Assembly: GCF_025998175.1 (NCBI RefSeq)
Contig: NZ_AP026695.1
Coordinates: 372,001 to 436,000 of the forward strand
DNA: 64,000 nt
From: Nitrosopumilus zosterae
GTDB lineage: Archaea; Thermoproteota; Nitrososphaeria; Nitrososphaerales; Nitrosopumilaceae
Direction: 5' to 3'
Below are positions 1-64,000 of the stretch, piece by piece. The translations under genes and the position numbers were made by a program. The stretch's first letter is position 1. Every line of letters starts with the position of its first letter. Under the pieces are notes generated by a model. It searched no databases and was not told the origin of the DNA. It saw only the letters and a list, made by a program, of their open reading frames with translations.

Positions 1-363
1 GCTGCCACATATCTTGTTTTGACTCTGATGATTTTGGCAATCCAAACACCATCACATGTGTGGAATACTGGAGATGGTATTGGTGCATGGACTGGAACCG
101 CACAAGGAATGGAAGAAAAAGGATTTGATAATATTTTTAATAATCATATTGGATTTAGTTACTTTCTGGCATTAATTCCCTCTTTGATAATTACCGGGTT
201 GATAATTCAAGACAAAATAGCGAAAAGCAAGCTCTTGATAATTACTGGATCTATTTTAATGGTGTCTGCATTGTTGTACGTATTTGTCATGAGTGCTAGT
301 GGTCAATGCTATCTTCCTTTAACTTTTTGTACAAATTTTTATGAATCCAATTATTGGCTCTAG
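1..363 (+). CDS. Membrane protein, C-terminal fragment
   Basis: An open frame runs from the window edge to the stop at 361-363, so the true start lies outside. About 120 residues are visible, with at least three hydrophobic segments, one at the very start, one near 'LALIPSLIITGLII' and one near 'LLIITGSILMVSALL'. A polar loop rich in Trp, His and Asn lies between the first two. A cysteine pair (QCYLPLTFC) lies near the C-terminus. The family is not recognised. It reads as an integral membrane protein of unknown function. Confidence 0.6.
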   Translation, partial: AATYLVLTLMILAIQTPSHVWNTGDGIGAWTGTAQGMEEKGFDNIFNNHIGFSYFLALIPSLIITGLIIQDKIAKSKLLIITGSILMVSALLYVFVMSASGQCYLPLTFCTNFYESNYWL

Positions 364-502
364 TCTCACAGGTCTTGGAATAATCTTCTTGTACAAATCT
401 CAACTGATTAGGAAATTAATTCTAAAATGAAAAACTAGCATTCAAACTATATAATTTGCTGAACTAAATCTATTGGAGTTTGAAAAACAAGAATTGGTTT
501 AT

Positions 503-1207
503 TTATTTACCATACATTTCATCTATGATTCCCTTGAATGTAGTGTAAGGTTGTGCTCCTGTGATCATCTCTGCATTTTCAGGCCCAATGATGATAAATG
601 TAGGGGTAGATCTTACTCCAGACTCTGATGCTATCTTTTTGTTGTCCTCTACTCGTTTTTCATATTTTCCAGAATCAAGACATTGGGTAAACAAATTTGT
701 GTCTAATCCGTCAATTTCAGACACAAGTTTCTTCAGATTCTCTGAATTTGCCCAGCCGTCATTTTCATGTCCTTGGTTTGCATATACAAAGTCATGATAT
801 TTCCAATAGAGATCCTGTTCTTGAGCACAGTAGCTTCCTGCATGAATGGTCAAAGAGTCAGGTCCTATGATGGGAAAGTCAATGTAAATCAGACTAGCTT
901 CCCCACTTTCAATCAGATCCTTTTCTATGGCCGGTTTTGTTGATTCATTCCATCTCTTGCAGAAAGGACATTGATAGTCCCCAAATTCTATAATTGTAAC
1001 TGGTGCAGACATGTCGCCAAGAACTGGAGAGCCACTACGAGTGTCAAGTGATAATTTGACAGCGTTTGGGTTGTCTGCTTTTATTGCATCTAGATTCACG
1101 TATGCTATTCCAACTACTGCAGCAATTACTGCACATATTATGCCAATCATGACAAATTTGGTGGTTGATTTTCCAGGCTGTCTTGTCTTCTTGTTTCGCT
1201 TTCCCAC
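503..1207 (-). CDS. DsbA-family thiol oxidoreductase, membrane anchored
   Basis: The protein has 234 residues. A basic N-terminus is followed by one membrane anchor (about 18-38) and a thioredoxin-fold DsbA-like domain. The active-site motif is visible as 'GDYQCPFCKRW' near residue 75, and the cis-Pro region is 'VRSTPTFIIIG' near 200. DsbA proteins make or exchange disulfides in exported proteins. Here it would act on the outer face of the membrane, which fits the many Cys-paired secreted proteins in this window. It is a single gene with its own promoter, convergent with no neighbour. The family call is firm. The substrate is unknown. Confidence 0.9.
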   Translation of the reverse strand: MGKRNKKTRQPGKSTTKFVMIGIICAVIAAVVGIAYVNLDAIKADNPNAVKLSLDTRSGSPVLGDMSAPVTIIEFGDYQCPFCKRWNESTKPAIEKDLIESGEASLIYIDFPIIGPDSLTIHAGSYCAQEQDLYWKYHDFVYANQGHENDGWANSENLKKLVSEIDGLDTNLFTQCLDSGKYEKRVEDNKKIASESGVRSTPTFIIIGPENAEMITGAQPYTTFKGIIDEMYGK

Positions 1208-1244
1208 AACAGAACAGATTCAAAGTATTAAAAGAATCTACCCC

Positions 1245-1499
1245 CTATTTTTTGTAAATTCTTCCCCTGTGATCTGTTTCGATAACAAAGATAATCATTT
1301 TACTTTGCTGTAGATCCAAAATAACTCTGTAATTTCCCATTCTCAGTCTGTAAAATGGTGAATTTGTAAGCCTTGCCATGCTCTTGAACGGATCTCGTGT
1401 GCAATTTAACACTGCATCATAAACTCTTTGTGCATTTTTCTTGTCTATCTTTTCTAGCTGTTTTACAGACTTTTCAGACCATATGACCTGCCATGTCAT
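1245..1499 (-). CDS. RelE/ParE-type toxin
   Basis: The protein has 84 residues, the usual length for RelE-like mRNA interferases. It shows the family pattern: 'WSEKSVKQLEKIDKK' at the N-terminus, 'FYRLRMGNYRVILD' in the middle and a basic tail 'ETDHRGRIYKK'. It would cleave ribosome-bound mRNA when released from its antitoxin. The start codon overlaps the antitoxin stop by four bases (ATGA), so the pair is translationally coupled with antitoxin first. RelE versus ParE activity cannot be told from sequence alone. Confidence 0.88.
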   Translation of the reverse strand: MTWQVIWSEKSVKQLEKIDKKNAQRVYDAVLNCTRDPFKSMARLTNSPFYRLRMGNYRVILDLQQSKMIIFVIETDHRGRIYKK

Positions 1500-1729
1500 T
1501 TCAGACCTAGTCTCTTTTTGACTTGTTCAGATGTGTACACGCGTCCTGCCTTGATGTCTGCAACTCCCTCTTCAATGTTTTTGATGATTGCAGGGCTTAG
1601 CACATCGTCTTCTTGTACATTTTTTAGCAGTCTTGCAATTACCATTTCATAGGTTTCGCCTGGATGGATCATCTGTTTTTTGAGATCGTTTTTTATCTTT
1701 TTAGAAAGTTTGATTGTGCTTTGTTCCAT
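1496..1729 (-). CDS. RelB-like antitoxin
   Basis: The 77-residue protein lies directly upstream of, and overlaps, the RelE-like toxin. The N-terminus 'STIKLSKKIKNDLKKQ' looks like a ribbon-helix-helix DNA-binding strand and helix. The C-terminus 'GRVYTSEQVKKRLGLK' resembles the toxin-binding tail of archaeal RelB-like antitoxins. It probably neutralises the toxin and autoregulates the operon through the phased repeats just upstream of its start. Confidence 0.82.
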   Translation of the reverse strand: MEQSTIKLSKKIKNDLKKQMIHPGETYEMVIARLLKNVQEDDVLSPAIIKNIEEGVADIKAGRVYTSEQVKKRLGLK

Positions 1730-1730
1730 G

Positions 1731-1757
1731 GTATACTCTAGTATACTATAGTATATT
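1731..1757 (-). promoter_or_regulatory. Phased operator repeats of the toxin-antitoxin operon
   Basis: GTATACT at 1731-1737, GTATACT at 1741-1747 and GTATATT at 1751-1757 repeat every 10 bases, one helical turn, immediately upstream of the antitoxin start. The core AGTATACT is itself a palindrome. This is the arrangement expected for cooperative binding by a ribbon-helix-helix antitoxin. Binding is inferred. Confidence 0.6.
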
Positions 1758-1915
1758 CTGATATAAAAACAAAGTGATTGGAACGTTTACAATATTCTTA
1801 TTCTTTTTTCCATAACCAACTATATGATATTATGAAATTTATAATAGACCGGATGGGACTTTACCCAAGTGTATTATACTCATATGCTATTTTTAGTTTT
1901 GAAGACTGAAGAATA

Positions 1916-2584
1916 ATGATTCGTGAAATAATAGACATCAACCCAAAAACATGGCTCAAACCATTTCAGAAAACAAGTATTTTCTACCTTCTAAAAATGG
2001 GCCTGTTCTACCACGGATTAGGCGTGATTTTGATGTATGCGGGCTCTTTTTTTGCCACAAATATCATTTCAGACTATGAAATACCACAATTCCCAGTATC
2101 CATAACTCTTGCAGTAAGCTCAGGGTTACTAGAGGAATCAATATTTTTTGGGATGCCATACTACATGACTGGCAACCCGTTGATACTTTTAGGTTCAGGA
2201 ATAATTTGGTCTGCATCACACTTGTTTAGTTCATCCGTATTTTCAGTTGAGGCACTAGCATATGGGGGGTTTCTCCTAACAATTCCGCACATATTTTTTA
2301 GCATCAGAACATGGATTAGCAAAAAAGGATGGTTTGCAATCGTGTTTCATTCTGCATGGAATTTTTCATTTTTGATTCTTTACTGCATGCTGGGATTGCG
2401 TCAATGCAGTATTGTTAATGACATGTATGATGTCATAAACCTAATCATGGCAATATCTGCAGGAGTTATTGTATATCTTGCATACCAAAACAAGAAAAGA
2501 TATCTCAATCGATTCTTGTATCTGATTCCAGTTGGAATCATATTCGTGTCATCTGCTATTTTGTTTTCAGATTATGTTCTCTAG
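1916..2584 (+). CDS. CPBP-family intramembrane metalloprotease
   Basis: The 222-residue polytopic membrane protein has all three CPBP/CAAX-protease (Abi) motifs: the Glu pair 'LLEESIFFG', the His motif 'IIWSASHLF' and the final 'FHSAWNFS'. These supply the metal ligands of a glutamic-type intramembrane protease. Prokaryotic members process membrane peptides or act in regulated proteolysis. The first motif lacks the Arg often seen in EExxxR. The 3' end overlaps the convergent regulator gene by 29 bases. Confidence 0.82.
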   Translation: MIREIIDINPKTWLKPFQKTSIFYLLKMGLFYHGLGVILMYAGSFFATNIISDYEIPQFPVSITLAVSSGLLEESIFFGMPYYMTGNPLILLGSGIIWSASHLFSSSVFSVEALAYGGFLLTIPHIFFSIRTWISKKGWFAIVFHSAWNFSFLILYCMLGLRQCSIVNDMYDVINLIMAISAGVIVYLAYQNKKRYLNRFLYLIPVGIIFVSSAILFSDYVL

Positions 2585-3194
2585 AATGTTTCTTAAACTC
2601 TTTGTATGACTTTATCATCGACTCCATGTATTCGTCAAGATATTTTTGAATTCCCGGAAGTTGATCATACAGTTCCGCCCAAAGTTTTTGATAGTGAGTA
2701 TCTGATGACAACATCATAGAGCCAAATAGTACCTGTATGTCGCGCGATGTTGAATCATCTCCACGTCTTATCTTTTCTATTTGTTCTTCAACTGCACTGA
2801 AATATTCCAAAAACTTTCTAAACACATGTTTTGATTTTTTCAGATTCCCAATAGTTATGTCAAATCCTTCTTTCTCAAGATCTTTTTGAAACTCTTTGTT
2901 TTCTATCCATATCAGAAAATAGTTTTCAATTTTTTCTGCAAACTCTCGATCCTGTTTGTATGCTTTGATTATCCCGTAAACTGTAGGGCCATACCCAATT
3001 TTTTTCCTGCCCTTTTTCTTTGACTCATAAACTCGAATTTTGCCTGACTTGCTTAACTGCCCAAAGTGTCTGTGAATTGTACCAATTGGAATTCCAGTCT
3101 TGCTGTTTGCAGAGTAAAGCGTGAGGGGGCCATTGTCCATTATTGCCTTGAATATATCCAATGACGTCTGTGAGGCTGTGGATATATTCGCCAT
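2556..3194 (-). CDS. Winged-helix transcriptional regulator with long C-terminal domain
   Basis: The 212-residue protein has a winged helix at about residues 8-75: 'DIFKAIMDNGPLTLYSANSK', then 'IPIGTIHRHFGQLSKSGKI' as recognition helix, and a basic wing 'SKKKGRKKIGYG'. The remaining 130 residues are helical and charged and are not recognised. The gene is divergent from the exported protein at 3247. The shared region holds four copies of one 10-base site, one of them inside the regulator's coding sequence, which suggests autoregulation. Confidence 0.75.
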   Translation of the reverse strand: MANISTASQTSLDIFKAIMDNGPLTLYSANSKTGIPIGTIHRHFGQLSKSGKIRVYESKKKGRKKIGYGPTVYGIIKAYKQDREFAEKIENYFLIWIENKEFQKDLEKEGFDITIGNLKKSKHVFRKFLEYFSAVEEQIEKIRRGDDSTSRDIQVLFGSMMLSSDTHYQKLWAELYDQLPGIQKYLDEYMESMIKSYKEFKKHSREHNLKTK

Positions 3195-3243
3195 ATTCCA
3201 TATATTTGATAATAATGGATATATTCATTTCTATGGATATATT
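3151..3243. promoter_or_regulatory. Four-copy TGGATATATT operator
   Basis: Exact copies of TGGATATATT lie at 3179-3188, 3216-3225 and 3234-3243, and an inverted copy AATATATCCA lies at 3151-3160. They straddle the divergent starts of the winged-helix gene (3194, minus) and the exported protein (3247, plus). The last copy ends three bases before the latter's ATG. The adjacent regulator is the obvious candidate ligand. Confidence 0.65.
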
Positions 3244-3246
3244 AAT

Positions 3247-4389
3247 ATGAAACATTATCTTTTCATGGCCCTCTTAGTTTTGGGTTTTCCATACGCATCG
3301 GCTGCACAGCTTGATGCTGCCATACTATCAGATCAAAACACAACAGAGCCATCATTTCAGTTTTTGAGGGTCGTCTACATTGAATATCCTGATGAAGGAA
3401 AAATCTCAGAATTATTGCGAGGCACAAAGAAGACCGTATCCTTTGTTGCAGATTCCAACACACCTGAAATGGATGAACTGGTGGAACTGATTAATCAAAA
3501 TCTAAAAAAACTTTCAAGCAATGCAGTTGCCACGGATGCAAAGATAAGCTATCAGGCAATATTGCAGGGAAATGCACATTCTGCAGTAATTGAATACAAG
3601 GTACAACTAGTTCCAACACTTACAAACCACATACTTGAAAAGTCATTTGAAAAGAGTACTGTTGATTCGAATTGGCGAGGGATCTCACTTGACTCACCGG
3701 TAGTTGTTCAAACTATTCATGGTGCATTTGATGTGAACAATCCAAAATCTGCACTTGATGTGATGATTCCAGACGTTTCAGACAAACTCAAAGATGTCAC
3801 AATACTTGAGTTGCCATTAATTGACGCAAGTGGAATTAGGACACTTCCCTTGCACAAATGGCATTCCCTGTTTGATAACACTGCAATAATGTCTGATGCC
3901 ATAAGATATGATTATGCTGGAAAAAATGTCATTACTCACTATTCCATGGGAGAGTGCAACATAGAAGTTGGCATGTGTGAGGACAAAAAATGGATGCAGG
4001 AAATCACTCTTGATAAAAAATATGTCGTAAAAGTTATAGAGTCAAGTGATGATGCAACAATTTCTTTTGAAGGATATGTTGATACCACTCGCCTCAACGG
4101 AAACGAGGTATTTCAAACCAGCCTAAAATCCCTTGTAACTCACAAGCCGGACACTGATGAGTTTCCAGCAACTGTAATGTATGGTATGGCAGGAATGGCA
4201 GTGATAGGCGGAATTGTAATGTTTGTGATAAGTGATAGAAAGCTAAAGAGAATCAAAGATGAGGGACAAACAGGCGTGGATCCTGCACACTTGACATCGT
4301 ATGAGATTGGCAGTTCTGCTGGAAGCTACAAAACAAACAGAGGCGAATCACACCTTATTGCATACGAAAAATCCAAAATGCCTATTTGA
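3247..4389 (+). CDS. Exported protein with C-terminal membrane anchor
   Basis: The ATG at 3247 is chosen because it begins a clean signal peptide (MKHYLFMALLVLGFPYASA). The longer open frame upstream runs through the operator and the divergent gene. The 380-residue product has an extracytoplasmic region of about 300 residues, a Cys pair (ECNIEVGMC), a transmembrane helix near 'MYGMAGMAVIGGIVMFVI' and a short basic cytoplasmic tail. The family is not named with certainty. It is of the exported type common in thaumarchaea. It is likely controlled by the divergent regulator. Confidence 0.75.
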   Translation: MKHYLFMALLVLGFPYASAAQLDAAILSDQNTTEPSFQFLRVVYIEYPDEGKISELLRGTKKTVSFVADSNTPEMDELVELINQNLKKLSSNAVATDAKISYQAILQGNAHSAVIEYKVQLVPTLTNHILEKSFEKSTVDSNWRGISLDSPVVVQTIHGAFDVNNPKSALDVMIPDVSDKLKDVTILELPLIDASGIRTLPLHKWHSLFDNTAIMSDAIRYDYAGKNVITHYSMGECNIEVGMCEDKKWMQEITLDKKYVVKVIESSDDATISFEGYVDTTRLNGNEVFQTSLKSLVTHKPDTDEFPATVMYGMAGMAVIGGIVMFVISDRKLKRIKDEGQTGVDPAHLTSYEIGSSAGSYKTNRGESHLIAYEKSKMPI

Positions 4390-4399
4390 TCAAATTTGA

Positions 4400-4585
4400 G
4401 TTGTTTTTCTTCAAGGAATCACATATTTCATTGAACAAAGAATATCGGTCATTTCAGATTTGCCAGATTCAAACACAGTTAAAACTCAAAAAATCCCTTC
4501 ATGGGTTAAAAATACTTCTGAGTGGTGGGCAGATGGAAAAATTGATGAAAAAGAATTTCTAAAAGGTATTGAATTATTTGTATAG
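4400..4585 (+). pseudogene. Remnant of a PxWxK-module exported protein
   Basis: The frame reads to a stop at 4583-4585 and encodes 'IPSWVKNTSEWWADGKID' followed by 'EKEFLKGIELFV'. This is the short module found at the N-termini of the exported proteins at 13933 and 52668. There is no ATG, GTG or plausible signal peptide in front, and the frame begins just after a stop. I read it as the decayed end of a lost gene. Confidence 0.55.
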
Positions 4586-4606
4586 AAAAATAAAATAAAA
4601 AAACTA

Positions 4607-4948
4607 CTATCCTAAATTGTATAGATTCTTTAAGATCTTCTTTGCACTATACTCTGCCATGATCTTCTTGTAGTTTTTTACATCTTGTTTTTTAATTTCT
4701 CCAAAACTGTTGTGTTTTGTTTCTTTTTCGTCAAATGAAACCTTGTCTTTTGTCTTAATTCCATATGACTTTGCTTTTAGTTTTTCAGAACTAAATTTTG
4801 CTTTTTGAGTGTATGCATGTACATCTTGGAATGCTGGTGCAATAACACCTGCTATCAAAACTACCATTACAGCTACGGCTAAAACTGTCTTTGTTATTTC
4901 AAATACACCTCCTCTTAGTTTGATAAGTATAATTTTCCAATACCTCAT
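4607..4948 (-). CDS. Small exported protein, Lys-rich
   Basis: The 113-residue protein has one hydrophobic segment, 'TVLAVAVMVVLIAGVIAPAF', ending in a cleavage-like 'VHAYTQ'. A strongly charged, Lys-rich mature part follows, with no recognised domain. The start at 4948 is the only ATG before the hydrophobic segment and makes it overlap the upstream 61-residue gene by 50 bases. A Shine-Dalgarno-like GGAGGTG lies inside the frame, so a downstream non-standard start cannot be excluded. The gene is second in a cassette whose partner at 25036 is also followed by an exported protein. Confidence 0.6.
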   Translation of the reverse strand: MRYWKIILIKLRGGVFEITKTVLAVAVMVVLIAGVIAPAFQDVHAYTQKAKFSSEKLKAKSYGIKTKDKVSFDEKETKHNSFGEIKKQDVKNYKKIMAEYSAKKILKNLYNLG

Positions 4949-5084
4949 CTCTGATAAGGCATGATAGTCCTATTGCATCGTAGGTAATTTCTTCCCTAAT
5001 TGGAAGAGTGTTTTTGGCATCTCTTCCAATTAGAGCGAATGACTTGTAGGTTATGACGGCTTTACACTGGGTTGCAGCTTGCAT
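4899..5084 (-). CDS. Small MQ-family protein, leaderless
   Basis: The 61-residue product aligns with the 53-residue product at 25036: both start MQ, share 'AKN(T/P)LPI', then 'GLSCL' and an acidic 'D(E/D)xxE' tail. Finding the same family twice, each 45-46 bases after a palindromic box and each followed by an exported-protein gene, argues that it is expressed. Function is unknown. Two or three Cys suggest metal or redox chemistry, but no known motif is seen. Confidence 0.6.
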   Translation of the reverse strand: MQAATQCKAVITYKSFALIGRDAKNTLPIREEITYDAIGLSCLIRDEVLENYTYQTKRRCI

Positions 5085-5130
5085 GAGGTTACATAAAATG
5101 AAAAATTATTTGTTCATACCTCTAACTTTG

Positions 5131-5140
5131 TGGCCTGCCT
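5131..5140 (-). promoter_or_regulatory. Palindromic box, copy 1 (AGGCAGGCCA)
   Basis: On the minus strand it reads AGGCAGGCCACAAAG, followed by an AT-rich TATA-like stretch (CAAATAATTTT). Its last base is 46 bases from the ATG at 5084. It matches the other copies in sequence and spacing. Confidence 0.55.
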
Positions 5141-5271
5141 TTTTCACACAATCTTCAGTATTTCATGTGCCAATGGCATACTACATGTAAGTTGTTTTTT
5201 TATCAAAAATCGCTTTCTATCTGATTGCGAGGTGAAATAATGAATCCCCAAAAAATCAGCACATAGGATAC

Positions 5272-5379
5272 ATGGTTCACGCCCCATTCAGAAAGGTCGT
5301 AAAATTTGATCTCATTTGTATGGGAATAGGTATTGTCATTGGAATGGGAATTGGTGCATTTATTGCAACACATTTCTAG
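5272..5379 (+). CDS. 35-residue membrane microprotein
   Basis: The frame from ATG 5272 encodes a short basic N-terminus (MVHAPFRKVVKF) and one Gly-rich transmembrane helix 'GIVIGMGIGAFIATHF'. It could be a small subunit or partner of a membrane complex. Eight codons just upstream (ATG 5240, after a GAGGTG Shine-Dalgarno-like site) end 4 bases before it, and may be a coupled leader. Support is only the clean composition and the absence of any other gene here. Confidence 0.4.
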   Translation: MVHAPFRKVVKFDLICMGIGIVIGMGIGAFIATHF

Positions 5380-5434
5380 CTTAATGACAAATGTCTGGAA
5401 CTTCCGGCCCTATAATTCCCTTTTTTTTAAAATT

Positions 5435-5590
5435 TTAATCTTCTAACATTACCAGTACTGTGTATACTAGTTTTTCCTGGAATGCTGTCACAGTTAATTT
5501 AATGCCTATCACTTTTCTCTGTTCTACCACTTCGTTGATTAGCTTGTCAAGCTGTGATATCTCTTCTGTTTGTATTGTTTCTACTAGCAT
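5435..5590 (-). CDS. 51-residue hypothetical protein
   Basis: The frame begins with ATG at 5590, 23 bases after the zinc-ribbon gene, and reads 'MLVETIQTEEISQLDKLINE' then a beta-rich 'KLTVTAFQEKLVYTVLVML'. The mix of an amphipathic helix and two strands looks like a folded small protein. It is the last member of the minus-strand group 6490-5435. Function is unknown. Confidence 0.5.
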   Translation of the reverse strand: MLVETIQTEEISQLDKLINEVVEQRKVIGIKLTVTAFQEKLVYTVLVMLED

Positions 5591-5613
5591 GTCTTTCCAC
5601 TATTTTCACAAAG

Positions 5614-5778
5614 TTATTGTGCAGAGATTTTTCTCTGCTGCCATAACTGCTCATTGATTTGATGGCACTTGCAATCTGGGGATTTTTCCTTGCAGTTCTT
5701 TTGATGCAATTTTTGGTCACACTTGTTGCAATCAGGATCTCTCCAGCTTGCTTGGTTTCCGCAGTTAGGACACCTCAT
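5614..5778 (-). CDS. 54-residue zinc-ribbon protein
   Basis: The start ATG directly abuts the stop of the preceding gene (TAGATG). The product opens with a zinc-ribbon, 'MRCPNCGNQ' and 'DPDCNKCDQ', and has further Cys/His in 'NCKEKSPDCKCH'. The four-Cys pattern would bind one zinc. It probably serves in nucleic-acid or protein contacts with the other small proteins of this operon. Confidence 0.65.
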   Translation of the reverse strand: MRCPNCGNQASWRDPDCNKCDQKLHQKNCKEKSPDCKCHQINEQLWQQRKISAQ

Positions 5779-5985
5779 CTATATTCTCACACTCTTAGAT
5801 TTTAGCAACAATTGTTGTGAATTGTTTTGGATGTTGTTGATGGTGTAAATTATATTGTCTCCTTCAGGCAATGGATTTGCACATTTTCCACACAGTGGCA
5901 TGATAACTTCTGCATCAAACTCAATCTCTCCTATTGAAGATTTACACTTCGCACATATCACTGATTTTGTATCGTATATGTTCAT
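5779..5985 (-). CDS. 68-residue zinc-ribbon protein
   Basis: Two CxxC knuckles are visible (VICAKCKSS and LCGKCANP), followed by a short helical tail. The start overlaps the preceding gene by four bases and the stop abuts the next ATG, so it lies inside a tight operon. It has no recognised family name. The metal site is clear. Confidence 0.7.
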   Translation of the reverse strand: MNIYDTKSVICAKCKSSIGEIEFDAEVIMPLCGKCANPLPEGDNIIYTINNIQNNSQQLLLKSKSVRI

Positions 5986-6377
5986 TGAGATATGACCTCT
6001 ATGTATTTGCCAAATGTGATCTTTTCTTGTACGATTCGAATCATCTTGGACGTGTCTAGTTCTGGTTCAGTTGACAGTAGAATCAGATTTTCTTGGTATG
6101 GAATTGTTATGATGTTTGCTTTGTCTCTATACGAAACAATCGCATTTATGCTTCCAAGTGAGTTATCAAAGTCTTTTCTCATTGAAAGATCCAGTGCTAT
6201 TTCCATAAACAACATCTCAATTTTCTGTTCATCTTTTTCTAATGGAGATACTTTGTTGCTAAAACCCCCTGCAATCTTCCTTCCTTTTTTGTTAATTATT
6301 CCTACAAATCGCACCCCAGGAATCTGGCGTACTTGGTTGCATACATCATCAATTACACATATCTGTTTTAATTCCAC
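5982..6377 (-). CDS. Roadblock/longin-like protein
   Basis: The 131-residue product starts at GTG 6377. The order helix, 'PGVRFVGIINKKGRKIAGGF' strand pair, long helix, then 'SINAIVSYRDKANIITIPYQ' strands is the roadblock/LC7-like fold that thaumarchaea use in many copies. Such proteins usually work as dimeric regulators of small GTPases or as signalling scaffolds. It sits at the head of a four-gene group with two zinc ribbons, overlapping a 40-codon leader. Confidence 0.65.
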   Translation of the reverse strand: MELKQICVIDDVCNQVRQIPGVRFVGIINKKGRKIAGGFSNKVSPLEKDEQKIEMLFMEIALDLSMRKDFDNSLGSINAIVSYRDKANIITIPYQENLILLSTEPELDTSKMIRIVQEKITFGKYIEVISQ

Positions 6378-6490
6378 TTAGCATGCACCTCTTTTACTTT
6401 TGAATCCTTTTCCTGCTTTTGAAATGGATTGTACGTGGATTGTATTGAACAATCCTGATTCAAGTTTTTTTGAACTATTTTTGTTTTCAT
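6368..6490 (-). CDS. 40-residue leaderless upstream ORF
   Basis: ATG 6490 lies 46 bases from a perfect TGGCATGCCA palindrome, the same spacing as at six other starts. The product begins 'MKTKIVQKNLNQDC' and is basic and unrecognised. Its end overlaps the GTG of the roadblock-like gene by ten bases out of frame, so it may be a coupled leader peptide for the operon. Confidence 0.45.
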   Translation of the reverse strand: MKTKIVQKNLNQDCSIQSTYNPFQKQEKDSKVKEVHAKWN

Positions 6491-6536
6491 GGTATGTTGA
6501 TTATCTTGGAAATATATCATAATGCCGTATACTTTG

Positions 6537-6546
6537 TGGCATGCCA
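6537..6546 (-). promoter_or_regulatory. Palindromic box, copy 2 (TGGCATGCCA)
   Basis: A perfect 10-base palindrome, read on the minus strand as TGGCATGCCACAAAG, with an AT-rich 'GATATATTT' TATA-like stretch before ATG 6490, 46 bases away. Confidence 0.65.
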
Positions 6547-6615
6547 TCTAAACCGGAAATTACTCAAATTTTGTTAACCCAAAAACAATCTATGCTGAAA
6601 AACATTGTATTGAAA

Positions 6616-6924
6616 TTATTGCTTGTTTATGACTATGCTGTTCCTGAAATTGATTAAATCTTTACAGGAATCATGATCACCCATATTTTGTATATGGTTG
6701 CATTTGAAACACCTACGCAGGCTAGTTCTCTTGCATGTCACACAGATAGAAATTGGCACTAATGGTCCAGCACAATTAACGCATTCAAAAAAGATGCTCT
6801 TTGAAAGATTTTTTCCATCCAGAGATGGGGTTTTTTTAATTGCATGATCTGGTAGGTTGATTGAGGAAATCAATTCATTTGTTCTGGATGTTTTGGCGGA
6901 CGTAGCATCTCTCAAAGAGCTCAT
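6616..6924 (-). CDS. 102-residue zinc-binding protein
   Basis: A Ser/Thr-rich N-terminus is followed by three Cys pairs: 'ECVNCAGP', 'ICVTCKRT' and 'RCFKCNHIQ', then His and Cys in 'GDHDSCKD'. This is a double zinc-ribbon or treble-clef arrangement. The ATG at 6924 lies 46 bases from a palindromic box (6971-6980), consistent with a leaderless transcript. It is divergent from the histidine kinase at 7042. The role is unknown. Confidence 0.7.
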   Translation of the reverse strand: MSSLRDATSAKTSRTNELISSINLPDHAIKKTPSLDGKNLSKSIFFECVNCAGPLVPISICVTCKRTSLRRCFKCNHIQNMGDHDSCKDLINFRNSIVINKQ

Positions 6925-6970
6925 GAAACCTTACTTAGGAAATGATATTTGATAATATCTTAAAAGTTGT

Positions 6971-6980
6971 GGCCTGCCTT
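6971..6980 (-). promoter_or_regulatory. Palindromic box, copy 3 (AGGCAGGCCA)
   Basis: Read on the minus strand it is AGGCAGGCCACAAC, the same variant as at 5131. It is 46 bases from ATG 6924. Confidence 0.55.
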
Positions 6981-7041
6981 ATTCTCTGAAATGAATTAGT
7001 GATGTTTAAATTCAAACATATGTGAACTGGGCTAGAGTATC

Positions 7042-8910
7042 TTGAGAATTTCATTTGTCATAATTATTGTAATGTTTTCAATGTCTTTGGTGTTTACCGT
7101 GTTTGGATTAGTGACATTTGATCTTAGTGTCAATGAAATAAAAAAATTGTTAGCAGTAAGAAATGAAAATTTTGCTTACAACATGATTCAAGGTCTAGAT
7201 AAACACATTGAAGAAAGAGTTATTGATTTTGAGGACCTTACAAAACTTGAACTAATTCATAATAAGTTGACCGAATCTAATTTAGAGTTTGAAAGAATTC
7301 AAGACATCACGGAATATCTAAACATCAAAGAACAAGAAATCGAATACACTAAAGTAACTCCCTTTGTAGGGCAAAGCGTATCTGATGAAATTTTGATTAG
7401 TGAACTTCAGGATACCATTGATTTTTACCATGATGAGTACAATTATGATGTAGTTGAGGAACTGTTTGTAACAAATGCATATGGTGCTAATGTTGCAATA
7501 GTATCGGGAACTTCTGACTATCTACAAAGTGACGAAGAATGGTGGCAAATAACAAAAGATGTTGGAAAGTATGTAGGTAAAATCCAATACAATGACGAGT
7601 ATGAAAGCTATTCAATTGATTTTGGATATCGAATAGATGATGCTCAGGGCAATTTCTTGGGAGTATTACGTGTGGTGATTACTATGGATGATTTTCTAAA
7701 CGAGTATGTTGAAGAATCTGATCTGCTTACAACATCAGGCCGTAATGCAATACTATTAGATGAAAACGGCCATTTGATATTTTCAAACGGGCAGATCACA
7801 ACATCTGATGCCTCTGTTTCATATTTTTCAGATATTGCACAAGGAGAAGACACAGGATATCTTGAATTAGATGACAAAACTGATGACTTTCTTTTGATTT
7901 CCTATGCAAAATCTACTGGATATAGAACATTTGAGGGGTTTGATTGGGTATCTGTTGTAGAGCAAAACAGCTCTTCTATTGTCCAAGAATTTGTAGAATT
8001 AAGAAATTCCATCCTGACAGTATCTGTTTTAGGAATGATAGTGTCTGTTGTAGTCGGAGTATTGATCTCAAAGGTGATATCTTCCCCACTTAGGAGACTA
8101 ACTGAAACTTCTAGACGTATTGCAAAAGGAAACTTTGATGTTGATATCAAAAAAAGTAGAATCAACGAAATCAACATAATTGGTAATTCTCTCAAGGAGA
8201 TGAGTGGTGATTTACAGAATCTAATTGACACAGAAAAGAAGCTGGCAGAGGCTCATGTTAAAATCAAAAATGAACGTATGACTGCCATGGGAGAACTATC
8301 TGCAAGCATGGCACATAACATGAAAAATCCTTTAGGAATAATTCAAAGCTCAGCACACATTTTACAAAAAAACACCATGGACAAAGAGATGGACGATGTT
8401 GTAAAAAGAATGAATAGAGCTATAGATAGAATGTCTCATCAAATCAATGATGTTTTAAATTATGTTCGAACTACCCCGTTGGAAAAAAACACAATAAAAA
8501 TAACTGATTTGTTAAATTCTGCAAAAAACACATTAGAGATTCCAGAACACATAACAATCTCTGTACCTGATTCTAGTATTGAGATTAGCTGTGATGTACG
8601 AAAGATGGAAATTGTGTTTACAAATATTTTCTTAAATGCAATTCAGGCAATAGGAACAGAACAAGGAAAAGTCATCTGCAAAATTGATCAAAACAAAACT
8701 AGTGCAATCATTGAAATACAGGATTCAGGTCCAGGAATACCAAAAAATCTAATGTCTCAAATATTCAATCCTCTAGTTACTTCTAAGCAAAAAGGCACTG
8801 GATTGGGTCTGTCTACATGTAAAAATGTTATAGAACAACACGGTGGCACCATTGCTGTTCAAAATAATCCTACCCGATTTACAATCACTATTCCCCTATC
8901 TCAATCCTAA
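7042..8910 (+). CDS. Sensor histidine kinase with extracytoplasmic domain
   Basis: The 622-residue protein starts at TTG 7042. It has a transmembrane helix at the N-terminus, an extracytoplasmic sensor of about 290 residues (Cache-like by position and size), a second helix near residues 320-345, a HAMP linker, and a HisKA helix with the phospho-acceptor in 'SASMAHNMKNPLG'. A HATPase domain follows with N box 'NIFLNAIQA', G1 'DSGPGIP' and G2 'GTGLGLST'. It probably phosphorylates the receiver protein encoded 50 bases downstream. The ligand is unknown. Confidence 0.92.
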   Translation: MRISFVIIIVMFSMSLVFTVFGLVTFDLSVNEIKKLLAVRNENFAYNMIQGLDKHIEERVIDFEDLTKLELIHNKLTESNLEFERIQDITEYLNIKEQEIEYTKVTPFVGQSVSDEILISELQDTIDFYHDEYNYDVVEELFVTNAYGANVAIVSGTSDYLQSDEEWWQITKDVGKYVGKIQYNDEYESYSIDFGYRIDDAQGNFLGVLRVVITMDDFLNEYVEESDLLTTSGRNAILLDENGHLIFSNGQITTSDASVSYFSDIAQGEDTGYLELDDKTDDFLLISYAKSTGYRTFEGFDWVSVVEQNSSSIVQEFVELRNSILTVSVLGMIVSVVVGVLISKVISSPLRRLTETSRRIAKGNFDVDIKKSRINEINIIGNSLKEMSGDLQNLIDTEKKLAEAHVKIKNERMTAMGELSASMAHNMKNPLGIIQSSAHILQKNTMDKEMDDVVKRMNRAIDRMSHQINDVLNYVRTTPLEKNTIKITDLLNSAKNTLEIPEHITISVPDSSIEISCDVRKMEIVFTNIFLNAIQAIGTEQGKVICKIDQNKTSAIIEIQDSGPGIPKNLMSQIFNPLVTSKQKGTGLGLSTCKNVIEQHGGTIAVQNNPTRFTITIPLSQS

Positions 8911-8960
8911 CAAAATGATTTCTTAGAAAGTTTTATCATGTGTAATAATTGACTTATTTT

Positions 8961-9323
8961 ATGTCAAAGAAGACAATTTTGCTTGTAGATGATGATATTG
9001 ATCTATTGGAGAATACTGCTTACATGATTAAGAGTATGGGATTTGACGTGGTTACTGCTGAAGATGGGCAAGATGCCGTACTCAAGTACAAGGATATTAA
9101 TCCTGATCTGACCATAATGGATGTTAAAATGCCAAAAATGGATGGGTTTGATGCGTTTTTTAAGATAAAACAGTTTGATTCTGAAGCCAAAGTTGTACTG
9201 ATCACAGCATTTGCAGTTGATGAAAAAAAGCATCTAAAGGCAAAAAGTATGTCTCTGGTAACTACTCTTAACAAGCCATATTCATTTGAACAGCTTGAGG
9301 AAGTTGTTACTGCTCATGCATAG
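8961..9323 (+). CDS. CheY-like response regulator
   Basis: The 120-residue single receiver domain starts at ATG 8961. The acidic pocket is 'LLVDDDID', the phospho-acceptor Asp lies in 'LTIMDVKMPKMDGF', the switch Thr in 'VVLITAF' and the Lys in 'LNKPYS'. There is no output domain, so it signals by protein contact. It follows the histidine kinase and is almost certainly its partner. Confidence 0.93.
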   Translation: MSKKTILLVDDDIDLLENTAYMIKSMGFDVVTAEDGQDAVLKYKDINPDLTIMDVKMPKMDGFDAFFKIKQFDSEAKVVLITAFAVDEKKHLKAKSMSLVTTLNKPYSFEQLEEVVTAHA

Positions 9324-9324
9324 A

Positions 9325-10188
9325 TTATTTCTTTTCTAATTTTTTTAATTTGGTAAACCTATTATTGTAAAATCTGATTGCCTCGTTTACAAAATCATAA
9401 TACCATGTTTTAATCAAGTCATTTCCATGGATTATTTTTTTCCATTGTTTGACCTCTAATGATGAATGTTTTCCTGTTGTTCTAAATTTTGTTGGAACCA
9501 GTAGATTGGTGTAAAACCAAATTGATATTTGGTTTGCAAGATCTTCTTCTTCAATCTGTTCAAAATTCTGTTGGTATTTCACATTTAGGTATGTCATTAA
9601 CTCATAAACTGGAAAATTTGAAATTTTTGATATCTGAACATTGTCCATGAACAAACCTGATGCTAAATTTTTCAACTTATACACTTCATTTCCTACATTT
9701 GATTTTAGGTAGTCCCATTTACCAAATACCATCGGAAGAACTGAGGAATATTTTTCAGCCATAGTATCAATCTGCTTGTCAGACAAATCTAAAACATCTA
9801 AACAATACAAAACTCCATGCAAAGATAATCTGTATTGATCTGCAGGTGCTTTGGCAAAACTTTTGCCGTCTTTTACAACCAGTCCTGATTCTAACAAACC
9901 TATAGTGTGTTTACCTCGTGCCATTCTGCCTACTAGTAATCTTCTGTTTTCTTTTTCTTTAGTTCTGATTGCAGAAGAACTGTTGATGTGTGTTTTTGCC
10001 ATCCCCCAAGTGGTAAGCGTTCCATTAAGAGCTAAAATCTCTAGTAATCTCTGGGAATTTTCATGATGTTTTGTTCCGCTTTTTTTTCTAAAAGAATAGG
10101 CTCCAAAAAGTCGTTGAGCCGTTGGCCTTGTAAACATTTTGTAAGCATGAAGGTTTCCGTACACAGTTCCTTGCTCATTTGATGGCAT
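9325..10188 (-). CDS. Putative helix-turn-helix protein, thaumarchaeal type
   Basis: The 287-residue protein is not recognised as a named family. Residues about 42-105 look like a winged helix: 'HENSQRLLEILALNGTLTTW', a basic 'RLLVGRMARGKHTIGLL' and 'ESGLVVKDGKS'. The rest is helical and ends in a Lys-rich tail. The start ATG lies within a TGGYATGCCA palindrome (10183-10192) that also serves the divergent gene at 10239. This makes it a candidate for the protein that binds the boxes, but that is only inference. Confidence 0.6.
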   Translation of the reverse strand: MPSNEQGTVYGNLHAYKMFTRPTAQRLFGAYSFRKKSGTKHHENSQRLLEILALNGTLTTWGMAKTHINSSSAIRTKEKENRRLLVGRMARGKHTIGLLESGLVVKDGKSFAKAPADQYRLSLHGVLYCLDVLDLSDKQIDTMAEKYSSVLPMVFGKWDYLKSNVGNEVYKLKNLASGLFMDNVQISKISNFPVYELMTYLNVKYQQNFEQIEEEDLANQISIWFYTNLLVPTKFRTTGKHSSLEVKQWKKIIHGNDLIKTWYYDFVNEAIRFYNNRFTKLKKLEKK

Positions 10189-10192
10189 ACCA
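10183..10192 (+). promoter_or_regulatory. Palindromic box, copy 4 (TGGCATACCA)
   Basis: It reads TGGCATACCACAATTTAG on the plus strand. It ends 46 bases before ATG 10239 and overlaps the start codon of the minus-strand gene at 10188. Confidence 0.6.
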
Positions 10193-10238
10193 CAATTTAG
10201 TAACTATCGTCTAATATTTGTCATTATATTGTTTGTAT

Positions 10239-10391
10239 ATGAGTCAACTTTTAGAACAAAGGCAACCTGAGCCAAAAAATATCCTGGTTGAAAGAACACC
10301 AGTAAAAGATGGAACAAAACTTTCTAATAATTCATTGTCTTGGGAAGATATTCGTGGATTAATTTGGTTAGAAACAGAGGATGATTTTTGA
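10239..10391 (+). CDS. 50-residue microprotein, VERTPVK family
   Basis: The product opens 'MSQLLEQRQPEPKN' and contains 'ILVERTPVKDGTKLS', then an acidic tail. It is paralogous to the 74-residue protein at 10983 ('SLVERTPVKERKKLS'). About 27 bases around this motif are identical between the two genes. The ATG lies 46 bases after a palindromic box, implying a leaderless transcript. A small exported protein follows 93 bases downstream. Function is unknown. Confidence 0.6.
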   Translation: MSQLLEQRQPEPKNILVERTPVKDGTKLSNNSLSWEDIRGLIWLETEDDF

Positions 10392-10484
10392 TTCGAAATA
10401 TCTTTGACTCTGTTTAGACACCAAAAAAGAAATAACAAAATCGAGGTTCCAAGTGAAATTCTGGAACCCTTCAGGTAATGACAG

Positions 10485-10772
10485 ATGAGAGCATTCCTAA
10501 TTGCATCTATAATTGTAATAATGGCCACAATCCTAGTTTTTTCAATGTTATTGCCTGCAAAAGCAATGAAATCTGATACTAGTGAACGATTATCCCCCAA
10601 ATCATTTGGAACAAAGATCAAAAATGACATGTGTTCGGTAATTTTCTGCAAGAATATTACAAGTGTCAAAACTGATCATCCTTCCAGTCATGCAAAAGAA
10701 GACTGGCAAAATAAACGACTTGCACAAATTTTGGTAAACTATCCAAAACTAATGTACTTGAAACTTACATAG
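10485..10772 (+). CDS. Small exported or membrane-anchored protein
   Basis: The 95-residue protein starts with a single hydrophobic segment (IASIIVIMATILVFSMLL), followed by a basic mature region containing one Cys pair (MCSVIFC). It has no recognised domain. It is the second gene after a box-driven microprotein, the same order as at 4948, 11289 and 25226. Confidence 0.6.
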   Translation: MRAFLIASIIVIMATILVFSMLLPAKAMKSDTSERLSPKSFGTKIKNDMCSVIFCKNITSVKTDHPSSHAKEDWQNKRLAQILVNYPKLMYLKLT

Positions 10773-10926
10773 TCTAACCAATACTTTTTTAATTTTATGA
10801 AAATCCTGTTTTACAAAATAGGATCAACACATACTAATCTTAGAATTTTATTTTTTCAAATTCAATCTATTCTTTAATCCTTGAATGAATCATATTGGTA
10901 TCATAAATGATATGGTCTTATTTATA

Positions 10927-10936
10927 TGGCATGCCA
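10927..10936 (+). promoter_or_regulatory. Palindromic box, copy 5 (TGGCATGCCA)
   Basis: A perfect palindrome, followed by CAAATAATTTTTTC as TATA-like stretch. It ends 46 bases before ATG 10983. The 10 bases 'TCAAATAATT' recur at the same place after copy 6. Confidence 0.65.
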
Positions 10937-10982
10937 CAATGTGGACGGCATTCTCAAATAATTTTTTCTCGTATACTAATTC

Positions 10983-11207
10983 ATGCAACTATTGCAGCAA
11001 AAAAATAGCCAATCTGAGGCTAGAAAAAGCCTGGTTGAAAGAACACCAGTAAAAGAAAGAAAAAAACTTTCAGTCATACATGAAGCATCAGGAACACCAT
11101 TCCAAACATCTATCCTGCAACAAGCTAGATTGGAAGCTGAAATCGCAGTGTATTGGTTGCTTAGCAAGTATGCCCAATCACTTCGTGCTGTAAAAAATAG
11201 CATATAG
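10983..11207 (+). CDS. 74-residue microprotein, VERTPVK family
   Basis: A paralogue of the protein at 10239: 'MQLLQQKNSQSEARKS' then 'LVERTPVKERKKLS'. It carries an extra C-terminal helix 'QQARLEAEIAVYWLLSKYAQ'. The start is fixed by the box spacing. The gene precedes the exported TPR protein. The basic Pro-containing motif shared by both paralogues could be a binding peptide. No known family is recognised. Confidence 0.62.
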   Translation: MQLLQQKNSQSEARKSLVERTPVKERKKLSVIHEASGTPFQTSILQQARLEAEIAVYWLLSKYAQSLRAVKNSI

Positions 11208-11288
11208 AAGTTTGACAAGCCAATACGAGAAGACAGGATTGATTTTTCTTATTGAAATTTGTTTTAATACCTGTATTTCTCAGCAGAA

Positions 11289-12425
11289 ATGGTAATTTTG
11301 AAATATTTTCTCTTTATCATTTTCTCCATTTTCTCAATTTCATTTGCATTTGGTCAGTCAGATAATGAAATTGACCTTCTGTTAAAAAACGCTAATTTAT
11401 TTTTCATGGAGCAAAAATATGAAGAAGCAATAAATGAATATGATAAAATTCTAAAGATTGATCCTGAACATATTGATGCATTAAACCACAAAGGTGAAAT
11501 CAGGCTGCTTCAGGGAAAGTATGTAAAAGCACTCCAAAATTTTGAAAAAGTAATTAATTTGGATTCAAGTAATACTAAAGCCCAAAACGGATTGGGATAT
11601 GCACTTTACAACTTAGATCGTTATGATGCTGCATTAGACCAGTTTCATACCGTATTGGAAGTTGATAATCGAAACAATGATGCTTTGATAGGAAGTGGAC
11701 GGGTTTTGTTAAAATTGGAACAATACGATGGCGCCATTTTGTTTTTTGATCTTGTCCTTGAAAAAAAACCTGATGAATTAACTGCATTAATTTTGAAAGC
11801 ATATGCACTTGCAAATACAAACCAACACAACTCTGCATTGTCAATATATGATAAAGTCCTAGAAATTGATCCAGATAATGTAGATGCATTGATTGGAAAG
11901 GGAAACTACTATCTTGATTTGCAAGAATTTAAAACCTCGAAGATTCTTTATGAGGGGGCATTAGAAACTAATGCAGAAAATATTGATGCCTTGCTTGGAT
12001 TGGCAGAAATCAATCTTTTAGAAGGCAAACCAAAAAAATCAGGGCAGATTTACGACAAAATACTATCTCTTGATTCTGACAATGTGAAGGGATTGATTGG
12101 AAAGGGTCTATCTGTTATAGAATTAGACCAATCTGCTGAAGCCTTGAAATATTTTGATGAGGCTTTAGAAATTGATCCTGATAATCTTAGTGCTCTTGAT
12201 GGAAAAAATATTCTTCTTCAATCCAAAGTGGACACTTCCCTGGATTATATCTTGATAATTACAGTTGTAGGAAGCATCACGTCAATTGTTTCACTAATTC
12301 TTGTGATAACCAAGATCAAAGAAAATGCAGAATTACAAACTAAAATTGCCATTTCTGACGAACAAATTGAGGATCTAGTACTAAAAATGATGAAATATTC
12401 TGAGAAATCCAAAACTAAGGACTGA
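11289..12425 (+). CDS. Exported TPR-repeat protein with C-terminal anchor
   Basis: The 378-residue protein has a signal peptide (ILKYFLFIIFSIFSISFAFG), then about eight or nine 34-residue TPR units. These are marked by the recurring 'A(L/I)xxYDKxLExDPxNxxAL' pattern, for example 'YDKVLEIDPDNVDALIGKG'. A transmembrane helix lies near residue 320, followed by a charged helical tail. TPR arrays scaffold protein complexes. This one faces outward and could organise cell-surface proteins. It follows the box-driven microprotein at 10983. Confidence 0.88.
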   Translation: MVILKYFLFIIFSIFSISFAFGQSDNEIDLLLKNANLFFMEQKYEEAINEYDKILKIDPEHIDALNHKGEIRLLQGKYVKALQNFEKVINLDSSNTKAQNGLGYALYNLDRYDAALDQFHTVLEVDNRNNDALIGSGRVLLKLEQYDGAILFFDLVLEKKPDELTALILKAYALANTNQHNSALSIYDKVLEIDPDNVDALIGKGNYYLDLQEFKTSKILYEGALETNAENIDALLGLAEINLLEGKPKKSGQIYDKILSLDSDNVKGLIGKGLSVIELDQSAEALKYFDEALEIDPDNLSALDGKNILLQSKVDTSLDYILIITVVGSITSIVSLILVITKIKENAELQTKIAISDEQIEDLVLKMMKYSEKSKTKD

Positions 12426-12450
12426 TACATTCTGCTGGATTTTTCAAAAA

Positions 12451-12460
12451 AGGCATACCA
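12451..12460 (+). promoter_or_regulatory. Palindromic box, copy 6 (AGGCATACCA), S-layer operon
   Basis: Box AGGCATACCATAAAACC is followed by an AT-rich TATA-like stretch. No start codon lies at the usual distance. Instead, the base 47 after the box (12507) is the first base of the 5' arm of a long-range inverted repeat, so transcription probably starts there. Confidence 0.55.
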
Positions 12461-12506
12461 TAAAACCTACGCAATTAATATATCATTTTTTCACAAAATT
12501 TTTTTG

Positions 12507-12582
12507 GTAAAAACGTACATGATATCAAACAAAAATCTCAAACCCCATTGGGCCTTCCAAATGGTATCTGTTACGTTTTTAC
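12507..12582 (+). promoter_or_regulatory. 5' leader with long-range inverted repeat, S-layer operon
   Basis: GTAAAAACGTA at 12507-12517 is the exact reverse complement of TACGTTTTTAC at 12572-12582, 54 bases apart. The 3' arm ends 10 bases before the ATG at 12593, so pairing in RNA would mask the start region. The same design, with 52 bases between arms, precedes the gene at 26060. An operator read as DNA is the alternative. Confidence 0.6.
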
Positions 12583-12590
12583 ATTCATAA
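12519..12590 (+). CDS. 23-residue leader ORF inside the hairpin leader
   Basis: The frame ATG 12519 to TAA 12590 begins 'MISNKNLKPHWAFQ'. It spans the loop and the 3' arm and ends two bases before the ATG at 12593. Translating it would open the hairpin, as in leader-peptide control. The equivalent leader at 25987 has a 16-residue frame of unrelated sequence, so any role is positional. Confidence 0.3.
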   Translation: MISNKNLKPHWAFQMVSVTFLHS

Positions 12591-12592
12591 AA

Positions 12593-13933
12593 ATGGCTTT
12601 TATAAAATTGATACAGCCCTTTAGAAACATTAAAGTAATTTTAAAAAATAATTTTGATGTGAATGTGTATTTTCTTGTTATACTTACACTGTCATGTATT
12701 TTGATTCTTAATGTTGGAACATCTTACGCTGATGTAATTCCACCACGACATCAACAAAAAATTGGTATGTCCTCTGATGATGTTGTTTGTGATAGTGGTT
12801 TATTCAAAGTAATTAGAGAAAGAACAAATTCTGTTGCATGTGTAGAGCCTGAAAATGTGACTAAATTGGTTGGAATGGGTTGGGCAAAAAAAGTTGATGA
12901 CAAACAACTCTCTGACATGATTAACAGAAAGAGCATTCAGGTAGGAACTATCAACATATTGGAAAAAATTCCAGTTAGAACAAATGTTGGGAAACTTGCA
13001 TCAAGCACTTCTATTTCAGGTTATGACATTGTATTTGAGGTATGTGCTTCCACCTCAATATATGCACCAGATGTATTAGTTCGATCTGATAGTGAGTCAA
13101 AACGTTATGAGATGATTGAAACCATTACTGCAAACTCTTGTGTTCTTAGCGTTTCAAAAATCAAAGCAGCTGATGCAAATAGCATCACTGTCACATTGCT
13201 AAACAAAGGAGATATCTCACAAAAAGTTTTGTCACTTCAAAATGAACTTGATTCGTTAAAGCAACAACTTTTGGATGCAAAACAATCTTTCAAAAACCCA
13301 CAAGCATCTGATGCACAAATACAGGGAACAAAAATTGCTGATCTACGAAAACAAGTCAATGACAAACGCGAGGAATTACATCGATTATTATTTACCCTTC
13401 ATTCTCCACAAACAGATAAACAAAAATTAGAGAAATTCACGTTTTCTGGAAATGTAATTGAGGGAGAATCTGCATCTATTCTGTCTGTTATAGAATCTGT
13501 GCAAACTCCGGGACTATTTGATGCAATTTTTGAAGTATGTGCAGGAGATACGACTGTTAGATTACCTGTAGTCACAATTACTTCTGATAAACAAACCATC
13601 AAAATTAAACTAGGTGACAAAGTATCTGCCAATTCCTGCCAAATGACATCCGGCAAAATAGAGGCAGATGACAAATCTTCAATCAATATTACTCCTGCAG
13701 GTAACGCATCTTCTTCCAACAAGGTCACAGAACTTGAGATGTTGATTGGAAGTTTGACTGGACAAATGGTAAAGGAAAAACAAGTTCTCAAGGATCTAGT
13801 GCATGATTCTAACCGAGCCTCAAACTTTACAGAATTGTTTGATGCCCAAGTATCAAAGATTGTTGAACTAAGAAACCAGATCACCAATGCAAAAGCGGAA
13901 TTTAGCAAAATACTGTATCTTACGTATAACTGA
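12593..13933 (+). CDS. Exported coiled-coil protein with two 2-Cys domains
   Basis: ATG 12593 is chosen over TTG 12548 because it follows the hairpin arm and keeps the signal anchor (FLVILTLSCILILNVGTSYA). The 446-residue product has a module 'GMSSDDVVCDSGLFKVI' to 'VACVEPENVTKLVGMGWAK', shared with the protein at 21330. Two copies follow of a Cys-paired domain ('IVFEVCAS' to 'ANSCVLS', and 'AIFEVCAG' to 'ANSCQMT'), each followed by a coiled coil. It overlaps the next gene by one base (TGATG) and is first in the S-layer operon. It probably assists or anchors the surface layer. Confidence 0.75.
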   Translation: MAFIKLIQPFRNIKVILKNNFDVNVYFLVILTLSCILILNVGTSYADVIPPRHQQKIGMSSDDVVCDSGLFKVIRERTNSVACVEPENVTKLVGMGWAKKVDDKQLSDMINRKSIQVGTINILEKIPVRTNVGKLASSTSISGYDIVFEVCASTSIYAPDVLVRSDSESKRYEMIETITANSCVLSVSKIKAADANSITVTLLNKGDISQKVLSLQNELDSLKQQLLDAKQSFKNPQASDAQIQGTKIADLRKQVNDKREELHRLLFTLHSPQTDKQKLEKFTFSGNVIEGESASILSVIESVQTPGLFDAIFEVCAGDTTVRLPVVTITSDKQTIKIKLGDKVSANSCQMTSGKIEADDKSSINITPAGNASSSNKVTELEMLIGSLTGQMVKEKQVLKDLVHDSNRASNFTELFDAQVSKIVELRNQITNAKAEFSKILYLTYN

Positions 13934-14649
13934 TGAAAAAAATCCTCATTGGCCTTGCATTTGCTATATTGCTAACCACTAGCTACGTGCCGAACTCCTT
14001 TTCACAGGATGCTGTACCTCAGTGGATAAAACAGACTGCAGGGTGGTATTCGGACGGACTTGTATCTGAAAAGGAGTTCCTTGATGCAATTAGATTTTTG
14101 GTGCAAAACAAAATCATATTGCTAGATGAAACTGTATTAGATGATCCAACATTGCTTACAAATGATATTGTTGTATCAAAACCAAAAATACGTCAATGTG
14201 AAGTATTGTTCCAATCCTACAAAAACATTGGACCACTTCAATTCAAATCAAAATACTCTTACATTAATTATATTGATAGCTGTATGAAACTCTACAAAGA
14301 TCCGATATGGAGTTATCTGGGAAGTGACCGATACGACAAGTTGTCTGAAAGATTGACAGAACTAAATGAAAAACCACCAGAAAAAAAATTATCATATGAA
14401 CCATCTGCAAACATATTGGCCAAAACAAATCTTGGTCCTGAAAAATACAATGTAAAATTCAACATCTGTGCAGGTGATAAGGCAATTGATAAGGCCAAAG
14501 TTTTGGTAAAATCTCAGATCGAAGCAATTCAAGTTGGATCAAACAAGGATGTTCCTCCAAATGCATGCAGAACATATGAAACACTGATCTTTGCAAAAAA
14601 CCCTGATAACATTTTCATTGAAATTCTTGAACAGGTGCTTTTAGATTGA
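13933..14649 (+). CDS. Exported protein, PxWxK module plus 2-Cys domain
   Basis: The 238-residue protein has a signal peptide ending near 'SFSQDA' and the module 'VPQWIKQTAGWYSDGLVS', typical of thaumarchaeal exported proteins. A middle region with two Cys (RQCEVLF, DSCMKLY) follows, then a C-terminal 2-Cys domain ('KFNICAGD' to 'PNACRTY') of the type found in the gene before it. The start overlaps the previous stop, and its own stop overlaps the TTG of the S-layer gene. It is probably an accessory of the surface protein. Confidence 0.72.
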   Translation: MKKILIGLAFAILLTTSYVPNSFSQDAVPQWIKQTAGWYSDGLVSEKEFLDAIRFLVQNKIILLDETVLDDPTLLTNDIVVSKPKIRQCEVLFQSYKNIGPLQFKSKYSYINYIDSCMKLYKDPIWSYLGSDRYDKLSERLTELNEKPPEKKLSYEPSANILAKTNLGPEKYNVKFNICAGDKAIDKAKVLVKSQIEAIQVGSNKDVPPNACRTYETLIFAKNPDNIFIEILEQVLLD

Positions 14650-17600
14650 ATCTGTTATCTTATTCTCTGATTGTTATTTTCATTGCATTATCTAGTGGCA
14701 TTACAGTAATCGGATTTGATTTTTCAGAAGCTCAAACCCCTTCTAATCTAATTGTGTCTGCATCAAATTCAGTTTCTCAAAACAGATTTTCAGGACCTCA
14801 GGTAATTGAGGTTGTAATACGTGACAACAATATTGCTGATACTGGAAAAAGTGTTGGAGAGCCAGACGTTACTGTAAATGGCAAGGACTTGCGAATGGTT
14901 CAGGCAACTGACGGAAACTGGTATGGTTACTTTGCTGATAGAAGGCAGGCACAAATTGCAGATAGTACTGTTGGTTTGACTGGCAAAGGGCTTGATTTTG
15001 GTACTTTATGTGTGCGAAACTCATCAGTTCTGGGATTTTCAGTATCTGAGACTGATGGTGTAGCCATTCCTGTAAGTGGAACAGGAATAGGCGGTGCAAA
15101 CGGTTCAAATCCGCCTAATCCGATATCTCAGGACTGTGCTCTATCATCTCCTTTCACAAAAAATTCAATCAATGTAGTTAGACAGGCCAAGGCAGTAAAT
15201 CCTGGAACCACTAATGTAAAACTAGGTCAGATTGGATTGGCATCACAAGACTTGTGGCCATTTATTCAGCTTTATGATTTTTCACAGGGCGGTAATGTTG
15301 TAGTTCAATACAACAGAGGTGGTGGTCCTCAGCAGACAACACTGACATTTGATACTGCTGAAAAATTTATCAAGTTTGAACTTGATAGATCATCTTATCC
15401 AAGATCAGCTGATGTTAATTTGAAAATTACTGATATTAACTTGAACATTGATCCTACTGATGAGGACTCTTGGTCATTTGCAACTGTTGCATCGAGTCCA
15501 TCAACATATTATATGTTGTATGAAGAGTCTGGAAATATTGATGCAGATGGAACTGCCGGAGCTGTAAATCTAACTCCAACATTAAACTCTATGATGTTCA
15601 AAGACAATGGAATTTTGAAAATAAATCCAAATGTTCAGGGTCAGTCTAATGTAATTACAATCAGAGACAATGACGATTCTGAAACTAATGGTGATGGTGA
15701 AAAGGCAATATCTCTGATTTCTACAAATGGTGGCTCAATTGCTGCAGGAAAACAACCAATTACGATTACTGAGACAACACCAAACAGCGGAATCTTTGAT
15801 ACATATGATGCAAACAATGACTCTGTATTAATAACAACGCAAGATGCCCAGAGAGGAACCTCTGCATCTGTAGAATATAACAAAAAATCTCTTACTTTGT
15901 TGATTGGATTTGGAAAGGCAACCCTATCTCTTGATGAAAAGCTAAAGGGAACGGAATGGAACTCTGGAGAAGAAATGCCTGTTATTTTGATCGACTCTGA
16001 TGCAAATAAGAACAATTTGGAAAAAGAAGACCTTGACTTGTTTAATCCTTCATACAAGGCAATTCCTGCATTATCTACTGGAGACCCGTACACTCTTGGT
16101 GAGAGCGGAACTGACTCTAATACCAAAACTACTGCCTCCTTTCTGAATGGTTACACTTTAACTTCTACTGCTAATGGACAGTTTACATTATCTGGCACTG
16201 TATTGGGCTCTAGCTCCACAGTTGTTGTTGAAAAACACAGCGATAGGGCACGTATTGATCCTTCATCAAACACCGATTCTGATGCACTTGTGATAGACCT
16301 TAAAACCAATCTGACAAAACTACGTTCTTCAATTAACAACCCCTTTGATTCTGCACAGAATTTTAAGGGACTAAACATGTTCAATTACGATCTACGTTCT
16401 ATTGGTGATTTTAGTACTGTTGATATCTATCTGCTTGTTACTTCTTCATCTTCCATATTGGACTCCTCGGGAAATCCTTCTTCTGGAATAACTGCAATCA
16501 AAATTGCAACAGACACATCTGCTCAGAATTTGATAAATCTTAATTCTACAAGTCAAGTATCAAGTCCGCAAATACTTCACTCAAACTTGTTTTCAAGTTC
16601 CTTTTCGGGCAATGAAAAAATAGGCTTGATGTTTACATATCCAAACATACAAAATATTGGAACACAAACAAAACCTATTGTTGCAGACTTTTTCTCATAT
16701 GGTCTGAAAAATGACGGTTTGACCAAAACTGACAGGATTGCAAATCAAATAGTTCGTGTTGAGATGGAGGAACTTGCAAAAGACTCTGGAAAGTTTAGAG
16801 GTAGCCTAGAATATATCATGTTAAACCAGCTTAACATATTTGATTCAAAAACATACGAGTCTATAATCCCAATTGATGATGAGCCAATATTTCTTATGAT
16901 TGATGAGATGAAAGGAAATGAATCCCCAAGAATAAACTATAATGATCTGGGAACTGATGGAGTTTTCACAACCGTTTCTGATCAACAGGAAGTTTTGTCT
17001 CACATGGGGCTTGTTGTACTTTCTGTAAAATCTTTCAAACCTGGTGATACTGTGGGTGTGCAGCTAATTGACAAAGACCTAAACACAAACTCTGATCTTG
17101 TTGATGTTTACACTGTAGTTGATCCTACGAAATATCCAAACGATCCTGCAGCTGATACTGTTGGATTGCCAAATCTAGGATATAGAGATAATCAACCATT
17201 TGGACGATTACTGGAAATTACATTTGATGATGAGCGTTGGCTCAAATCAAACATTTCATATTCTGGCAAGTCATGCTCTACCATTTCTGGCAGTGATGGA
17301 TTAGCATCAACTGGATTCACTCTTGTTGAGACAGATGCAAAAACAGGCGAGTTTACGGGTAATTTCAAAATTCCTTCCCAATACTGTTCTAGGGCAAGTG
17401 GAGGTATCGTCAAAACAACCGCTGGTGTAGATATTGGTGCAGTTTATTATGACTTTAGAGGACAATCTAGTCAGGCAGCAGTTACTACCTCTAGTGCTAC
17501 TGTTGGAGCTACAAGCGGTATGGTTCAATTAGATAGAACAAGCTATCCTGTACCTATTGGTTCTGTTTCAGACTTTTATGAATCAGGAAAGTCTACCACC

Positions 17601-19748
17601 ACAAGACCTGACAATCGTTCAATCTTTCCTTATCATCTTACTGCAATTACAAAGAATGGTGATCCCAAAGCAATAGACTCTGGTGAACAAGTAGGACCAA
17701 AAGATACAGTTCTTACAATACAAATCCATGACGCAGATTATAATATGTCTCCAAACGGTGAGGATAAAATATCTAAAAACATTTCAGGTACCACAAACGG
17801 ACCTGTCAAAGTAATGATTACGCGAGGATCATCTACTCTTGTGTTGGCAACAGCTGGAGGTGAAGAAGCAAAGTCTGGAGTAATTACCGTTGGTAAGAAT
17901 GTAAAAAATGGTATTACACGAGAGATTGGACCTATTACTGAAACCTCTCCAAGCTCTGGAATTTTCCAATTTAACATTCCTGTAAGATATAGTGATGGAC
18001 CTTCATCAACAAAATGTCCTGCAACTATTGATTCTGGATTCAAAAAACTAGATGCAACAAAATCTGGTGTTCTAGCTAGATTTGATGCTGTACCATCTAC
18101 AGGAAACTATTGTATCCTACAAGGAGATATCATAACTGTAGAATATACGGACCTTGCAGATGCTTCCGGTTCTGCACGTACTGTAACTGATTCAGCAGCA
18201 TTTGATCTAAGAATGGGTTCTTTGCAATCTGACCAGCAATCTTACATCATTGGACGTGATGTAGTAATTACATTAATTGATCCTGACTTGAACTTTGATT
18301 CAAAGAAGGCAGAGACATATTCCCTTGATCTGCTAGAATGGGATTCAGATAATGCTCGAGTCACTATGGGTAATTTGGGTGGTGCTTCAACAAACAATGG
18401 CAAACTATTTGATCCTAGGCCTGTTGGATTACGTGAAACAGGTGATTCTACTGGAATCTTCCAAACTGTAATTGAGATACCCTCTGAAATCAACAACAAG
18501 CCTGTTGATAGGGGAGAAACAATCCAAATAACCTACACTGATTGGGGAACTCCTGGTTCTGATTTTGTTGGAAAAAATGATCAAAAAATAGAACTGAAAT
18601 TTAGCACATCAAACTTCCAATCCCAAATAACATTGGACAAAAAAGTATATTCCTGGACTGAAAAAGTCTACATCACAATTATTGCTCCTGATCATAACTT
18701 TGATGCAAATAAGATAGATGAGATAGGAAGCAAATCTACCAATGAAATTAAAATTTCTACACGTTCCAACAAACTATCTCAGTATAAGCTTGTAGAAACT
18801 GGAACTAATTCTGGAATATTTGTAGGCGAAGTCATCCTTACAGGTTTCAAACATGATGCAGATGGTGATCCACGAACTGGTGATATTGATGGTAAGGATA
18901 CATCACCAAGAACCGAACCAAAAAGTAACGGAGGACCAACAAATGGATTCTTGGAATCAAAAAATGATGATGGTCTTACAGTCTCATTCCAATTTACTGA
19001 AAGGGATGCCACTCTTGGTTCTGCACTAATTCGCTGGAATATAGGAACAGTTGAATGGGTTCAAGAAGCAACGTCTGCAAATGGGTATGGTATTGTCCGT
19101 GTAATCGATCCTGACATGAACCTAAATCCTGAACTTGTGAATACCTTCTCAATTGATGTTTGGTCTGATTCTGATCTTGGTGGCATTGACCTAACAGTTA
19201 CCGAGACAGGTCAGGCAACTGGAATATTTGAAGGAGAGGTCAAGTTTACCAGCAATGATCAGTCATCTGGTCACCGATTGCGTGTAAATGATGGTGATTA
19301 TGTCACTGCAAAATATGAGGACAACACTTTGCCAAAACCATATACAACTGCTGATGAGCTAAAAATTTCCGCTAGTACTATTGTGGGCCCTGTTGTTGCT
19401 CCACTAGAACGTGTTCCTGTAGGAAATGCTAGAATTGTTGATTCGTTTGGTAATATTGTTAACCAAGTAAAAGTTGATCAGCAAATTCAGATAGCATCAG
19501 ATATTGCAAACAACAACATTGCACAACAACCATTCACATATCTTGTACAAATCCAAGATTCAAACAATACCGTAATCTCATTGTCTTGGATTACAGGCAG
19601 TCTTAAAACAAATCAGAATTTCTCCCCCGCTGTATCTTGGATTCCACAAAGTCCAGGCCAATACAATGCAACAGTATTTGTTTGGAACAGTCTTTCAAAT
19701 CCAATTGCATTAAGCCCTACAGCCTCATTCACAATTGATGTTTCTTAA
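14646..19748 (+). CDS. S-layer-type surface protein
   Basis: The 1700-residue protein starts at TTG 14646, within the stop codon of the upstream gene, and has a signal peptide (SLIVIFIALSSGITVIG). The rest is a chain of Asp- and Thr-rich beta-sandwich repeats, marked by recurring 'V.ITDxDxNxDP' and 'ETGxxTGIFxGE' motifs (for example 'LIDPDLNFDSKKAETY' and 'ETGDSTGIFQTV'). Composition and size match thaumarchaeal S-layer proteins (about 1700 residues), which form the acidic paracrystalline coat. It might be a paralogue rather than the main coat protein. The palindrome after the stop may end the transcript. Confidence 0.82.
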   Translation: MNLLSYSLIVIFIALSSGITVIGFDFSEAQTPSNLIVSASNSVSQNRFSGPQVIEVVIRDNNIADTGKSVGEPDVTVNGKDLRMVQATDGNWYGYFADRRQAQIADSTVGLTGKGLDFGTLCVRNSSVLGFSVSETDGVAIPVSGTGIGGANGSNPPNPISQDCALSSPFTKNSINVVRQAKAVNPGTTNVKLGQIGLASQDLWPFIQLYDFSQGGNVVVQYNRGGGPQQTTLTFDTAEKFIKFELDRSSYPRSADVNLKITDINLNIDPTDEDSWSFATVASSPSTYYMLYEESGNIDADGTAGAVNLTPTLNSMMFKDNGILKINPNVQGQSNVITIRDNDDSETNGDGEKAISLISTNGGSIAAGKQPITITETTPNSGIFDTYDANNDSVLITTQDAQRGTSASVEYNKKSLTLLIGFGKATLSLDEKLKGTEWNSGEEMPVILIDSDANKNNLEKEDLDLFNPSYKAIPALSTGDPYTLGESGTDSNTKTTASFLNGYTLTSTANGQFTLSGTVLGSSSTVVVEKHSDRARIDPSSNTDSDALVIDLKTNLTKLRSSINNPFDSAQNFKGLNMFNYDLRSIGDFSTVDIYLLVTSSSSILDSSGNPSSGITAIKIATDTSAQNLINLNSTSQVSSPQILHSNLFSSSFSGNEKIGLMFTYPNIQNIGTQTKPIVADFFSYGLKNDGLTKTDRIANQIVRVEMEELAKDSGKFRGSLEYIMLNQLNIFDSKTYESIIPIDDEPIFLMIDEMKGNESPRINYNDLGTDGVFTTVSDQQEVLSHMGLVVLSVKSFKPGDTVGVQLIDKDLNTNSDLVDVYTVVDPTKYPNDPAADTVGLPNLGYRDNQPFGRLLEITFDDERWLKSNISYSGKSCSTISGSDGLASTGFTLVETDAKTGEFTGNFKIPSQYCSRASGGIVKTTAGVDIGAVYYDFRGQSSQAAVTTSSATVGATSGMVQLDRTSYPVPIGSVSDFYESGKSTTTRPDNRSIFPYHLTAITKNGDPKAIDSGEQVGPKDTVLTIQIHDADYNMSPNGEDKISKNISGTTNGPVKVMITRGSSTLVLATAGGEEAKSGVITVGKNVKNGITREIGPITETSPSSGIFQFNIPVRYSDGPSSTKCPATIDSGFKKLDATKSGVLARFDAVPSTGNYCILQGDIITVEYTDLADASGSARTVTDSAAFDLRMGSLQSDQQSYIIGRDVVITLIDPDLNFDSKKAETYSLDLLEWDSDNARVTMGNLGGASTNNGKLFDPRPVGLRETGDSTGIFQTVIEIPSEINNKPVDRGETIQITYTDWGTPGSDFVGKNDQKIELKFSTSNFQSQITLDKKVYSWTEKVYITIIAPDHNFDANKIDEIGSKSTNEIKISTRSNKLSQYKLVETGTNSGIFVGEVILTGFKHDADGDPRTGDIDGKDTSPRTEPKSNGGPTNGFLESKNDDGLTVSFQFTERDATLGSALIRWNIGTVEWVQEATSANGYGIVRVIDPDMNLNPELVNTFSIDVWSDSDLGGIDLTVTETGQATGIFEGEVKFTSNDQSSGHRLRVNDGDYVTAKYEDNTLPKPYTTADELKISASTIVGPVVAPLERVPVGNARIVDSFGNIVNQVKVDQQIQIASDIANNNIAQQPFTYLVQIQDSNNTVISLSWITGSLKTNQNFSPAVSWIPQSPGQYNATVFVWNSLSNPIALSPTASFTIDVS

Positions 19749-19749
19749 T

Positions 19750-19767
19750 TTGTAAGAATTCTTACAA
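19750..19767 (+). terminator. 18-base palindrome after the S-layer gene
   Basis: TTGTAAGAATTCTTACAA is a perfect palindrome beginning two bases after the stop codon. As RNA it gives a 7-base-pair stem with an AAUU loop. No strong U-tract follows, so it could protect the 3' end of a highly expressed mRNA rather than terminate. Confidence 0.45.
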
Positions 19768-19794
19768 TTATGCATGAACATGAGTATATGCGTT

Positions 19795-19910
19795 AATTTT
19801 TAACCTCAAAATAGTGCCCTAGTTTCTGTGGAGTTGAACCCAATTGCGGTGTTGTAGTTTGATCCCATCTCATTTGTTACACAAAAATGGTTAAGCCTCT
19901 AAGAATTCAA
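19795..19910 (+). repeat. Dispersed repeat, copy A
   Basis: It shares TTTTTAACCTCAAAATAGTG with copy B, GTTGAACCCAATTGCGGTGT with copy C, and the tail GGTTAAGCCTCTAAGAATTC with copy B. It fills the gap between the S-layer gene and the convergent DM13 gene, where no coding frame is credible. Confidence 0.5.
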
Positions 19911-19960
19911 ACCAATACTTGCAAAATGATTATTTGTCTATAATCCAAAATTTCCTACAA

Positions 19961-20476
19961 TTATCTCAAAGACAATCCAGCACTTCCAAACAAGACACTG
20001 AAGGTCTTACACCAAATCAAAACTTTGTTGTATTTTTGCAGATCAGTTCCTTCAGGAATATCATAATTTTGATTTCCTTTGTTTGCTTTGAGTTTTCCTA
20101 GATTAACAATGTCTGATGCATTATCATCTGTTGACAAGTACACATACAAATCAGGACCATTAGTTGATTCAAAGTTCTCTAGTCTGAGTATGTTGTTTTT
20201 GTCTTCTAATGGAATTGTATAAGCATCTCCTTGTGCGTCATGAATTCCATCACCAACACCGATGAATATACCTGCATAAGACATTGGAACAGTCTCATCC
20301 ATCATATTCTCATCCATCATATTCTCATCCATCATAGTCTCATCTTTTGGCTGAAGAACAACATTAGTTGGTAATGCTTCATCAATTGTTGATTCCAAAA
20401 AATAAGGTGATACAGCATATGCAGATATTCCTCCGACAATTGCAACTGCAATGATTATTGGTATGGATTTATTCAT
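19961..20476 (-). CDS. Exported DM13-domain protein
   Basis: The 171-residue protein has a signal anchor, a short low-complexity stretch of three 'MMDEN/T' units (15-base DNA repeats at about 20297-20341), and a DM13 domain: 'FESTNGPDLYVYLS', 'LGKLKANKGNQNYDIP', 'VLIWCKTFSVLFG'. The conserved Cys of the family is present in 'IWCKTF'. DM13 domains are proposed redox or electron-transfer modules of secreted proteins. The gene stands alone and converges on the S-layer operon. Confidence 0.85.
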   Translation of the reverse strand: MNKSIPIIIAVAIVGGISAYAVSPYFLESTIDEALPTNVVLQPKDETMMDENMMDENMMDETVPMSYAGIFIGVGDGIHDAQGDAYTIPLEDKNNILRLENFESTNGPDLYVYLSTDDNASDIVNLGKLKANKGNQNYDIPEGTDLQKYNKVLIWCKTFSVLFGSAGLSLR

Positions 20477-20580
20477 GAATGTATTTTATGATTTTAGTAT
20501 AAAGCGTCTTTTCCAAATTAACTCCAGATTCAAAATCAATTTGGGAAATTATTAATATATTCAAAAACTAACTTGATTTA

Positions 20581-21051
20581 ATGACTTATGCATGTCCAAA
20601 AGGATTTTCCTCTGTGACTCCTCATCTTGTAATCAAAGACTGTGCAAATGCACTTGATTTTTACAAAAAAGCACTTGGAGCACAAGAGATCTATCGAAGC
20701 AAGATGCCTGATGGAAGAATAATGCATGCAATGATTCAGATAGGCAACTCTTTTGTCATGATGGCCGATGAATTTCCAGACATGGGGGCAGTAGGTCCCA
20801 ATACGCTTGGCGGAACATCAACTTCACTTCACATTTACACTGATGATGCAGACAAACTTTTCAAACAGGCAACTGATGCAGGAGCTACACCAATCATGCC
20901 TATTGCTGATATGTTTTGGGGTGATAGATATGGTCAAATTCAAGATCCATATGGACATCGCTGGGCAATTGCAACACACACCAAGGATGTTTCTCCCGAA
21001 GAGATGGAAAAGGCTGCAAAAGAAATGTTTTCTAAAGGTAACTCCTGTTAA
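20581..21051 (+). CDS. VOC-family (glyoxalase/PhnB-like) protein
   Basis: The 156-residue protein has the two-half vicinal-oxygen-chelate fold: 'TPHLVIKDCANALDFYKKAL' at the start, 'HAMIQIGNSFVMMADE', 'SLHIYTDDADKLFKQATDAG', and 'DRYGQIQDPYGHRWAIATH' at the end. This is the PhnB/'DUF1428-like' style of metal-binding VOC protein. The substrate is unknown. It is a single gene. Confidence 0.88.
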   Translation: MTYACPKGFSSVTPHLVIKDCANALDFYKKALGAQEIYRSKMPDGRIMHAMIQIGNSFVMMADEFPDMGAVGPNTLGGTSTSLHIYTDDADKLFKQATDAGATPIMPIADMFWGDRYGQIQDPYGHRWAIATHTKDVSPEEMEKAAKEMFSKGNSC

Positions 21052-21149
21052 AATCTGATTTTGTATCTCGATAACAGTTCAGGCCTTTATTGATTCGATA
21101 CAAAACATCAGAAGCACTTTTCAATGGCTGTACTTAATTTTCATACAAT

Positions 21150-21329
21150 ATGGTGATATTATATGCAATTATTGGAGCTGTGATTACTATTGGAGTTATC
21201 TTACTCCGTTATTATCTCGAAGAACGAAAAAAGAAACCTCGAAATGACAAGTTTTGTTATAATTGCAATCTAAATTTTCCAAATAACTATAATGTGTGCC
21301 CAAAATGTGGAATAAAATTTGGTAATTAA
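21150..21329 (+). CDS. 59-residue membrane zinc-ribbon protein
   Basis: The frame from ATG 21150 gives one transmembrane helix (AIIGAVITIGVILLRYYL), a basic linker and a zinc ribbon 'FCYNCNLNF...VCPKCGIKF'. Its stop lies directly before the ATG of the next gene, so it heads the four-gene chain 21150-23417. The function is unknown. The fold call rests on the two CxxC knuckles. Confidence 0.7.
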   Translation: MVILYAIIGAVITIGVILLRYYLEERKKKPRNDKFCYNCNLNFPNNYNVCPKCGIKFGN

Positions 21330-22217
21330 ATGAAAACTAGGCTCTTGATAATTATTGGAATTCTGGGTACTTTTAGCTTAATTAATCATCATCTAGCTTA
21401 TGCTGATGAACTTCAGCCCCTTCCATCTGACTTTAGAGATCTTACAGAACATGAAATTGATATCCGTCTTCTTTATGATGTAGAGGATATCTATCCAATT
21501 CCGTCTGCACCTCTTAAACAATTATCTGCTGGAGTATCCCTAAACAACATACAATGTAAACCAAATTTGCATCTGATCATCAAATACAATGATACTCCAG
21601 CATGTGTAAAATCAAAAACAGCTCAAAAATTAACAGATAAACAATCTTGGTCTCCAAGTGAAAAATTATGGAAAAAACTTGAAAATCAAATCTATTCCAT
21701 AACTGATGAATCATTTTGTCCAAAACGATGCATCAATATAGAATCTGTTGAAACGATGCAACAAGCAAATGAAAATACTAGTCTCAGAATTAATTTGCCA
21801 AGTTACATTCCAAAAAACTATGAATTTTTCAAATATTATCCTAATGAGAACGCACTAAACATTCAAATTTCTTCCAATCCCTTGACAGAAAATACAACAT
21901 GGGGTGACTTCTATTTGATGGATCATGGTATTCTTCTAACGTATATTGACTATCCCGTTACATCAGATGGTAGAACTCAAACAGCATATTGGGCAAAAAC
22001 TCAAGATGCACAAAACATATCTCGACAAGACAACGAACCAATTTTTGTAAAGGAACGAAACGTAACCTTTGACGAAGATCTTGGTATTTTGTTTCTGGGC
22101 TCACCCTCTGAAGCACAGTTTAACCTCAACGATGACATCTCAATAATAATTACAGGGTATGTTCCACAAGAAGAGATAATCAAGATTGCGCGTTCTTTTT
22201 TTGGAATTGATAAATGA
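21330..22217 (+). CDS. Exported protein with thaumarchaeal 'CxPxTAxKL' module
   Basis: The 295-residue protein has a signal peptide (MKTRLLIIIGILGTF). It then carries 'PLKQLSAGVSLNNIQCKPNL' and 'TPACVKSKTAQKLTDKQSW', the same module as in the first gene of the S-layer operon ('VACVEPENVTKL'). The remaining beta-rich region of about 170 residues is unrecognised. It ends 'GYVPQEEIIKIARSFFG', similar to lipoprotein-like carrier domains. The stop overlaps the next start (ATGA). Confidence 0.65.
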   Translation: MKTRLLIIIGILGTFSLINHHLAYADELQPLPSDFRDLTEHEIDIRLLYDVEDIYPIPSAPLKQLSAGVSLNNIQCKPNLHLIIKYNDTPACVKSKTAQKLTDKQSWSPSEKLWKKLENQIYSITDESFCPKRCINIESVETMQQANENTSLRINLPSYIPKNYEFFKYYPNENALNIQISSNPLTENTTWGDFYLMDHGILLTYIDYPVTSDGRTQTAYWAKTQDAQNISRQDNEPIFVKERNVTFDEDLGILFLGSPSEAQFNLNDDISIIITGYVPQEEIIKIARSFFGIDK

Positions 22218-23056
22218 CGAAAACTAGACTTTTGATAATTATTTGCATAACTGTTTTTGTCGTATCTAGTCTTATGGTGATTGTGTACACATATCCTGAA
22301 TTATTTGGTCTGCCAAGACCATATTCTAAAATCGGTGAATATGATGGGGCTGTTTCAGAAACGGCATTAATGATCAATGAACAATGTTTGAACAAAGATC
22401 AGTTCAGTGACTATCCATTTACTAAAACATCAAACGGCCATTATTACATTGACAATGTGATATGTGAGCGAATCAATGTAGAGCAAGGGGGATGTCTGGA
22501 ACCGTTTAGCAAAGGATTCCCTGATGAAACATGCCAGAATCGTGTAACTTTTGATCAGCCTTATGGTGAAACGGGTCCATATTTTAACAAAGAATTTTGT
22601 AATCACGTAAAATTTTGGGAACCTGCACTCACTGATACTGTTGAAAACAAACGAGTAAACTCTGAATGGCTTCACATATGCACAATTCGTGGCCTGATAG
22701 CAGATACTCCGTTGCACGACATTTCTCAAATAATGAATTATCAGGGCAAAAACTGCAATGTGTACAGATTTGGCAGTGTTGATTGTTTTGCTATTTCGTT
22801 TGACAAATGTATTCCTGCAAAAATAGAGAATACTCATTTTACTGTGGAAGGTGATCCAATTACAGTCATTGCCATGATAAAATCTGATTCTTGCTCTATA
22901 GACGTATTTCATGATGCAACACAAGATAGATTTGGAAAACAAGAAATTACAAAATATTCTTGTCCTGAAATTAAATTAGATGATAACTATCTCCACATGG
23001 TTTCATGTGTAGATGAATTTGATGAAGGAGAATATGGATTTATAATTAGAAAATGA
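22214..23056 (+). CDS. Membrane-anchored Cys-rich exported protein
   Basis: The 280-residue protein has an N-terminal anchor nearly identical to that of the preceding gene (MTKTRLLIIICITVFVV), which suggests a duplicated 5' end. The extracytoplasmic part has about 14 Cys, probably in disulfides. The family is not recognised. It overlaps both neighbours by four bases, so the three genes are translationally coupled. Confidence 0.6.
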   Translation: MTKTRLLIIICITVFVVSSLMVIVYTYPELFGLPRPYSKIGEYDGAVSETALMINEQCLNKDQFSDYPFTKTSNGHYYIDNVICERINVEQGGCLEPFSKGFPDETCQNRVTFDQPYGETGPYFNKEFCNHVKFWEPALTDTVENKRVNSEWLHICTIRGLIADTPLHDISQIMNYQGKNCNVYRFGSVDCFAISFDKCIPAKIENTHFTVEGDPITVIAMIKSDSCSIDVFHDATQDRFGKQEITKYSCPEIKLDDNYLHMVSCVDEFDEGEYGFIIRK

Positions 23057-23379
23057 AAACAGACTCTAGAATTATAATTTCAATTGACAAGCAATTCTAT
23101 AGTGACGATGATGAGATTCGCATTCATGTGTGGTTTAATCATGCGTTTTACTCTCCTGCCACATTGACTGTTCTGAGTCCAACTGGCAGAAAGATAGATT
23201 CGTCTGGACTAAAGACGGATGTGAATGTTACTGAAACGTTTGCATTTACCTGTGGTGGACCTTTTATGTTTGAGAATGGATATCATGTGATTAGAGTAGA
23301 ATGTGAAAATGTAGTAACTGAAGCAATGTTTGAGTATTACAATTCTAAAAATAGATTTGGTTCGGGGTTTGGAAAATGA
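23053..23379 (+). CDS. Ig-like beta-sandwich protein
   Basis: The 108-residue protein reads 'IIISIDKQFYSDDDEIRIHV', 'TLTVLSPTGRKIDSS' and 'NGYHVIRVECENVVTEAMFEY', the strand pattern of a macroglobulin- or Ig-like domain seen inside larger thaumarchaeal surface proteins. It lacks a signal peptide. It starts by overlap with the preceding gene, so it may be a detached domain of a once-longer protein. Confidence 0.55.
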   Translation: MKTDSRIIISIDKQFYSDDDEIRIHVWFNHAFYSPATLTVLSPTGRKIDSSGLKTDVNVTETFAFTCGGPFMFENGYHVIRVECENVVTEAMFEYYNSKNRFGSGFGK

Positions 23380-23417
23380 AAACTAGATTTTTTGTGCCTG
23401 TCTGCGTCTCATTTTAA
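23376..23417 (+). pseudogene. Truncated fourth gene of the coupled chain
   Basis: ATGA overlap with the preceding stop is followed by 'MKTRFFVPVCVSF' and a stop. This is the same N-terminus as the genes at 21330 and 22214, cut after 13 codons. The stop lies within dispersed-repeat copy D, so repeat insertion or recombination may have removed the rest. Confidence 0.4.
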
Positions 23418-23430
23418 CCCCAAAATGGTC
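23402..23430 (+). repeat. Dispersed repeat, copy D (partial)
   Basis: CTGCGTCTCATTTTAACCCC plus AAAATGGT matches the first 29 bases of copy C (TGCGTCTATTTTTAACCCC). Only the left end is present. Confidence 0.45.
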
Positions 23431-24463
23431 AAGCTAATTCTGCTGGAATTGCTATTTTTCTTTTAGCAAACTTGACTGCAACCCATCCCATTATTGCACC
23501 TGGAATGCTCATTATTCCTAAAATCATTCCTAGTGTATCTGCAAAATCTGGAAGCAACTCATAACCTGAAACTCCATTAAATATGTGAAATTGAATATAT
23601 GCCATTCCGATTAGTGGCATACTAAAAACCAAAAACATTGAACCAATAATTGCACCTGCGAGTTCTTCTCCAAATCTTTTAATTTTAATTTTACTTGAAA
23701 TTAATGCATCACTTACTATGCCTAAAATTACTGGCAATGCAAACCAAGGCAAAAATCCCCACAAAAATTCTGCAGGAATGATATTTGATGTAATGTTTAG
23801 TATGATAAAAACAACTGTTACAAGAGTCGCTCCACCAAACCTTCCAATTGTTTTTGCTGAGGACCAAAAAATAAGCACGCTAAAAAATGGTAGAGCGCTT
23901 GCAGCAATTACAGCTGCAATATATGGGTCAGGATCCAAATCTATCGTATCTCCAGTTGAAATCGGTAATGTAAATTGAAAGATAAACCCAATTGTGATAA
24001 ACCATAACACTCCAAATGCAAGAATCAGAGATGGCTTTACAACTCTAAAATTCTTGTGAATTAATCTTGCTAATCCAATTACTATTCCCACTGATTGAAT
24101 TAAAATTCCTGTAATTAATGTAAGATGAGTTGGGCTAAGTAATCCATCTGTTCCAAACATTTCGTGCCAATAGTAATCAGATGGTCCTGCAATTATCTGA
24201 AACACACATCCAATGATTATCAGTTTTAACCCCAATGAAAATGATTTTTTTAAAATCTCTCTTTTTTTGAGCATTACAGCTACTGACATTATAGCTGCAA
24301 TCAACCCTATTCCAACTCCGATATATAGTACTCCATGAGGCGGTGTGAAAAACGTCTCTGGCTCTCCTAACTGGTGACTTGTAATATCCCAACTGCCTCC
24401 CCATGTCTGCAAAATTGATCCGAGAAGTGTTATCATCAATATGGCAACAATGAATTTTGTCAT
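23429..24463 (-). CDS. Polytopic membrane protein with conserved His motifs
   Basis: The 344-residue protein has eight or nine predicted transmembrane segments. The N-terminal half carries 'GSWDITSHQLGEPETFFTPP' directly followed by 'HGVLYIG', and later 'GPSDYYWHEMFGTDGLLSPT' followed by 'HLTL'. Several His sit at membrane edges, the pattern of a metal- or haem-binding integral membrane protein. A family with similar 'WDxxxH ... SPPH' motifs exists in actinobacteria as uncharacterised membrane proteins. The function is unknown. Confidence 0.65.
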   Translation of the reverse strand: MTKFIVAILMITLLGSILQTWGGSWDITSHQLGEPETFFTPPHGVLYIGVGIGLIAAIMSVAVMLKKREILKKSFSLGLKLIIIGCVFQIIAGPSDYYWHEMFGTDGLLSPTHLTLITGILIQSVGIVIGLARLIHKNFRVVKPSLILAFGVLWFITIGFIFQFTLPISTGDTIDLDPDPYIAAVIAASALPFFSVLIFWSSAKTIGRFGGATLVTVVFIILNITSNIIPAEFLWGFLPWFALPVILGIVSDALISSKIKIKRFGEELAGAIIGSMFLVFSMPLIGMAYIQFHIFNGVSGYELLPDFADTLGMILGIMSIPGAIMGWVAVKFAKRKIAIPAELA

Positions 24464-24517
24464 CAGGTATTACTTTATTATGAATTAATTTCTGATCTTT
24501 ATGCCTTTCTACATCCA

Positions 24518-24607
24518 CTTTTATCCTCAAAATAGTGGAAGTCCACATGAAGTTGAATCGAATCTTTTTCTTTTACCATAAAAGGTTCAAGCCTCTAAGG
24601 ATTCATC
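24518..24607 (+). repeat. Dispersed repeat, copy B
   Basis: TTTTATCCTCAAAATAGTGG, then GAAGTTGAATCG, then GGTTCAAGCCTCTAAGGATT. It shares both ends with copy A and the middle with copy C. It lies upstream of the minus-strand membrane protein gene, with no credible coding frame. Confidence 0.5.
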
Positions 24608-24670
24608 ATTGATTTGTCTTGTGGCTATTGCCTAGTCTAAAATACAATCAAAAGATTTTCTGTATTGTGA

Positions 24671-24784
24671 TTACTTGTCATTGACCATGTATTGCAGAGT
24701 AACAATCTGGTGTCTTGCTTGGTTTAACTCGTCTCTCTGCTTGATGATTTTCTCTGTCAGTTCTGTGACCTTCTGTCTAAAGCT
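24671..24784 (-). pseudogene. Remnant of a coiled-coil protein C-terminus
   Basis: The minus frame to TAA 24671-24673 reads 'RQKVTELTEKIIKQRDELNQ' then 'ARHQIVTLQYMVNDK', a heptad-like coiled coil. It has no start codon or upstream body. At about 24785 it abuts the 3' end of a different, oppositely oriented frame, so a rearrangement is likely. Confidence 0.4.
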
Positions 24785-24788
24785 AGGA

Positions 24789-24962
24789 ATGGATAAAGTA
24801 CAACCTACATGGACTCCTGATGGAAAAACTCACTATGCACTAGTGTTTGTGGATCCGAAAAAATCTGCAGGTTCTTGGGTATTCTCTGGAAATGCATTGG
24901 CAATCCATTCAATGAATGAGACACCATTCACGGTAAGCTACGCAGTAGTGCTTACTGAATAA
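24789..24962 (+). pseudogene. C-terminal fragment of a beta-rich protein
   Basis: ATG 24789 leads 57 residues, 'WTPDGKTHYALVFVDPKKSA' and 'WVFSGNALAIHSMNETPF'. These look like the last strands of a larger beta-sheet protein. Upstream in the same frame the sequence is antisense to the coiled-coil fragment, so the body of the gene is gone. A tiny intact gene remains possible. Confidence 0.35.
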
Positions 24963-24980
24963 TTCTCTTTTTTATTTTCT

Positions 24981-24990
24981 TGGCATGCCA
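24981..24990 (+). promoter_or_regulatory. Palindromic box, copy 7 (TGGCATGCCA)
   Basis: A perfect palindrome in TGGCATGCCACAACCTAGTG, followed by ACTATTCTCAAATAATTTT. It ends 45 bases before ATG 25036. Confidence 0.65.
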
Positions 24991-25035
24991 CAACCTAGTG
25001 ACTATTCTCAAATAATTTTCATCTTATAGTATATC

Positions 25036-25197
25036 ATGCAAGTTGTAGTTTCGTGTGAATGCGTCCCAAAATCAAACCTGTTACCTACAGTGGTTGGAAG
25101 TGAGGCCAAAAACCCTCTTCCCATCAGCAAAGGGAAATATTCTGAATCTATGGGATTATCGTGTCTTGTTGCAGATGATTTTGAAGATTTTGCTTAA
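25036..25197 (+). CDS. Small MQ-family protein, leaderless
   Basis: The 53-residue product starts 'MQVVVSCECVPKSN' and contains 'GSEAKNPLPI' and 'GLSCLVADDFEDFA'. It is homologous to the 61-residue product at 5084 and is read in a frame different from the longer overlapping frame. The ATG lies 45 bases after a palindromic box. An exported protein with a strong AAGAGGAGGTG Shine-Dalgarno site follows 28 bases on. Function is unknown. Confidence 0.6.
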   Translation: MQVVVSCECVPKSNLLPTVVGSEAKNPLPISKGKYSESMGLSCLVADDFEDFA

Positions 25198-25225
25198 TCA
25201 AATAAGAGGAGGTGAGTATAAAATT

Positions 25226-25795
25226 ATGAAAGTAAAACTAACGGTATTTGTTGCAGTTCTTACAGCATCTCTGTTGCTGGCTGGCCCAAGTCATGCATTT
25301 GCAGCCTCATCACCATCATCCAGAATATTGGCAATTGTTCCAACAAGTGTTGAGAACATTCATTCTGTGATATTTGAGGTGTGTGCAAGTGATACAGTAA
25401 ACATGAGAGCGCCTGAGGTAATCATTAATTCTTTGGCAGAGGTAAAAAATGTCAAATTGAGTAAGGTTATTGCAAAGGGCACATGTACTACTAATGCAGC
25501 TCAGCTAAGTGCATTTGATCCTGCAAATATCAAGATTAAGGTAATAGACAAATCAAAGCTTAACACAATGGTTGATCAGGCTGAAAAGAACCTAATCAAG
25601 ATAAAATCAGACATATCAAAAACTAATGCAGAGTTACAAGGTTTGTTAGATAACATACCTGGAAACACTCCTACGAAGAAAGATGACATAGCCAAGATCA
25701 ATGACTTGACATCAAAACTATCCGAACTTAGAATGCAACTCAAAGATGTTAGAAGTGAATATCATAGACTACTATACATCCTGAAAGGAAATTAG
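25226..25795 (+). CDS. Exported protein with one 2-Cys domain and coiled coil
   Basis: ATG 25226 follows GGAGGTG and begins a signal peptide (MKVKLTVFVAVLTASLLLAG) ending 'AFAASS'. The 189-residue product has one 2-Cys domain ('VIFEVCASD' to 'KGTCTTNA') and a C-terminal coiled coil ending 'SEYHRLLYIL'. That ending is close to the repeats of the S-layer operon protein at 12593 ('EELHRLLFTL'). It is a single-domain relative of that protein, co-transcribed with the MQ microprotein. Confidence 0.75.
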   Translation: MKVKLTVFVAVLTASLLLAGPSHAFAASSPSSRILAIVPTSVENIHSVIFEVCASDTVNMRAPEVIINSLAEVKNVKLSKVIAKGTCTTNAAQLSAFDPANIKIKVIDKSKLNTMVDQAEKNLIKIKSDISKTNAELQGLLDNIPGNTPTKKDDIAKINDLTSKLSELRMQLKDVRSEYHRLLYILKGN

Positions 25796-25916
25796 TAGTA
25801 TATTTTTTATTTTTTTATTTTTTGCTGTCATTACAACAGATGGTATGATCTTGATAATGTTTTCAGGATTCACACTTAACAATTGAACCCATTGATCATC
25901 TTGAAATAACTCTTAA

Positions 25917-25926
25917 TGGCATACCA
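25917..25926 (+). promoter_or_regulatory. Palindromic box, copy 8 (TGGCATACCA)
   Basis: TGGCATACCACAAC is followed by ACATAATATTTTCTG as TATA-like stretch. The base 47 downstream is 25973, at the foot of the inverted repeat, matching the S-layer operon promoter. Confidence 0.55.
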
Positions 25927-25974
25927 CAACAAATTATCAATCATTACATAATATTTTCTGATACAACATTTGGC

Positions 25975-26046
25975 TAAAACGTATTGATGTATAACATGCC
26001 TTTGGAGATACCTTCGAATCATGGCAGTAACATCTGATACGTTTTA
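25975..26046 (+). promoter_or_regulatory. 5' leader with long-range inverted repeat
   Basis: TAAAACGTAT at 25975-25984 pairs exactly with ATACGTTTTA at 26037-26046. The arms, their 52-base spacing, the CATCTG preceding the 3' arm and the 13-base gap to the ATG closely mirror the S-layer operon leader at 12507-12582, although the loops differ. Confidence 0.6.
25987..26037 (+). CDS. 16-residue leader ORF
   Basis: ATG 25987 to TGA 26037 encodes a peptide starting 'MYNMPLEIPSNHG' and ends on the first base of the 3' hairpin arm. It is equivalent in position to the frame at 12519. Expression is inferred only. Confidence 0.25.
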   Translation: MYNMPLEIPSNHGSNI

Positions 26047-26059
26047 CCAATGAACTGAA

Positions 26060-26422
26060 ATGAAAAAAATAAAATTTGCAAATAACATACTTGGGCTGTC
26101 ATTAATCACCCTTTTGTCCTTTTCAATATTATCCACATCTGTATTTGGAGAAACACCAAAAAACCCAAATGTGCATTCGATAAAAATTCAATACGTAACT
26201 AAAGTTTCAGACAACTCTTACTATGTTAATTTTAAAGCATGTATCGGAAAAAATCATGTTAACACGCCAACATTTGCAGTTACTACTGATACTAATTCTA
26301 AATTTATCACATATGACAAGATTCACTTGGCAAATACCTGCAAGACCTACGATGCTTCTGTCAATGCAAAACATACATCCAGTATTTCTATACAAATGAT
26401 AGATACTGTAGTAAAAAAATAA
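26060..26422 (+). CDS. Stand-alone exported 2-Cys domain protein
   Basis: The 120-residue protein has a signal peptide (GLSLITLLSFSILSTSVFG) and a single copy of the 2-Cys domain: 'YYVNFKACIGKNHVNTPTFA' to 'LANTCKTYD', then 'SISIQMID'. It shares its promoter box and hairpin leader with the S-layer operon, whose first two proteins carry the same domain. It is probably a surface-layer accessory. Its ligand is unknown. Confidence 0.72.
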   Translation: MKKIKFANNILGLSLITLLSFSILSTSVFGETPKNPNVHSIKIQYVTKVSDNSYYVNFKACIGKNHVNTPTFAVTTDTNSKFITYDKIHLANTCKTYDASVNAKHTSSISIQMIDTVVKK

Positions 26423-26621
26423 ACATTTGTGATACGAAAACAACATTGCAAAAATTGCGGTAAATGTATTGGTAGGGTAAATTATGAATGATAAAATGAT
26501 GCAACCATATGAAGTTTAGATTAAATGAAAAAATGATTTTTGTACAAAAATCTGAAATAATGTAATTCTAGCCTTAAAATTTGACTCTGTGCTAATGTCA
26601 TGGCATTAACAATCCCAAATT

Positions 26622-26695
26622 TGCGTCTATTTTTAACCCCAAAATGGTATATGAGTCTCGTGAAGTTGAACCCGATTGTGGTGTTATAGTTGTAT
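26622..26695 (+). repeat. Dispersed repeat, copy C
   Basis: TGCGTCTATTTTTAACCCCA then GTGAAGTTGAACCCGATTGT and GGTGTTATAGTT. It lies in the 380-base gap between the gene ending at 26422 and the tRNA. I see no gene in the rest of that gap. Confidence 0.5.
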
Positions 26696-26805
26696 GCCAG
26701 TAATTCTCATGATGGGAGTTGAATATTGATTCTCTTCTTTGAAGCATGCGTGGTACTCAATGACCTTACATTAGGTCGCGGGGGAGTATTAAACTAATTT
26801 GTGTG

Positions 26806-26920
26806 TGCCGGGGGCGAGTTTCGAACTCGCGACCTCCAGATTATGAGTATTGCCTTAGTTGGAGAACCGTTAGAGATTACCAAGCGAACTGGCACTCTAA
26901 CCAGGCTGAGCTACCCCGGC
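26806..26920 (-). tRNA. tRNA-Met (CAT), elongator, with intron before the anticodon
   Basis: On the minus strand the acceptor GCCGGGG pairs with CCCCGGC plus A73. The T arm is GCGAG-TTCGAAA-CTCGC, and the D arm is GCTC...GAGT. The 3' anticodon half reads CTCATAATCTGG, giving anticodon CAT. The 5' half stops at CCAG and is separated from it by about 40 bases. Removing them restores CCAGA-CTCATAA-TCTGG. The intron thus lies in the 5' strand of the anticodon stem, not at the canonical 37/38 site. Exact splice points are uncertain by one or two bases. Confidence 0.9.
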
Positions 26921-27065
26921 ATACTATATGCCTAAAAATTTGGGAAATTAAATGATTCTACAAGATCTTTGAGTTTGTCACATGACTCCCTCAAAAATAT
27001 AATTTCTCCATGCGGTGCATTGCAATGCATTCCTACAGCTTATCTTGATTTTTGATGTTGCATTA

Positions 27066-28658
27066 ATGATGAGAAAAAGTTTTCAAAACTTTTCTATTTT
27101 AACATTAATTATTGCATTATCCTTTATTGTAATGATCTCTCAAGAAGTATCAAATCCAGTCCATGCTGAAGAATATGATTTTGTAGCTGGAATACGCAAT
27201 GAAGTAACTTTTCATTTCAGAGATGGCATTGAAACTGTGAATTTTCCTGTTTTTTCCACCACTTCGGATATTGTATCTAACGTTGGAACTAGTTTTGAAG
27301 TTGAAGGTGTTGTGGGAAATAACCCCTACTTGCACAAGGCATTAGATGAAGCATATCTCTATAGAATGTCTACTTTAACTGGAGGTAATAGTTTTGAATA
27401 TAATTATAGATACTTTGATGTTGATGTTAACGTAGTTCAAAATGAAATTATTCTAAAATCATTCAAGTATAACAACTGTGAAATTTCTGGATATGGTCTA
27501 TCTACTCTTACAGATGACTATGAATCCTATTTAGCACCTGATACTGGATTTGCAATTGTAAATAATATACAATTTAGATGTAGTGGGGTTGGAATTAATT
27601 TATCTTCTGATAAATCTGATTTGAATTCTATGTCGCGTAGTTTTGTTGATTATGGCTCGTTGCCTTTTACACTTGCAGAAGACGTTCGTACTTTTCTTAC
27701 ATTTGAATTCGATCATGGCTCTGAAAAAATAGAGTCTGTGATTTTTACCTTGACTTCGGGATTCAATGAGGCCAATGATAGTGGTCCTAGCTTTCAGATA
27801 ATTACTGCTGTCCTACCTCATCCTTTGATAGATGATGCAATTGATAAATCTCGAAAGGTTTCCGGTATGGCATCTGTGTTTAATGAAGATTTTGATGTGT
27901 CTGTAGAATTTACAAATTCTCAAGAAATACTGCGAGGTCTTGATTTTAAAGATTGCATAGTAAGTGGATATGACATATTGACTCTGAGAGATAAGGAGGA
28001 AGGCTATACTGGAAAACGAGGATTTGCTACTGCTGAAATTCTTGATGTTGCTTGTTCTGGTTTGACTCCAGTTAATCCTGCTTTTGATAACTTGCATGAT
28101 GCCAAAGAATCTCGGTATTCTCAGATGAGTAATACTCACACGACAAATTCCTATAACATGGGAAATGGTCCCCACATAATTGCCACTTTTGATTTTAACA
28201 GTGGCACTGAAGTTGTAGATTTTCCCGAGTTCTACCAAGGCAATCTGATTGCAAGGGCAAATCCAACATTTACACTTGTGGGGGTTCCTGGTGTCACTCC
28301 ATTGCTATATGATGTAGTTGATCGTACTAGGGAGTCTGGATCAAAATCAACTGGTGTCTCTTCCCAAGTAGAATTGTTTGATGTAAATCTTGTTCTAGTA
28401 TATGGCGATGATGTTGTTCGGGGCTTTGATTATACAAAATGTCGTATTGTCGATTATATGGTAAGAACAGAACACGATGGAGAGGAGAGCTTTTACAAAG
28501 GATTTGCTTTAACTGATGAATTCTATTTTGAATGCCATGGGTATGAACCATTTGATCCAAAATATGATGCGCTATTTGATGCTCCACATGCAAAGACAGA
28601 GTCTTCGTTAAATTGGAAAGAAAAACAAAGAGATACTTGGGGTTCTAACTTTAGATAA
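27066..28658 (+). CDS. Exported protein of three tandem 2-Cys domains
   Basis: The start at 27066 (MMRKSF) precedes a signal peptide (FSILTLIIALSFIVMISQEV). The 530-residue protein holds three repeats of about 150 residues. Each begins with a 'TFxFxxGxExVxFPxF'-like strand and ends with a Cys pair: 'YNNCEISGYGLSTLTDD' to 'FRCSG', 'FKDCIVSGYDILTLRDK' to 'VACSG', and 'YTKCRIVDYMVRTEHDG' to 'FECHG'. The fold is not recognised. It is probably a cell-surface protein and is different from the 2-Cys domain of the S-layer operon. Confidence 0.7.
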   Translation: MMRKSFQNFSILTLIIALSFIVMISQEVSNPVHAEEYDFVAGIRNEVTFHFRDGIETVNFPVFSTTSDIVSNVGTSFEVEGVVGNNPYLHKALDEAYLYRMSTLTGGNSFEYNYRYFDVDVNVVQNEIILKSFKYNNCEISGYGLSTLTDDYESYLAPDTGFAIVNNIQFRCSGVGINLSSDKSDLNSMSRSFVDYGSLPFTLAEDVRTFLTFEFDHGSEKIESVIFTLTSGFNEANDSGPSFQIITAVLPHPLIDDAIDKSRKVSGMASVFNEDFDVSVEFTNSQEILRGLDFKDCIVSGYDILTLRDKEEGYTGKRGFATAEILDVACSGLTPVNPAFDNLHDAKESRYSQMSNTHTTNSYNMGNGPHIIATFDFNSGTEVVDFPEFYQGNLIARANPTFTLVGVPGVTPLLYDVVDRTRESGSKSTGVSSQVELFDVNLVLVYGDDVVRGFDYTKCRIVDYMVRTEHDGEESFYKGFALTDEFYFECHGYEPFDPKYDALFDAPHAKTESSLNWKEKQRDTWGSNFR

Positions 28659-28659
28659 A

Positions 28660-30330
28660 TTACCTTATGCTCTTCCAATCAACATTCTCGTTTTTGACCC
28701 AGAGGAATTTCTTTTGCAATGCAGATGTGTACAGTTTCTCCCATTCTGCACCTACCTCATCAGTCCATGCCTTGAAAACGCGAGGATCGATATAATTTCT
28801 CAAAGATGTTCCGATGTTGTAATCTTTAGTTTTCTCAGACAGATCAATTTGCAATTCTAATTTCTGCAATCTTTCTTTGTGTTTTGCCTTTTGTTTTTTG
28901 ATTTGCTCGTTTAATGTCTTGACTCGCTTTTCTTTGGCCTTCTTTTGTACATCTGTCTTTGGGGCAGATGCCTCGACTTTTTTAAGAGTCTCTTGTGTCT
29001 TCTTCCAAGACTCTTCCTTTTCGACTTTTTTAAGAGTCTCTCTTTTCTTTTCTAATGATTGCTCAAATGTCTTTGGAATTGTTCTTTTGTGATTGCACAT
29101 CATGGCAGCTTCAAGATTTGCCAATTTTGCATGGTATAGTTTCTCAGTTGCGGTCTTTCCCTTCATGTCATCATGTTTGACTAGGTAGTTTTTGACAACC
29201 GTTGTAGCAAGATATGTTCTGAACACCTTGGCAGTTAGACCCTTTACAATGCTTGAATAATATGCATTAACGTGCCTTGATGTAATGTCGTCAAAAATCT
29301 CGTCTTTTGGTTTTTTCTTTTCTACTAATTTCTTTAGGTTCTCTTGAAACTGCTTATCGTGTCCTTCTGCAACTACTGTCTCTTGCCATCTTACACTATC
29401 TTTTCCGAGAAAATCAAATTCTATGGTCTTATCAGTAATTTTGATGTGCTCTTTTCTTAGTGTGGTGGCACCTACGGTATCTGCCTCGTCAGGATCCTTT
29501 TCGTCTCCGACCCTCATCGCGGTTCTATAAATCAAATAACATGCAGTTGCAATTCTGCTAATTTTTGGATCCTTTATTTTCATGTCCTTTACAATTCTGT
29601 CTTTGATTTTGTCGATCTCCTTTGCAAGCTTTACTGCTTTTTCGTACTTTTCTTTATCACGATCTTGCTTTAGTCCTGCAGTATCTGCAAGCCACACGTA
29701 TTTTCTTTTTTGCGTCAGAAAATCCATCCAGCTTGCAAGCCACATGGAGTCTTTATCGTGAATAATTTTTCCCCACTCGCCTTCGGGTACTTTGGCCTCT
29801 TTTCCAAGATTTAATGTGACGTCTTTTGCAGTGACTCTTGGTTTCCACCTGCCTCTTAGTGGGTGTTCTCCCCTGCCGATGAATATTCCTGGAGGTTCTG
29901 CCATATAGTTTCCAACTTCCACCTCCTTTCCATCCATGATGGCAATTCCGTATTTTGACTTTAATTTTTCACGCAGTTCTTTTCTTTTTGCTGCGAGAGC
30001 TTTTTTCTCTTCTTTTGTCATCATTTCTCTGGTGTCTTTTTCTTTGTCGACCACTTTGTATGCATTTGAAAAATCAATATCTTCATATGATATTTTTTTA
30101 AATTTGGAATCTAGAGTTTTAGCAAAATCTGCTGTAAAATTTTTCTGAAAAACCTTGTCTTGACCATATGGTGTGTCTTTCTTTTTTGCCCATTGATACA
30201 CCATCTCTTCTTGATTTAGATCAAGAGGGACATTTTCGCCTTTGATCTTAATTGTGATACCTTGAGCCTCATATTCAGGAGGAAATAAGATTCCATTATG
30301 TTGTAGCGTTTTCCATTTCATTCTTTTCAC
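28660..30330 (-). CDS. DNA topoisomerase IB, eukaryotic type
   Basis: The 556-residue protein matches the core and catalytic parts of eukaryote-type TopoIB: 'WKTLQHNGILFPPEYE', 'FIGRGEHPLRGRWKPR', 'YLIYRTAMRVGDEKDPDEAD', 'HLGKD'-type core residues, a charged linker coiled coil near 420-500, and the catalytic Tyr in 'GTSLRNYIDPRV' near 517. It relaxes supercoils through a 3'-phosphotyrosyl intermediate. Its presence is a classic thaumarchaeal marker. It converges on the exported protein with one base between stops. Confidence 0.96.
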   Translation of the reverse strand: MKRMKWKTLQHNGILFPPEYEAQGITIKIKGENVPLDLNQEEMVYQWAKKKDTPYGQDKVFQKNFTADFAKTLDSKFKKISYEDIDFSNAYKVVDKEKDTREMMTKEEKKALAAKRKELREKLKSKYGIAIMDGKEVEVGNYMAEPPGIFIGRGEHPLRGRWKPRVTAKDVTLNLGKEAKVPEGEWGKIIHDKDSMWLASWMDFLTQKRKYVWLADTAGLKQDRDKEKYEKAVKLAKEIDKIKDRIVKDMKIKDPKISRIATACYLIYRTAMRVGDEKDPDEADTVGATTLRKEHIKITDKTIEFDFLGKDSVRWQETVVAEGHDKQFQENLKKLVEKKKPKDEIFDDITSRHVNAYYSSIVKGLTAKVFRTYLATTVVKNYLVKHDDMKGKTATEKLYHAKLANLEAAMMCNHKRTIPKTFEQSLEKKRETLKKVEKEESWKKTQETLKKVEASAPKTDVQKKAKEKRVKTLNEQIKKQKAKHKERLQKLELQIDLSEKTKDYNIGTSLRNYIDPRVFKAWTDEVGAEWEKLYTSALQKKFLWVKNENVDWKSIR

Positions 30331-30396
30331 TTTAAAATTGCGGACTTTGACAAAAACTCTATTCTATGCGTATATCAATTTAACGTACAAGAGATT

Positions 30397-31227
30397 TTAG
30401 CCTGGAAATAGCTCTTTACTCAAGTATTTCTCAAATTCCATGTCTGTTTTCATCTTTTTTGCTTCCATAAACATGGCAGCATCAGTTCCTACAATGTATC
30501 TTGGCAACATTTCATCATCATGAATTGCTTTCATTATCACTTTGGCAACCTCTGATGGTGACGTTCCCATTTGCACCATCATCTTCAATCCTGCTAGAAT
30601 ATGATCAGTTAGTTCTTTGTATTTTGGGTCTGTCTTTGAATCTGGAATCTTCATTGATTCGAAAAAGTTTGTTTTGATCACTCCTGGCTCAATTAAGGTG
30701 GTCTTTATTCCAAACTGCCCGAGTTCGTATCGTAAGCATTCTCCCAGTCCTTCCAGTGCAAACTTTGAACTGATATAAGCTGGAGACCCTGGAAGTCCCA
30801 TTCTTCCTGCGACTGAACTGATGTTTATGATGTTTCCTGATTTTTGTTTTCTCATGATTGGAGCTACTTCTTGAATTATTCTTATGATGCTGAAAAAATT
30901 AGTTTCAAACTGTTTTCTAAAATCATCAATTGACACATCTTCTGTGCATCCAAATTGACCATACCCTGCATTGTTCACTAGTACATCTATTCTTCCACAA
31001 TCAGCAATTATTTTTTTAATTGTAGAAACTATTGATTCTTCTCTGTCTACATCTAGTTCTATAATTTCAACTGAAAGGTTTTCTTTTTTTGCAGCTTGCT
31101 CTATCTCTCCTGCTTTTTTTGTATTTCTCATACTTGCAAAAGTTTTGTATCCGTCCCTTGAAAGTGCCAGTGCTGTTTCTAATCCAATTCCCGAAGAACT
31201 GCCTGTGACAAGAGCTACTTTTTCCAT
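30397..31227 (-). CDS. Short-chain dehydrogenase/reductase
   Basis: The 276-residue classical SDR has the nucleotide motif 'VTGSSSGIGLETA', the 'NNAGYG' motif, the catalytic Ser in 'NISSVAGRMG', and 'YISSK' giving the Tyr and Lys. It uses NAD(P)H to oxidise or reduce an alcohol or ketone. The substrate cannot be told. It is a single gene between topoisomerase and helicase. Confidence 0.92.
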   Translation of the reverse strand: MEKVALVTGSSSGIGLETALALSRDGYKTFASMRNTKKAGEIEQAAKKENLSVEIIELDVDREESIVSTIKKIIADCGRIDVLVNNAGYGQFGCTEDVSIDDFRKQFETNFFSIIRIIQEVAPIMRKQKSGNIINISSVAGRMGLPGSPAYISSKFALEGLGECLRYELGQFGIKTTLIEPGVIKTNFFESMKIPDSKTDPKYKELTDHILAGLKMMVQMGTSPSEVAKVIMKAIHDDEMLPRYIVGTDAAMFMEAKKMKTDMEFEKYLSKELFPG

Positions 31228-31268
31228 GCAATTGCTATAATTTTGGCATATTTATCCCATTTTGATTA

Positions 31269-33779
31269 TCATACTAATGGCCTGTCTCCTTCAGTAGGAT
31301 CTACCAATTCTGTTTTTTCACCCTTGTGTATTCTTTCAAGAATCTCCAATGCCGAATATTTGTGAAGGAATTCATTATTGTTTCCACATCTGTATGAGAA
31401 TGTACATCGTGGACACCCTGACTCATTTTTGCATGGACATTCCTTTACAATGTACATGCTTCTCTCAAGGACTTTTTCAAATCTATCATACAATGCTTTA
31501 CTGGCGCCACTTCCGCCAATTGCACCATCATAGATGAAAATCAGGCCTGACGTGCCTAACGATATGCCTCCCAAGTCTTGAGACACTCCGCCTGTAATCA
31601 TGTTGCTTCCTTCAATTACGACATGCTCTGTTGCATGATATCCGCTGGCTTCTGTGTAATCCTCATCCTCTGCCTTTTCCATTATCTTTAGTGGTCTTGG
31701 TGCATGAAAGACAATCCCTTTTGTAACAAAATCATACTCTAGTGGTGCATCAAGCATCACTTTTTCCCCCTGAGTGATTTCTTGTCCTAGCTCTATGTTG
31801 ACATATCCGTAGACTTTTTTCTGAATGTGTAATTTACAAAAAGCAACCTCTATTCCGTTTGCTCTTCTTCTCTCAAAAACCGTCTCAATGGTGGGCCATT
31901 CTTCTGTGAGTGATTTTGTATAGTATGGATAGTCTCTTGAAATTCTTTCTAGTTTTGCAATATTTTTTTTAGGATAGTCGAATTCTTTTACCTTGTATCT
32001 GATTCCTGCTAAAAAATAGATTGCGTCTTTGTGCAACTCCTCAAGCGCGATTGGCAGTACTCTGTCTCCAACTTTTCTGTCTGATAAAAAGATGTCAATA
32101 GATTTGCCGATTCCTCTTATGCTGTATTCGTTCAGCATGGAATTTATTTTGTCAAAATTTGGAACAATCCTGTTGTTGATTATTTTGAGATTTTCTCTGA
32201 TGATGTGGTGTTCAATGATTTCTTCGTGCTCTTTTAATTCGTGTTTGGAAATCGGCCTGTCACATGCCATTGCCAACACTTGAAATTCCTCCACGAATGG
32301 ATTCTTGGGGTCGATGTATGTTTTTTCAATATCTTCAAAATAATCATCCGGATGATTCTTGTAGTATTGAGAAATAGGATCGTTTCCCAAGGCCAGGAAT
32401 GCATAACCTCTTTGTCCTTTTCGTGCAGCTCTTCCTATTCTTTGGATCAGTCTGTTTACCGGAATTGTAGATGAGATGACGCAATCCACGTTTCCTACAT
32501 CTATGCCTAATTCAAGCGTAGGGGTGCATGAAATTGCTTGTAATTTGTCCTCTTTGAACTCTCTCTCTACTGCAGTTCTGTAATTTGCCATCAGCCCTGC
32601 ACGATGAACTTTGATGTTGACTTTTTGCTTTTTTGCTTGTATTGCTAGAAGCTCGGAGTTTAGATGTGAATTGTTAAACACCATGGTCTTGTGCTTTTTT
32701 TCAGTTAATTTTTTTGTCAGTTCTACCATGAGTTTTCTTTGAGTTCTGAGTGATGGAAATAGCATCACAAAATCTGTCTGGCCTTTTTTTCCAGAACCGT
32801 GAATTATTTGCATTTTTTCTCCAAACAACTGCTCACAGAATTTTTTTGCGTCATCTAGAGTTGCTGATGCTGCAACAAATTGCAGTTTGTTGCTGCAAAT
32901 TCTTTTGAGTCTCTTTATGATATAATGTACGTTTGAACCAAAAATTCCCGAATATACGTGGGCCTCATCTACAATCAGAATTCTTGTTGATGATAGTAAT
33001 GACGAAAATTTTGTCTGATGCCACATGTGATAATGCAACACATCAAAATTTGTAACTAAGATCTGAGGTGGATTTTCAACAATATCTCTTCTTTCTGGAA
33101 CTTTGGTGTCTCCATCAAAAACTTTGACATCCACTCCGATCTTTTCAGCAAATTTTTGGATTTTTGGGAATTGATCTCTTGCCAAAGCTTTTGTAGGGTA
33201 TACGAAGATTGCAAAAACATTTCCTTGGTTTGCTTCCTTTTTTATTCTCTGGATGACTGGAATCAAAAATGCTTCCGTTTTTCCTGATGCCGTTGGTGCC
33301 TCGATCACAACATTTTCTCCAAACATGATTTCTTGGATTGTCTCTTCTTGAAACTTGTAAAATTCTTCTATCTGTAATTCTTTGAGGTGCTCTGTGATTG
33401 ATTCCTCCAGGCCCATATCTTCTATTTTGCAGCCCATTTTGGGCTCAGGATTCTTCAAAACTTTGTATTGCGAAATATAGTCTTTTTTTGAAAATAGGAT
33501 CTCCTCTGTAATTTTGTCTGGCTTGTTATCTGCTATCATCTCTTTGATTTCGTTTTCTGCCCTGATGATTCCCTCATCCTTTAAACCGTCTGATAATCCC
33601 TTCTCGGTAACTAGCCCCTTATCAAATCTTGAGAGAAATTCAAGGAATACCTCGTCAATGTTTTTTGAAAATTCTAGCAGATCCTCGATGCCACATTTTC
33701 CACAGGAGACATGCATCTTTTTGTTGAATGTTTTTTGTATCTCTATCTTTGATTTACATTTTGGACATGCGAATTTCAA
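31269..33779 (-). CDS. DEAD/DEAH helicase with DUF1998 zinc module
   Basis: The 836-residue protein starts with a zinc ribbon (FACPKCKSK, VSCGKCGIE). Helicase motifs are then visible: 'APTASGKTEA' (I), 'LIVDEAHVYSG' (II, DEAH), 'VAASATL' (III), 'GIDVGNVD' and 'RIGRAARKGQ' (VI). The C-terminus has the four-Cys cluster 'CPCKNESGCPRCTFSYRC' of the Hrq1/DUF1998 group. This family unwinds DNA in repair. It is monocistronic. Confidence 0.93.
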   Translation of the reverse strand: MKFACPKCKSKIEIQKTFNKKMHVSCGKCGIEDLLEFSKNIDEVFLEFLSRFDKGLVTEKGLSDGLKDEGIIRAENEIKEMIADNKPDKITEEILFSKKDYISQYKVLKNPEPKMGCKIEDMGLEESITEHLKELQIEEFYKFQEETIQEIMFGENVVIEAPTASGKTEAFLIPVIQRIKKEANQGNVFAIFVYPTKALARDQFPKIQKFAEKIGVDVKVFDGDTKVPERRDIVENPPQILVTNFDVLHYHMWHQTKFSSLLSSTRILIVDEAHVYSGIFGSNVHYIIKRLKRICSNKLQFVAASATLDDAKKFCEQLFGEKMQIIHGSGKKGQTDFVMLFPSLRTQRKLMVELTKKLTEKKHKTMVFNNSHLNSELLAIQAKKQKVNIKVHRAGLMANYRTAVEREFKEDKLQAISCTPTLELGIDVGNVDCVISSTIPVNRLIQRIGRAARKGQRGYAFLALGNDPISQYYKNHPDDYFEDIEKTYIDPKNPFVEEFQVLAMACDRPISKHELKEHEEIIEHHIIRENLKIINNRIVPNFDKINSMLNEYSIRGIGKSIDIFLSDRKVGDRVLPIALEELHKDAIYFLAGIRYKVKEFDYPKKNIAKLERISRDYPYYTKSLTEEWPTIETVFERRRANGIEVAFCKLHIQKKVYGYVNIELGQEITQGEKVMLDAPLEYDFVTKGIVFHAPRPLKIMEKAEDEDYTEASGYHATEHVVIEGSNMITGGVSQDLGGISLGTSGLIFIYDGAIGGSGASKALYDRFEKVLERSMYIVKECPCKNESGCPRCTFSYRCGNNNEFLHKYSALEILERIHKGEKTELVDPTEGDRPLV

Positions 33780-33874
33780 GATCTACTTGATTGGCATTAT
33801 TTGGTGATTTATTGTTTAATCATCATTATGGATCCATGACATTATTAAGCTAGGAATTGGTCTTGAATTTAAAA

Positions 33875-34651
33875 ATGAAAAAAATTGAAATTAATAATAT
33901 TTACAATCTAAATTGCATTGAAGGGATGAATTTAATTCCTAAAAATAAGATTGATCTTGTAATTACCGATCCTCCGTTTGCTATAAATTTCAAAGCAAAC
34001 AAGGCAAATTATAACAGAACGTCATCTAGAGTATTGACCGGTTATAACGAAATCAAACCTGGAGATTACTATGATTTTACATTTGCATGGATGAGTGAAG
34101 TTTTTCGAATTCTAAAGGATTCCGGAAGCATGTATGTTTTTTCTGGATGGAATAATCTCAAAGACATTTTGCGTGCATTAGATGACGTCGGATTTACTAC
34201 AGTTAATCATATTATTTGGAAATATCAATTTGGAGTAGTAACGAAAAAAAAATTTGTTACTTCCCACTATCATTGTCTTTATGTTTGCAAAGACAATAAG
34301 AAGCGAAAATTCTATCCTTTTTCCAGATTTCAAAAAAATGACAAAACAAAAGACGGCCGGAGCCTTCATTATAAAGACAAGGAGGACGTATGGGATATCA
34401 AAAGAGAGTATTGGACTGGGGATGAAAAAACTCCTACTAAACTTCCTTCTGAGATCATCAAGAAATTACTTGAATATTCAAGTGAAAAAAAAGATGTCGT
34501 GTTTGATCCTTTTCTTGGTTCAGGACAAGTTGCAGTTGTAAGTAAATCACTTAATCGACGTTATCTTGGATTTGAAATAGTTTCAGATTACTACAAATTT
34601 GCCAAAAAACGACTTGATAAAAACATGTACAGAATAAAGACATCAAAATAA
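33875..34651 (+). CDS. Site-specific DNA methyltransferase, beta type
   Basis: ATG 33875 is preferred to the upstream TTG. The 258-residue protein has the catalytic motif 'VITDPPFAINF' near the N-terminus and the AdoMet motif 'VFDPFLGSGQVAVVS' near the C-terminus, with a target-recognition region between them. That order defines beta-class amino-methyltransferases (N6-adenine or N4-cytosine). No restriction endonuclease lies beside it, so it is probably a solitary, possibly regulatory, methylase. The recognition site is unknown. Confidence 0.9.
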   Translation: MKKIEINNIYNLNCIEGMNLIPKNKIDLVITDPPFAINFKANKANYNRTSSRVLTGYNEIKPGDYYDFTFAWMSEVFRILKDSGSMYVFSGWNNLKDILRALDDVGFTTVNHIIWKYQFGVVTKKKFVTSHYHCLYVCKDNKKRKFYPFSRFQKNDKTKDGRSLHYKDKEDVWDIKREYWTGDEKTPTKLPSEIIKKLLEYSSEKKDVVFDPFLGSGQVAVVSKSLNRRYLGFEIVSDYYKFAKKRLDKNMYRIKTSK

Positions 34652-34652
34652 T

Positions 34653-35000
34653 CTACTTTTTACTTTCTGACTCGTCAATTCTCTTTTGGCCTATTTTCTC
34701 AGAGATGCTTTTTCTTAACTCGTCATCTGTTTTACCTTCTACTTTGACTCCTGCTGTTCTTGCAATCATCTCCAGCTTTTCTCTTTCTGTTTCAACTGGT
34801 CCTGAAATTTTTGGTGATTCTTCGGTAACTTCTTTCATGTGGTCTTGAATTTCGTTTTTTGCTTTGTTGTACTCATTTACTGCTTTTCCAAGTTTTCTTG
34901 CAGCACCTGGAAGTCTTCCAGTGCCTAAAATTAGTACCAGTGCTAAAAAAATTATGATTAGCCATTCGCTTCCACCTACGTTTAGTGAATGTTCTAACAT
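34653..35000 (-). CDS. tatA: TatA/B-type twin-arginine translocase subunit
   Basis: The 115-residue protein has a short periplasmic start, a transmembrane helix 'WLIIIFLALVLILGTGRLPG' and an amphipathic helix 'AARKLGKAVNEYNKAKNEI', followed by a charged tail. The FG-like hinge is GTGRLP. It forms the pore or receptor of the Tat pathway for folded, often metal-loaded proteins, such as cupredoxins. No TatC lies nearby. Confidence 0.9.
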   Translation of the reverse strand: MLEHSLNVGGSEWLIIIFLALVLILGTGRLPGAARKLGKAVNEYNKAKNEIQDHMKEVTEESPKISGPVETEREKLEMIARTAGVKVEGKTDDELRKSISEKIGQKRIDESESKK

Positions 35001-35133
35001 ATTCTGCTATAACCAAATTTGAAATTAAACGTAATGTTGGAGATTTATGCCTAGAGTGGCAGGAATATTTTCATTGAATATCATTCATGAGAAGTACTTA
35101 TTGATTTAAATAAATTCAGAACGTTATACATTT

Positions 35134-35448
35134 ATGAAAAAAATTGAAGCTATAATTCAATCTGGAGCAAAAGATGCAGTCGTTGCTGCAATTAAGAAGA
35201 TTGGCGTTGGTGGAATAACTGTTCACCAAGTTCAAGGACAAGGCTCACAGGATCCTCCGCTAGTTGGACAATACTTTAGCAGGGATATGATAATTTGTGT
35301 GGTAGACGATCCTAAAGTGGATGAAATTTTAGATGCGATTGCAAATGTTGCATGCACTGGAACAAAGGGTGACGGTAAAGTTTTTGTCACTCCTGTTGAT
35401 GACGCACTTGATATTTGCACCAAAAAACGCGGAACCACCTCTATCTAA
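35134..35448 (+). CDS. PII nitrogen regulatory protein
   Basis: The 104-residue protein is of PII length. It begins 'MKKIEAIIQSGAKDAVVAAI', has the T-loop region 'HQVQGQGSQDPPLVGQYFSR', and the C-terminal 'GDGKVFVTPVDDALDICTKK' with the conserved Gly-Asp-Gly-Lys. PII trimers sense ATP/ADP and 2-oxoglutarate to control ammonium uptake and assimilation. The canonical uridylylated Tyr in the T-loop is not obvious. No AmtB gene is adjacent. Confidence 0.92.
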   Translation: MKKIEAIIQSGAKDAVVAAIKKIGVGGITVHQVQGQGSQDPPLVGQYFSRDMIICVVDDPKVDEILDAIANVACTGTKGDGKVFVTPVDDALDICTKKRGTTSI

Positions 35449-36599
35449 TTTAGAACTCTTTGTGGTTCTAGTTTCTTTCTAGATATGATTGCAAATATTA
35501 CGACTCCGATTCCTATTATGCAAAATAGCGCATAGGGTGTTTCATTTCCAAATGATTGCGCAATTGGTCCACCAATAGTTGGTCCTATTGCCCAACCCAT
35601 TCCAAAAATTGTTTCATATGCGCCAATTATTTTCCCTGATATTGCTTTTCTAGTTTTGCTCAAAACAATCTCTAGTGTAAGGGGGAAGAATATGCTGAAC
35701 CCGAATCCCATCAAAACCAGCGCAATTCCAAAAGTTACTGTTGAATCTGCAAAAATTGACATTGCCAATCCTATTGATGCTGCACTTGTTCCGGCAATCA
35801 GAGTTCGACTTGTGTTTCTTGCCAACTTTCCAGCCAATGCAAGAGACACAACTCGTGATATTCCAAAAACAAAATAGAGTGACAAGATATCGGAATCTGT
35901 CATGCCTCTGTCATTTAGAAATGCGGGATAAATTGTGAGTATGATTCCGAATGACGATGTACAAAAAATCAGCAATATTATGGCTTCCGGAAATTTTTTC
36001 ATCTCTTTAATTGATGAAAATGAAAATCCTTCATGATGATTTCTGACGCTTTTTCTTGAAGCTAAAAGAGAAGTGATTATTCCAGTAGCTAGGATGAATG
36101 CCGCGATTTGGAATAGAATTCTATATGTGACATCAAGGCTTTCTAGTACTGCTGTTCCAAGCAATGGGCCTACCATAAAACCAATTACAAAAAACATTGT
36201 GAACCAAGAAATATTTCTGACTCTGTTTTTCTCGGTGCTTTCATTAGATATTATGGATTCGCACGGTGGCCAAAAAAAGGCATGAGCTATTCCTGTCATA
36301 ATTCTAAATCCCATTATTTCCGGAACTGATTGTGCAATTGATAAAAGGTAGATGGATGTAGAATTGACTGCAGCTCCTAATGCAAGCAAATAACCATTGT
36401 TGATTCTATCAAGAAGAATTCCAACAAATAATGGAATGAACATGTAGGGGATGAAATTTGTTAATCCGATTAATCCGAGCTCAGAATATGTCGCACCGAT
36501 TACATTCTTTGCAAAAACTGGTAATATTGGACCGTGTAGTCCATATGAAATTCCTATGATTAGACCTGTGATGTTGACTAATATCAGAACTCTGTTCAT
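35445..36599 (-). CDS. Major facilitator superfamily transporter
   Basis: The 384-residue protein has twelve predicted transmembrane segments, with the motif-A-like loop 'GILLDRINNGYLLALG' between helices 2 and 3, and a similar 'GKLARNTSRTLIAG' in the second half. The substrate is unknown. It resembles drug- or sugar-type exporters. The start overlaps the stop of the methyltransferase gene (ATGA), so the two are coupled. The 3' end overlaps PII by four bases. Confidence 0.88.
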   Translation of the reverse strand: MNRVLILVNITGLIIGISYGLHGPILPVFAKNVIGATYSELGLIGLTNFIPYMFIPLFVGILLDRINNGYLLALGAAVNSTSIYLLSIAQSVPEIMGFRIMTGIAHAFFWPPCESIISNESTEKNRVRNISWFTMFFVIGFMVGPLLGTAVLESLDVTYRILFQIAAFILATGIITSLLASRKSVRNHHEGFSFSSIKEMKKFPEAIILLIFCTSSFGIILTIYPAFLNDRGMTDSDILSLYFVFGISRVVSLALAGKLARNTSRTLIAGTSAASIGLAMSIFADSTVTFGIALVLMGFGFSIFFPLTLEIVLSKTRKAISGKIIGAYETIFGMGWAIGPTIGGPIAQSFGNETPYALFCIIGIGVVIFAIISRKKLEPQRVLN

Positions 36600-37285
36600 T
36601 TGTATGCGGCAACCATTATTGCCCCGCCCATAAGATCTTTCTCAAATTCAACTCTGGAAAATTTTTCTAGTAATAACGCTTCCAGCTTTTTGTTTGCAGG
36701 CCATCTTTTGAATGTCCCATACAATGTTCCAAACTTTAATCCTAATCTTCCACCTGCAACAAACGCTAGAATGGGGAGGATGCATCGCAGATAAAACGAA
36801 ACTCCTGCTCTGATGAATGCTTCGTCTGGTTTTCCCAAATCAACAATCACGAATCTTCCGTCATTTTTTAAAACTCTGTGAATTTCAGAAATTGCAATCC
36901 TCAAATTGATTGCATCCCTTAACGAATATCCGCACAAAACTGCGTCAAATTCCTCGTCTCTAAATGGAATGTGTTCAAAAACTCCATTTGCCATGTCTGG
37001 TGATTTATCAAAATGCTTGCCTGTATTTTTTAGCATGGGGACTAGAGGGTCATAAAGTGTAATTGAAATTTTCCCATCAGTTAATTTCATTGCAGTCTTT
37101 GACATGTTGCCAAAACCAGAACCTGCGTCAAGAATTTTATTCCCTGGAAGAACTCTTCCCGAAATTCCGCGATTTCTATGCTCTGCATCTTTGCCTAATG
37201 AAATTATGGAATTTACTTTGTCATAGACAGGAATGATTTCTCGAAGTACATCCATTACTTCGCCCCAGTAACTTCCTAAACCCAT
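36596..37285 (-). CDS. UbiE/MenG-like class I methyltransferase
   Basis: ATG 37285 (MGLGSYWGEVMD) is chosen because the longer frame runs into the proteasome gene. The 229-residue product shows 'ILDAGSGFGNMSKTA' (AdoMet motif I), 'FEHIPFRDEEFDAVLCGYSL' and 'VLKNDGRFVIVDLGKPDE', as in UbiE/COQ5 quinone C-methyltransferases. A role in menaquinone-type quinone maturation is plausible. Coupling to the MFS transporter is unexplained. Confidence 0.82.
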   Translation of the reverse strand: MGLGSYWGEVMDVLREIIPVYDKVNSIISLGKDAEHRNRGISGRVLPGNKILDAGSGFGNMSKTAMKLTDGKISITLYDPLVPMLKNTGKHFDKSPDMANGVFEHIPFRDEEFDAVLCGYSLRDAINLRIAISEIHRVLKNDGRFVIVDLGKPDEAFIRAGVSFYLRCILPILAFVAGGRLGLKFGTLYGTFKRWPANKKLEALLLEKFSRVEFEKDLMGGAIMVAAYK

Positions 37286-37334
37286 ATTTATCGTCTCAGT
37301 ATACTTGGTTGAATAGTTTTCAAATCTAAAACTT

Positions 37335-38060
37335 CTATTGAGTGTTAAACTTTGATGCGTTTTTAGAATAATTTTCCAAGTCTGATTCGGAAACTTTCTC
37401 AAAAACTTTTGTCTTGTCTGTTATCTTTGCCATCTTTACATTGCTTGCACCATCTTTCTGCTCTGCCTTTAGATTGATTGCTGCAATTGCAAGTCCTGCT
37501 GCATCCTCCAAACTCATATCTTTGCTGTAATATTTTTCTAAAAATTCATTGACATCCTCTGCACCTGCACCAATTGCCACTGCTGAATATTGCAAATAAG
37601 TTCCACTTGGATCTGTGACATAGATTGATCCTCCCTTTTGATCAATTCCTGCAATAATCATGGAAACTCCATTTGGACGGACTCCGCCATATTGTGTGAA
37701 TTGGTGTGCTTGATCAGCTAAATGTTTGGCAACTGTTGAGACTTCTACTGATTCATCATAAGTCATTCTATTTCCTTGTGAAAAGAATCTTGCACTATCT
37801 ACTTGAACACGTGCATCTGGGATGTATCCTGCTGCGGCTACGCCGATATGATAATCCACTTGAAAAATTTTCTGTGTAACGTTCTTAGTCTGTAATGGAC
37901 GTGGTTTTTCCTCTACTGCTAAAATGACTCCTTCTTTGCTAAGAATCCCAATTGCAGTGGTTCCCCTCTTTACCGTCTCAATTGCGTATTCTACTTGGTA
38001 AATTCTGCCATCTGGAGAATACATGGTTGGTGTCATATCGTAACCACGTGATGCCATCAT
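37335..38060 (-). CDS. psmA: Proteasome subunit alpha
   Basis: The 241-residue protein has the alpha-subunit N-terminal signature 'PTMYSPDGRIYQVEYAIETV', the 'RGTTAIG' strand and 'GVRPNGVSMIIAGID' of the 20S alpha family. It forms the outer gated rings of the 20S proteasome. It is transcribed alone, upstream of the methyltransferase gene. Confidence 0.96.
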   Translation of the reverse strand: MMASRGYDMTPTMYSPDGRIYQVEYAIETVKRGTTAIGILSKEGVILAVEEKPRPLQTKNVTQKIFQVDYHIGVAAAGYIPDARVQVDSARFFSQGNRMTYDESVEVSTVAKHLADQAHQFTQYGGVRPNGVSMIIAGIDQKGGSIYVTDPSGTYLQYSAVAIGAGAEDVNEFLEKYYSKDMSLEDAAGLAIAAINLKAEQKDGASNVKMAKITDKTKVFEKVSESDLENYSKNASKFNTQ

Positions 38061-38154
38061 GTTATCACGAGTCCATTCTCAGTCAATTTAAGGGTAATTG
38101 TCCTTGCCTGAATATGGAAAAGATCTGGAAATAGGGTTTTAAGCAAAATTATAC

Positions 38155-38550
38155 ATGTTCTATTATATGTCAAATCAACTTCTGGAATTCAAAGAAATCA
38201 TTCGATCAAAGCATGTCTCTAACACAAGAAAACCAGACAAGCAAACTCGGAAATTACTTCTCTACCTTTTCACAAGTACTAGGGGCGGATTCACTCGTTT
38301 AAGAATAATTGTGCATCTTCTTGAAAGACCATACAACACGCATCAGTTAGCGCAAACCCTTGATCTTGATTACAAGGCTGTTCAGCACCACATGAAAATT
38401 CTTGAAAAAAATAATATGGTCTCAAAAATTGGGGAAAAATACGGGGCAATTTTTCATCTCTCAAACTTCCTTGAATTAAACATACATACTTTGGAAGAGG
38501 CAATAGATAAGCTAGATAGAAAAATGAATCAGAAAAAAATATACCTGTGA
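38155..38550 (+). CDS. ArsR-like winged-helix regulator
   Basis: The 131-residue protein (ATG 38155 or 38167) has a winged helix 'LRIIVHLLERPYNTHQLAQT' with recognition helix 'LDYKAVQHHMKILEKNNMVS' and a wing ending 'YGAIFHLS'. A basic N-terminus and a short helical C-terminus complete it. It lies 55 bases upstream of glutamate dehydrogenase on the same strand and might control it. Confidence 0.82.
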   Translation: MFYYMSNQLLEFKEIIRSKHVSNTRKPDKQTRKLLLYLFTSTRGGFTRLRIIVHLLERPYNTHQLAQTLDLDYKAVQHHMKILEKNNMVSKIGEKYGAIFHLSNFLELNIHTLEEAIDKLDRKMNQKKIYL

Positions 38551-38605
38551 TTTTATATTTACCGATCTCAAATTTTGAATCAAACTTAATATAATATGCT
38601 CAATT

Positions 38606-39892
38606 TTGAAAATCATCTTGGTCAAGAATGATCCTTTTGCAAACGCTACAAAGCAAGTAAATGACGCTTGTGATCTTCTTGGAATTAAAGATCCTGGATT
38701 GCGCGAATATCTTGCAATGCCAAATAGAGTTTTGAGAGTAAAGATTCCGGTAAGGATGGATAATGGTAAAATTAGAGTTTTCACAGGTTTTCGAAGTCAG
38801 CACAATAACGATCGAGGTCCATACAAAGGAGGCATTCGTTACTTCAATCCAGAAGGTGGAGTTGAATACATGGAACGCGAAGTTATGGCACTTTCATCTT
38901 GGATGACTTGGAAATGTGCAATTGTTGATGTTCCGTTAGGCGGGGGAAAAGGTGGCATCTATGTTAATCCTAAAACTGAAAAAATCAGCGAAGCTGAACT
39001 AGAGCGATTGACAAGAGGTTTCGCATTTAAAATATTTGAAGTGATTGGTCCTGGAAAAGATATTCCAGCTCCTGATGTTTACACAACGGGAAAAGAAATG
39101 ACGCAAATCATGGATACTTACAGTAAACTAACTGGAAACATTTACTCTCCTGGTGTGATCACTGGAAAACCAATCTCCATGGGTGGTTCTCTTGCAAGAA
39201 ATGTTGCAACTGGTTTAGGTGCAGCATACTGTGTAAGGGAAGCTGCAAAAACAATGAAACTTAGTCTGAAAGGTGCCAAAGTTGTTTTGCAAGGATTTGG
39301 AAACGCTTCGACATTTGCAGGTGAATACTTGGAAAAAATGGGGGCAAAAATCATTGGTGTTAGTGACTCTAAAGGCTCAATATTGATTTCCAGTGGTGCC
39401 AAAGTTAGCAAAATTATTGAATATAAACAAAAACACGGCTCAGTTGTTGGATTTCCAGGGAGTAAAAAGGTTTCAACTGAAGAGCTACTTACTACAAAAT
39501 GTGATGTTCTAGTTCCAGGTGCATTGGAGAATCAAATTGATGCAAAGATTGCAAAGAATCTGAAATGTAAAATTATTGCCGAAGCTGCAAATGGTCCAAC
39601 ATTGCCAGAAGCTGATCCAATAATTTTCCAAAAGAAAATACTGGTAATCCCCGATATCTTGGCAAACTCTGGCGGTGTATGCATTTCATACCTAGAATGG
39701 GTACAAAATAACATGGGCTACTATTGGACATTTGACGAGGTTGCAAACAAGATGGAGAAAAATATCACTAAAGGATTCAAAGATGCATATGAAATGTCAA
39801 AGAAACACAAAGTTGACATGAGAAAAGCTACAATGGCTTTAGCAGTTCAAAGAGTTGTTGAGGCATTTAACGAAAAAGGCATCTGGCCTTAG
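38606..39892 (+). CDS. gdhA: Glutamate dehydrogenase
   Basis: The 428-residue protein starts at TTG 38606. Its N-terminal domain has 'FTGFRSQHNNDRGPYKGGIR', and the catalytic Lys is in 'CAIVDVPLGGGKGGI'. The Rossmann domain follows, with 'VVLQGFGNAST'. It interconverts 2-oxoglutarate plus ammonium and glutamate, the main ammonium entry for many archaea. Proximity to PII (3 kb away) fits nitrogen metabolism. Confidence 0.95.
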   Translation: MKIILVKNDPFANATKQVNDACDLLGIKDPGLREYLAMPNRVLRVKIPVRMDNGKIRVFTGFRSQHNNDRGPYKGGIRYFNPEGGVEYMEREVMALSSWMTWKCAIVDVPLGGGKGGIYVNPKTEKISEAELERLTRGFAFKIFEVIGPGKDIPAPDVYTTGKEMTQIMDTYSKLTGNIYSPGVITGKPISMGGSLARNVATGLGAAYCVREAAKTMKLSLKGAKVVLQGFGNASTFAGEYLEKMGAKIIGVSDSKGSILISSGAKVSKIIEYKQKHGSVVGFPGSKKVSTEELLTTKCDVLVPGALENQIDAKIAKNLKCKIIAEAANGPTLPEADPIIFQKKILVIPDILANSGGVCISYLEWVQNNMGYYWTFDEVANKMEKNITKGFKDAYEMSKKHKVDMRKATMALAVQRVVEAFNEKGIWP

Positions 39893-40266
39893 ACTAGAAA
39901 GGATTCGTAACAAACTAATTGCTCAATAAACATTATCTTTCCTTTTGTAATTAATCTGAGTTTTCTTTTAAAAGACAGATCGATATTTGTTCTTCTTTGC
40001 AGCAGTTGAATTGTTTTCCAAGTTAGGTGTCTTCCTTTTCTGTCTCTGTCAAAAAGTATGATGAGGTTTTGATATTTTGCAACGCTGTCTGCAAAGTCTA
40101 TCATTCCTCTGAACTTGTGAAATTCTAAAACTCTTCCAGAATATCCTAATTTTCTCAATGCATTAGTGTCTCTCTTTCCTTCTACAACAACCACGCTTTT
40201 TTCCTTTGAATTCAATTGAAAAACAAAATTTTTCAATTCCCTAATTTCTTGTTCGGAAACTAACAC
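39889..40266 (-). CDS. Stand-alone Toprim-domain protein
   Basis: The 125-residue protein has the Toprim Glu motif 'SVVVVEGKRDTNALRKLG' and the Asp motif 'LIILFDRDRKGRHLTWK'. It is of the small archaeal type (UPF0292-like) related to RNase M5 and primase Toprim domains. It probably acts on nucleic-acid phosphodiesters with a metal. The 3' end overlaps glutamate dehydrogenase by four bases. Confidence 0.85.
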   Translation of the reverse strand: MLVSEQEIRELKNFVFQLNSKEKSVVVVEGKRDTNALRKLGYSGRVLEFHKFRGMIDFADSVAKYQNLIILFDRDRKGRHLTWKTIQLLQRRTNIDLSFKRKLRLITKGKIMFIEQLVCYESFLV

Positions 40267-40316
40267 ACTAACTAAACTTGTTTTAACATATTAAGCACTT
40301 TTGCTAATGGAAAATA

Positions 40317-41000
40317 ATGTCCGACGTTCTACTTGTACAGAATACTAGAATTGAAGGCTCTGGGCATCTTGGTGAACTCCTTAAAGAAGATGGATTTGAA
40401 ATCACATCTGTTAATGCCAAACACGAACCATTACCTGAAAAAAAATTCTCTCTAGCAGTAATTTTAGGTGCACCTGAAAGCGCAAATGATGACTTGGCAT
40501 ATCTTAAGGCTGAACAGAAACTGATCAAAGACTACGTTCAAGAAAACATTCCTGTCTTGGGAATATGTTTGGGTTCTCAATTAATTGCAAAAACTTTTGG
40601 TGCCAAAGTGTACCCTGGGCCTAAAAAAGAAATTGGATTTTACAATGACCTGAAAATATCTGATAATGCCTCCTTCTTTTCAAGCTTTACAAACCCATTC
40701 ACTGTATTTCATTGGCATGGTGACACGTTTGATTTGCCTGAAGGCGCAATCAGATTAGCATCCTCCAAAAATTATCTCAATCAGGCATTTCAATACAAAA
40801 GCGCAATTGGATTACAATTTCATCTGGAAGTAAATGAGGAGATGGTAAATCTGTGGCTTGACAATGCTGAGGAAAAACTCCAAAAAATTCCCTATATTGA
40901 TCCGCAAAAAATTCGATCAGACATTGTTGACAATATTTCAACTGTAAAATCAAACATGAATAATTTTTACAACAATTTCAAATCGTCATTTGCCCTTTGA
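40317..41000 (+). CDS. Class I glutamine amidotransferase-like protein
   Basis: The 227-residue protein has the nucleophile elbow 'LGICLGSQLIAKTFG' and the His-Glu of the triad in 'GLQFHLEVNEEM'. The whole chain resembles stand-alone GMP-synthase-like amidotransferases. It hydrolyses glutamine or a gamma-glutamyl compound. The acceptor is unknown. It is a single gene. Confidence 0.9.
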   Translation: MSDVLLVQNTRIEGSGHLGELLKEDGFEITSVNAKHEPLPEKKFSLAVILGAPESANDDLAYLKAEQKLIKDYVQENIPVLGICLGSQLIAKTFGAKVYPGPKKEIGFYNDLKISDNASFFSSFTNPFTVFHWHGDTFDLPEGAIRLASSKNYLNQAFQYKSAIGLQFHLEVNEEMVNLWLDNAEEKLQKIPYIDPQKIRSDIVDNISTVKSNMNNFYNNFKSSFAL

Positions 41001-41021
41001 ACAAAATTTAACATAAAGTTA

Positions 41022-41186
41022 TTATTTTTCACGCTTTGGTTTTGAATGAGCTTTAATCATATGTTTTTTGGTTCTTTCAGGATCGGTAAATTCCATATTA
41101 CAAATTTTACATGTGTTTGAAAAAGTTGTTTCTCTTTTTAGTATGTTTTTCACCAAACTTTTGTTAAATGAAATCTTTGTTTTCAT
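41022..41186 (-). CDS. 54-residue C2H2 zinc-finger protein
   Basis: The frame from ATG 41186 encodes a basic N-terminus and one classic finger, 'CKICNMEFTDPERTKKHMIK' followed by 'AH', which is Cys-x2-Cys-x12-His-x4-His. The start lies 35 bases from a TTAACATTGTTAA palindrome. A second C2H2 microprotein at 43702 has exactly the same spacing. It is probably a DNA- or protein-binding factor. Confidence 0.7.
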   Translation of the reverse strand: MKTKISFNKSLVKNILKRETTFSNTCKICNMEFTDPERTKKHMIKAHSKPKREK

Positions 41187-41221
41187 GATAAAATCTTGGA
41201 TTTATGATTATAAGGCGTTGC

Positions 41222-41234
41222 TTAACATTGTTAA
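41222..41234. promoter_or_regulatory. TTAACATTGTTAA palindrome, copy 1
   Basis: A perfect 13-base palindrome between the C2H2 gene (minus, 41186) and the winged-helix gene (plus, 41287). A weaker relative, GTAACAATAGTTA, lies at 41248-41260. Confidence 0.6.
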
Positions 41235-41286
41235 TCCATCAAGATTGGTAACAATAGTTAAAGTCCCATAAAACATACAATCAACG

Positions 41287-41619
41287 TTGGCCGAATCCAA
41301 AAAATACAGAGATCGAATTTACATTGTCAAAGACATTATTCTTACCCTGTCTGAATACGGGGAGTTGAATCAGACTTCGCTGTTTAGTTTTTGCGGATTA
41401 AACATTACAAAACACAAAGAGATTTTAAACAATTTAGAAGAAAACGATATCATACAGAGAATAGAGACAGTAGAGGGGAAAAGGATCATTACAATTTTCA
41501 AAGTTACTCCTAAAGGCATGAATTTTTGCCACGAGATACTAGAGCCATATGAGCAATTGTTCCCAAGAAGCGGAAAATCTGACTCTTCAGTAAATCTAGG
41601 TTGCTTATTCTTCATCTAA
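41287..41619 (+). CDS. Winged-helix regulator
   Basis: The 110-residue protein starts at TTG 41287. It has a helix-turn-helix 'LSEYGELNQTSLFSFCGLNI' with 'TKHKEILNNLEENDIIQRIE', and a wing 'GKRIITIFKVTPKG'. The fold resembles archaeal MarR/PadR-like one-domain regulators. Its promoter region contains two TTAACAATGTTAA-like sites, so it is a candidate for the protein binding those palindromes. Confidence 0.75.
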   Translation: MAESKKYRDRIYIVKDIILTLSEYGELNQTSLFSFCGLNITKHKEILNNLEENDIIQRIETVEGKRIITIFKVTPKGMNFCHEILEPYEQLFPRSGKSDSSVNLGCLFFI

Positions 41620-41988
41620 ATGAAATTTAGACGATATGTCCTTGTCCAAGTCATCTCGTTTCTTCATATAGTTAGTGTATCTTTGGTTCCAGTTGCTAAG
41701 AGAGCGAAATTGTTGTATGCCTGCAACCAGCCAAATTCCAGAAGTGACCAATACCGCAGTAAGCAAAACTGTCAATAATATTGCAAATTCGCCTTCATTT
41801 TCTATCAAATGAAGGAATTTTGGATGTGTCATCATGTATAACGATATTCCTATGGCAAGTGGTGCTAAAATTACTGCAGAAAATGAGACGCCCAACATCA
41901 ATCCCCTGAGTTGCTGAATTTTTTCAATGAATAGATCCATTGAGCTTAGGATGTTGTTGTGGTTATCTGCCAAATTCTTCCTCATCAA
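41605..41988 (-). CDS. Two-helix membrane protein
   Basis: The 127-residue protein has two transmembrane helices, 'MLGVSFSAVILAPLAIGISL' and 'FAILLTVLLTAVLVTSGIWL', a polar loop between them and charged ends. No family is recognised. The C-terminus overlaps the convergent regulator by 15 bases. Confidence 0.65.
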   Translation of the reverse strand: MMRKNLADNHNNILSSMDLFIEKIQQLRGLMLGVSFSAVILAPLAIGISLYMMTHPKFLHLIENEGEFAILLTVLLTAVLVTSGIWLVAGIQQFRSLSNWNQRYTNYMKKRDDLDKDISSKFHLDEE

Positions 41989-42102
41989 TATTTCGGGAAA
42001 TTTGTTTTATGTGTTTTGAATTTTTCATGAATGGTAAAACAGTATATTTTTCAAGCAGTTTCATTTCTAATCTATGATCAATTTGAAGTATATAGGAAAT
42101 AC

Positions 42103-42115
42103 TTAACAATGTTAA
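42103..42115 (+). promoter_or_regulatory. TTAACAATGTTAA palindrome, copy 2
   Basis: TTAACAATGTTAA lies 19 bases before ATG 42135, closer than at the other genes. An AT-rich stretch (AAGTATATAGG) lies upstream of it. Confidence 0.5.
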
Positions 42116-42134
42116 TTCAGTTTTATTAGAAATT

Positions 42135-42251
42135 ATGCCAATTACTAGTATGAAGAAAAAAGTAAATGTGGAAGATGATGATTTGGATAAAAGAAATGAA
42201 GACTGGTGGAGGCTAGAAAAATCCCAGATAGGGAGGAGGCGATTTTGTTAG
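42135..42251 (+). CDS. 38-residue charged microprotein
   Basis: The frame begins 'MPITSMKKKVNVEDDDLDKR' and ends in a basic 'IGRRRFC'. Its stop overlaps the start of the Cys-rich gene (42245), and its last codons supply that gene's GGGAGGAGG Shine-Dalgarno site, so the two look coupled. Function is unknown. Confidence 0.4.
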   Translation: MPITSMKKKVNVEDDDLDKRNEDWWRLEKSQIGRRRFC

Positions 42252-42457
42252 ATATGACTTTTTGCTGTAAAGGAATCTGTGAAAACTTGGAGTTAACTCC
42301 AGTTCCGACTTCGTTGCGCTACCGATTAGGACATAAGAGATGTACTATGTGTTCTATTTTTGTTGAAACAGAAAAACTAAGCTGTCCATGTTGTGGTGTG
42401 CGTCTGAGAACTAAATCAAGAAACAAGAAACACTCCGAAGAAGAATTATCTGATTAA
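42245..42457 (+). CDS. 70-residue Cys-rich metal-binding protein
   Basis: TTG 42245 is favoured because AGGAGG lies six bases before it. ATG 42254 is the alternative. The product has 'FCCKGICENLEL', 'RCTMCSIFVE' and 'SCPCCGVRLRTKSRNKK', giving at least seven Cys in zinc-knuckle pairs, and a basic then acidic tail. The part 'GHKRCTMCSIFV' resembles zinc-ribbon proteins common in thaumarchaea. Confidence 0.65.
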   Translation: MLDMTFCCKGICENLELTPVPTSLRYRLGHKRCTMCSIFVETEKLSCPCCGVRLRTKSRNKKHSEEELSD

Positions 42458-42466
42458 CAATGTTAA
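42454..42466 (+). promoter_or_regulatory. TTAACAATGTTAA palindrome, copy 3
   Basis: A perfect match, overlapping the stop of the upstream gene and ending 36 bases before ATG 42503. Confidence 0.6.
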
Positions 42467-42502
42467 GCATTATCTAAATACTAATTTCTAAATAATTAAT
42501 TA

Positions 42503-42598
42503 ATGCAGAAGCAACTACTCCAAATGGGAAATAATAGATGTATTGCTACCCTTGATACATGTCCTAGTTTTCGTTGTATGCCTCTAAACAAGAAGTAA
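42503..42598 (+). CDS. 31-residue Cys-containing microprotein
   Basis: ATG 42503 to TAA 42598 encodes 'MQKQLLQMGNNRC' and 'DTCPSFRCMPLNKK', with three Cys able to hold a metal. Its position exactly downstream of one TTAACAATGTTAA palindrome and upstream of another supports it being a gene. The body is too short for family assignment. The sequence ATGCAGAAGCA and its reverse TGCTTCTGCAT flank the frame as an inverted repeat. Confidence 0.35.
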   Translation: MQKQLLQMGNNRCIATLDTCPSFRCMPLNKK

Positions 42599-42643
42599 TA
42601 TTTCCAACTGCTTCTGCATTATATTTTCTAAATTACTCTATAG

Positions 42644-42656
42644 TTAACAATGTTAA
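42644..42656 (+). promoter_or_regulatory. TTAACAATGTTAA palindrome, copy 4
   Basis: A perfect match ending 37 bases before the DUF1059 start at 42694. Confidence 0.6.
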
Positions 42657-42693
42657 CTGAACTATATTACTGACAAATTTCCAAAATTATTCA

Positions 42694-42858
42694 ATGACGA
42701 AATTAAGATGTGGAGATTATGGGTTTGAGTGCGATTTTGTTTCAGAAGGAGAACTAGAGAAGGTATTATCTGAGTTTGGAAAGCATACTGAAGACGAACA
42801 TGGAATAGATTATTCAAAAGAAGCACTAATGCAGTTAATCCTGAGAAAAACTCGTTGA
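42694..42858 (+). CDS. DUF1059-family small protein
   Basis: The 54-residue product reads 'LRCGDYGFECDFVSEGELEK' then 'FGKHTEDEHGID', the DUF1059 pattern: two Cys in CG.xGxxCxF and two His in a Hx(4)H tail. These probably bind a metal. The family is small and uncharacterised. A paralogue lies at 47559. The start is consistent with the palindrome spacing and with leaderless transcription. Confidence 0.8.
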   Translation: MTKLRCGDYGFECDFVSEGELEKVLSEFGKHTEDEHGIDYSKEALMQLILRKTR

Positions 42859-42880
42859 ATGAATTTGAAGTGACGGCTTC

Positions 42881-43537
42881 ATGGTAGAGTGGTTAGATCA
42901 TAATGCCATATTGTTATTCCTAAATTCTATTTTCTTGCAAGGGGATAATGGCGGAATTTTTGGGTTTCTCGGACAAAATAGAGGTGCACTAGGCAGCGAT
43001 GATCCAATTGTAAAGGGTCTGGTTCCAACATTATTTGGCGTTACAGGATTTGGAATTGTGCTGAATTTTTTTAATTCCACTGTCAGGAAAAAATTAGTTG
43101 ATCAGACAAAGCTGAATCGCATAATGAAGGAAACAAGGGCTTGGCAAAAAGAGAGAATGGATGCAATGAGGGCAAAAGATCAGGCCAAAATTACCCAACT
43201 TAACAAAAAATCATCTTACATGAACAAGATGTCCATGGAGATGATGCAGATGAACATGAAGCCAATGATGATTACGTTTGTGCCGTTAATCTTGATTTTC
43301 TATCTTGTACTGCCCCATCTATTTGCACACACAGTTGCATTGTCCCCAATTTCACTGAATGTTTTTCCAGGTAATTTCTTTCATCTCACATGCACTGCAT
43401 TACAAGCAATGGAGGAAGGCAATGTGTGCTATGGTCATGAAAATGCATTGTATCTCTGGGCATGGTATTTCCTCTCATCCATTTCATTTAGCGGAATTAT
43501 AATGAAGGTGACTAAAACCTCAATGGGATTATCTTAG
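42881..43537 (+). CDS. EMC3/TMCO1-type (DUF106) membrane insertase
   Basis: The 218-residue protein has an N-terminal segment, a transmembrane helix near 'VPTLFGVTGFGIVLNFF', a cytoplasmic coiled coil 'KLNRIMKETRAWQKERMDAM' with a Met-rich stretch 'MSMEMMQMNMKPMM', and two further helices. This is the archaeal Oxa1/YidC superfamily layout (DUF106). It helps insert small membrane proteins. It follows the DUF1059 gene by 22 bases. Confidence 0.85.
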   Translation: MVEWLDHNAILLFLNSIFLQGDNGGIFGFLGQNRGALGSDDPIVKGLVPTLFGVTGFGIVLNFFNSTVRKKLVDQTKLNRIMKETRAWQKERMDAMRAKDQAKITQLNKKSSYMNKMSMEMMQMNMKPMMITFVPLILIFYLVLPHLFAHTVALSPISLNVFPGNFFHLTCTALQAMEEGNVCYGHENALYLWAWYFLSSISFSGIIMKVTKTSMGLS

Positions 43538-43546
43538 TTTGGAAAT

Positions 43547-43702
43547 TCAATCCTCGCTTCTAAAAGACCATTTTAGTTCGCCACCGCTTTTCACGAATTC
43601 TTCAGGCCTAACTTTGCTATGATTAGTTTTGATGTGGGACATGTATGTTTCAAGTGATACGTAGTTGTTTTTGCATAGTGGGCAAGTTTTACTAAATACC
43701 AT
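43547..43702 (-). CDS. 51-residue C2H2 zinc-finger protein
   Basis: ATG 43702 leads 'MVFSKTCPLCKNNY' and 'YMSHIKTNH', a Cys-x2-Cys...His-x4-His finger, and a tail with 'GGELKWSFRSED'. It is similar in size and layout to the gene at 41186. Both have the TTAACAATGTTAA palindrome exactly 35 bases upstream. It converges on EMC3. Confidence 0.7.
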   Translation of the reverse strand: MVFSKTCPLCKNNYVSLETYMSHIKTNHSKVRPEEFVKSGGELKWSFRSED

Positions 43703-43737
43703 AAGGACTATTGGTCGAATTCACTTTTAGCGCTTCC

Positions 43738-43750
43738 TTAACAATGTTAG
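43738..43750 (-). promoter_or_regulatory. TTAACAATGTTAG near-palindrome, copy 5
   Basis: One base differs from the perfect palindrome. It lies 35 bases upstream of the C2H2 start at 43702. Confidence 0.55.
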
Positions 43751-43814
43751 TTATTGTATATATGCGCCAATATTTCCCATCATTGACTATCTTCTGATGT
43801 TTAGTGTCGTAATT

Positions 43815-43934
43815 ATGAATATTTTTTATAAACTAAGTACAATCCACAATAGACTCTCAAGATTATCTAGAATCAATAATTTCAATACACTGGAGAAAAT
43901 CAATCACAGTCCACAGAATGTTCTGCCTGATTAA
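43815..43934 (+). CDS. 39-residue basic microprotein, tentative
   Basis: ATG 43815 to TAA 43934 encodes 'MNIFYKLSTIHNRLSRLSRI' and an Asn-rich tail. The composition is plausible, but no motif, paralogue or control signal supports it beyond an AT-rich upstream region. It lies in an otherwise sparsely coding 1-kb stretch. Confidence 0.25.
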   Translation: MNIFYKLSTIHNRLSRLSRINNFNTLEKINHSPQNVLPD

Positions 43935-44000
43935 CAAATATCAAATCAGTCTCTTTCTTGATCTTAGTTTTTAGCAAAATTGATTATGGAAATAATGTGT

Positions 44001-44078
44001 CTAGTCTAGGTCATAGGTTGGCTCATGATCTGGGTCTTGTATGTTCAGATGATACAGGATTGCGTTTCTATTTGACAT
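44001..44078 (-). CDS. 25-residue leaderless microprotein, predicted from its box
   Basis: Applying the 46-base spacing to the box at 44125-44134 lands exactly on an ATG (44076-44078) that opens a 25-codon frame starting 'MSNRNAILYHLNIQ' with an acidic tail. The box predicted the gene rather than the reverse. No homologue was recognised in this window. Confidence 0.4.
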   Translation of the reverse strand: MSNRNAILYHLNIQDPDHEPTYDLD

Positions 44079-44124
44079 CATGCATGATTAGAGTTTTTAA
44101 TATTTGAATAATGTCCCTATACTT

Positions 44125-44134
44125 TGGTATGCCT
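44125..44134 (-). promoter_or_regulatory. Palindromic box, copy 9 (AGGCATACCA)
   Basis: On the minus strand it reads AGGCATACCAAAGTATAGGG, followed by TCAAATATT. It is the same core as copy 6 and is 46 bases from ATG 44078. Confidence 0.5.
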
Positions 44135-44325
44135 TACATACAATCAATGATGTCATGGGCTTACATTATATCCATAGACTGAATTATGATGAAATTTTGT
44201 TTGTTTTCGCTATTAATGATCGTTATCAAATGTAAATCTCGGCAACAAACAGAATCTATGATCTTCAACGACATTCCTGTAAAGTATGTAGGAAAAGATT
44301 TTCTTTTAATTTGGAATATAAGAAA

Positions 44326-44562
44326 ATGAGGGTTTTCCCCACAAGTGGTAACCTCAGCCCTCCAACTATCCGGGGAGTCCCTCAAAAACGTTCAGAAGTT
44401 CATCAGGCTTCAAAGTGTGATGCTGCGCACTTTACTGTCTGCAAGTGGAAAGCACCTTGTGAAATCCACTTGGGCAGTATGGTGCTACAAGTTGGTGATA
44501 CGCAGAGGATAGACGAGGTTTGTGGTGTTGAGATAAGGGAAAATACGAGTGGATTACGTTAA
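44326..44562 (+). other. GC-richer segment of unclear nature
   Basis: Base composition rises visibly against the AT-rich surroundings. Two overlapping frames are open here. One, from ATG 44326, encodes 78 residues starting 'MRVFPTSGNLSPPTIRG'. The other, 44339-44506, encodes 'LSGESLKNVQKFIRLQSV'. Neither shows the A/T-biased third positions of neighbouring genes. An imperfect hairpin, CAAGTGGA...TCCACTTG, lies near 44440-44470. It could be a foreign gene remnant or a structured RNA. Confidence 0.3.
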
Positions 44563-44596
44563 CCTATACCACGGGCAAAGAAATTCCATAGATCAT

Positions 44597-44609
44597 GTAA
44601 CAATGTTAC
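44597..44609 (+). promoter_or_regulatory. GTAACAATGTTAC palindrome, copy 6
   Basis: A perfect palindrome with the same ACAATGT core as the others, ending 42 bases before ATG 44652. Confidence 0.5.
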
Positions 44610-44651
44610 TTGATGTTTTTGTATAAGAAAAAACATTACAAATTAGACAAA

Positions 44652-44777
44652 ATGGAAAAGATTTGCTGTGTATGTGGAAAAGAGTTTGAAAATCGTTCGA
44701 CTGATTTTTGTTCACGAGAATGCGCTTGTGAAAATTCAGAAGAATTAGTTTTACATACTATGCCAAAAAATGATTAA
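44652..44777 (+). CDS. 41-residue zinc-finger microprotein
   Basis: The frame encodes 'MEKICCVCGKEFENRSTDFC' and 'SRECACENSEE', a four-Cys treble-clef or MYND-like knuckle. The start lies after a palindrome of the cluster. The stop overlaps the convergent 45-residue gene by four bases. It is probably a metal-binding adaptor. Confidence 0.55.
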   Translation: MEKICCVCGKEFENRSTDFCSRECACENSEELVLHTMPKND

Positions 44778-44911
44778 TTCTCATGCCTGCATTCTTCACA
44801 ATGAAGTGGTTTGTCATAAGGAACCAATCCCATTTTCATCAGATATTCTACAGATGTTGCCAATTCATAATGTTCGTGACAATTAGAACATGGAATTTTC
44901 ATTATTCTCAT
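44774..44911 (-). CDS. 45-residue zinc-binding microprotein
   Basis: The start is ATG 44911 or 44902. The product has 'IPCSNCHEHYELA' and 'LHCEECRHEN', two CxxC knuckles with extra His, so it should bind one zinc. It converges on the zinc-finger gene at 44652. Function is unknown. Confidence 0.55.
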   Translation of the reverse strand: MRIMKIPCSNCHEHYELATSVEYLMKMGLVPYDKPLHCEECRHEN

Positions 44912-45136
44912 AACATCATAAAATTAACATAAGGGCTAGTCTATATTTTTTGAACAGACAACAATTTTTCATATCATAATGAAAAATGGTTATTTGGATA
45001 TCTAAAATGCGTAAAGAAAAGAATAAGGTTAAGAGTAAATAATTCAGAGGGTATCATCATCGAAGTTTAAATATTAATTTAGTCTGTTTACTTTATTCAA
45101 ACATGGTTTCATAATGTCATTATATCATACAATGTT

Positions 45137-45523
45137 ATGCCTCCAACTGTTATTGTAATTGATGATAGTCATGCTTTGACACAGGTAGTTTCAGAGTTTC
45201 TCACACTCAATTCGATTGATGTTTTAGCTGTAGGACAAAATGGAAAGGAAGCAGTAGAATTGTACAAAAAACATTCTCCTGATTTTGTATTGATGGATTA
45301 TTTAATGCCTGAATTTAATGGATTGTACGGACTTCAAAACATTAGAAAGACAAATCCTAATGCCAAAGTTATCATGTTTACTGGTAGTGCAGATCCGGGA
45401 TTATTTGATCAATTTAGGGAATCAGGAGTTTTTGCCATTTTGGAGAAACCCTGTGAATTTGACAAGTTGGTTGAGACGATTAACAACACACCATCAAGCA
45501 ATACGGTTCAGTTGACTAGTTAA
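45137..45523 (+). CDS. CheY-like response regulator 1
   Basis: The 128-residue receiver domain has 'TVIVIDDSHALTQ', the phospho-acceptor Asp in 'DFVLMDYLMPEFNGLYG', 'KVIMFTGSAD' and 'ILEKPCEF'. It is about 60 percent similar to the next gene, and both contain 'NPNAKVIM', so the pair arose by tandem duplication. There is no output domain. It may be served by the histidine kinase at 47100. Confidence 0.92.
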   Translation: MPPTVIVIDDSHALTQVVSEFLTLNSIDVLAVGQNGKEAVELYKKHSPDFVLMDYLMPEFNGLYGLQNIRKTNPNAKVIMFTGSADPGLFDQFRESGVFAILEKPCEFDKLVETINNTPSSNTVQLTS

Positions 45524-45697
45524 GATTACAATTAATATGAATTTTTAAAAACCCTCGAGAGTAAACAAGAATAAGATCCAAGATCAGCCCTCACAGATTA
45601 TACAGAACCACTTCGATCATCTTTTATGCCTGATTTTAATTGATTTGTTCGTTTTATTCAAACTCAATTACTTATTTTGATTATCTCTCATACAATC

Positions 45698-46096
45698 ATG
45701 AATCCTACAGTAATCCTGATTGATGATTATGAGGATATTACAGAAGTGATTTCAGAATATCTTGGATTCCACTCTATCAATGTTTTAGCTACAGGACGAA
45801 ATGGAAAACAGGGTGTGGAATTGTACAAAGAGTACCTACCAGATGTCGTGGTATCAGATTTTTTGATGCCAAAATATGATGGATTGTACGGACTTGAGCA
45901 GATCCGCAAGATTAATCCTAATGCCAAAGTAATCATGATGACTGGCAGCATAGATGATAATCTGCATGACGAACTAAGATCTGCGGGAGCTTCTGTGATT
46001 TTGCCAAAACCCACTCCCTTAAACATATTGATTGAAACGATAAAAAGAATAGCGTTCGATAATACAGTTCAATCCAGTAACCAGATTAGCAATTAA
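45698..46096 (+). CDS. CheY-like response regulator 2
   Basis: The start is ATG 45698 (MNPTVILIDDYED). The 132-residue receiver has its Asp in 'VVVSDFLMPKYDGLYG', Thr in 'KVIMMTGSID' and Lys in 'VILPKPTPL'. It is a tandem paralogue of the preceding gene, with a related AT-rich upstream region. It converges on the histidine kinase. Confidence 0.92.
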   Translation: MNPTVILIDDYEDITEVISEYLGFHSINVLATGRNGKQGVELYKEYLPDVVVSDFLMPKYDGLYGLEQIRKINPNAKVIMMTGSIDDNLHDELRSAGASVILPKPTPLNILIETIKRIAFDNTVQSSNQISN

Positions 46097-46152
46097 AACA
46101 GGTTTGCCACAATCATAAATTATGAATAAATTTTCCATCTACTTTGATTTCA

Positions 46153-47100
46153 TCATTGTTTAGAAAAATGAATAGTAAACGCGCTTCCTTTTTTTGGTCT
46201 GTTTGATGCTTTGATCAAGCCTCCTTGACTTTCCATTATGCTTTTACAGCAAGACAATCCCAAACCTGTTCCGGTCTGCTTTGTTGTAATTAATGGTTCA
46301 AAGATTCTATCTAAAACTTTGGGATCAATTCCGACTCCATCATCTTCAATTTTAACTGTAATCCAATTTTTGTTTGAATCAAATGAAACCCATATGTTTC
46401 CATCATCTTCAAATGCCTGAATCGCATTGATAAAAATATTGACAAATACCACAATGGTTTTTTCATCATCGCACAATATTTTGCAGTCATCTGGAGGTAA
46501 TCGGATCTTAATGTTTGCAGGAATGTTTACTCTCCTTAGACTCTCTTGCAAGAGATGTGCCAATGAACAATTCTTCTTCTCGGCAGTAGGTGATTTTACA
46601 AAATCCCAAATGTCGTCTATTTGATGGGTAATTCTAAAAATTGAGCGATTAATTTTTTCAAATTGCCTTTCTTGTTCTTTACTTAGTGGATACTGGATTT
46701 TGAAATTTTCCAAGGTCATTTGAATGACGGACAGCGGATTCCGCATATCGTGTGCAATTCTTGAGGATAACTCTCCAATGATTGCTAATTTTTCAGTTTT
46801 AATCTTTTTATTATTTTCATTTTTTAGCAGTTTTACAACACCCAATATCATGACAAGGCTAGACAGTGAATTGACTAGCAGAAAATTGACATCTGAAATC
46901 ACAAATGACTCTTTGTAATCAGGTTTGAAATCAAATTTTTCATTTTGCGAAAAATCATCTGTCGGGGTTTGAGAAAATACCTGCGGTACGAATGCAATTG
47001 TGTCATGTGATTGATTTGATATACTCAAGAACTGAATCGTGAACATTATTGCCAAAATCTGGATTACCATCAATGACCCAATGATGACTTTGGATTTCAT
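46153..47100 (-). CDS. Membrane histidine kinase
   Basis: The 315-residue protein has two transmembrane helices (near 5-25 and 72-92) enclosing only about 45 extracytoplasmic residues. Its phospho-acceptor helix is 'ELSSRIAHDMRNPLSVIQM', and the ATPase domain has 'NIFINAIQAF', 'DDGVGIDPK' and 'GTGLGLSCCKS'. The kinase core closely resembles that at 7042. The small sensor suggests membrane or intramembrane sensing. It probably signals to the two adjacent receivers. Confidence 0.92.
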   Translation of the reverse strand: MKSKVIIGSLMVIQILAIMFTIQFLSISNQSHDTIAFVPQVFSQTPTDDFSQNEKFDFKPDYKESFVISDVNFLLVNSLSSLVMILGVVKLLKNENNKKIKTEKLAIIGELSSRIAHDMRNPLSVIQMTLENFKIQYPLSKEQERQFEKINRSIFRITHQIDDIWDFVKSPTAEKKNCSLAHLLQESLRRVNIPANIKIRLPPDDCKILCDDEKTIVVFVNIFINAIQAFEDDGNIWVSFDSNKNWITVKIEDDGVGIDPKVLDRIFEPLITTKQTGTGLGLSCCKSIMESQGGLIKASNRPKKGSAFTIHFSKQ

Positions 47101-47373
47101 GATGTTTTTACATCTTTTATATTCCTAAAACATTGTATAATTAACTTGAACAAACTAATCATATTATACTAATATATGAGCATATCATTCTACAATTTCA
47201 ATTATTCAAGGCTAATTCGGAGACAATACTTTGAGCCTGTGCTCTTCATAGGATCTTTTCCGTGTCAAAAGTAACAAGATGAGGTTTTAGGTATCTCATT
47301 ACTCTGGATTCATCAAATATTGTTAGCAGCATTACGCAGAAAAAATCCGAAAAATCAATTCCCAGTAAACGAA

Positions 47374-47559
47374 TTAGAGAAATTTATCATCTTTTATGGC
47401 TGACGCTAGTTTTGCCTTTCTGTGAACTGGGATTTGTTTTATGCCGTGTTTTGTGTCTGCATGTTCTATGATTTTTTTCATTAATTCTGATGTTGTATTT
47501 GCTTTTGCTGACCAGTTACAGTCTTTGCCCATATCCTCACAATAGAAACTTTTTACCAT
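47374..47559 (-). CDS. DUF1059-family small protein
   Basis: The 61-residue protein reads 'MVKSFYCEDMGKDCNWSAKA' and 'IIEHADTKHGIKQIP', with the two Cys and two His of DUF1059. It is a paralogue of the gene at 42694. A basic tail follows. The 270 bases between it and the kinase hold no feature I can support. Confidence 0.8.
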   Translation of the reverse strand: MVKSFYCEDMGKDCNWSAKANTTSELMKKIIEHADTKHGIKQIPVHRKAKLASAIKDDKFL

Positions 47560-47778
47560 GTTTTATTATGGCTTTTAGAACTATTTTAGATGTGTATGCT
47601 TATTTTGAGCAGTTTATTTTGACATCTTTTGAGTACAAGTACACATATGATTTTTTTTAAATATTGTCCATAAAACAAATGAGACTTTGCAGTATTGATT
47701 TTACGTCGTAAGAGTTGATTCACATGGGTGCTTTGTGGTGTTTGAACTTTTTTGATGTTGATCATTTTTTGTTGTTCT

Positions 47779-47967
47779 ATGTATGTTCATTTTTTACATA
47801 CGAAAGAATATCACGCTGATCTTCCTTATTTTGTTGTGGTGAATACATATTGTCATTTGTGCCGTGGTGGTGGCAAAGATTGTATTGACGTCAACGAAAA
47901 TCAAGATTATGCAATGAGGGATATTGATCCAAAATGTCACATTTGTGGCAAATCCCTGATTGATTGA
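47779..47967 (+). CDS. 62-residue zinc-binding protein
   Basis: ATG 47779 is chosen because it follows a non-conserved hydrophobic stretch and gives a compact zinc protein: 'VVNTYCHLCRGGGKDCIDVN' and 'DPKCHICGKSLID'. Two CxxC knuckles plus another Cys are present. It is similar in style to the small zinc proteins of the cluster. The function is unknown. Confidence 0.6.
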   Translation: MYVHFLHTKEYHADLPYFVVVNTYCHLCRGGGKDCIDVNENQDYAMRDIDPKCHICGKSLID

Positions 47968-48167
47968 CGTTCAACCATGAATAACATTCAGATATCTTTA
48001 GATCAAATTCTGCAAATCACACCGCCATCTAACGCGACTAGAATTCTTTTGATTTGAGTTTTAACCATTTGAATATTGTCTGAATCTATACTAATCATGA
48101 TTGAACTAAGAATATCAAAATTGACAATTATGACTTTGTTAATATGTCATATTATGTATGATAATTC

Positions 48168-48302
48168 ATGTCTGAAAATAATGAAGAAACAGAGAAAAAA
48201 TGGAAAAAGCTAGAACAAGACGAAATGAGGGAAGAGGATCATCAGATTGAACTTATGGAAGGTTATGAACAAGACGAAGAATATGAACAATCAAACGATT
48301 AG
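48168..48302 (+). CDS. 44-residue highly charged microprotein
   Basis: The frame encodes 'MSENNEETEKKWKKLEQDEM' and a Glu/Asp/Tyr-rich tail, a likely solvent-exposed helix. The composition is far from random AT-rich DNA, which supports coding. No family is recognised. Confidence 0.5.
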   Translation: MSENNEETEKKWKKLEQDEMREEDHQIELMEGYEQDEEYEQSND

Positions 48303-48467
48303 CATACTAATCTTAATTCCATTTTATACAACTTTCCATATAACAGCATTTAAAATTCTGTAATTTTTTGTACGAAAGTCTATGCTGAAAAAAATTGAAA
48401 AAAGTGAAATTGAAAAAAACTGAATCTCTAACGTAAAAGATTAATCTCTTTAAAATTACACTACATC

Positions 48468-49295
48468 ATAACTCCTAGAAAATTTTTCATTTACAAAGCA
48501 GATGGAAGACGGGTTCAATTCAATGAACATAAGATACTTAGCACATGTATTAGGGCAGGGGCAAGTAAAAAAACTGCAAAACGGATTTTAAAAAAAGTCA
48601 AATCAGAAGTTTATAGAGATATGACTTCAAATGACATTTACAAAATAGTTCTTCGAGTTATTTCTGAAGAAAAAGATCTCCATGCATTACACCAAAGATA
48701 CCAACTAAAGGATGCAATAATGAGAATGGGCCCTGCAGGATTTGCATTTGAAAATTATATTGCATCTATATTGGAATATTATGATTATCAGGTAATACGT
48801 ATACGATCAAAAATCCGTGGAAAGTGTGCAACGCATGAAATTGATCTTATTGGAATGAAGAACAACCAAGAATTTTTGATTGAATGCAAATACCATTCAC
48901 TTCGTGGAGTGTACACTGGATTAAAAGAATCATTGTATACTCATGCAAGATTTCTTGATATGCACCCAAAATTTGCAGGAGAAATCATTTTTTGTAACAC
49001 CCAAGTCTCAAATCATGCAAAAAAATATGCCAAATGTATTGGGCAGAAAATCTTCTCTTGGAGATATCCTGCAGCAAACAGCTTGGAAAAAATTATTGAA
49101 AAACATAATCTCTACCCAATCACGATTCTTAATTTAACTGAAAACGAATTACGAATATTTTCAGATTGCAACATGATGGTTGCAAAAGATCTTTTAAGAT
49201 ATGATGAGGCAAAGATAGCAAAAATGACTGGAATTTCTAAGAAGAGAATAAACAACATGCAAAAATTAGTTAAACAAATATTCCATCCCACATAG
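48468..49295 (+). CDS. ATP-cone plus restriction-endonuclease-like protein
   Basis: The frame holds a complete ATP-cone (about residues 5-75: 'FFIYKADGRRVQFNEHKILS', 'SKKTAKRILKKVKSEVY'). A PD-(D/E)xK nuclease domain follows, with 'GFAFENYIASILEYYDY', 'HEIDLIGMKN' and 'FLIECKYHS' supplying Glu, Asp, Glu and Lys, then a helical tail. This is the AF1548-like architecture. The first ATG (48621) lies inside the ATP-cone. No ATG, GTG or TTG exists between the in-frame stop and the domain, so initiation at ATA 48468 or ATC 48465 is proposed. TTTAAAAT lies about 15 bases upstream. Confidence 0.7.
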   Translation: MTPRKFFIYKADGRRVQFNEHKILSTCIRAGASKKTAKRILKKVKSEVYRDMTSNDIYKIVLRVISEEKDLHALHQRYQLKDAIMRMGPAGFAFENYIASILEYYDYQVIRIRSKIRGKCATHEIDLIGMKNNQEFLIECKYHSLRGVYTGLKESLYTHARFLDMHPKFAGEIIFCNTQVSNHAKKYAKCIGQKIFSWRYPAANSLEKIIEKHNLYPITILNLTENELRIFSDCNMMVAKDLLRYDEAKIAKMTGISKKRINNMQKLVKQIFHPT

Positions 49296-49396
49296 ACATA
49301 TTCAAGAAAATAATGTTAATTCATAATCACACAAAATAGAATTTCAAATGTGATTTTCCACAATATGTTAAATATATAGAATTTCTAGAATTACTC

Positions 49397-49543
49397 ATGG
49401 TCCTAATTGATGATTTACGGGTTTGCAAGAACTGTGGAAATGTTTTTTCCAAAAAGGCCGGAGTGACACATATCTCTGAATGTCCTCAGTGCAAGGGCGT
49501 CAGTTTTGATCATGTCGATGTTAACTATGAAGAACTGGATTAG
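49397..49543 (+). CDS. 48-residue zinc-ribbon protein (Spt4/RpoE2-like)
   Basis: ATG 49397 leads 'LRVCKNCGNVFSKKAG' and 'SECPQCKGVSFDHVDVNYEE', two CxxC knuckles in a compact ribbon like the small archaeal transcription factors. An intact frame and strong motif support a real gene. Size and knuckle pattern suggest an Spt4-like fold, but that is tentative. Confidence 0.65.
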   Translation: MVLIDDLRVCKNCGNVFSKKAGVTHISECPQCKGVSFDHVDVNYEELD

Positions 49544-49697
49544 GAGCGCAATATACAAACAGTAAAAATTCCTGATCGCATTAAGGACAGGTTTGTAATA
49601 ATATGTGACCTGAAAAACCAATTATTGAAAAAATTTGAATTCAGTCTCTCAATAACTTTACATTAATATAGTTAATTCTAATTTTATCGATCGAACG

Positions 49698-51815
49698 ATG
49701 ACTGCGGTTAAGAAAATTTTTGAAGACACCATTATAACCGATCATAAAGTCATCACCGAAGAATCATCCAAATCTATTCTCAAAAGCTATGGCGTTAAAG
49801 TTCCTCCTTATGCGCTTGCTACTTCTGCAAGTGATGCAGTAAAGCAGGCAAAGAAGATTGGTTTTCCACTTGTAATGAAGGTTGTATCTCCACAAATTTT
49901 GCACAAGACTGATGTTGGTGGAGTTAAAGTCGGAATTGACAATGTTGCTGATGTAAAAAAGACGTTCAATGACATGTATGGTCGTCTTTCTAAAAAGAAA
50001 GGTGTCGAAGTTAAAGGAATTCTTTTGGAAAAAATGGTTCCAAAAGGTGTTGAACTAATTGTAGGTATTCAAAATGATCCACAGTTCGGCCCAATGATTA
50101 TGGCTGGATTAGGAGGAGTCATGACTGAAGTCTTCAAAGATGTCGCATTCAGAATGCTGCCTATCTCAACTTCGGATGCTAAATCCATGTTAAATGAACT
50201 CAAAGGTTCCAAACTTCTCAAAGGTTTCAGAGGAAGCGAGCCTGTTGATCTCAACATGGTTGCAAAAATGTTAGTTCAGATTGGAAAATTAGGCGTAGAA
50301 AATGCAGATTACATTAACAGCATTGACTTTAATCCCGTGGTTGTTTATCCGAAATCACATTTTGTAGTTGATGCAAAAATTATTCTGAATAATGAATTAA
50401 GAAAGAATTCAATCTCTAAAGCAAAACCAAACATTACGTCAATGGAATCCTTCTTTACTCCAAAGTCTGTTGCACTAGTTGGCGCATCTGCTACTCCCGG
50501 AAAGATTGGTAATTCTGTTTTAGATGCCCTTGGAAAACAAGATTACAAAGGCAAAGTATTTCCAATTAATCCTAAACAAGAATCAATTCTTGGAATCAAA
50601 TGCTATCCTTCACTAGATGCAATCACAGAACCAGTTGATCTGGTTGTTGTCTGTATTGATCTTGCAGAATGTGGACCTATAATGAAAATTTGTGCCAAGA
50701 AAGGAATTCACAATGTTGTCATAGTTTCTGGTGGCGGTAAAGAGCTTGGTGGTGACAGAGCAGCAATGGAAGCTGAAGTTAAAGAACTGTCTATTAAACA
50801 TAAGATTCGTGTAATCGGTCCTAATTGTATTGGAATGTTCAATGCAGCAAATAGACTTGACTGTGCATTCCAAGGACAAGAGAGGATGGTCCGTTCAAAA
50901 TTGGGACATGTTGCATTTTTCTCGCAAAGTGGAACTATGGGAATTAGTATGTTAGAAAGCGCTGATGTATTTGGTTTGTCAAAAATGATCAGTTTTGGTA
51001 ATCGTTCTGATGTTGATGAAGCAGACATGATATGGTATGCTGCAAATGATCCTCAAACCAAAGTAATTGGGCTGTATGTTGAAGGATTTGGTGATGGCAG
51101 AAAGTTCATCAATACTGCAAAGCGTGTAATGAAAGAAAAGAAAAAGCCAATTGTTATTTGGAAGAGTGGAAGAACTGCTGCAGGTGCAAAACAAGCTGCA
51201 TCGCATACTGGTTCTCTTGGTGGTTCAAATGCAATGATTATGGGTGCATTCAAACAAGCAGGAATTATTTCAGTTGATAGTTATCAAGAACTGGTTGGAG
51301 TCTTAAAGGCACTAGCATGGCAACCACCTGCGAAAGGTAATCGTGTTGCTATGACTAGCAATGGTGCTGGTCCAATGATTGGCGGAATTGATCAATTAGA
51401 AAGATTGGGCCTTACTATTGGAAAGTTGTCCCCAGCACTTCTCAAAAAAATGAAGGAACGTTTCCCACCAACTGTTCCAATTCATAATGGAAATCCTGCC
51501 GATGTGGGTGGCGGCGCAACTGCAGATGATTATAAATTTGTCATACAGCAATTCCTTGACGAAAAGAATATTGATATTGCAATGCCTTGGTTTGTTTTCC
51601 AAGATGACCCCCTTGAAGAAACAATAGTTGAACATCTATCTGAGTTATCCCAGAAAAAAATAAAACCCATTCTTGCTGGCGGCAATGGCGGTCCATATAC
51701 TGAAAAAATGATTAACTTAATTGAGAAACACAATGTCCCAGTTTATCAGGATCTTCGAACTTGGGTTGCAGCTGCCTCTGCATTATCTCAATGGGGCAAG
51801 ATGCTCGGAAAATAG
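49698..51815 (+). CDS. ADP-forming acyl-CoA synthetase (3-hydroxypropionate-CoA type)
   Basis: The 705-residue protein has an N-terminal ATP-grasp domain ('[20 protein letters not shown]'), then the CoA-binding domain ('[19 protein letters not shown]') and ligase domains with the phospho-His in '[11 protein letters not shown]'. The ATP-grasp-first order is a permuted ACD fusion. The next gene is an enoyl-CoA hydratase, the same pair that in Nitrosopumilus maritimus serves the energy-efficient hydroxypropionate/hydroxybutyrate cycle. I infer 3-hydroxypropionate as substrate. 4-hydroxybutyrate or acetate are alternatives. Confidence 0.87.
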
Positions 51816-52613
<798 letters not shown>

Positions 52614-52667
52614 TTATTTCCAATTTCCTTATTTTATTCAAAAACTAGAATTAGATTTTTTGTTAAT

Positions 52668-53189
52668 CTAATTCACTGTAACTAATCCTACTCGCCATGG
52701 ATGCCATGAGCAATGGTATTTGAAAATCCCATCTTCTTCAAACGTGTATGAGAATTTGTCTCCTGTGCTTAATGGTGGACTGTTGAACATGTCTATTACT
52801 TTTCCAGAATCATCCTGACTCTGAATGTTGTGTGGCACTGAATCGTTATTCACCCACGTTACTGTTGTGCCAACGGGAATTTCTAAATTAAGTGGCAAGT
52901 AAAATGATGTGCTTGACACATTAAAGTTGCCATTTGGTATGGTGATGGTTGAATCCTTTTTCGTAGATATCTCTTCTTGAGCTTCTATTGTGATGACGTC
53001 GTTATCAATCAAAAATTTTATCATGTTTAGAAACTCTTGTTCTGAAACAATTCCTTGCCCATACCATAAAGCTGTATTTTTCACCCATTCTGGAACCGAT
53101 TCGGCATTTGCAGCATTTGCTGAAACTGAAATCAGCAAAATTGAACATACTATTATTGGAAGGGTTGTTTTTTTTGGAAAATGTTCCAT
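52668..53189 (-). CDS. Exported cupredoxin-like protein
   Basis: The 173-residue protein has a signal peptide (TLPIIVCSILLISVSANAAN), the module 'VPEWVKNTALWYGQGIVSEQ' and a plastocyanin-type domain with ligand His in 'SVPHNIQS' and Cys and His in 'YHCSWHPWRVG'. The usual axial Met after HPW is replaced by Arg. Thaumarchaeal electron transport is rich in such blue copper proteins. This one may have an altered redox potential or not bind type-1 copper in the standard way. Confidence 0.85.
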   Translation of the reverse strand: MEHFPKKTTLPIIVCSILLISVSANAANAESVPEWVKNTALWYGQGIVSEQEFLNMIKFLIDNDVITIEAQEEISTKKDSTITIPNGNFNVSSTSFYLPLNLEIPVGTTVTWVNNDSVPHNIQSQDDSGKVIDMFNSPPLSTGDKFSYTFEEDGIFKYHCSWHPWRVGLVTVN

Positions 53190-53283
53190 ACTATTACGTG
53201 GTTTTAGAGCATTTATTCAGGTTGTATACTATGTCTTGCAGTGCAATCGTATTCATTATATCGTATTTTGATTTCAACCAATC

Positions 53284-53625
53284 ATGCAAGAATTAATTCA
53301 GTCTCAAAAAATAGTTGATGATGAAAGAAAGCAGGTAATTTTGGAAATACTTGCTGATAAATATTGCAAACAAATCCTACACAACACACTAGAAAAGCCA
53401 AAATCTGCAATGGAAATCTCACATGAAAAAAAGATTCCAATAAGTACGGTGTATAGAAGGTTACAAACTCTTTATGATGCAAAATTACTGGCAATCTCTG
53501 GTTCAATTAACCAGGATGGGAAAAAATATTTCTTATACAAGAGTAAGGTAAAGTCCATTTCTCTAAAGTGTGATCTAGAAGTAACCACTGTTGAATTTGT
53601 TCCAAACAAATCCCACAGTGACTAG
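53284..53625 (+). CDS. ArsR-like winged-helix regulator
   Basis: The 113-residue protein has a helix-turn-helix 'LADKYCKQILHNTLEKPKSA' with recognition helix 'KKIPISTVYRRLQTLYDAKL' and a wing 'QDGKKYFLYKSK'. It resembles one-domain archaeal ArsR regulators. It is divergent from the cupredoxin gene, which it may control. The next gene follows after 18 bases. Confidence 0.8.
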   Translation: MQELIQSQKIVDDERKQVILEILADKYCKQILHNTLEKPKSAMEISHEKKIPISTVYRRLQTLYDAKLLAISGSINQDGKKYFLYKSKVKSISLKCDLEVTTVEFVPNKSHSD

Positions 53626-53643
53626 TTGATTTTTGGAGTAAAA

Positions 53644-54243
53644 ATGTTGGAAGAAAATCTATCAAAGAGACAACACATGATGCAAAAAGAACCTACACGA
53701 AGCATCACTTATCGACTTCCGGAAAAACTCGTTTTAGAATTAGAAAACGAGTCAACACAAAAAGGCATATCTCAAAATGTTTTGGTCCGACAAATTTTTG
53801 AAAAATATGTGCAATGGGATAGATTCTCCGGCAAAATTGGAATGATCCCTGTTCCCAAAGGCATCCTGGAATCTTTGGGAGTAGAGTTGGATGAAAAAGA
53901 TATTGACGAAATTATCACTTTGATGTTTCCTGTGATTAAAGATACAGTTTTGTTTATCAAAGGAGATTATGATTTGAAAAGATGTATAGAAACACTTGAA
54001 GATTACATGCGATCATCTGGAATGAATTCTGATCATCGCATAGAAGGTGACATGCACATATTTTTGATTCAACATGAATTGGGAATAAAATGGTCTATGT
54101 TTACAGAAAAACTTCTGACTCATGTTTTTCGAAATTTCTTGCCTGATAAAGAACTAAAGTTTCAAACAACTGACACAACTGTTATTTTGTCAGTGTCTTT
54201 GGGTTCTGACTTTGATGAACATGATTATCATACGAAATACTAG
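53644..54243 (+). CDS. Ribbon-helix-helix-like thaumarchaeal regulator
   Basis: ATG 53644 (MLEENLSKRQ) follows TTTGGAG and is preferred to TTG 53626. The 199-residue product begins with a strand-helix-helix 'TRSITYRLPEKLVLELENES' and 'ISQNVLVRQIFEKYVQWD', as in MetJ/Arc-type DNA-binding proteins. About 130 unrecognised helical residues follow. It lies directly after the ArsR-like gene, so the two regulators are probably co-transcribed. Confidence 0.6.
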   Translation: MLEENLSKRQHMMQKEPTRSITYRLPEKLVLELENESTQKGISQNVLVRQIFEKYVQWDRFSGKIGMIPVPKGILESLGVELDEKDIDEIITLMFPVIKDTVLFIKGDYDLKRCIETLEDYMRSSGMNSDHRIEGDMHIFLIQHELGIKWSMFTEKLLTHVFRNFLPDKELKFQTTDTTVILSVSLGSDFDEHDYHTKY

Positions 54244-54334
54244 AAATTATGGCAAAATGATGTTTATTTCTTGAATTACTAGTGTGTTGGGTGGGAAAAG
54301 CTTATTATAATTTGAAGCGGCTTTTTTACTTATA

Positions 54335-54685
54335 ATGGCAACTGAGCAAACACAAAAGATGATCACAGTCACTGCAAAAGCAGCTGAGAAGATCAAAGAA
54401 TTCATGAAGGAAGAAGCAGAATCACCTGAATATCTTCGAGTATATGTTCAAGGTGGCGGTTGTTCTGGTCTATCTTATGGTATGGGCTTTGAAAAAGCAC
54501 CAGAGGAAGATGACATCGTCATGGAAGAAAATGGGGTAAAACTCGTAGTTGACAGTTATAGTGTTGACCATCTACAAGGTGCAAACGTGGACTATATTGA
54601 AAGTCTAATGGGCTCTGGATTTAAAATCAACAATCCAAACGTTACAAAATCCTGTTCATGTGGTCACTCATTTAGTACTGAATAA
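54335..54685 (+). CDS. A-type Fe-S cluster carrier (HesB/IscA family)
   Basis: The 116-residue protein has 'ITVTAKAAEKIKEFMKEEAE', the first Cys in 'VQGGGCSGLSYGMGFE' and the C-terminal pair 'KSCSCGHSFS'. These three Cys define A-type carriers that deliver Fe-S clusters to apoproteins. It is a single gene with its own promoter, upstream of DnaG. Confidence 0.93.
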   Translation: MATEQTQKMITVTAKAAEKIKEFMKEEAESPEYLRVYVQGGGCSGLSYGMGFEKAPEEDDIVMEENGVKLVVDSYSVDHLQGANVDYIESLMGSGFKINNPNVTKSCSCGHSFSTE

Positions 54686-54837
54686 ACAACTATCATTATT
54701 TTTCATTTTTAGAATTTCTTAGCGTTTGCTGAGCTGATTAATCCCTTGAAAAATTTTATATCTTCACAGAATTTTTTGCGATACCCTCATATATCGAAGG
54801 CAGAAACCAAAATTATGATAATAAAGGAGATGAACTT

Positions 54838-55983
54838 ATGTCCGGTAAATCAGGAATTGTCAAATATCATGTTAAACTTTCCTATGAAGTTGATGGGCTC
54901 GTTGAAAGAGCAGATATAATCGGTGCCATCTTTGGCCAAACAGAAGGACTGTTAGGCCCAGAGATGAATCTGAATGAGCTGCAACGTGTTTCCAAAGTAG
55001 GACGTATTGAAGTCAATACAAAATCCACTTCTAACACTACATCTGGTGATGCTTTAATCCCAATGAGTACTGATATTGATACATGTGCATTAATTGCAGC
55101 AGGAATTGAAAGCATCGATAAGGTGGGACCCTTTGATTGCAAATTTAGACTAGAAGCAATTGATGATGTACGAGCTGCAAAGAAAGACGATATTGTAAGA
55201 CGTGCAAAAGAAATCAAGCAAAAATGGGCTACCAAAACTGTTAGTGAAGGAGAAACAATGCTGAATGATGTTCATCAAGGTGATGCTGGAAAACTAGCAA
55301 CTTATGGACCATCAAAATTAACATGCAGTTCTGGCGTCTTTGATTCTAATTGGGTAATTCTGGTAGAAGGAAGGGCAGATGTTATCAATCTCCTAAGGGC
55401 AGGATATGATAATGTCTTGGCAATTGAAGGTGCAAAAATTGATGAGTCCATCAAAGAACTATGCAATTCTAAAGAAACTGTAGTTGCCTTCCTTGATGGT
55501 GATAGATCAGGCGGATTCATTCTCAAAGAACTCAAGTCTGTTGTTACTTTAGATTATGAACTACAAGCAGATACAGGTGTTGAAGTTGAAGAACTGACTC
55601 CGCAAAGAATTGATGAAATTCTGAGACCAATTGCTGATGAAATTAAATCCGGTAAACCGGCACCTGCACTCAAAAGTGAAGATGATAAACCTCTTGCAGA
55701 AATTGCATCAAAGGTTTTTCCAAATCTAAATGAAACTCTTGAAGCAGTTGCATTGGACAGTGATCAGAATGAAGTTTTCAAAGTTCCAATCAGTGAAGTT
55801 GTAAGCAAACTATCATCACAATCTGGAATCAAATATCTTCTGCTCGATGGAATCATTACCCAGAGACTTTTAGAAGGCGCAAAAAATGCAGGTGTAGAAT
55901 GTGTTGTTGGTCATAGAGTTGCCAAACTTTCAAACTCTGATGGAATGACACTAAAAACATTCGGTGATTTGGGCGTATCTTAG
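54838..55983 (+). CDS. dnaG: Archaeal DnaG-like primase
   Basis: The 381-residue protein has the archaeal N-terminal part ('GLVERADIIGAIFGQTEGLL'), a central Toprim domain with 'VILVEGRADVINLLRAG' and 'VVAFLDGDRSGG', and a basic C-terminus. Archaeal DnaG has low primase activity and associates with the exosome. The length is normal. It overlaps no neighbour and precedes riboflavin kinase by eight bases. Confidence 0.95.
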   Translation: MSGKSGIVKYHVKLSYEVDGLVERADIIGAIFGQTEGLLGPEMNLNELQRVSKVGRIEVNTKSTSNTTSGDALIPMSTDIDTCALIAAGIESIDKVGPFDCKFRLEAIDDVRAAKKDDIVRRAKEIKQKWATKTVSEGETMLNDVHQGDAGKLATYGPSKLTCSSGVFDSNWVILVEGRADVINLLRAGYDNVLAIEGAKIDESIKELCNSKETVVAFLDGDRSGGFILKELKSVVTLDYELQADTGVEVEELTPQRIDEILRPIADEIKSGKPAPALKSEDDKPLAEIASKVFPNLNETLEAVALDSDQNEVFKVPISEVVSKLSSQSGIKYLLLDGIITQRLLEGAKNAGVECVVGHRVAKLSNSDGMTLKTFGDLGVS

Positions 55984-55991
55984 GAATTTAG

Positions 55992-56675
55992 ATGACTGAA
56001 CTGAAAATTCAGCACATCTTAACCCTCTCTTATCTATTATCCAAAGGTGCAAAACACAACTATGTTACCATAACGACTTCATCTCTTGGAAAAAACATTA
56101 AAAAATCTCAGCAAGCTGCATCAAAACATCTAGTTGAATTAGAACAAAATAACTTCATCGAGAGAATAATTAATGGAAGGAACATATCAGTAAAAATTAC
56201 TCCTAAAGGATTCAGTGAAATGGTAAAACTTTCTACCATACTGAGAAAAAGTTTGGATTCTTCTCCATCTTATGTTGAATTAACGGGAACTTTGATTTCT
56301 GGAATGGGTGAAGGTGCATACTATATGGGATTAAAAGGATACACTACGCAATTCAAGTCAAAAATCGGATATGTGCCATTTCCTGGAACTCTAAATGTCA
56401 GATTAGATCAAAAAATCCACCAAGAGGCAATAAAACAGTTTGAAACTTTGAACGGTGTAAAAATTAAGAGTTTCTCTGACGGGAAACGAACCTATGGTTG
56501 GGTAAAATGCTTTCCAGCCAAATTAAACAATTCGATAAACTGTGAATTGATAATACTGGAACGAACTCATCATGATGATTCCGTAATTGAACTGATATCT
56601 AAATCCTGTTTGAGAAAAACTGCAAAACTAAAGGATGGCTCAAAAATTTCAATTAAAATTCAAATCAATTCCTAA
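55992..56675 (+). CDS. ribK: CTP-dependent riboflavin kinase (DUF120) with winged helix
   Basis: The 227-residue protein has an N-terminal winged helix ('SLGKNIKKSQQAASKHLVEL') and a DUF120 kinase domain ('SGMGEGAYYMGLKGYTTQFK', 'YVPFPGTLNVRLD', and 'YGWVKCFPAKLN'). The enzyme makes FMN from riboflavin using CTP, and the winged helix suggests it also represses flavin genes. It sits tail-to-tail with the FAD synthetase and follows DnaG. Confidence 0.92.
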   Translation: MTELKIQHILTLSYLLSKGAKHNYVTITTSSLGKNIKKSQQAASKHLVELEQNNFIERIINGRNISVKITPKGFSEMVKLSTILRKSLDSSPSYVELTGTLISGMGEGAYYMGLKGYTTQFKSKIGYVPFPGTLNVRLDQKIHQEAIKQFETLNGVKIKSFSDGKRTYGWVKCFPAKLNNSINCELIILERTHHDDSVIELISKSCLRKTAKLKDGSKISIKIQINS

Positions 56676-57289
56676 ATTCCGTGAATCGATTCCCCGTACT
56701 CTTTTTCTATTTTGTGACTGGAGCTTTCTGGAATTGGGGATTGCAGTCTTGCAACTTTTGCATCGAGATTTATTTTTTTACATCCCTCTATGATGAACTT
56801 TTCTTGATGCACCTGATCATAACCTAACGCGACAATTTCTGGCTTTACCATGTTGACTGTTTTAAAAATATCGTCTTCTTGTCCGATAAGGCATAGATCA
56901 ACCATTGAGAGTGAATTTACCAATTCTTGTCTCTGTTCCTGACTGTGTATGGGGTTTCTTTTTTTCATTTTAACCGCGGTGTTGTCTGTTGCTACCACTA
57001 CTACCAGTACATCTCCTAGTGCTCTTGCCGCATTTAGTGTATGAATATGGCCTGGATGAATTATGTCAAAAACACCGCCTGCCAGAACCACCCGTAATGA
57101 ACTTCGACCTATTTCTGTGAGTGTGGTTCTGTCCTCGTTAACGAATTGGTTCTTTACTAGTTCGTCAATCTTTGATTTTATCATATCATCTGAAAGCATG
57201 CTTTTCTTCTTAATTTCCTCAGATACTGATCTTCCGTCAATTTGGCATACATACATGGCTGAAAGAATTAGCTTATCAATCGATTCCAA
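56672..57289 (-). CDS. ribL: FAD synthetase-type nucleotidyltransferase (RibL)
   Basis: The 205-residue protein has a winged-helix-like N-terminus (about 1-65) and a cytidylyltransferase-fold domain with 'LAGGVFDIIHPGHIHTLNAA' (HxGH motif) and a C-terminal 'ESSSHKIEKEYGES'. Archaeal RibL adenylates FMN to FAD. The gene overlaps riboflavin kinase by four bases tail-to-tail, which places both flavin steps together. Confidence 0.87.
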   Translation of the reverse strand: MESIDKLILSAMYVCQIDGRSVSEEIKKKSMLSDDMIKSKIDELVKNQFVNEDRTTLTEIGRSSLRVVLAGGVFDIIHPGHIHTLNAARALGDVLVVVVATDNTAVKMKKRNPIHSQEQRQELVNSLSMVDLCLIGQEDDIFKTVNMVKPEIVALGYDQVHQEKFIIEGCKKINLDAKVARLQSPIPESSSHKIEKEYGESIHGI

Positions 57290-57334
57290 TATTTTTTCTA
57301 TTTTCAGACCCTCTCTTTAATTCATCGCTAAAAA

Positions 57335-58372
57335 TTACATCTTAGGATCCATGCCTTTGGCCAATCTTAATGCATCAACAAGGCCGTCTGCGTACCCTAT
57401 ACTCAAAATCGCCACCTCATCTTGACCGTCTTCTAGAAATTTCTCTGCATCATTGATGTATAATTCCGCATTTTCCAATATCGCTTGATACTCCTTTTGA
57501 TCTTTATAGTGTGGTTCCACTTCTTTCAGCGCTTCTCTTACCATTGGCACATATTTTTCCATCATTTGAACCGGAATCTTTTTTGTCTTCTCAGAATTGT
57601 CAAATGGTTCATCAATGCATTGACCTAGTATCTTCAGCGCGTCTGATTCTGTAAAGTGTAATCTTCCCGGAATAATTACTGTATGTGGCGGCTTTCCAAA
57701 ATCTTTTTTCTTTAAACTGGAGATCTTACCAGAAATAATAGACTGATCCTTGAATCCAACTCTTGATGCTATTATTGCATAACTATCTGAACTAATTACA
57801 TTCCTTTTTTGTCCTTTCTCAGTTTCCAGCAATCCATCTAATGCGTCCTTGGGATCTAAGAAAAAATCTTTGTCTTGATTGTATTCTAAAAGGAGTACCG
57901 TGTGATTGCCTTCTATGATATTTTTGTAAATTACATAGTATGGTGTTGTGAGTGATTTCATTTCGCTCATTATGGTTGCAATTCTTCCAACTTTGTAAAA
58001 ATGCAAACCACATTCACCGATCATGGATGTAAGAGACGATGATGCATGAATGGAATGTGTCTTGATTTTTTCTTCGATTGCCCTGGTTCTTAACTCGATA
58101 TGTGTAGTTGCAATGTATGGATCCCCGTATGACAGTAGCACCACTTTCTTTTTCTTTGAATTCTTTAAAATCTCATTTCCATCTTCAACTAACCATCTCT
58201 TTGCTGGCCTAAATTCGCCTTTTGTTGCATTTTTGATTTTAGTCAAGTCTGATTTTCCAATTGGACTAGTAAATTGTTCCATGTATACGATGTCTGCTTT
58301 TGATAAAACATCCAGTGCCTCAGCGGGAATTGATTTGAATCCCGAAATTCCTAATCCTACGAACCACAGCAT
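57335..58372 (-). CDS. dphB: Diphthine synthase fused to DUF357
   Basis: Residues 1-260 are DphB: 'MLWFVGLGISGFKSIPAEAL', 'LLSYGDPYIATTHIELRTRA' and 'HASSSLTSMIGECGLHFYKV'. It transfers methyl groups from AdoMet onto the histidine side chain in translation factor aEF-2. Residues about 270-345 ('VPMVREALKEVEPHYKDQKE', 'AILSIGYADGLVDALRLAKG') match the archaeal DUF357 helical domain. The usual DphB is about 260 residues, so this is a fusion. The start overlaps the LysK stop by one base. Confidence 0.9.
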   Translation of the reverse strand: MLWFVGLGISGFKSIPAEALDVLSKADIVYMEQFTSPIGKSDLTKIKNATKGEFRPAKRWLVEDGNEILKNSKKKKVVLLSYGDPYIATTHIELRTRAIEEKIKTHSIHASSSLTSMIGECGLHFYKVGRIATIMSEMKSLTTPYYVIYKNIIEGNHTVLLLEYNQDKDFFLDPKDALDGLLETEKGQKRNVISSDSYAIIASRVGFKDQSIISGKISSLKKKDFGKPPHTVIIPGRLHFTESDALKILGQCIDEPFDNSEKTKKIPVQMMEKYVPMVREALKEVEPHYKDQKEYQAILENAELYINDAEKFLEDGQDEVAILSIGYADGLVDALRLAKGMDPKM

Positions 58373-59496
58373 TACTGCATCTTTCTATCATGAAGTCTTT
58401 TTAAGTGCTGTAGGGTTTTCTTGAGAATTTCTATTCCTTTGAGGTATTCTTCGATGGATACTTTCTCATCGATTGTGTGGGCCTCGTGGGGATCTCCTGG
58501 ACCATAAGTTACTACAGGAATTGACCATTGATTTCCTAAAACATTCATGTCTCCGGTACCTGTTTTTCTAATTAGGGTTGGTCTGGATTTTGTCTCTTCA
58601 ATAATTCCTAATGTCAATGCTCTAACTAATGGTGAATTATGTGGCGCCTCAAATGGCTCTGTTTCGTCAAGAATTGAATAAAATGCTTCCACCTCTCTTT
58701 TTTGAGAAATTTCTTTTACAAGCGTTGCAATTTTTTGTTCAATTGCTTTGCAGTTCATGTCTACCGGAATTCTGATGTCAAAAGTTGTCTCACATTCTTT
58801 TGGGGTTATGTTGTGACTTGTGCCGCCTCTAATTTCTGTCATAGATGAAGTCAACAGCATTCCTTTTGATCTGTTTTCTTGATTTTCTTCCAACCTGTCT
58901 TTGAGTTCTTTTGCAAAAATCATTGATTCATGAATTGCATTTTTTGAAAGCCATGGTGCACTTGCATGTGAACTATCATCTACACTAATTTTAAGACTGA
59001 TTGCCAATCTTCCTTTATACGCAATTGTAACTTGATTGATTCCGCTTGGTTCTCCAAATATTGCATAATCAATTCCCATCTCTTTTTTGACGAGATTTTT
59101 AATTCCTGTTGCATTCCCTTCTTCATCAACTGCACCCACAAAAATTATAGTTCCGCTGTTGTTTTGAATCGATGCGGCTGCAAACAACATTGCCATTAAA
59201 GGTGCTTTTGCATCTGAAGCTCCTCTTCCATAAAGTGAATCTCCCTCTTTTCTTACTTTGACTTTTCCTGGAACAACATCCATGTGGCCACATAGCATGA
59301 CTTTTGGAGATCCCGTTCCTTTCTTCGCAATGATATTTCCCACTTCGTCAATTTCAATATCTTCAAAACCCAAATCATCGCACTTGTCAGCTAAAAATTC
59401 TGCTAATTGTTTCTCACTAAGTGATGGTGTGTAAAGTCTGAGCGCTTTTTCAAGCATCTTTACTGCAAATCTTGATTCTGATAAGTGACTGGTCAA
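58372..59496 (-). CDS. lysK: LysW-lysine/ornithine hydrolase (LysK, M20 peptidase family)
   Basis: The 374-residue M20 metallopeptidase shows 'VMLCGHMDVVPG' with the first His and Asp, 'GRGASDAKAPLMAML', the catalytic 'VDEEGNATG' Glu pair, and 'HASAPWLSKNAI'. In the LysW pathway it releases lysine (or ornithine) from the carrier protein. It lies three bases after LysX in the lysine operon, which fixes the assignment over ArgE or DapE. Confidence 0.9.
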   Translation of the reverse strand: MTSHLSESRFAVKMLEKALRLYTPSLSEKQLAEFLADKCDDLGFEDIEIDEVGNIIAKKGTGSPKVMLCGHMDVVPGKVKVRKEGDSLYGRGASDAKAPLMAMLFAAASIQNNSGTIIFVGAVDEEGNATGIKNLVKKEMGIDYAIFGEPSGINQVTIAYKGRLAISLKISVDDSSHASAPWLSKNAIHESMIFAKELKDRLEENQENRSKGMLLTSSMTEIRGGTSHNITPKECETTFDIRIPVDMNCKAIEQKIATLVKEISQKREVEAFYSILDETEPFEAPHNSPLVRALTLGIIEETKSRPTLIRKTGTGDMNVLGNQWSIPVVTYGPGDPHEAHTIDEKVSIEEYLKGIEILKKTLQHLKRLHDRKMQ

Positions 59497-59499
59497 TTC

Positions 59500-60342
59500 T
59501 TACTTTTTTACATTCAGGGCATAATTTAGCATTAGTGATGGGATGTCTACTTGACAAACTCTGACCGTATTCTTGTATTCTGTGGTGTTGTTGACCTCGT
59601 GAACAACCAGTCCTTTCTCCTCGCTTTCCATCAAATCCACACCTACAATGTCTCCTTGAACAGCCTTTTTCGCCTTGATGCACATCTCTTCCATTTCAGA
59701 TGTAACCTTGCATGGTTCAGCTGTACCGCCAAGTGCCATGTTCGTTTTCCAATGTTCTGAAATTCTGTATATTGCTGCAACTATTTTGTCTCCTACCATG
59801 ATTGCTCTGATGTCTCTTGGTGGTCTTTTTACAAATTCTTCCAAATAGTGTATCTGGTAAATTGGATACATGTTCTCTCTGCTTTCCATTATACCCTCAG
59901 CTGAATCTTTGTCGTTTAGTTTTGAAATTAACCTGCCCCAACTTCCAACAGTTGGCTTGATAACTTTTGGAAATCCTTGTGTTTCCAATGCTTCCAAAGC
60001 TGCTTCTTTTGAAAAGGCGACTGTTGCATCCGGTGTGGGAACTCCGAATTTTTTTAACAGCATGTGTGTGAATAACTTGTTTCCTGCAAAAATGCCTGTG
60101 TTAAGACAATTGATTACTTTGACTCCTAATCCTTCAAGAGCTGCAGTTGAATGCAAATTTCTGTAATAACTTACACATCTCTGAATCACTACTCCGTAAT
60201 CTTCTGGTTTTTTTTCTAAATCTAATGCTACTTTCTTACAATCCACCATCTGTATGTTGATGTTGTTTTTTTTGCCTGCTTCTAGAAGAGCTTTTTCTTC
60301 CCAACGGATGGTATCGTAAAGAATAGTGACGTCAGGGCTCAC
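59500..60342 (-). CDS. lysX: LysX, ATP-grasp ligase joining alpha-aminoadipate to LysW
   Basis: GTG 60342 is the likely start because it overlaps the LysW stop (GTGA). A longer TTG start at 60351 is possible. The 280-residue RimK-type ATP-grasp protein has 'KVIKPTVGSWGRLISKLND', 'HYLEEFVKRPPRDIRAIMVG' and 'VVHEVNNTTEYKNT'. LysX attaches the amino group of alpha-aminoadipate (or glutamate) to the C-terminal Glu of LysW. Here the carrier ends in Gln (see LysW). Confidence 0.92.
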   Translation of the reverse strand: MSPDVTILYDTIRWEEKALLEAGKKNNINIQMVDCKKVALDLEKKPEDYGVVIQRCVSYYRNLHSTAALEGLGVKVINCLNTGIFAGNKLFTHMLLKKFGVPTPDATVAFSKEAALEALETQGFPKVIKPTVGSWGRLISKLNDKDSAEGIMESRENMYPIYQIHYLEEFVKRPPRDIRAIMVGDKIVAAIYRISEHWKTNMALGGTAEPCKVTSEMEEMCIKAKKAVQGDIVGVDLMESEEKGLVVHEVNNTTEYKNTVRVCQVDIPSLMLNYALNVKK

Positions 60343-60506
60343 TGTCCCCAATCCTCGCCAACCGTTTGGGCAGGCTTTAATTGGAAACCGTCTGAACCTT
60401 TTACTAATTCAAAACTTGCGCCACATTCTGGACATGTTACAATTTCTCCTTCAAGTGCATCACTTGGGACGGATATTTCTGCATCACATTCTTCACATTT
60501 TGACAT
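60339..60506 (-). CDS. lysW: LysW amino-group carrier protein, atypical C-terminus
   Basis: The 55-residue product has two zinc knuckles ('KCEECDAEI', 'TCPECGASFEL') and ends 'VGEDWGQ'. The LysW family ends EDWGE, whose final Glu carries the substrate through its gamma-carboxyl. Here the last codon is CAG (Gln) followed by TGA. All the rest, including length, is normal. It lies between homocitrate synthase and LysX in the operon. Confidence 0.93.
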   Translation of the reverse strand: MSKCEECDAEISVPSDALEGEIVTCPECGASFELVKGSDGFQLKPAQTVGEDWGQ

Positions 60507-60528
60507 GTCTTATCTTCATTAATCCTCT

Positions 60529-61695
60529 TTATTTATCATTAGTTATCTTTTTTTCAAGTCTATCTTCAAGTGGGATTTCAATAAGATCTCCCATTCTGAG
60601 GCCCTTTAATCCAGCGGCTACTGCCTTTGCATTTTCATCGTTTTTATCCAAGCCTAATAACGACATCAAATAGGCTGCACCTGTTTTTCCTGCAAGTTCT
60701 CCAAAGACGATTCTTCTTCTATTTCCAACCGCTCTTGGTGGTATGGGTTCGTATGCTGCTGGATTTCTGAGGATTGCTGCAAGATGTGTTCCAGCTTTGT
60801 GTTTGTATGCCGATGAACCAACAATTGGCTTTGAATCATACGGTTTGATTGTTGTATACTCTTCAATTAATCTTGAAAGATCTAACAACATGTCCAATCT
60901 GAAATCGTTTGGAGATTTGTACAGGTATGTCAGTGCAACTGCTACTTCTGCAAGTGGTGGGATTCCAGTTCTTTCTCCAATTCCATCAATGGTGGTGTGA
61001 ATCTGATCAACTCCTGCATCACAAGCTGAAAAAGCATTTGCTACTGCAAACCCAATGTCATTGTGAACATGTGCGTCTAATGGAACATCTACTACATCTT
61101 TTACTTTTTTAACAAAATTGTACATTCCAATGGGACGCATTATCCCTACTGTATCTGGAAGACTGATTCTATCTACACCTGCTTCTTCAATCGCCTTGCA
61201 AACTTTGATTAAAAATTCCGGCTCTGCTCTACTTCCATCTTCCACGGTAAATCTAATTTTAAGGCCATGAGATTTTGCATATTCTACAGTTTCAACTGCT
61301 CTTCTAAGTGCTTCTTCTCTTGAAATGCGTAGCTTGTCTTTAAGATGAATGTCTGAAATTCCTAAATAAGCGGCACACCATTTTGCATCACAATCTAACG
61401 AAATATCTATGTCTTCTTTGAGTGCACGTCCGTGAGAAACAATGTCTGCCTTTAATCCTTGTTTGATAATTGTTTTAGTTGCTTCTTTATGATCACTTGA
61501 AACTACTGGTGATATCTCTATTTGATCTACTCCAAAATAATCTAGCATCCATGCAATCTGAATTCTCTGTTTGTTTGTGAATGACACTCCTGGATGCTGT
61601 TCTCCTTCCCTTAGAGTACTGTCTAAGACTCTGATCTTCTTTGGATTTTTGTCATATGCGTTATACAGGTTTGCATAGTGATTCGGATCTTTCAT
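60529..61695 (-). CDS. Homocitrate synthase
   Basis: The 388-residue protein has 'RVLDSTLREGEQHPGVSFTN', 'IEISPVVSSDHKEATKTI', 'DTVGIMRPIGMYNFVK', 'DAHVHNDIGFAVANAFSACD' and 'GERTGIPPLAEVAVALTYL', the signature of the isopropylmalate/homocitrate/citramalate synthases. The genetic context with LysW and LysX makes homocitrate synthase, the first step of the aminoadipate route, the likely role. It probably has its own promoter in the 117-base gap upstream. Confidence 0.88.
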   Translation of the reverse strand: MKDPNHYANLYNAYDKNPKKIRVLDSTLREGEQHPGVSFTNKQRIQIAWMLDYFGVDQIEISPVVSSDHKEATKTIIKQGLKADIVSHGRALKEDIDISLDCDAKWCAAYLGISDIHLKDKLRISREEALRRAVETVEYAKSHGLKIRFTVEDGSRAEPEFLIKVCKAIEEAGVDRISLPDTVGIMRPIGMYNFVKKVKDVVDVPLDAHVHNDIGFAVANAFSACDAGVDQIHTTIDGIGERTGIPPLAEVAVALTYLYKSPNDFRLDMLLDLSRLIEEYTTIKPYDSKPIVGSSAYKHKAGTHLAAILRNPAAYEPIPPRAVGNRRRIVFGELAGKTGAAYLMSLLGLDKNDENAKAVAAGLKGLRMGDLIEIPLEDRLEKKITNDK

Positions 61696-61812
61696 TACTG
61701 ATATCGGTGATATGAATTGATGATATAAACATATTCGTACTATCTTCGTTGAAAAAAACTATTATTGATCCTAAATTAGTTATGAAACAAATATTGTTTG
61801 CGAAAGTCGTTT

Positions 61813-62232
61813 TTAGATTATTTTTCTCAAAATTATCACGGTGTTTGTATCTACCACACCTGGAATCTTTCTTAATGCATCAATTGTGTTGTTAATTTCA
61901 GCAATACTTGATGCGCTTATTATCGTTGTAATGTCGTATTGACCCGTTATTTCATAGACTGTTTTTACTCCTTCTAATTTTGCAAGTTTGAGGGAAACTT
62001 TGGATGTATCGGTAGCTGAATCTACTGAAACTAGGACAATTGCACTCGTTGCATTTTCCTCGCCAAGTTCCAGGGTGAATTTCTTGATTGTACCACTGTC
62101 TACTAAATTTTTTACACGCCTTCTGACTGCTGACTCAGAAAGTTTTAATTTTTTACCGATATCGACAAACGATTCTCTAGCGTCTTCTTTCAGGTATCCG
62201 ATAATTTTCTCGTCTACTTTATCCTTGTACAT
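61813..62232 (-). CDS. Lrp/AsnC-family regulator (LysM type)
   Basis: The 139-residue protein has an N-terminal helix-turn-helix 'IIGYLKEDARESFVDIGKKL' with 'LSESAVRRRVKNLVDSGTIK', and a C-terminal RAM ligand-binding domain ('GVKTVYEITGQYDITTIISA'). It overlaps LysJ by 14 bases and probably senses lysine or an aminoadipate intermediate to control the operon, as LysM does in Sulfolobus. Confidence 0.9.
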   Translation of the reverse strand: MYKDKVDEKIIGYLKEDARESFVDIGKKLKLSESAVRRRVKNLVDSGTIKKFTLELGEENATSAIVLVSVDSATDTSKVSLKLAKLEGVKTVYEITGQYDITTIISASSIAEINNTIDALRKIPGVVDTNTVIILRKII

Positions 62233-63406
62233 CTCTTTTTTGCTCCTCTTCAGTAAGTACGGAATCTAGAGCATGTAAAACTTTTGTTATGTCATCTTCG
62301 GAAATCACTAGTGGAGGAAGCACTCTGAGTATGTTTCTTCCTGAATATAACATAAGGACGCCTTTGTCTATTAATCCCATCAAGATGTCTCTTACTTCAA
62401 ATTTTAATTCTATTCCTATCATCAGTCCCTTTCCGCGAATTTCTCTAATTATGGTGTGCTTTTCTTTTAATTTCTCTAAACCTTCTCTGAATATCTTGCC
62501 CATTTTTTCAGAATTTTCTATTAACCCATCTTCTGTCAGTGCTTTAAGAGCTGCAGTCCCTGCAGCACATGATAGCGGGTTTCCGCCAAATGTCGAAGAA
62601 TGTTCTCCTTTGCTCATTGCAGCAAGAATGTCTGGTCTAACAAGAGTTGCACCCATTGGAACGCCACCTGCGATTCCTTTTGCTAGACACAAAATATCTG
62701 GTGCAGTATTCCAATGCTCGCATGCCCATAATCGTCCTGTTCGTCCCAAACCAGCTTGTATTTCGTCAAAAATTAACAGAATTCCTTTTTCATCACATAG
62801 TTTTCGCACATCTTGCAAAAATCCCTCTGGTGCAACAATTATCCCGCTTTCGCCTTGAATTGGTTCCAAAATCACAAATGCAGTATCATCATCAATTGCT
62901 GCACGAACTGATTCAATGTCTCCAAAGGATGCAAATGAAACTTTTTCGACCAATGGTTCGAATGCCTTTTTGTATTTTGGATTAAATGTTAATGATAATG
63001 CTCCAAGTGATTTACCGTGATATGATCCCTTCATTGCAACCATTCCTTTTTTACCTGTGAACTTTCTTGCAAACTTTATTGCTGCTTCAATTGCTTCTGC
63101 ACCGCTGTTGTTTAGATGAACTTGCGTGAGTCCTTTGGGTGCTAATCCGATTAATGTTTTCAAAAACTCTTCTCTTGTTTTGTTGTATAGGGAACTATGT
63201 ACTGTAATTATTTTATCAACTTGTTCTTTTATTGCATTGTTGACTCTTTGATTTTGATGGCCTACTAGTGCAACTCCGTATCCTCCCATACAATCGATGT
63301 ATTCTTTTCCATTACTATCCCATACATGAGATCCTACTCCTCTTTCAACTGTAACTGGAAATCTCTGATAGAGACTTCCCATAAATTGATCTTCACTCAT
63401 GCTCAA
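62219..63406 (-). CDS. lysJ: LysJ, LysW-aminoadipate semialdehyde aminotransferase
   Basis: The 395-residue class III PLP aminotransferase has 'VHLNNSGAEAIEAAIKFARK', 'LIFDEIQAGLGRTGRLWACE' and the PLP Lys in 'DILCLAKGIAGGVPMGATL'. In the carrier pathway it aminates the semialdehyde bound to LysW, and the related ArgD acts on ornithine. It overlaps LysZ by 14 bases at its start. Several archaeal enzymes serve both lysine and arginine. Confidence 0.92.
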   Translation of the reverse strand: MSMSEDQFMGSLYQRFPVTVERGVGSHVWDSNGKEYIDCMGGYGVALVGHQNQRVNNAIKEQVDKIITVHSSLYNKTREEFLKTLIGLAPKGLTQVHLNNSGAEAIEAAIKFARKFTGKKGMVAMKGSYHGKSLGALSLTFNPKYKKAFEPLVEKVSFASFGDIESVRAAIDDDTAFVILEPIQGESGIIVAPEGFLQDVRKLCDEKGILLIFDEIQAGLGRTGRLWACEHWNTAPDILCLAKGIAGGVPMGATLVRPDILAAMSKGEHSSTFGGNPLSCAAGTAALKALTEDGLIENSEKMGKIFREGLEKLKEKHTIIREIRGKGLMIGIELKFEVRDILMGLIDKGVLMLYSGRNILRVLPPLVISEDDITKVLHALDSVLTEEEQKRDVQG

Positions 63407-64000
63407 TCACCGTGCAACTATCCTCTGCAATTGCTGAAGATATGGGGTTTTCTTTTTGACCATTTGCAATTAGGGCTTTTTTTACTCCCATATCTAATGC
63501 TTCTGTTGATGCCAAAATCTTTTTTTCCATTCCAGGCCCAATTTTTGGTCTGATCTCTTTTGCTTCTGCTAAAGTTAATTTTGGAACAAGTTTGTCATCC
63601 ATTAGCAATCCATCTACATTTGTAATGAATAGTACCTTGTCACACCCTACTTTACCTGCAATGTATGCTGCAGCTCTATCCCCATCAACATTGAGAAATT
63701 CTGATTCTTCGCTAATTGCTATGGGTGAGATAACTGGGGTTAATCCCTGTTCTAGGAGTAATTTGATGAAATTAGAGTTGATATCGGTAATTTTTCCTGT
63801 ATATCCGCCATCAATTGCCTGTTTTCTGCCTTTTTCGTTAACAATGAGAAGTTTCTTTTTTCTGTCAGCTTGAATGATTTTGGCATCTACACCTGAAAGA
63901 CCAATCGCATTAATTCCGTTTTTTTGAAGCATCTGAACAATTGTTTTGTTTATTCTGCCTGACATTACCATTGTAAAAATTTCTGCAGTTTCTTTGTCAG
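63393..64000 (-). CDS. lysZ: LysZ, LysW-aminoadipate kinase (5' end outside window)
   Basis: The frame continues to the window edge with 'DKETAEIFT', so the start is missing. About 200 residues show the amino-acid kinase family: 'GLSGVDAKIIQADRKKKLLI', 'VISPIAISEESEFLNVDGDR' and 'LTLAEAKEIRPKIGPGMEKK'. It phosphorylates the LysW-bound carboxylate. It is the most upstream gene of the lysine operon seen here. Confidence 0.9.
   Translation of the reverse strand, partial: DKETAEIFTMVMSGRINKTIVQMLQKNGINAIGLSGVDAKIIQADRKKKLLIVNEKGRKQAIDGGYTGKITDINSNFIKLLLEQGLTPVISPIAISEESEFLNVDGDRAAAYIAGKVGCDKVLFITNVDGLLMDDKLVPKLTLAEAKEIRPKIGPGMEKKILASTEALDMGVKKALIANGQKENPISSAIAEDSCTVIEHE

Follow-up and report, generated by a model that had tools for sequence, protein, structure and literature searches.

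Decoy RNAs of the CsrB/RsmZ type are bacterial and carry many binding sites per molecule in short GGA hairpins, with matching sites in mRNA leaders. The archaeal H/ACA guide RNA is a single hairpin of about 60-75 nt that is made as an independent transcript. In Lactobacillus acidophilus, the slpA mRNA contains a large leader stem-loop that has been proposed to protect the S-layer message (PMC6482533). For archaea, no more than a handful of cis-regulatory RNAs have been confirmed or predicted, and the leaders of the ribosomal-protein genes for S15, eL15 and L4 are covarying cis-acting structures that are thought to bind protein (PMC7247131). In ammonia-oxidizing archaea, the S-layer concentrates ammonium at the cell surface (PMC11153153). 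Our literature search (open PMC set) found no description of a cis-regulatory RNA for these organisms.

The window analysed here is a stretch of 64,000 nucleotides from Nitrosopumilus zosterae. A first-pass annotation had reported two arm pairs in it, at 12507-12582 and 25975-26046, and both are present. As that annotation had suggested, the genome was searched for the arms AAAACGTA and TACGTTTT spaced by 40-65 bases. Exactly 2 sites were returned in 1.775 Mb, both of them the known ones, and the reversed control gave 0. In the 249 other genomes of the family, the pattern occurs at 2 further sites with unrelated loops. The literal pattern finds no homologues in 250 family genomes, because the basal stem sequence of the RNA family described below changes. 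As RNA, the two leaders have predicted folding energies of -23.2 and -26.3 kcal/mol, with z-scores of -4.7 and -4.8, and none of 200 shuffles folded as well. In the 12.5-kb leader, the arms run on into a second helix, GATATCA/TGGTATC (12521-12527/12562-12568), and in the 26-kb leader into the inner helices GATGT/ACATC and TGCC/GGCA. Both are therefore continuous long hairpins rather than arms around an open loop. The coordinates are collected in Table 1.

Table 1. Positions of the two hairpin leaders, their promoter elements and the genes behind them (window coordinates)
Feature	Position	Strand	Remark
Promoter box GGCATACCA	12452..12460	+	55 bases ahead of 12507
TATA-like box TTAATATAT	12475..12483	+	From the sequence; TATA-like stretch of the family at about -31 to -24
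S-layer operon leader, 5'-terminal hairpin	12507..12582	+	Promoter and outer stems as in the 26-kb leader; conserved core absent
First operon gene: exported 446-aa protein with WING-49 domain and 2-Cys repeats	12593..13933	+	
Second operon gene: exported 238-aa protein	13933..14649	+	Overlaps the genes on both sides
Third operon gene: S-layer protein, 1700 aa	14646..19748	+	PDB 8c8k, 1499.7 bits, residues 5-1700
Promoter box GGCATACCACA	25918..25928	+	55 bases upstream of the predicted transcript start; fixed spacing to leaderless ATGs and family members
5'-terminal hairpin leader, RNA family member	25973..26048	+	R3 match 25977-26044
Basal helix P1, 5' arm TAAAACGTAT	25975..25984	+	
P2, 5' strand GATGT	25986..25990	+	Orthologues GAGGT or GAGAC; opposite strand changed to match
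P3, 5' strand AC-A-TGCC, A bulged	25994..26000	+	
Apical core GAT-ACCTTCGA-ATC	26007..26020	+	Conserved family-wide
P3, 3' strand GGCA-GT	26023..26028	+	
P2, 3' strand ACATC	26030..26034	+	Orthologues GCCTC or GTCTC
Basal helix P1, 3' arm ATACGTTTTA	26037..26046	+	
Gene behind the hairpin: exported 120-aa 2-Cys-type protein	26060..26422	+	Five congeners have an orthologue with this leader

The start of both transcripts can be predicted from a promoter box. A GGCATRCC box lies 55 bases ahead of 12507 and of 25973. The longer form GGCATRCCACA has 7 sites in the genome, 5 of which fall in a 19-kb stretch around the 26-kb locus. At 21 distinct sites over all loci retrieved, the same box precedes the ATG of a leaderless, mostly small gene by 54 or 55 bases, as counted with a script that considered ATGs at +40 to +74 only. 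Four of these sites are within the window, three at 55 bases and one at 54. This spacing places the starts at 12507 and 25973 with an uncertainty of about one base, and so the proposal that the 5' arm sits at the predicted transcript start holds. Transcription very probably begins at the first base of the hairpin.

Conservation of the pairing was examined at the 26-kb locus. Orthologues of the 120-aa gene in five congeners have a like leader directly upstream. The six close orthologues were aligned with MAFFT (alignment A1). The arm sequence ACGTA/TACGT is invariant in this set, and the arms alone are therefore uninformative. Compensatory changes, which the first-pass annotation had proposed to look for, are found in the inner helices: P2 occurs as GATGT/ACATC, GAGGT/GCCTC or GAGAC/GTCTC, and P3 as TGCC/GGCA or TATC/GATA. 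Changes on both sides occur at six pairs and in eight cells, where shuffles gave 2.7; slid controls were all lower.

The covariance model R1, built from A1 (six class A leaders), finds a second class, B, with the basal stem GUGCG...CGCAC and an unchanged core. Most basal-stem pairs differ between the two classes, and the pairing is retained. Model R2 was built from class B only. It recovers the class A leaders in six genomes, each directly before its gene, with E-values (rough, as for all covariance models here) from 2.7e-8 to 3e-5; one of them is the 26-kb leader in its own genome, at E = 2.7e-5 and thus from a model built without it. In a seventh genome (G015), R2 gave an E-value of roughly 0.015 only. 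In the family model R3, the 26-kb leader scores 56 bits (rough own-genome E-value 1.6e-12, as a training member).

The family alignment A5 comprises 27 members, with both-side changes at 17 of 22 pairs and 90.6% of the cells paired. Both-side cells number 89; shuffles gave 28.3, and no slid control exceeded 21. As A5 is fitted to the model, these pair counts lean towards it, and the MAFFT alignments A1 and A4 agree with them. Class B shows independent covariation on its own, and RNAalifold on the 27-member alignment returned essentially the same structure. In the reliable helices, G-U pairs exceed A-C on the transcribed strand by 20 to 6 (binomial 0.005, indicative only since the members are related), which points to an RNA read in the + direction.

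The common fold is a stem 63-68 nt long that is interrupted by a bulged A and a 4x1 internal loop and ends in a conserved apical CCYUCG loop. In order, the consensus has a 5-bp basal stem, P2, an internal loop, AC or GC, the bulged A, a 4-bp helix (UAUC/GAUA or UGUC/GACA), four nucleotides opposite one, GGAU or GAU, an apical stretch of 8 nt with CCYUCG at its centre, and AUCC. Within the family, conservation is highest in the loop core GGATxCCYUCGxATCC. Hence, the earlier idea that only pairing matters is wrong, and the loops do matter. The loops of the two window leaders are indeed unrelated to each other (z = 0.9), as had been stated, but the 26-kb loop forms the core of an RNA family and is strongly conserved. 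In class A and part of class B, the predicted start is preceded at about 55 bases by the box GGCATRCC[AG]CA. Other members of class B carry the palindrome GTTGATTTNATTCNGAATNAAATCAA in the box region, and a TATA-like stretch is found at about -31 to -24 from the element across the members. In sum, comparative analysis supports well that the 26-kb hairpin belongs to a conserved structured RNA family of the Nitrosopumilaceae without a match in Rfam.

The 27 members come from 23 Nitrosopumilaceae genomes in 5 genera. Of 400 genomes sampled from the order and 400 from the class, only members of this family gave R3 matches; within it, the element is present in 23 of 250 genomes and thus patchy. Several complete congeners, including G088, gave no confident match; searches over more than 40 genomes used strict filters, by which weak members may be missed. 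This patchy presence and apparent absence from complete congeners argue against an essential role. Among 84,980 bacterial and archaeal species, the exact core pattern occurs at 10 places, all in Nitrosopumilus or Nitrosopumilaceae MAGs and all ten full model matches; no contig in IMG/VR contains it. Rfam 15 scans of the window and of nine loci gave only tRNAs above the gathering threshold and no row over the elements. No description of the hairpin element was found in the open PMC set.

The 12.5-kb leader is less straightforward. Colinear alignment of the two promoter-leader regions gave a score of 97 against 54.5 ± 6.0 in shuffles (0/1000; z = 7.1). The aligned parts include the promoter box, the outer arms and P2, which carries a compensated change, whereas the apical parts are dissimilar. 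R3 found no + strand match in the 12.5-kb leader with the filters off, and R1 gave 19.5 bits (E 0.024, a rough value) on the outer stems only. A blastn search of 94 congeners gave no homologue of the leader; its only matches were short, AT-rich and chance-like. A comparable leader is absent before the orthologues of the 12.5-kb gene (L006-L028) and before its paralogue in the same genome, and a search for related loci with the 446-aa protein gave no match. As the core is absent and no congener has a homologue, this leader is a derived paralogue at best. We read it as a paralogous promoter-leader unit in which the stem was probably kept and the core lost or replaced; the alternative is convergence. 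An alternative-stem switch in this leader was considered and rejected, as the listed suboptimal structures all retain the outer stems.

The two readings offered by the first-pass annotation can now be separated. A 5' leader structure on surface-protein genes is strongly supported by covariation for the 26-kb leader. For the 12.5-kb leader, the case consists of folding and similarity to the 26-kb leader, because no orthologous leader was found for covariation. A paired DNA operator is disfavoured, for reasons given below. Co-regulation of the two genes through the common GGCATRCC box and leader is plausible from the sequence.

The genes next to the family members were compared. Of the 27 members, 10 immediately precede the start codon of an exported-protein gene: five on the 120-aa 2-Cys gene, three on an exported coiled-coil protein and two on a TPR protein. 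A sixth orthologue of the 120-aa gene (in G083) has the leader too. The distance from the leader end to the start codon of the exported-protein genes is 10-20 nt; the TPR genes begin 12-13 nt past the element (G090 and G113), and a homologue of the TPR protein adjoins the S-layer operon of the window. Two members are located about 105 nt upstream of a gene, one of them ahead of a full S-layer gene (L147). This S-layer gene, in G139, encodes 1704 aa, is 75.6% identical to that of the window and starts 104 nt after the element. One member precedes a degenerate short ORF. The remaining 14 have no plausible same-strand gene nearby; their stand-alone status is the lack of a nearby ORF by ORF calling, in which very small proteins could be missed. 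Behind one stand-alone copy (L103/L150) come a run of eight T and, after it, tRNA genes. We infer that the gene-less copies are free small RNAs with a promoter of their own. By eye, an anti-Shine-Dalgarno mimic (GGAUCACCUCC-like) was also considered in the leaders and dropped, as the match was partial and there was no consistent complement.

Taken together, the best explanation is a conserved RNA of about 70 nt at the 5' end of transcripts, with a core that would be bound by a trans-acting factor and free copies that would act as decoys (probability roughly 0.55). Here, the structured RNA would form the extreme 5' end of transcripts in Nitrosopumilaceae. Its core (bulged A, 4x1 internal loop and CCYUCG loop) would be recognised by a trans-acting factor, probably a protein. 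The factor and the 5' stem together would set the stability and translation of abundant surface-protein messages, and the stand-alone copies would compete for the factor, serving as decoy small RNAs. The 12.5-kb hairpin of the S-layer operon, with the outer stems but a different apical part, may act mainly as a 5' hairpin that confers stability or shapes translation. Placement at the first transcribed base is suited to 5' end protection, the conservation of the unpaired core argues for a specific partner, and neither a riboswitch alone nor a stability cap alone fits well with the free copies. The parts of this explanation differ in strength. The structural part alone is nearly certain. That the leader works in cis via a bound factor has perhaps slightly less than an even chance, and that the free copies serve as decoys is a tentative suggestion.

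A simpler account is that the hairpin is only a generic 5' stability element, whose first-base stem would protect surface-protein messages and whose core would have no specific partner. The stem starting at the predicted first base, the strong folding of both window leaders and the analogy with the slpA leader of Lactobacillus (PMC6482533) are in line with it, and so is the 12.5-kb leader, which retains the stems only. This account, however, leaves unexplained why the sequence of an unpaired apical core is conserved across genera and why stand-alone copies exist; hence, we consider it unlikely.

A long stem with conserved unpaired positions right ahead of start codons, with S-layer and surface genes downstream, could also suggest a riboswitch, in which the core would bind a small molecule or ion connected with the supply of ammonium or the state of the envelope, and in which the hairpin would gate the start codon. 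A riboswitch needs a gene to control, but 14 of the 27 copies lack one. Moreover, the core forms one short hairpin and lacks a junction, no platform for alternative pairing is seen, and the core is missing from the 12.5-kb leader. These points make a riboswitch rather improbable. The same 14 copies, including the one with the T8 run ahead of tRNA genes, would fit a stand-alone gene for a base-pairing sRNA, for which the conserved apical CCYUCG loop could provide the pairing and the leaders would be secondary captures beside surface genes. Yet the leaders recur on at least four families of exported genes, mostly 10-20 nt from the ATG, and we regard this reading as improbable.

The paired operator, at which a dimeric regulator would bind both arms and loop the DNA, draws on the near-identity of the arms at two loci and on the fixed ACGTA/TACGT in close orthologues. 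Compensatory changes, however, run throughout the internal helices, the single-stranded apical core is conserved, the arm spacing varies freely over 63-68 nt without helical phase, and the G-U bias is on one strand. A better candidate operator lies separately, upstream of the TATA box. An operator in the hairpin itself is thus very improbable. A palindromic mobile repeat (MITE or REP-like) in a chance promoter location would account for the inverted ends, the differing genomic places between genomes and the three copies in G156, but is hardly credible with 1-3 copies per genome, a fixed distance from promoter to element and covariation in the internal helices.

The preferred reading, a 5'-terminal RNA bound by a factor, can be extended to a lineage-specific post-transcriptional regulon, in which one hairpin family might act in cis on S-layer and surface messages and in trans as free sRNAs competing for the same RNA-binding protein. 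This extension is doubtful at present. If true, such a regulon would link cell-envelope production in marine ammonia oxidisers. As at least one species has the element at the start of its S-layer message and others have it on related surface genes, the regulation of a biogeochemically important structure becomes testable. The element is compact and terminal in the transcript, and clear predictions for compensated mutants follow from it.

Compared with the known systems, the hairpin family differs from H/ACA guide RNAs in that it has no guide pocket of suitable size, no k-turn and no constant 3' ACA box. Assignment as a k-turn or H/ACA guide RNA was dropped, as the candidate positions pair and covary as Watson-Crick pairs and the 3' flanks vary. 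The slpA leader is alike in that the untranslated 5' part of an S-layer message contains a large stem-loop, but it is bacterial. To our knowledge, no homologue family on other genes, no stand-alone copies and no conserved apical core have been described for it. The S15, eL15 and L4 leaders are likewise covarying RNA structures in archaeal leaders. They belong to euryarchaeal ribosomal-protein genes, whereas the present family is found on surface-protein genes, has many free copies and has no Rfam match. As with CsrB/RsmZ, the presence of the element in both mRNA leaders and putative stand-alone RNAs would allow the titration of one binding protein.

The extended box GGCATRCCACA occurs seven times in the genome, and five of these sites fall inside 19.4 kb surrounding the S-layer operon (window 6535-25928), which suggests a local regulon. 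Four small leaderless genes in the window have their ATG 54-55 bases downstream of the box and encode products of 40-74 aa. Relatives at other loci were found for three of the four, showing sequence patterns that include LVExxPVKxG and GLSWIF; the proteins tested gave nothing above cut-off in Pfam or NCBIfam. In the S-layer operon, the first gene encodes a protein that carries an NCBIfam WING-49 domain (residues 51-99, E 2.5e-17). Its paralogue elsewhere in the genome is 59% identical, and the hairpin leader is absent there.

In upstream sequences of other loci (listed separately), the GGCATRCC box is replaced by the palindrome GTTGATTTNATTCNGAATNAAATCAA, immediately 5' of the TATA box. Common to the RNA element and the S-layer-linked 2-Cys genes, GTTGATTTNATTCNGAATNAAATCAA is a likely operator.

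At three stand-alone hairpins (L101, L118, and L119), the ~60 bases on the 3' side are also alike (AATCATT..TTTAGTCATAAAA..). Hence, the RNA in these genomes may continue beyond the hairpin. In the relative G015, the leader is followed only by a short ORF, whose start is similar to the signal peptides of the 2-Cys and coiled-coil proteins; the gene may therefore have decayed while its leader stays intact. Near the 26-kb leader of the window, a tRNA match (48.4 bits) spans 115 bases, longer than a plain tRNA, and hence probably contains an intron.

Coordinates of the features (window positions unless a locus or genome is named)
Feature	Position	Strand
Small leaderless gene	6368-6490	-
Small leaderless gene	10239-10391	+
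Small leaderless gene	10983-11207	+
Small leaderless gene	25036-25197	+
First S-layer operon gene	12593-13933	+
Its paralogue	G000:C1:309124-310440	
tRNA match	26806-26920	-
Hairpin leader, G015	L117 1501-1567	-
GTTGATTTNATTCNGAATNAAATCAA upstream of RNA element	L095, L096, L097, L099-L101, L105, L106, L118, L119	
GTTGATTTNATTCNGAATNAAATCAA upstream of 2-Cys genes	L015, L019, L021, L022
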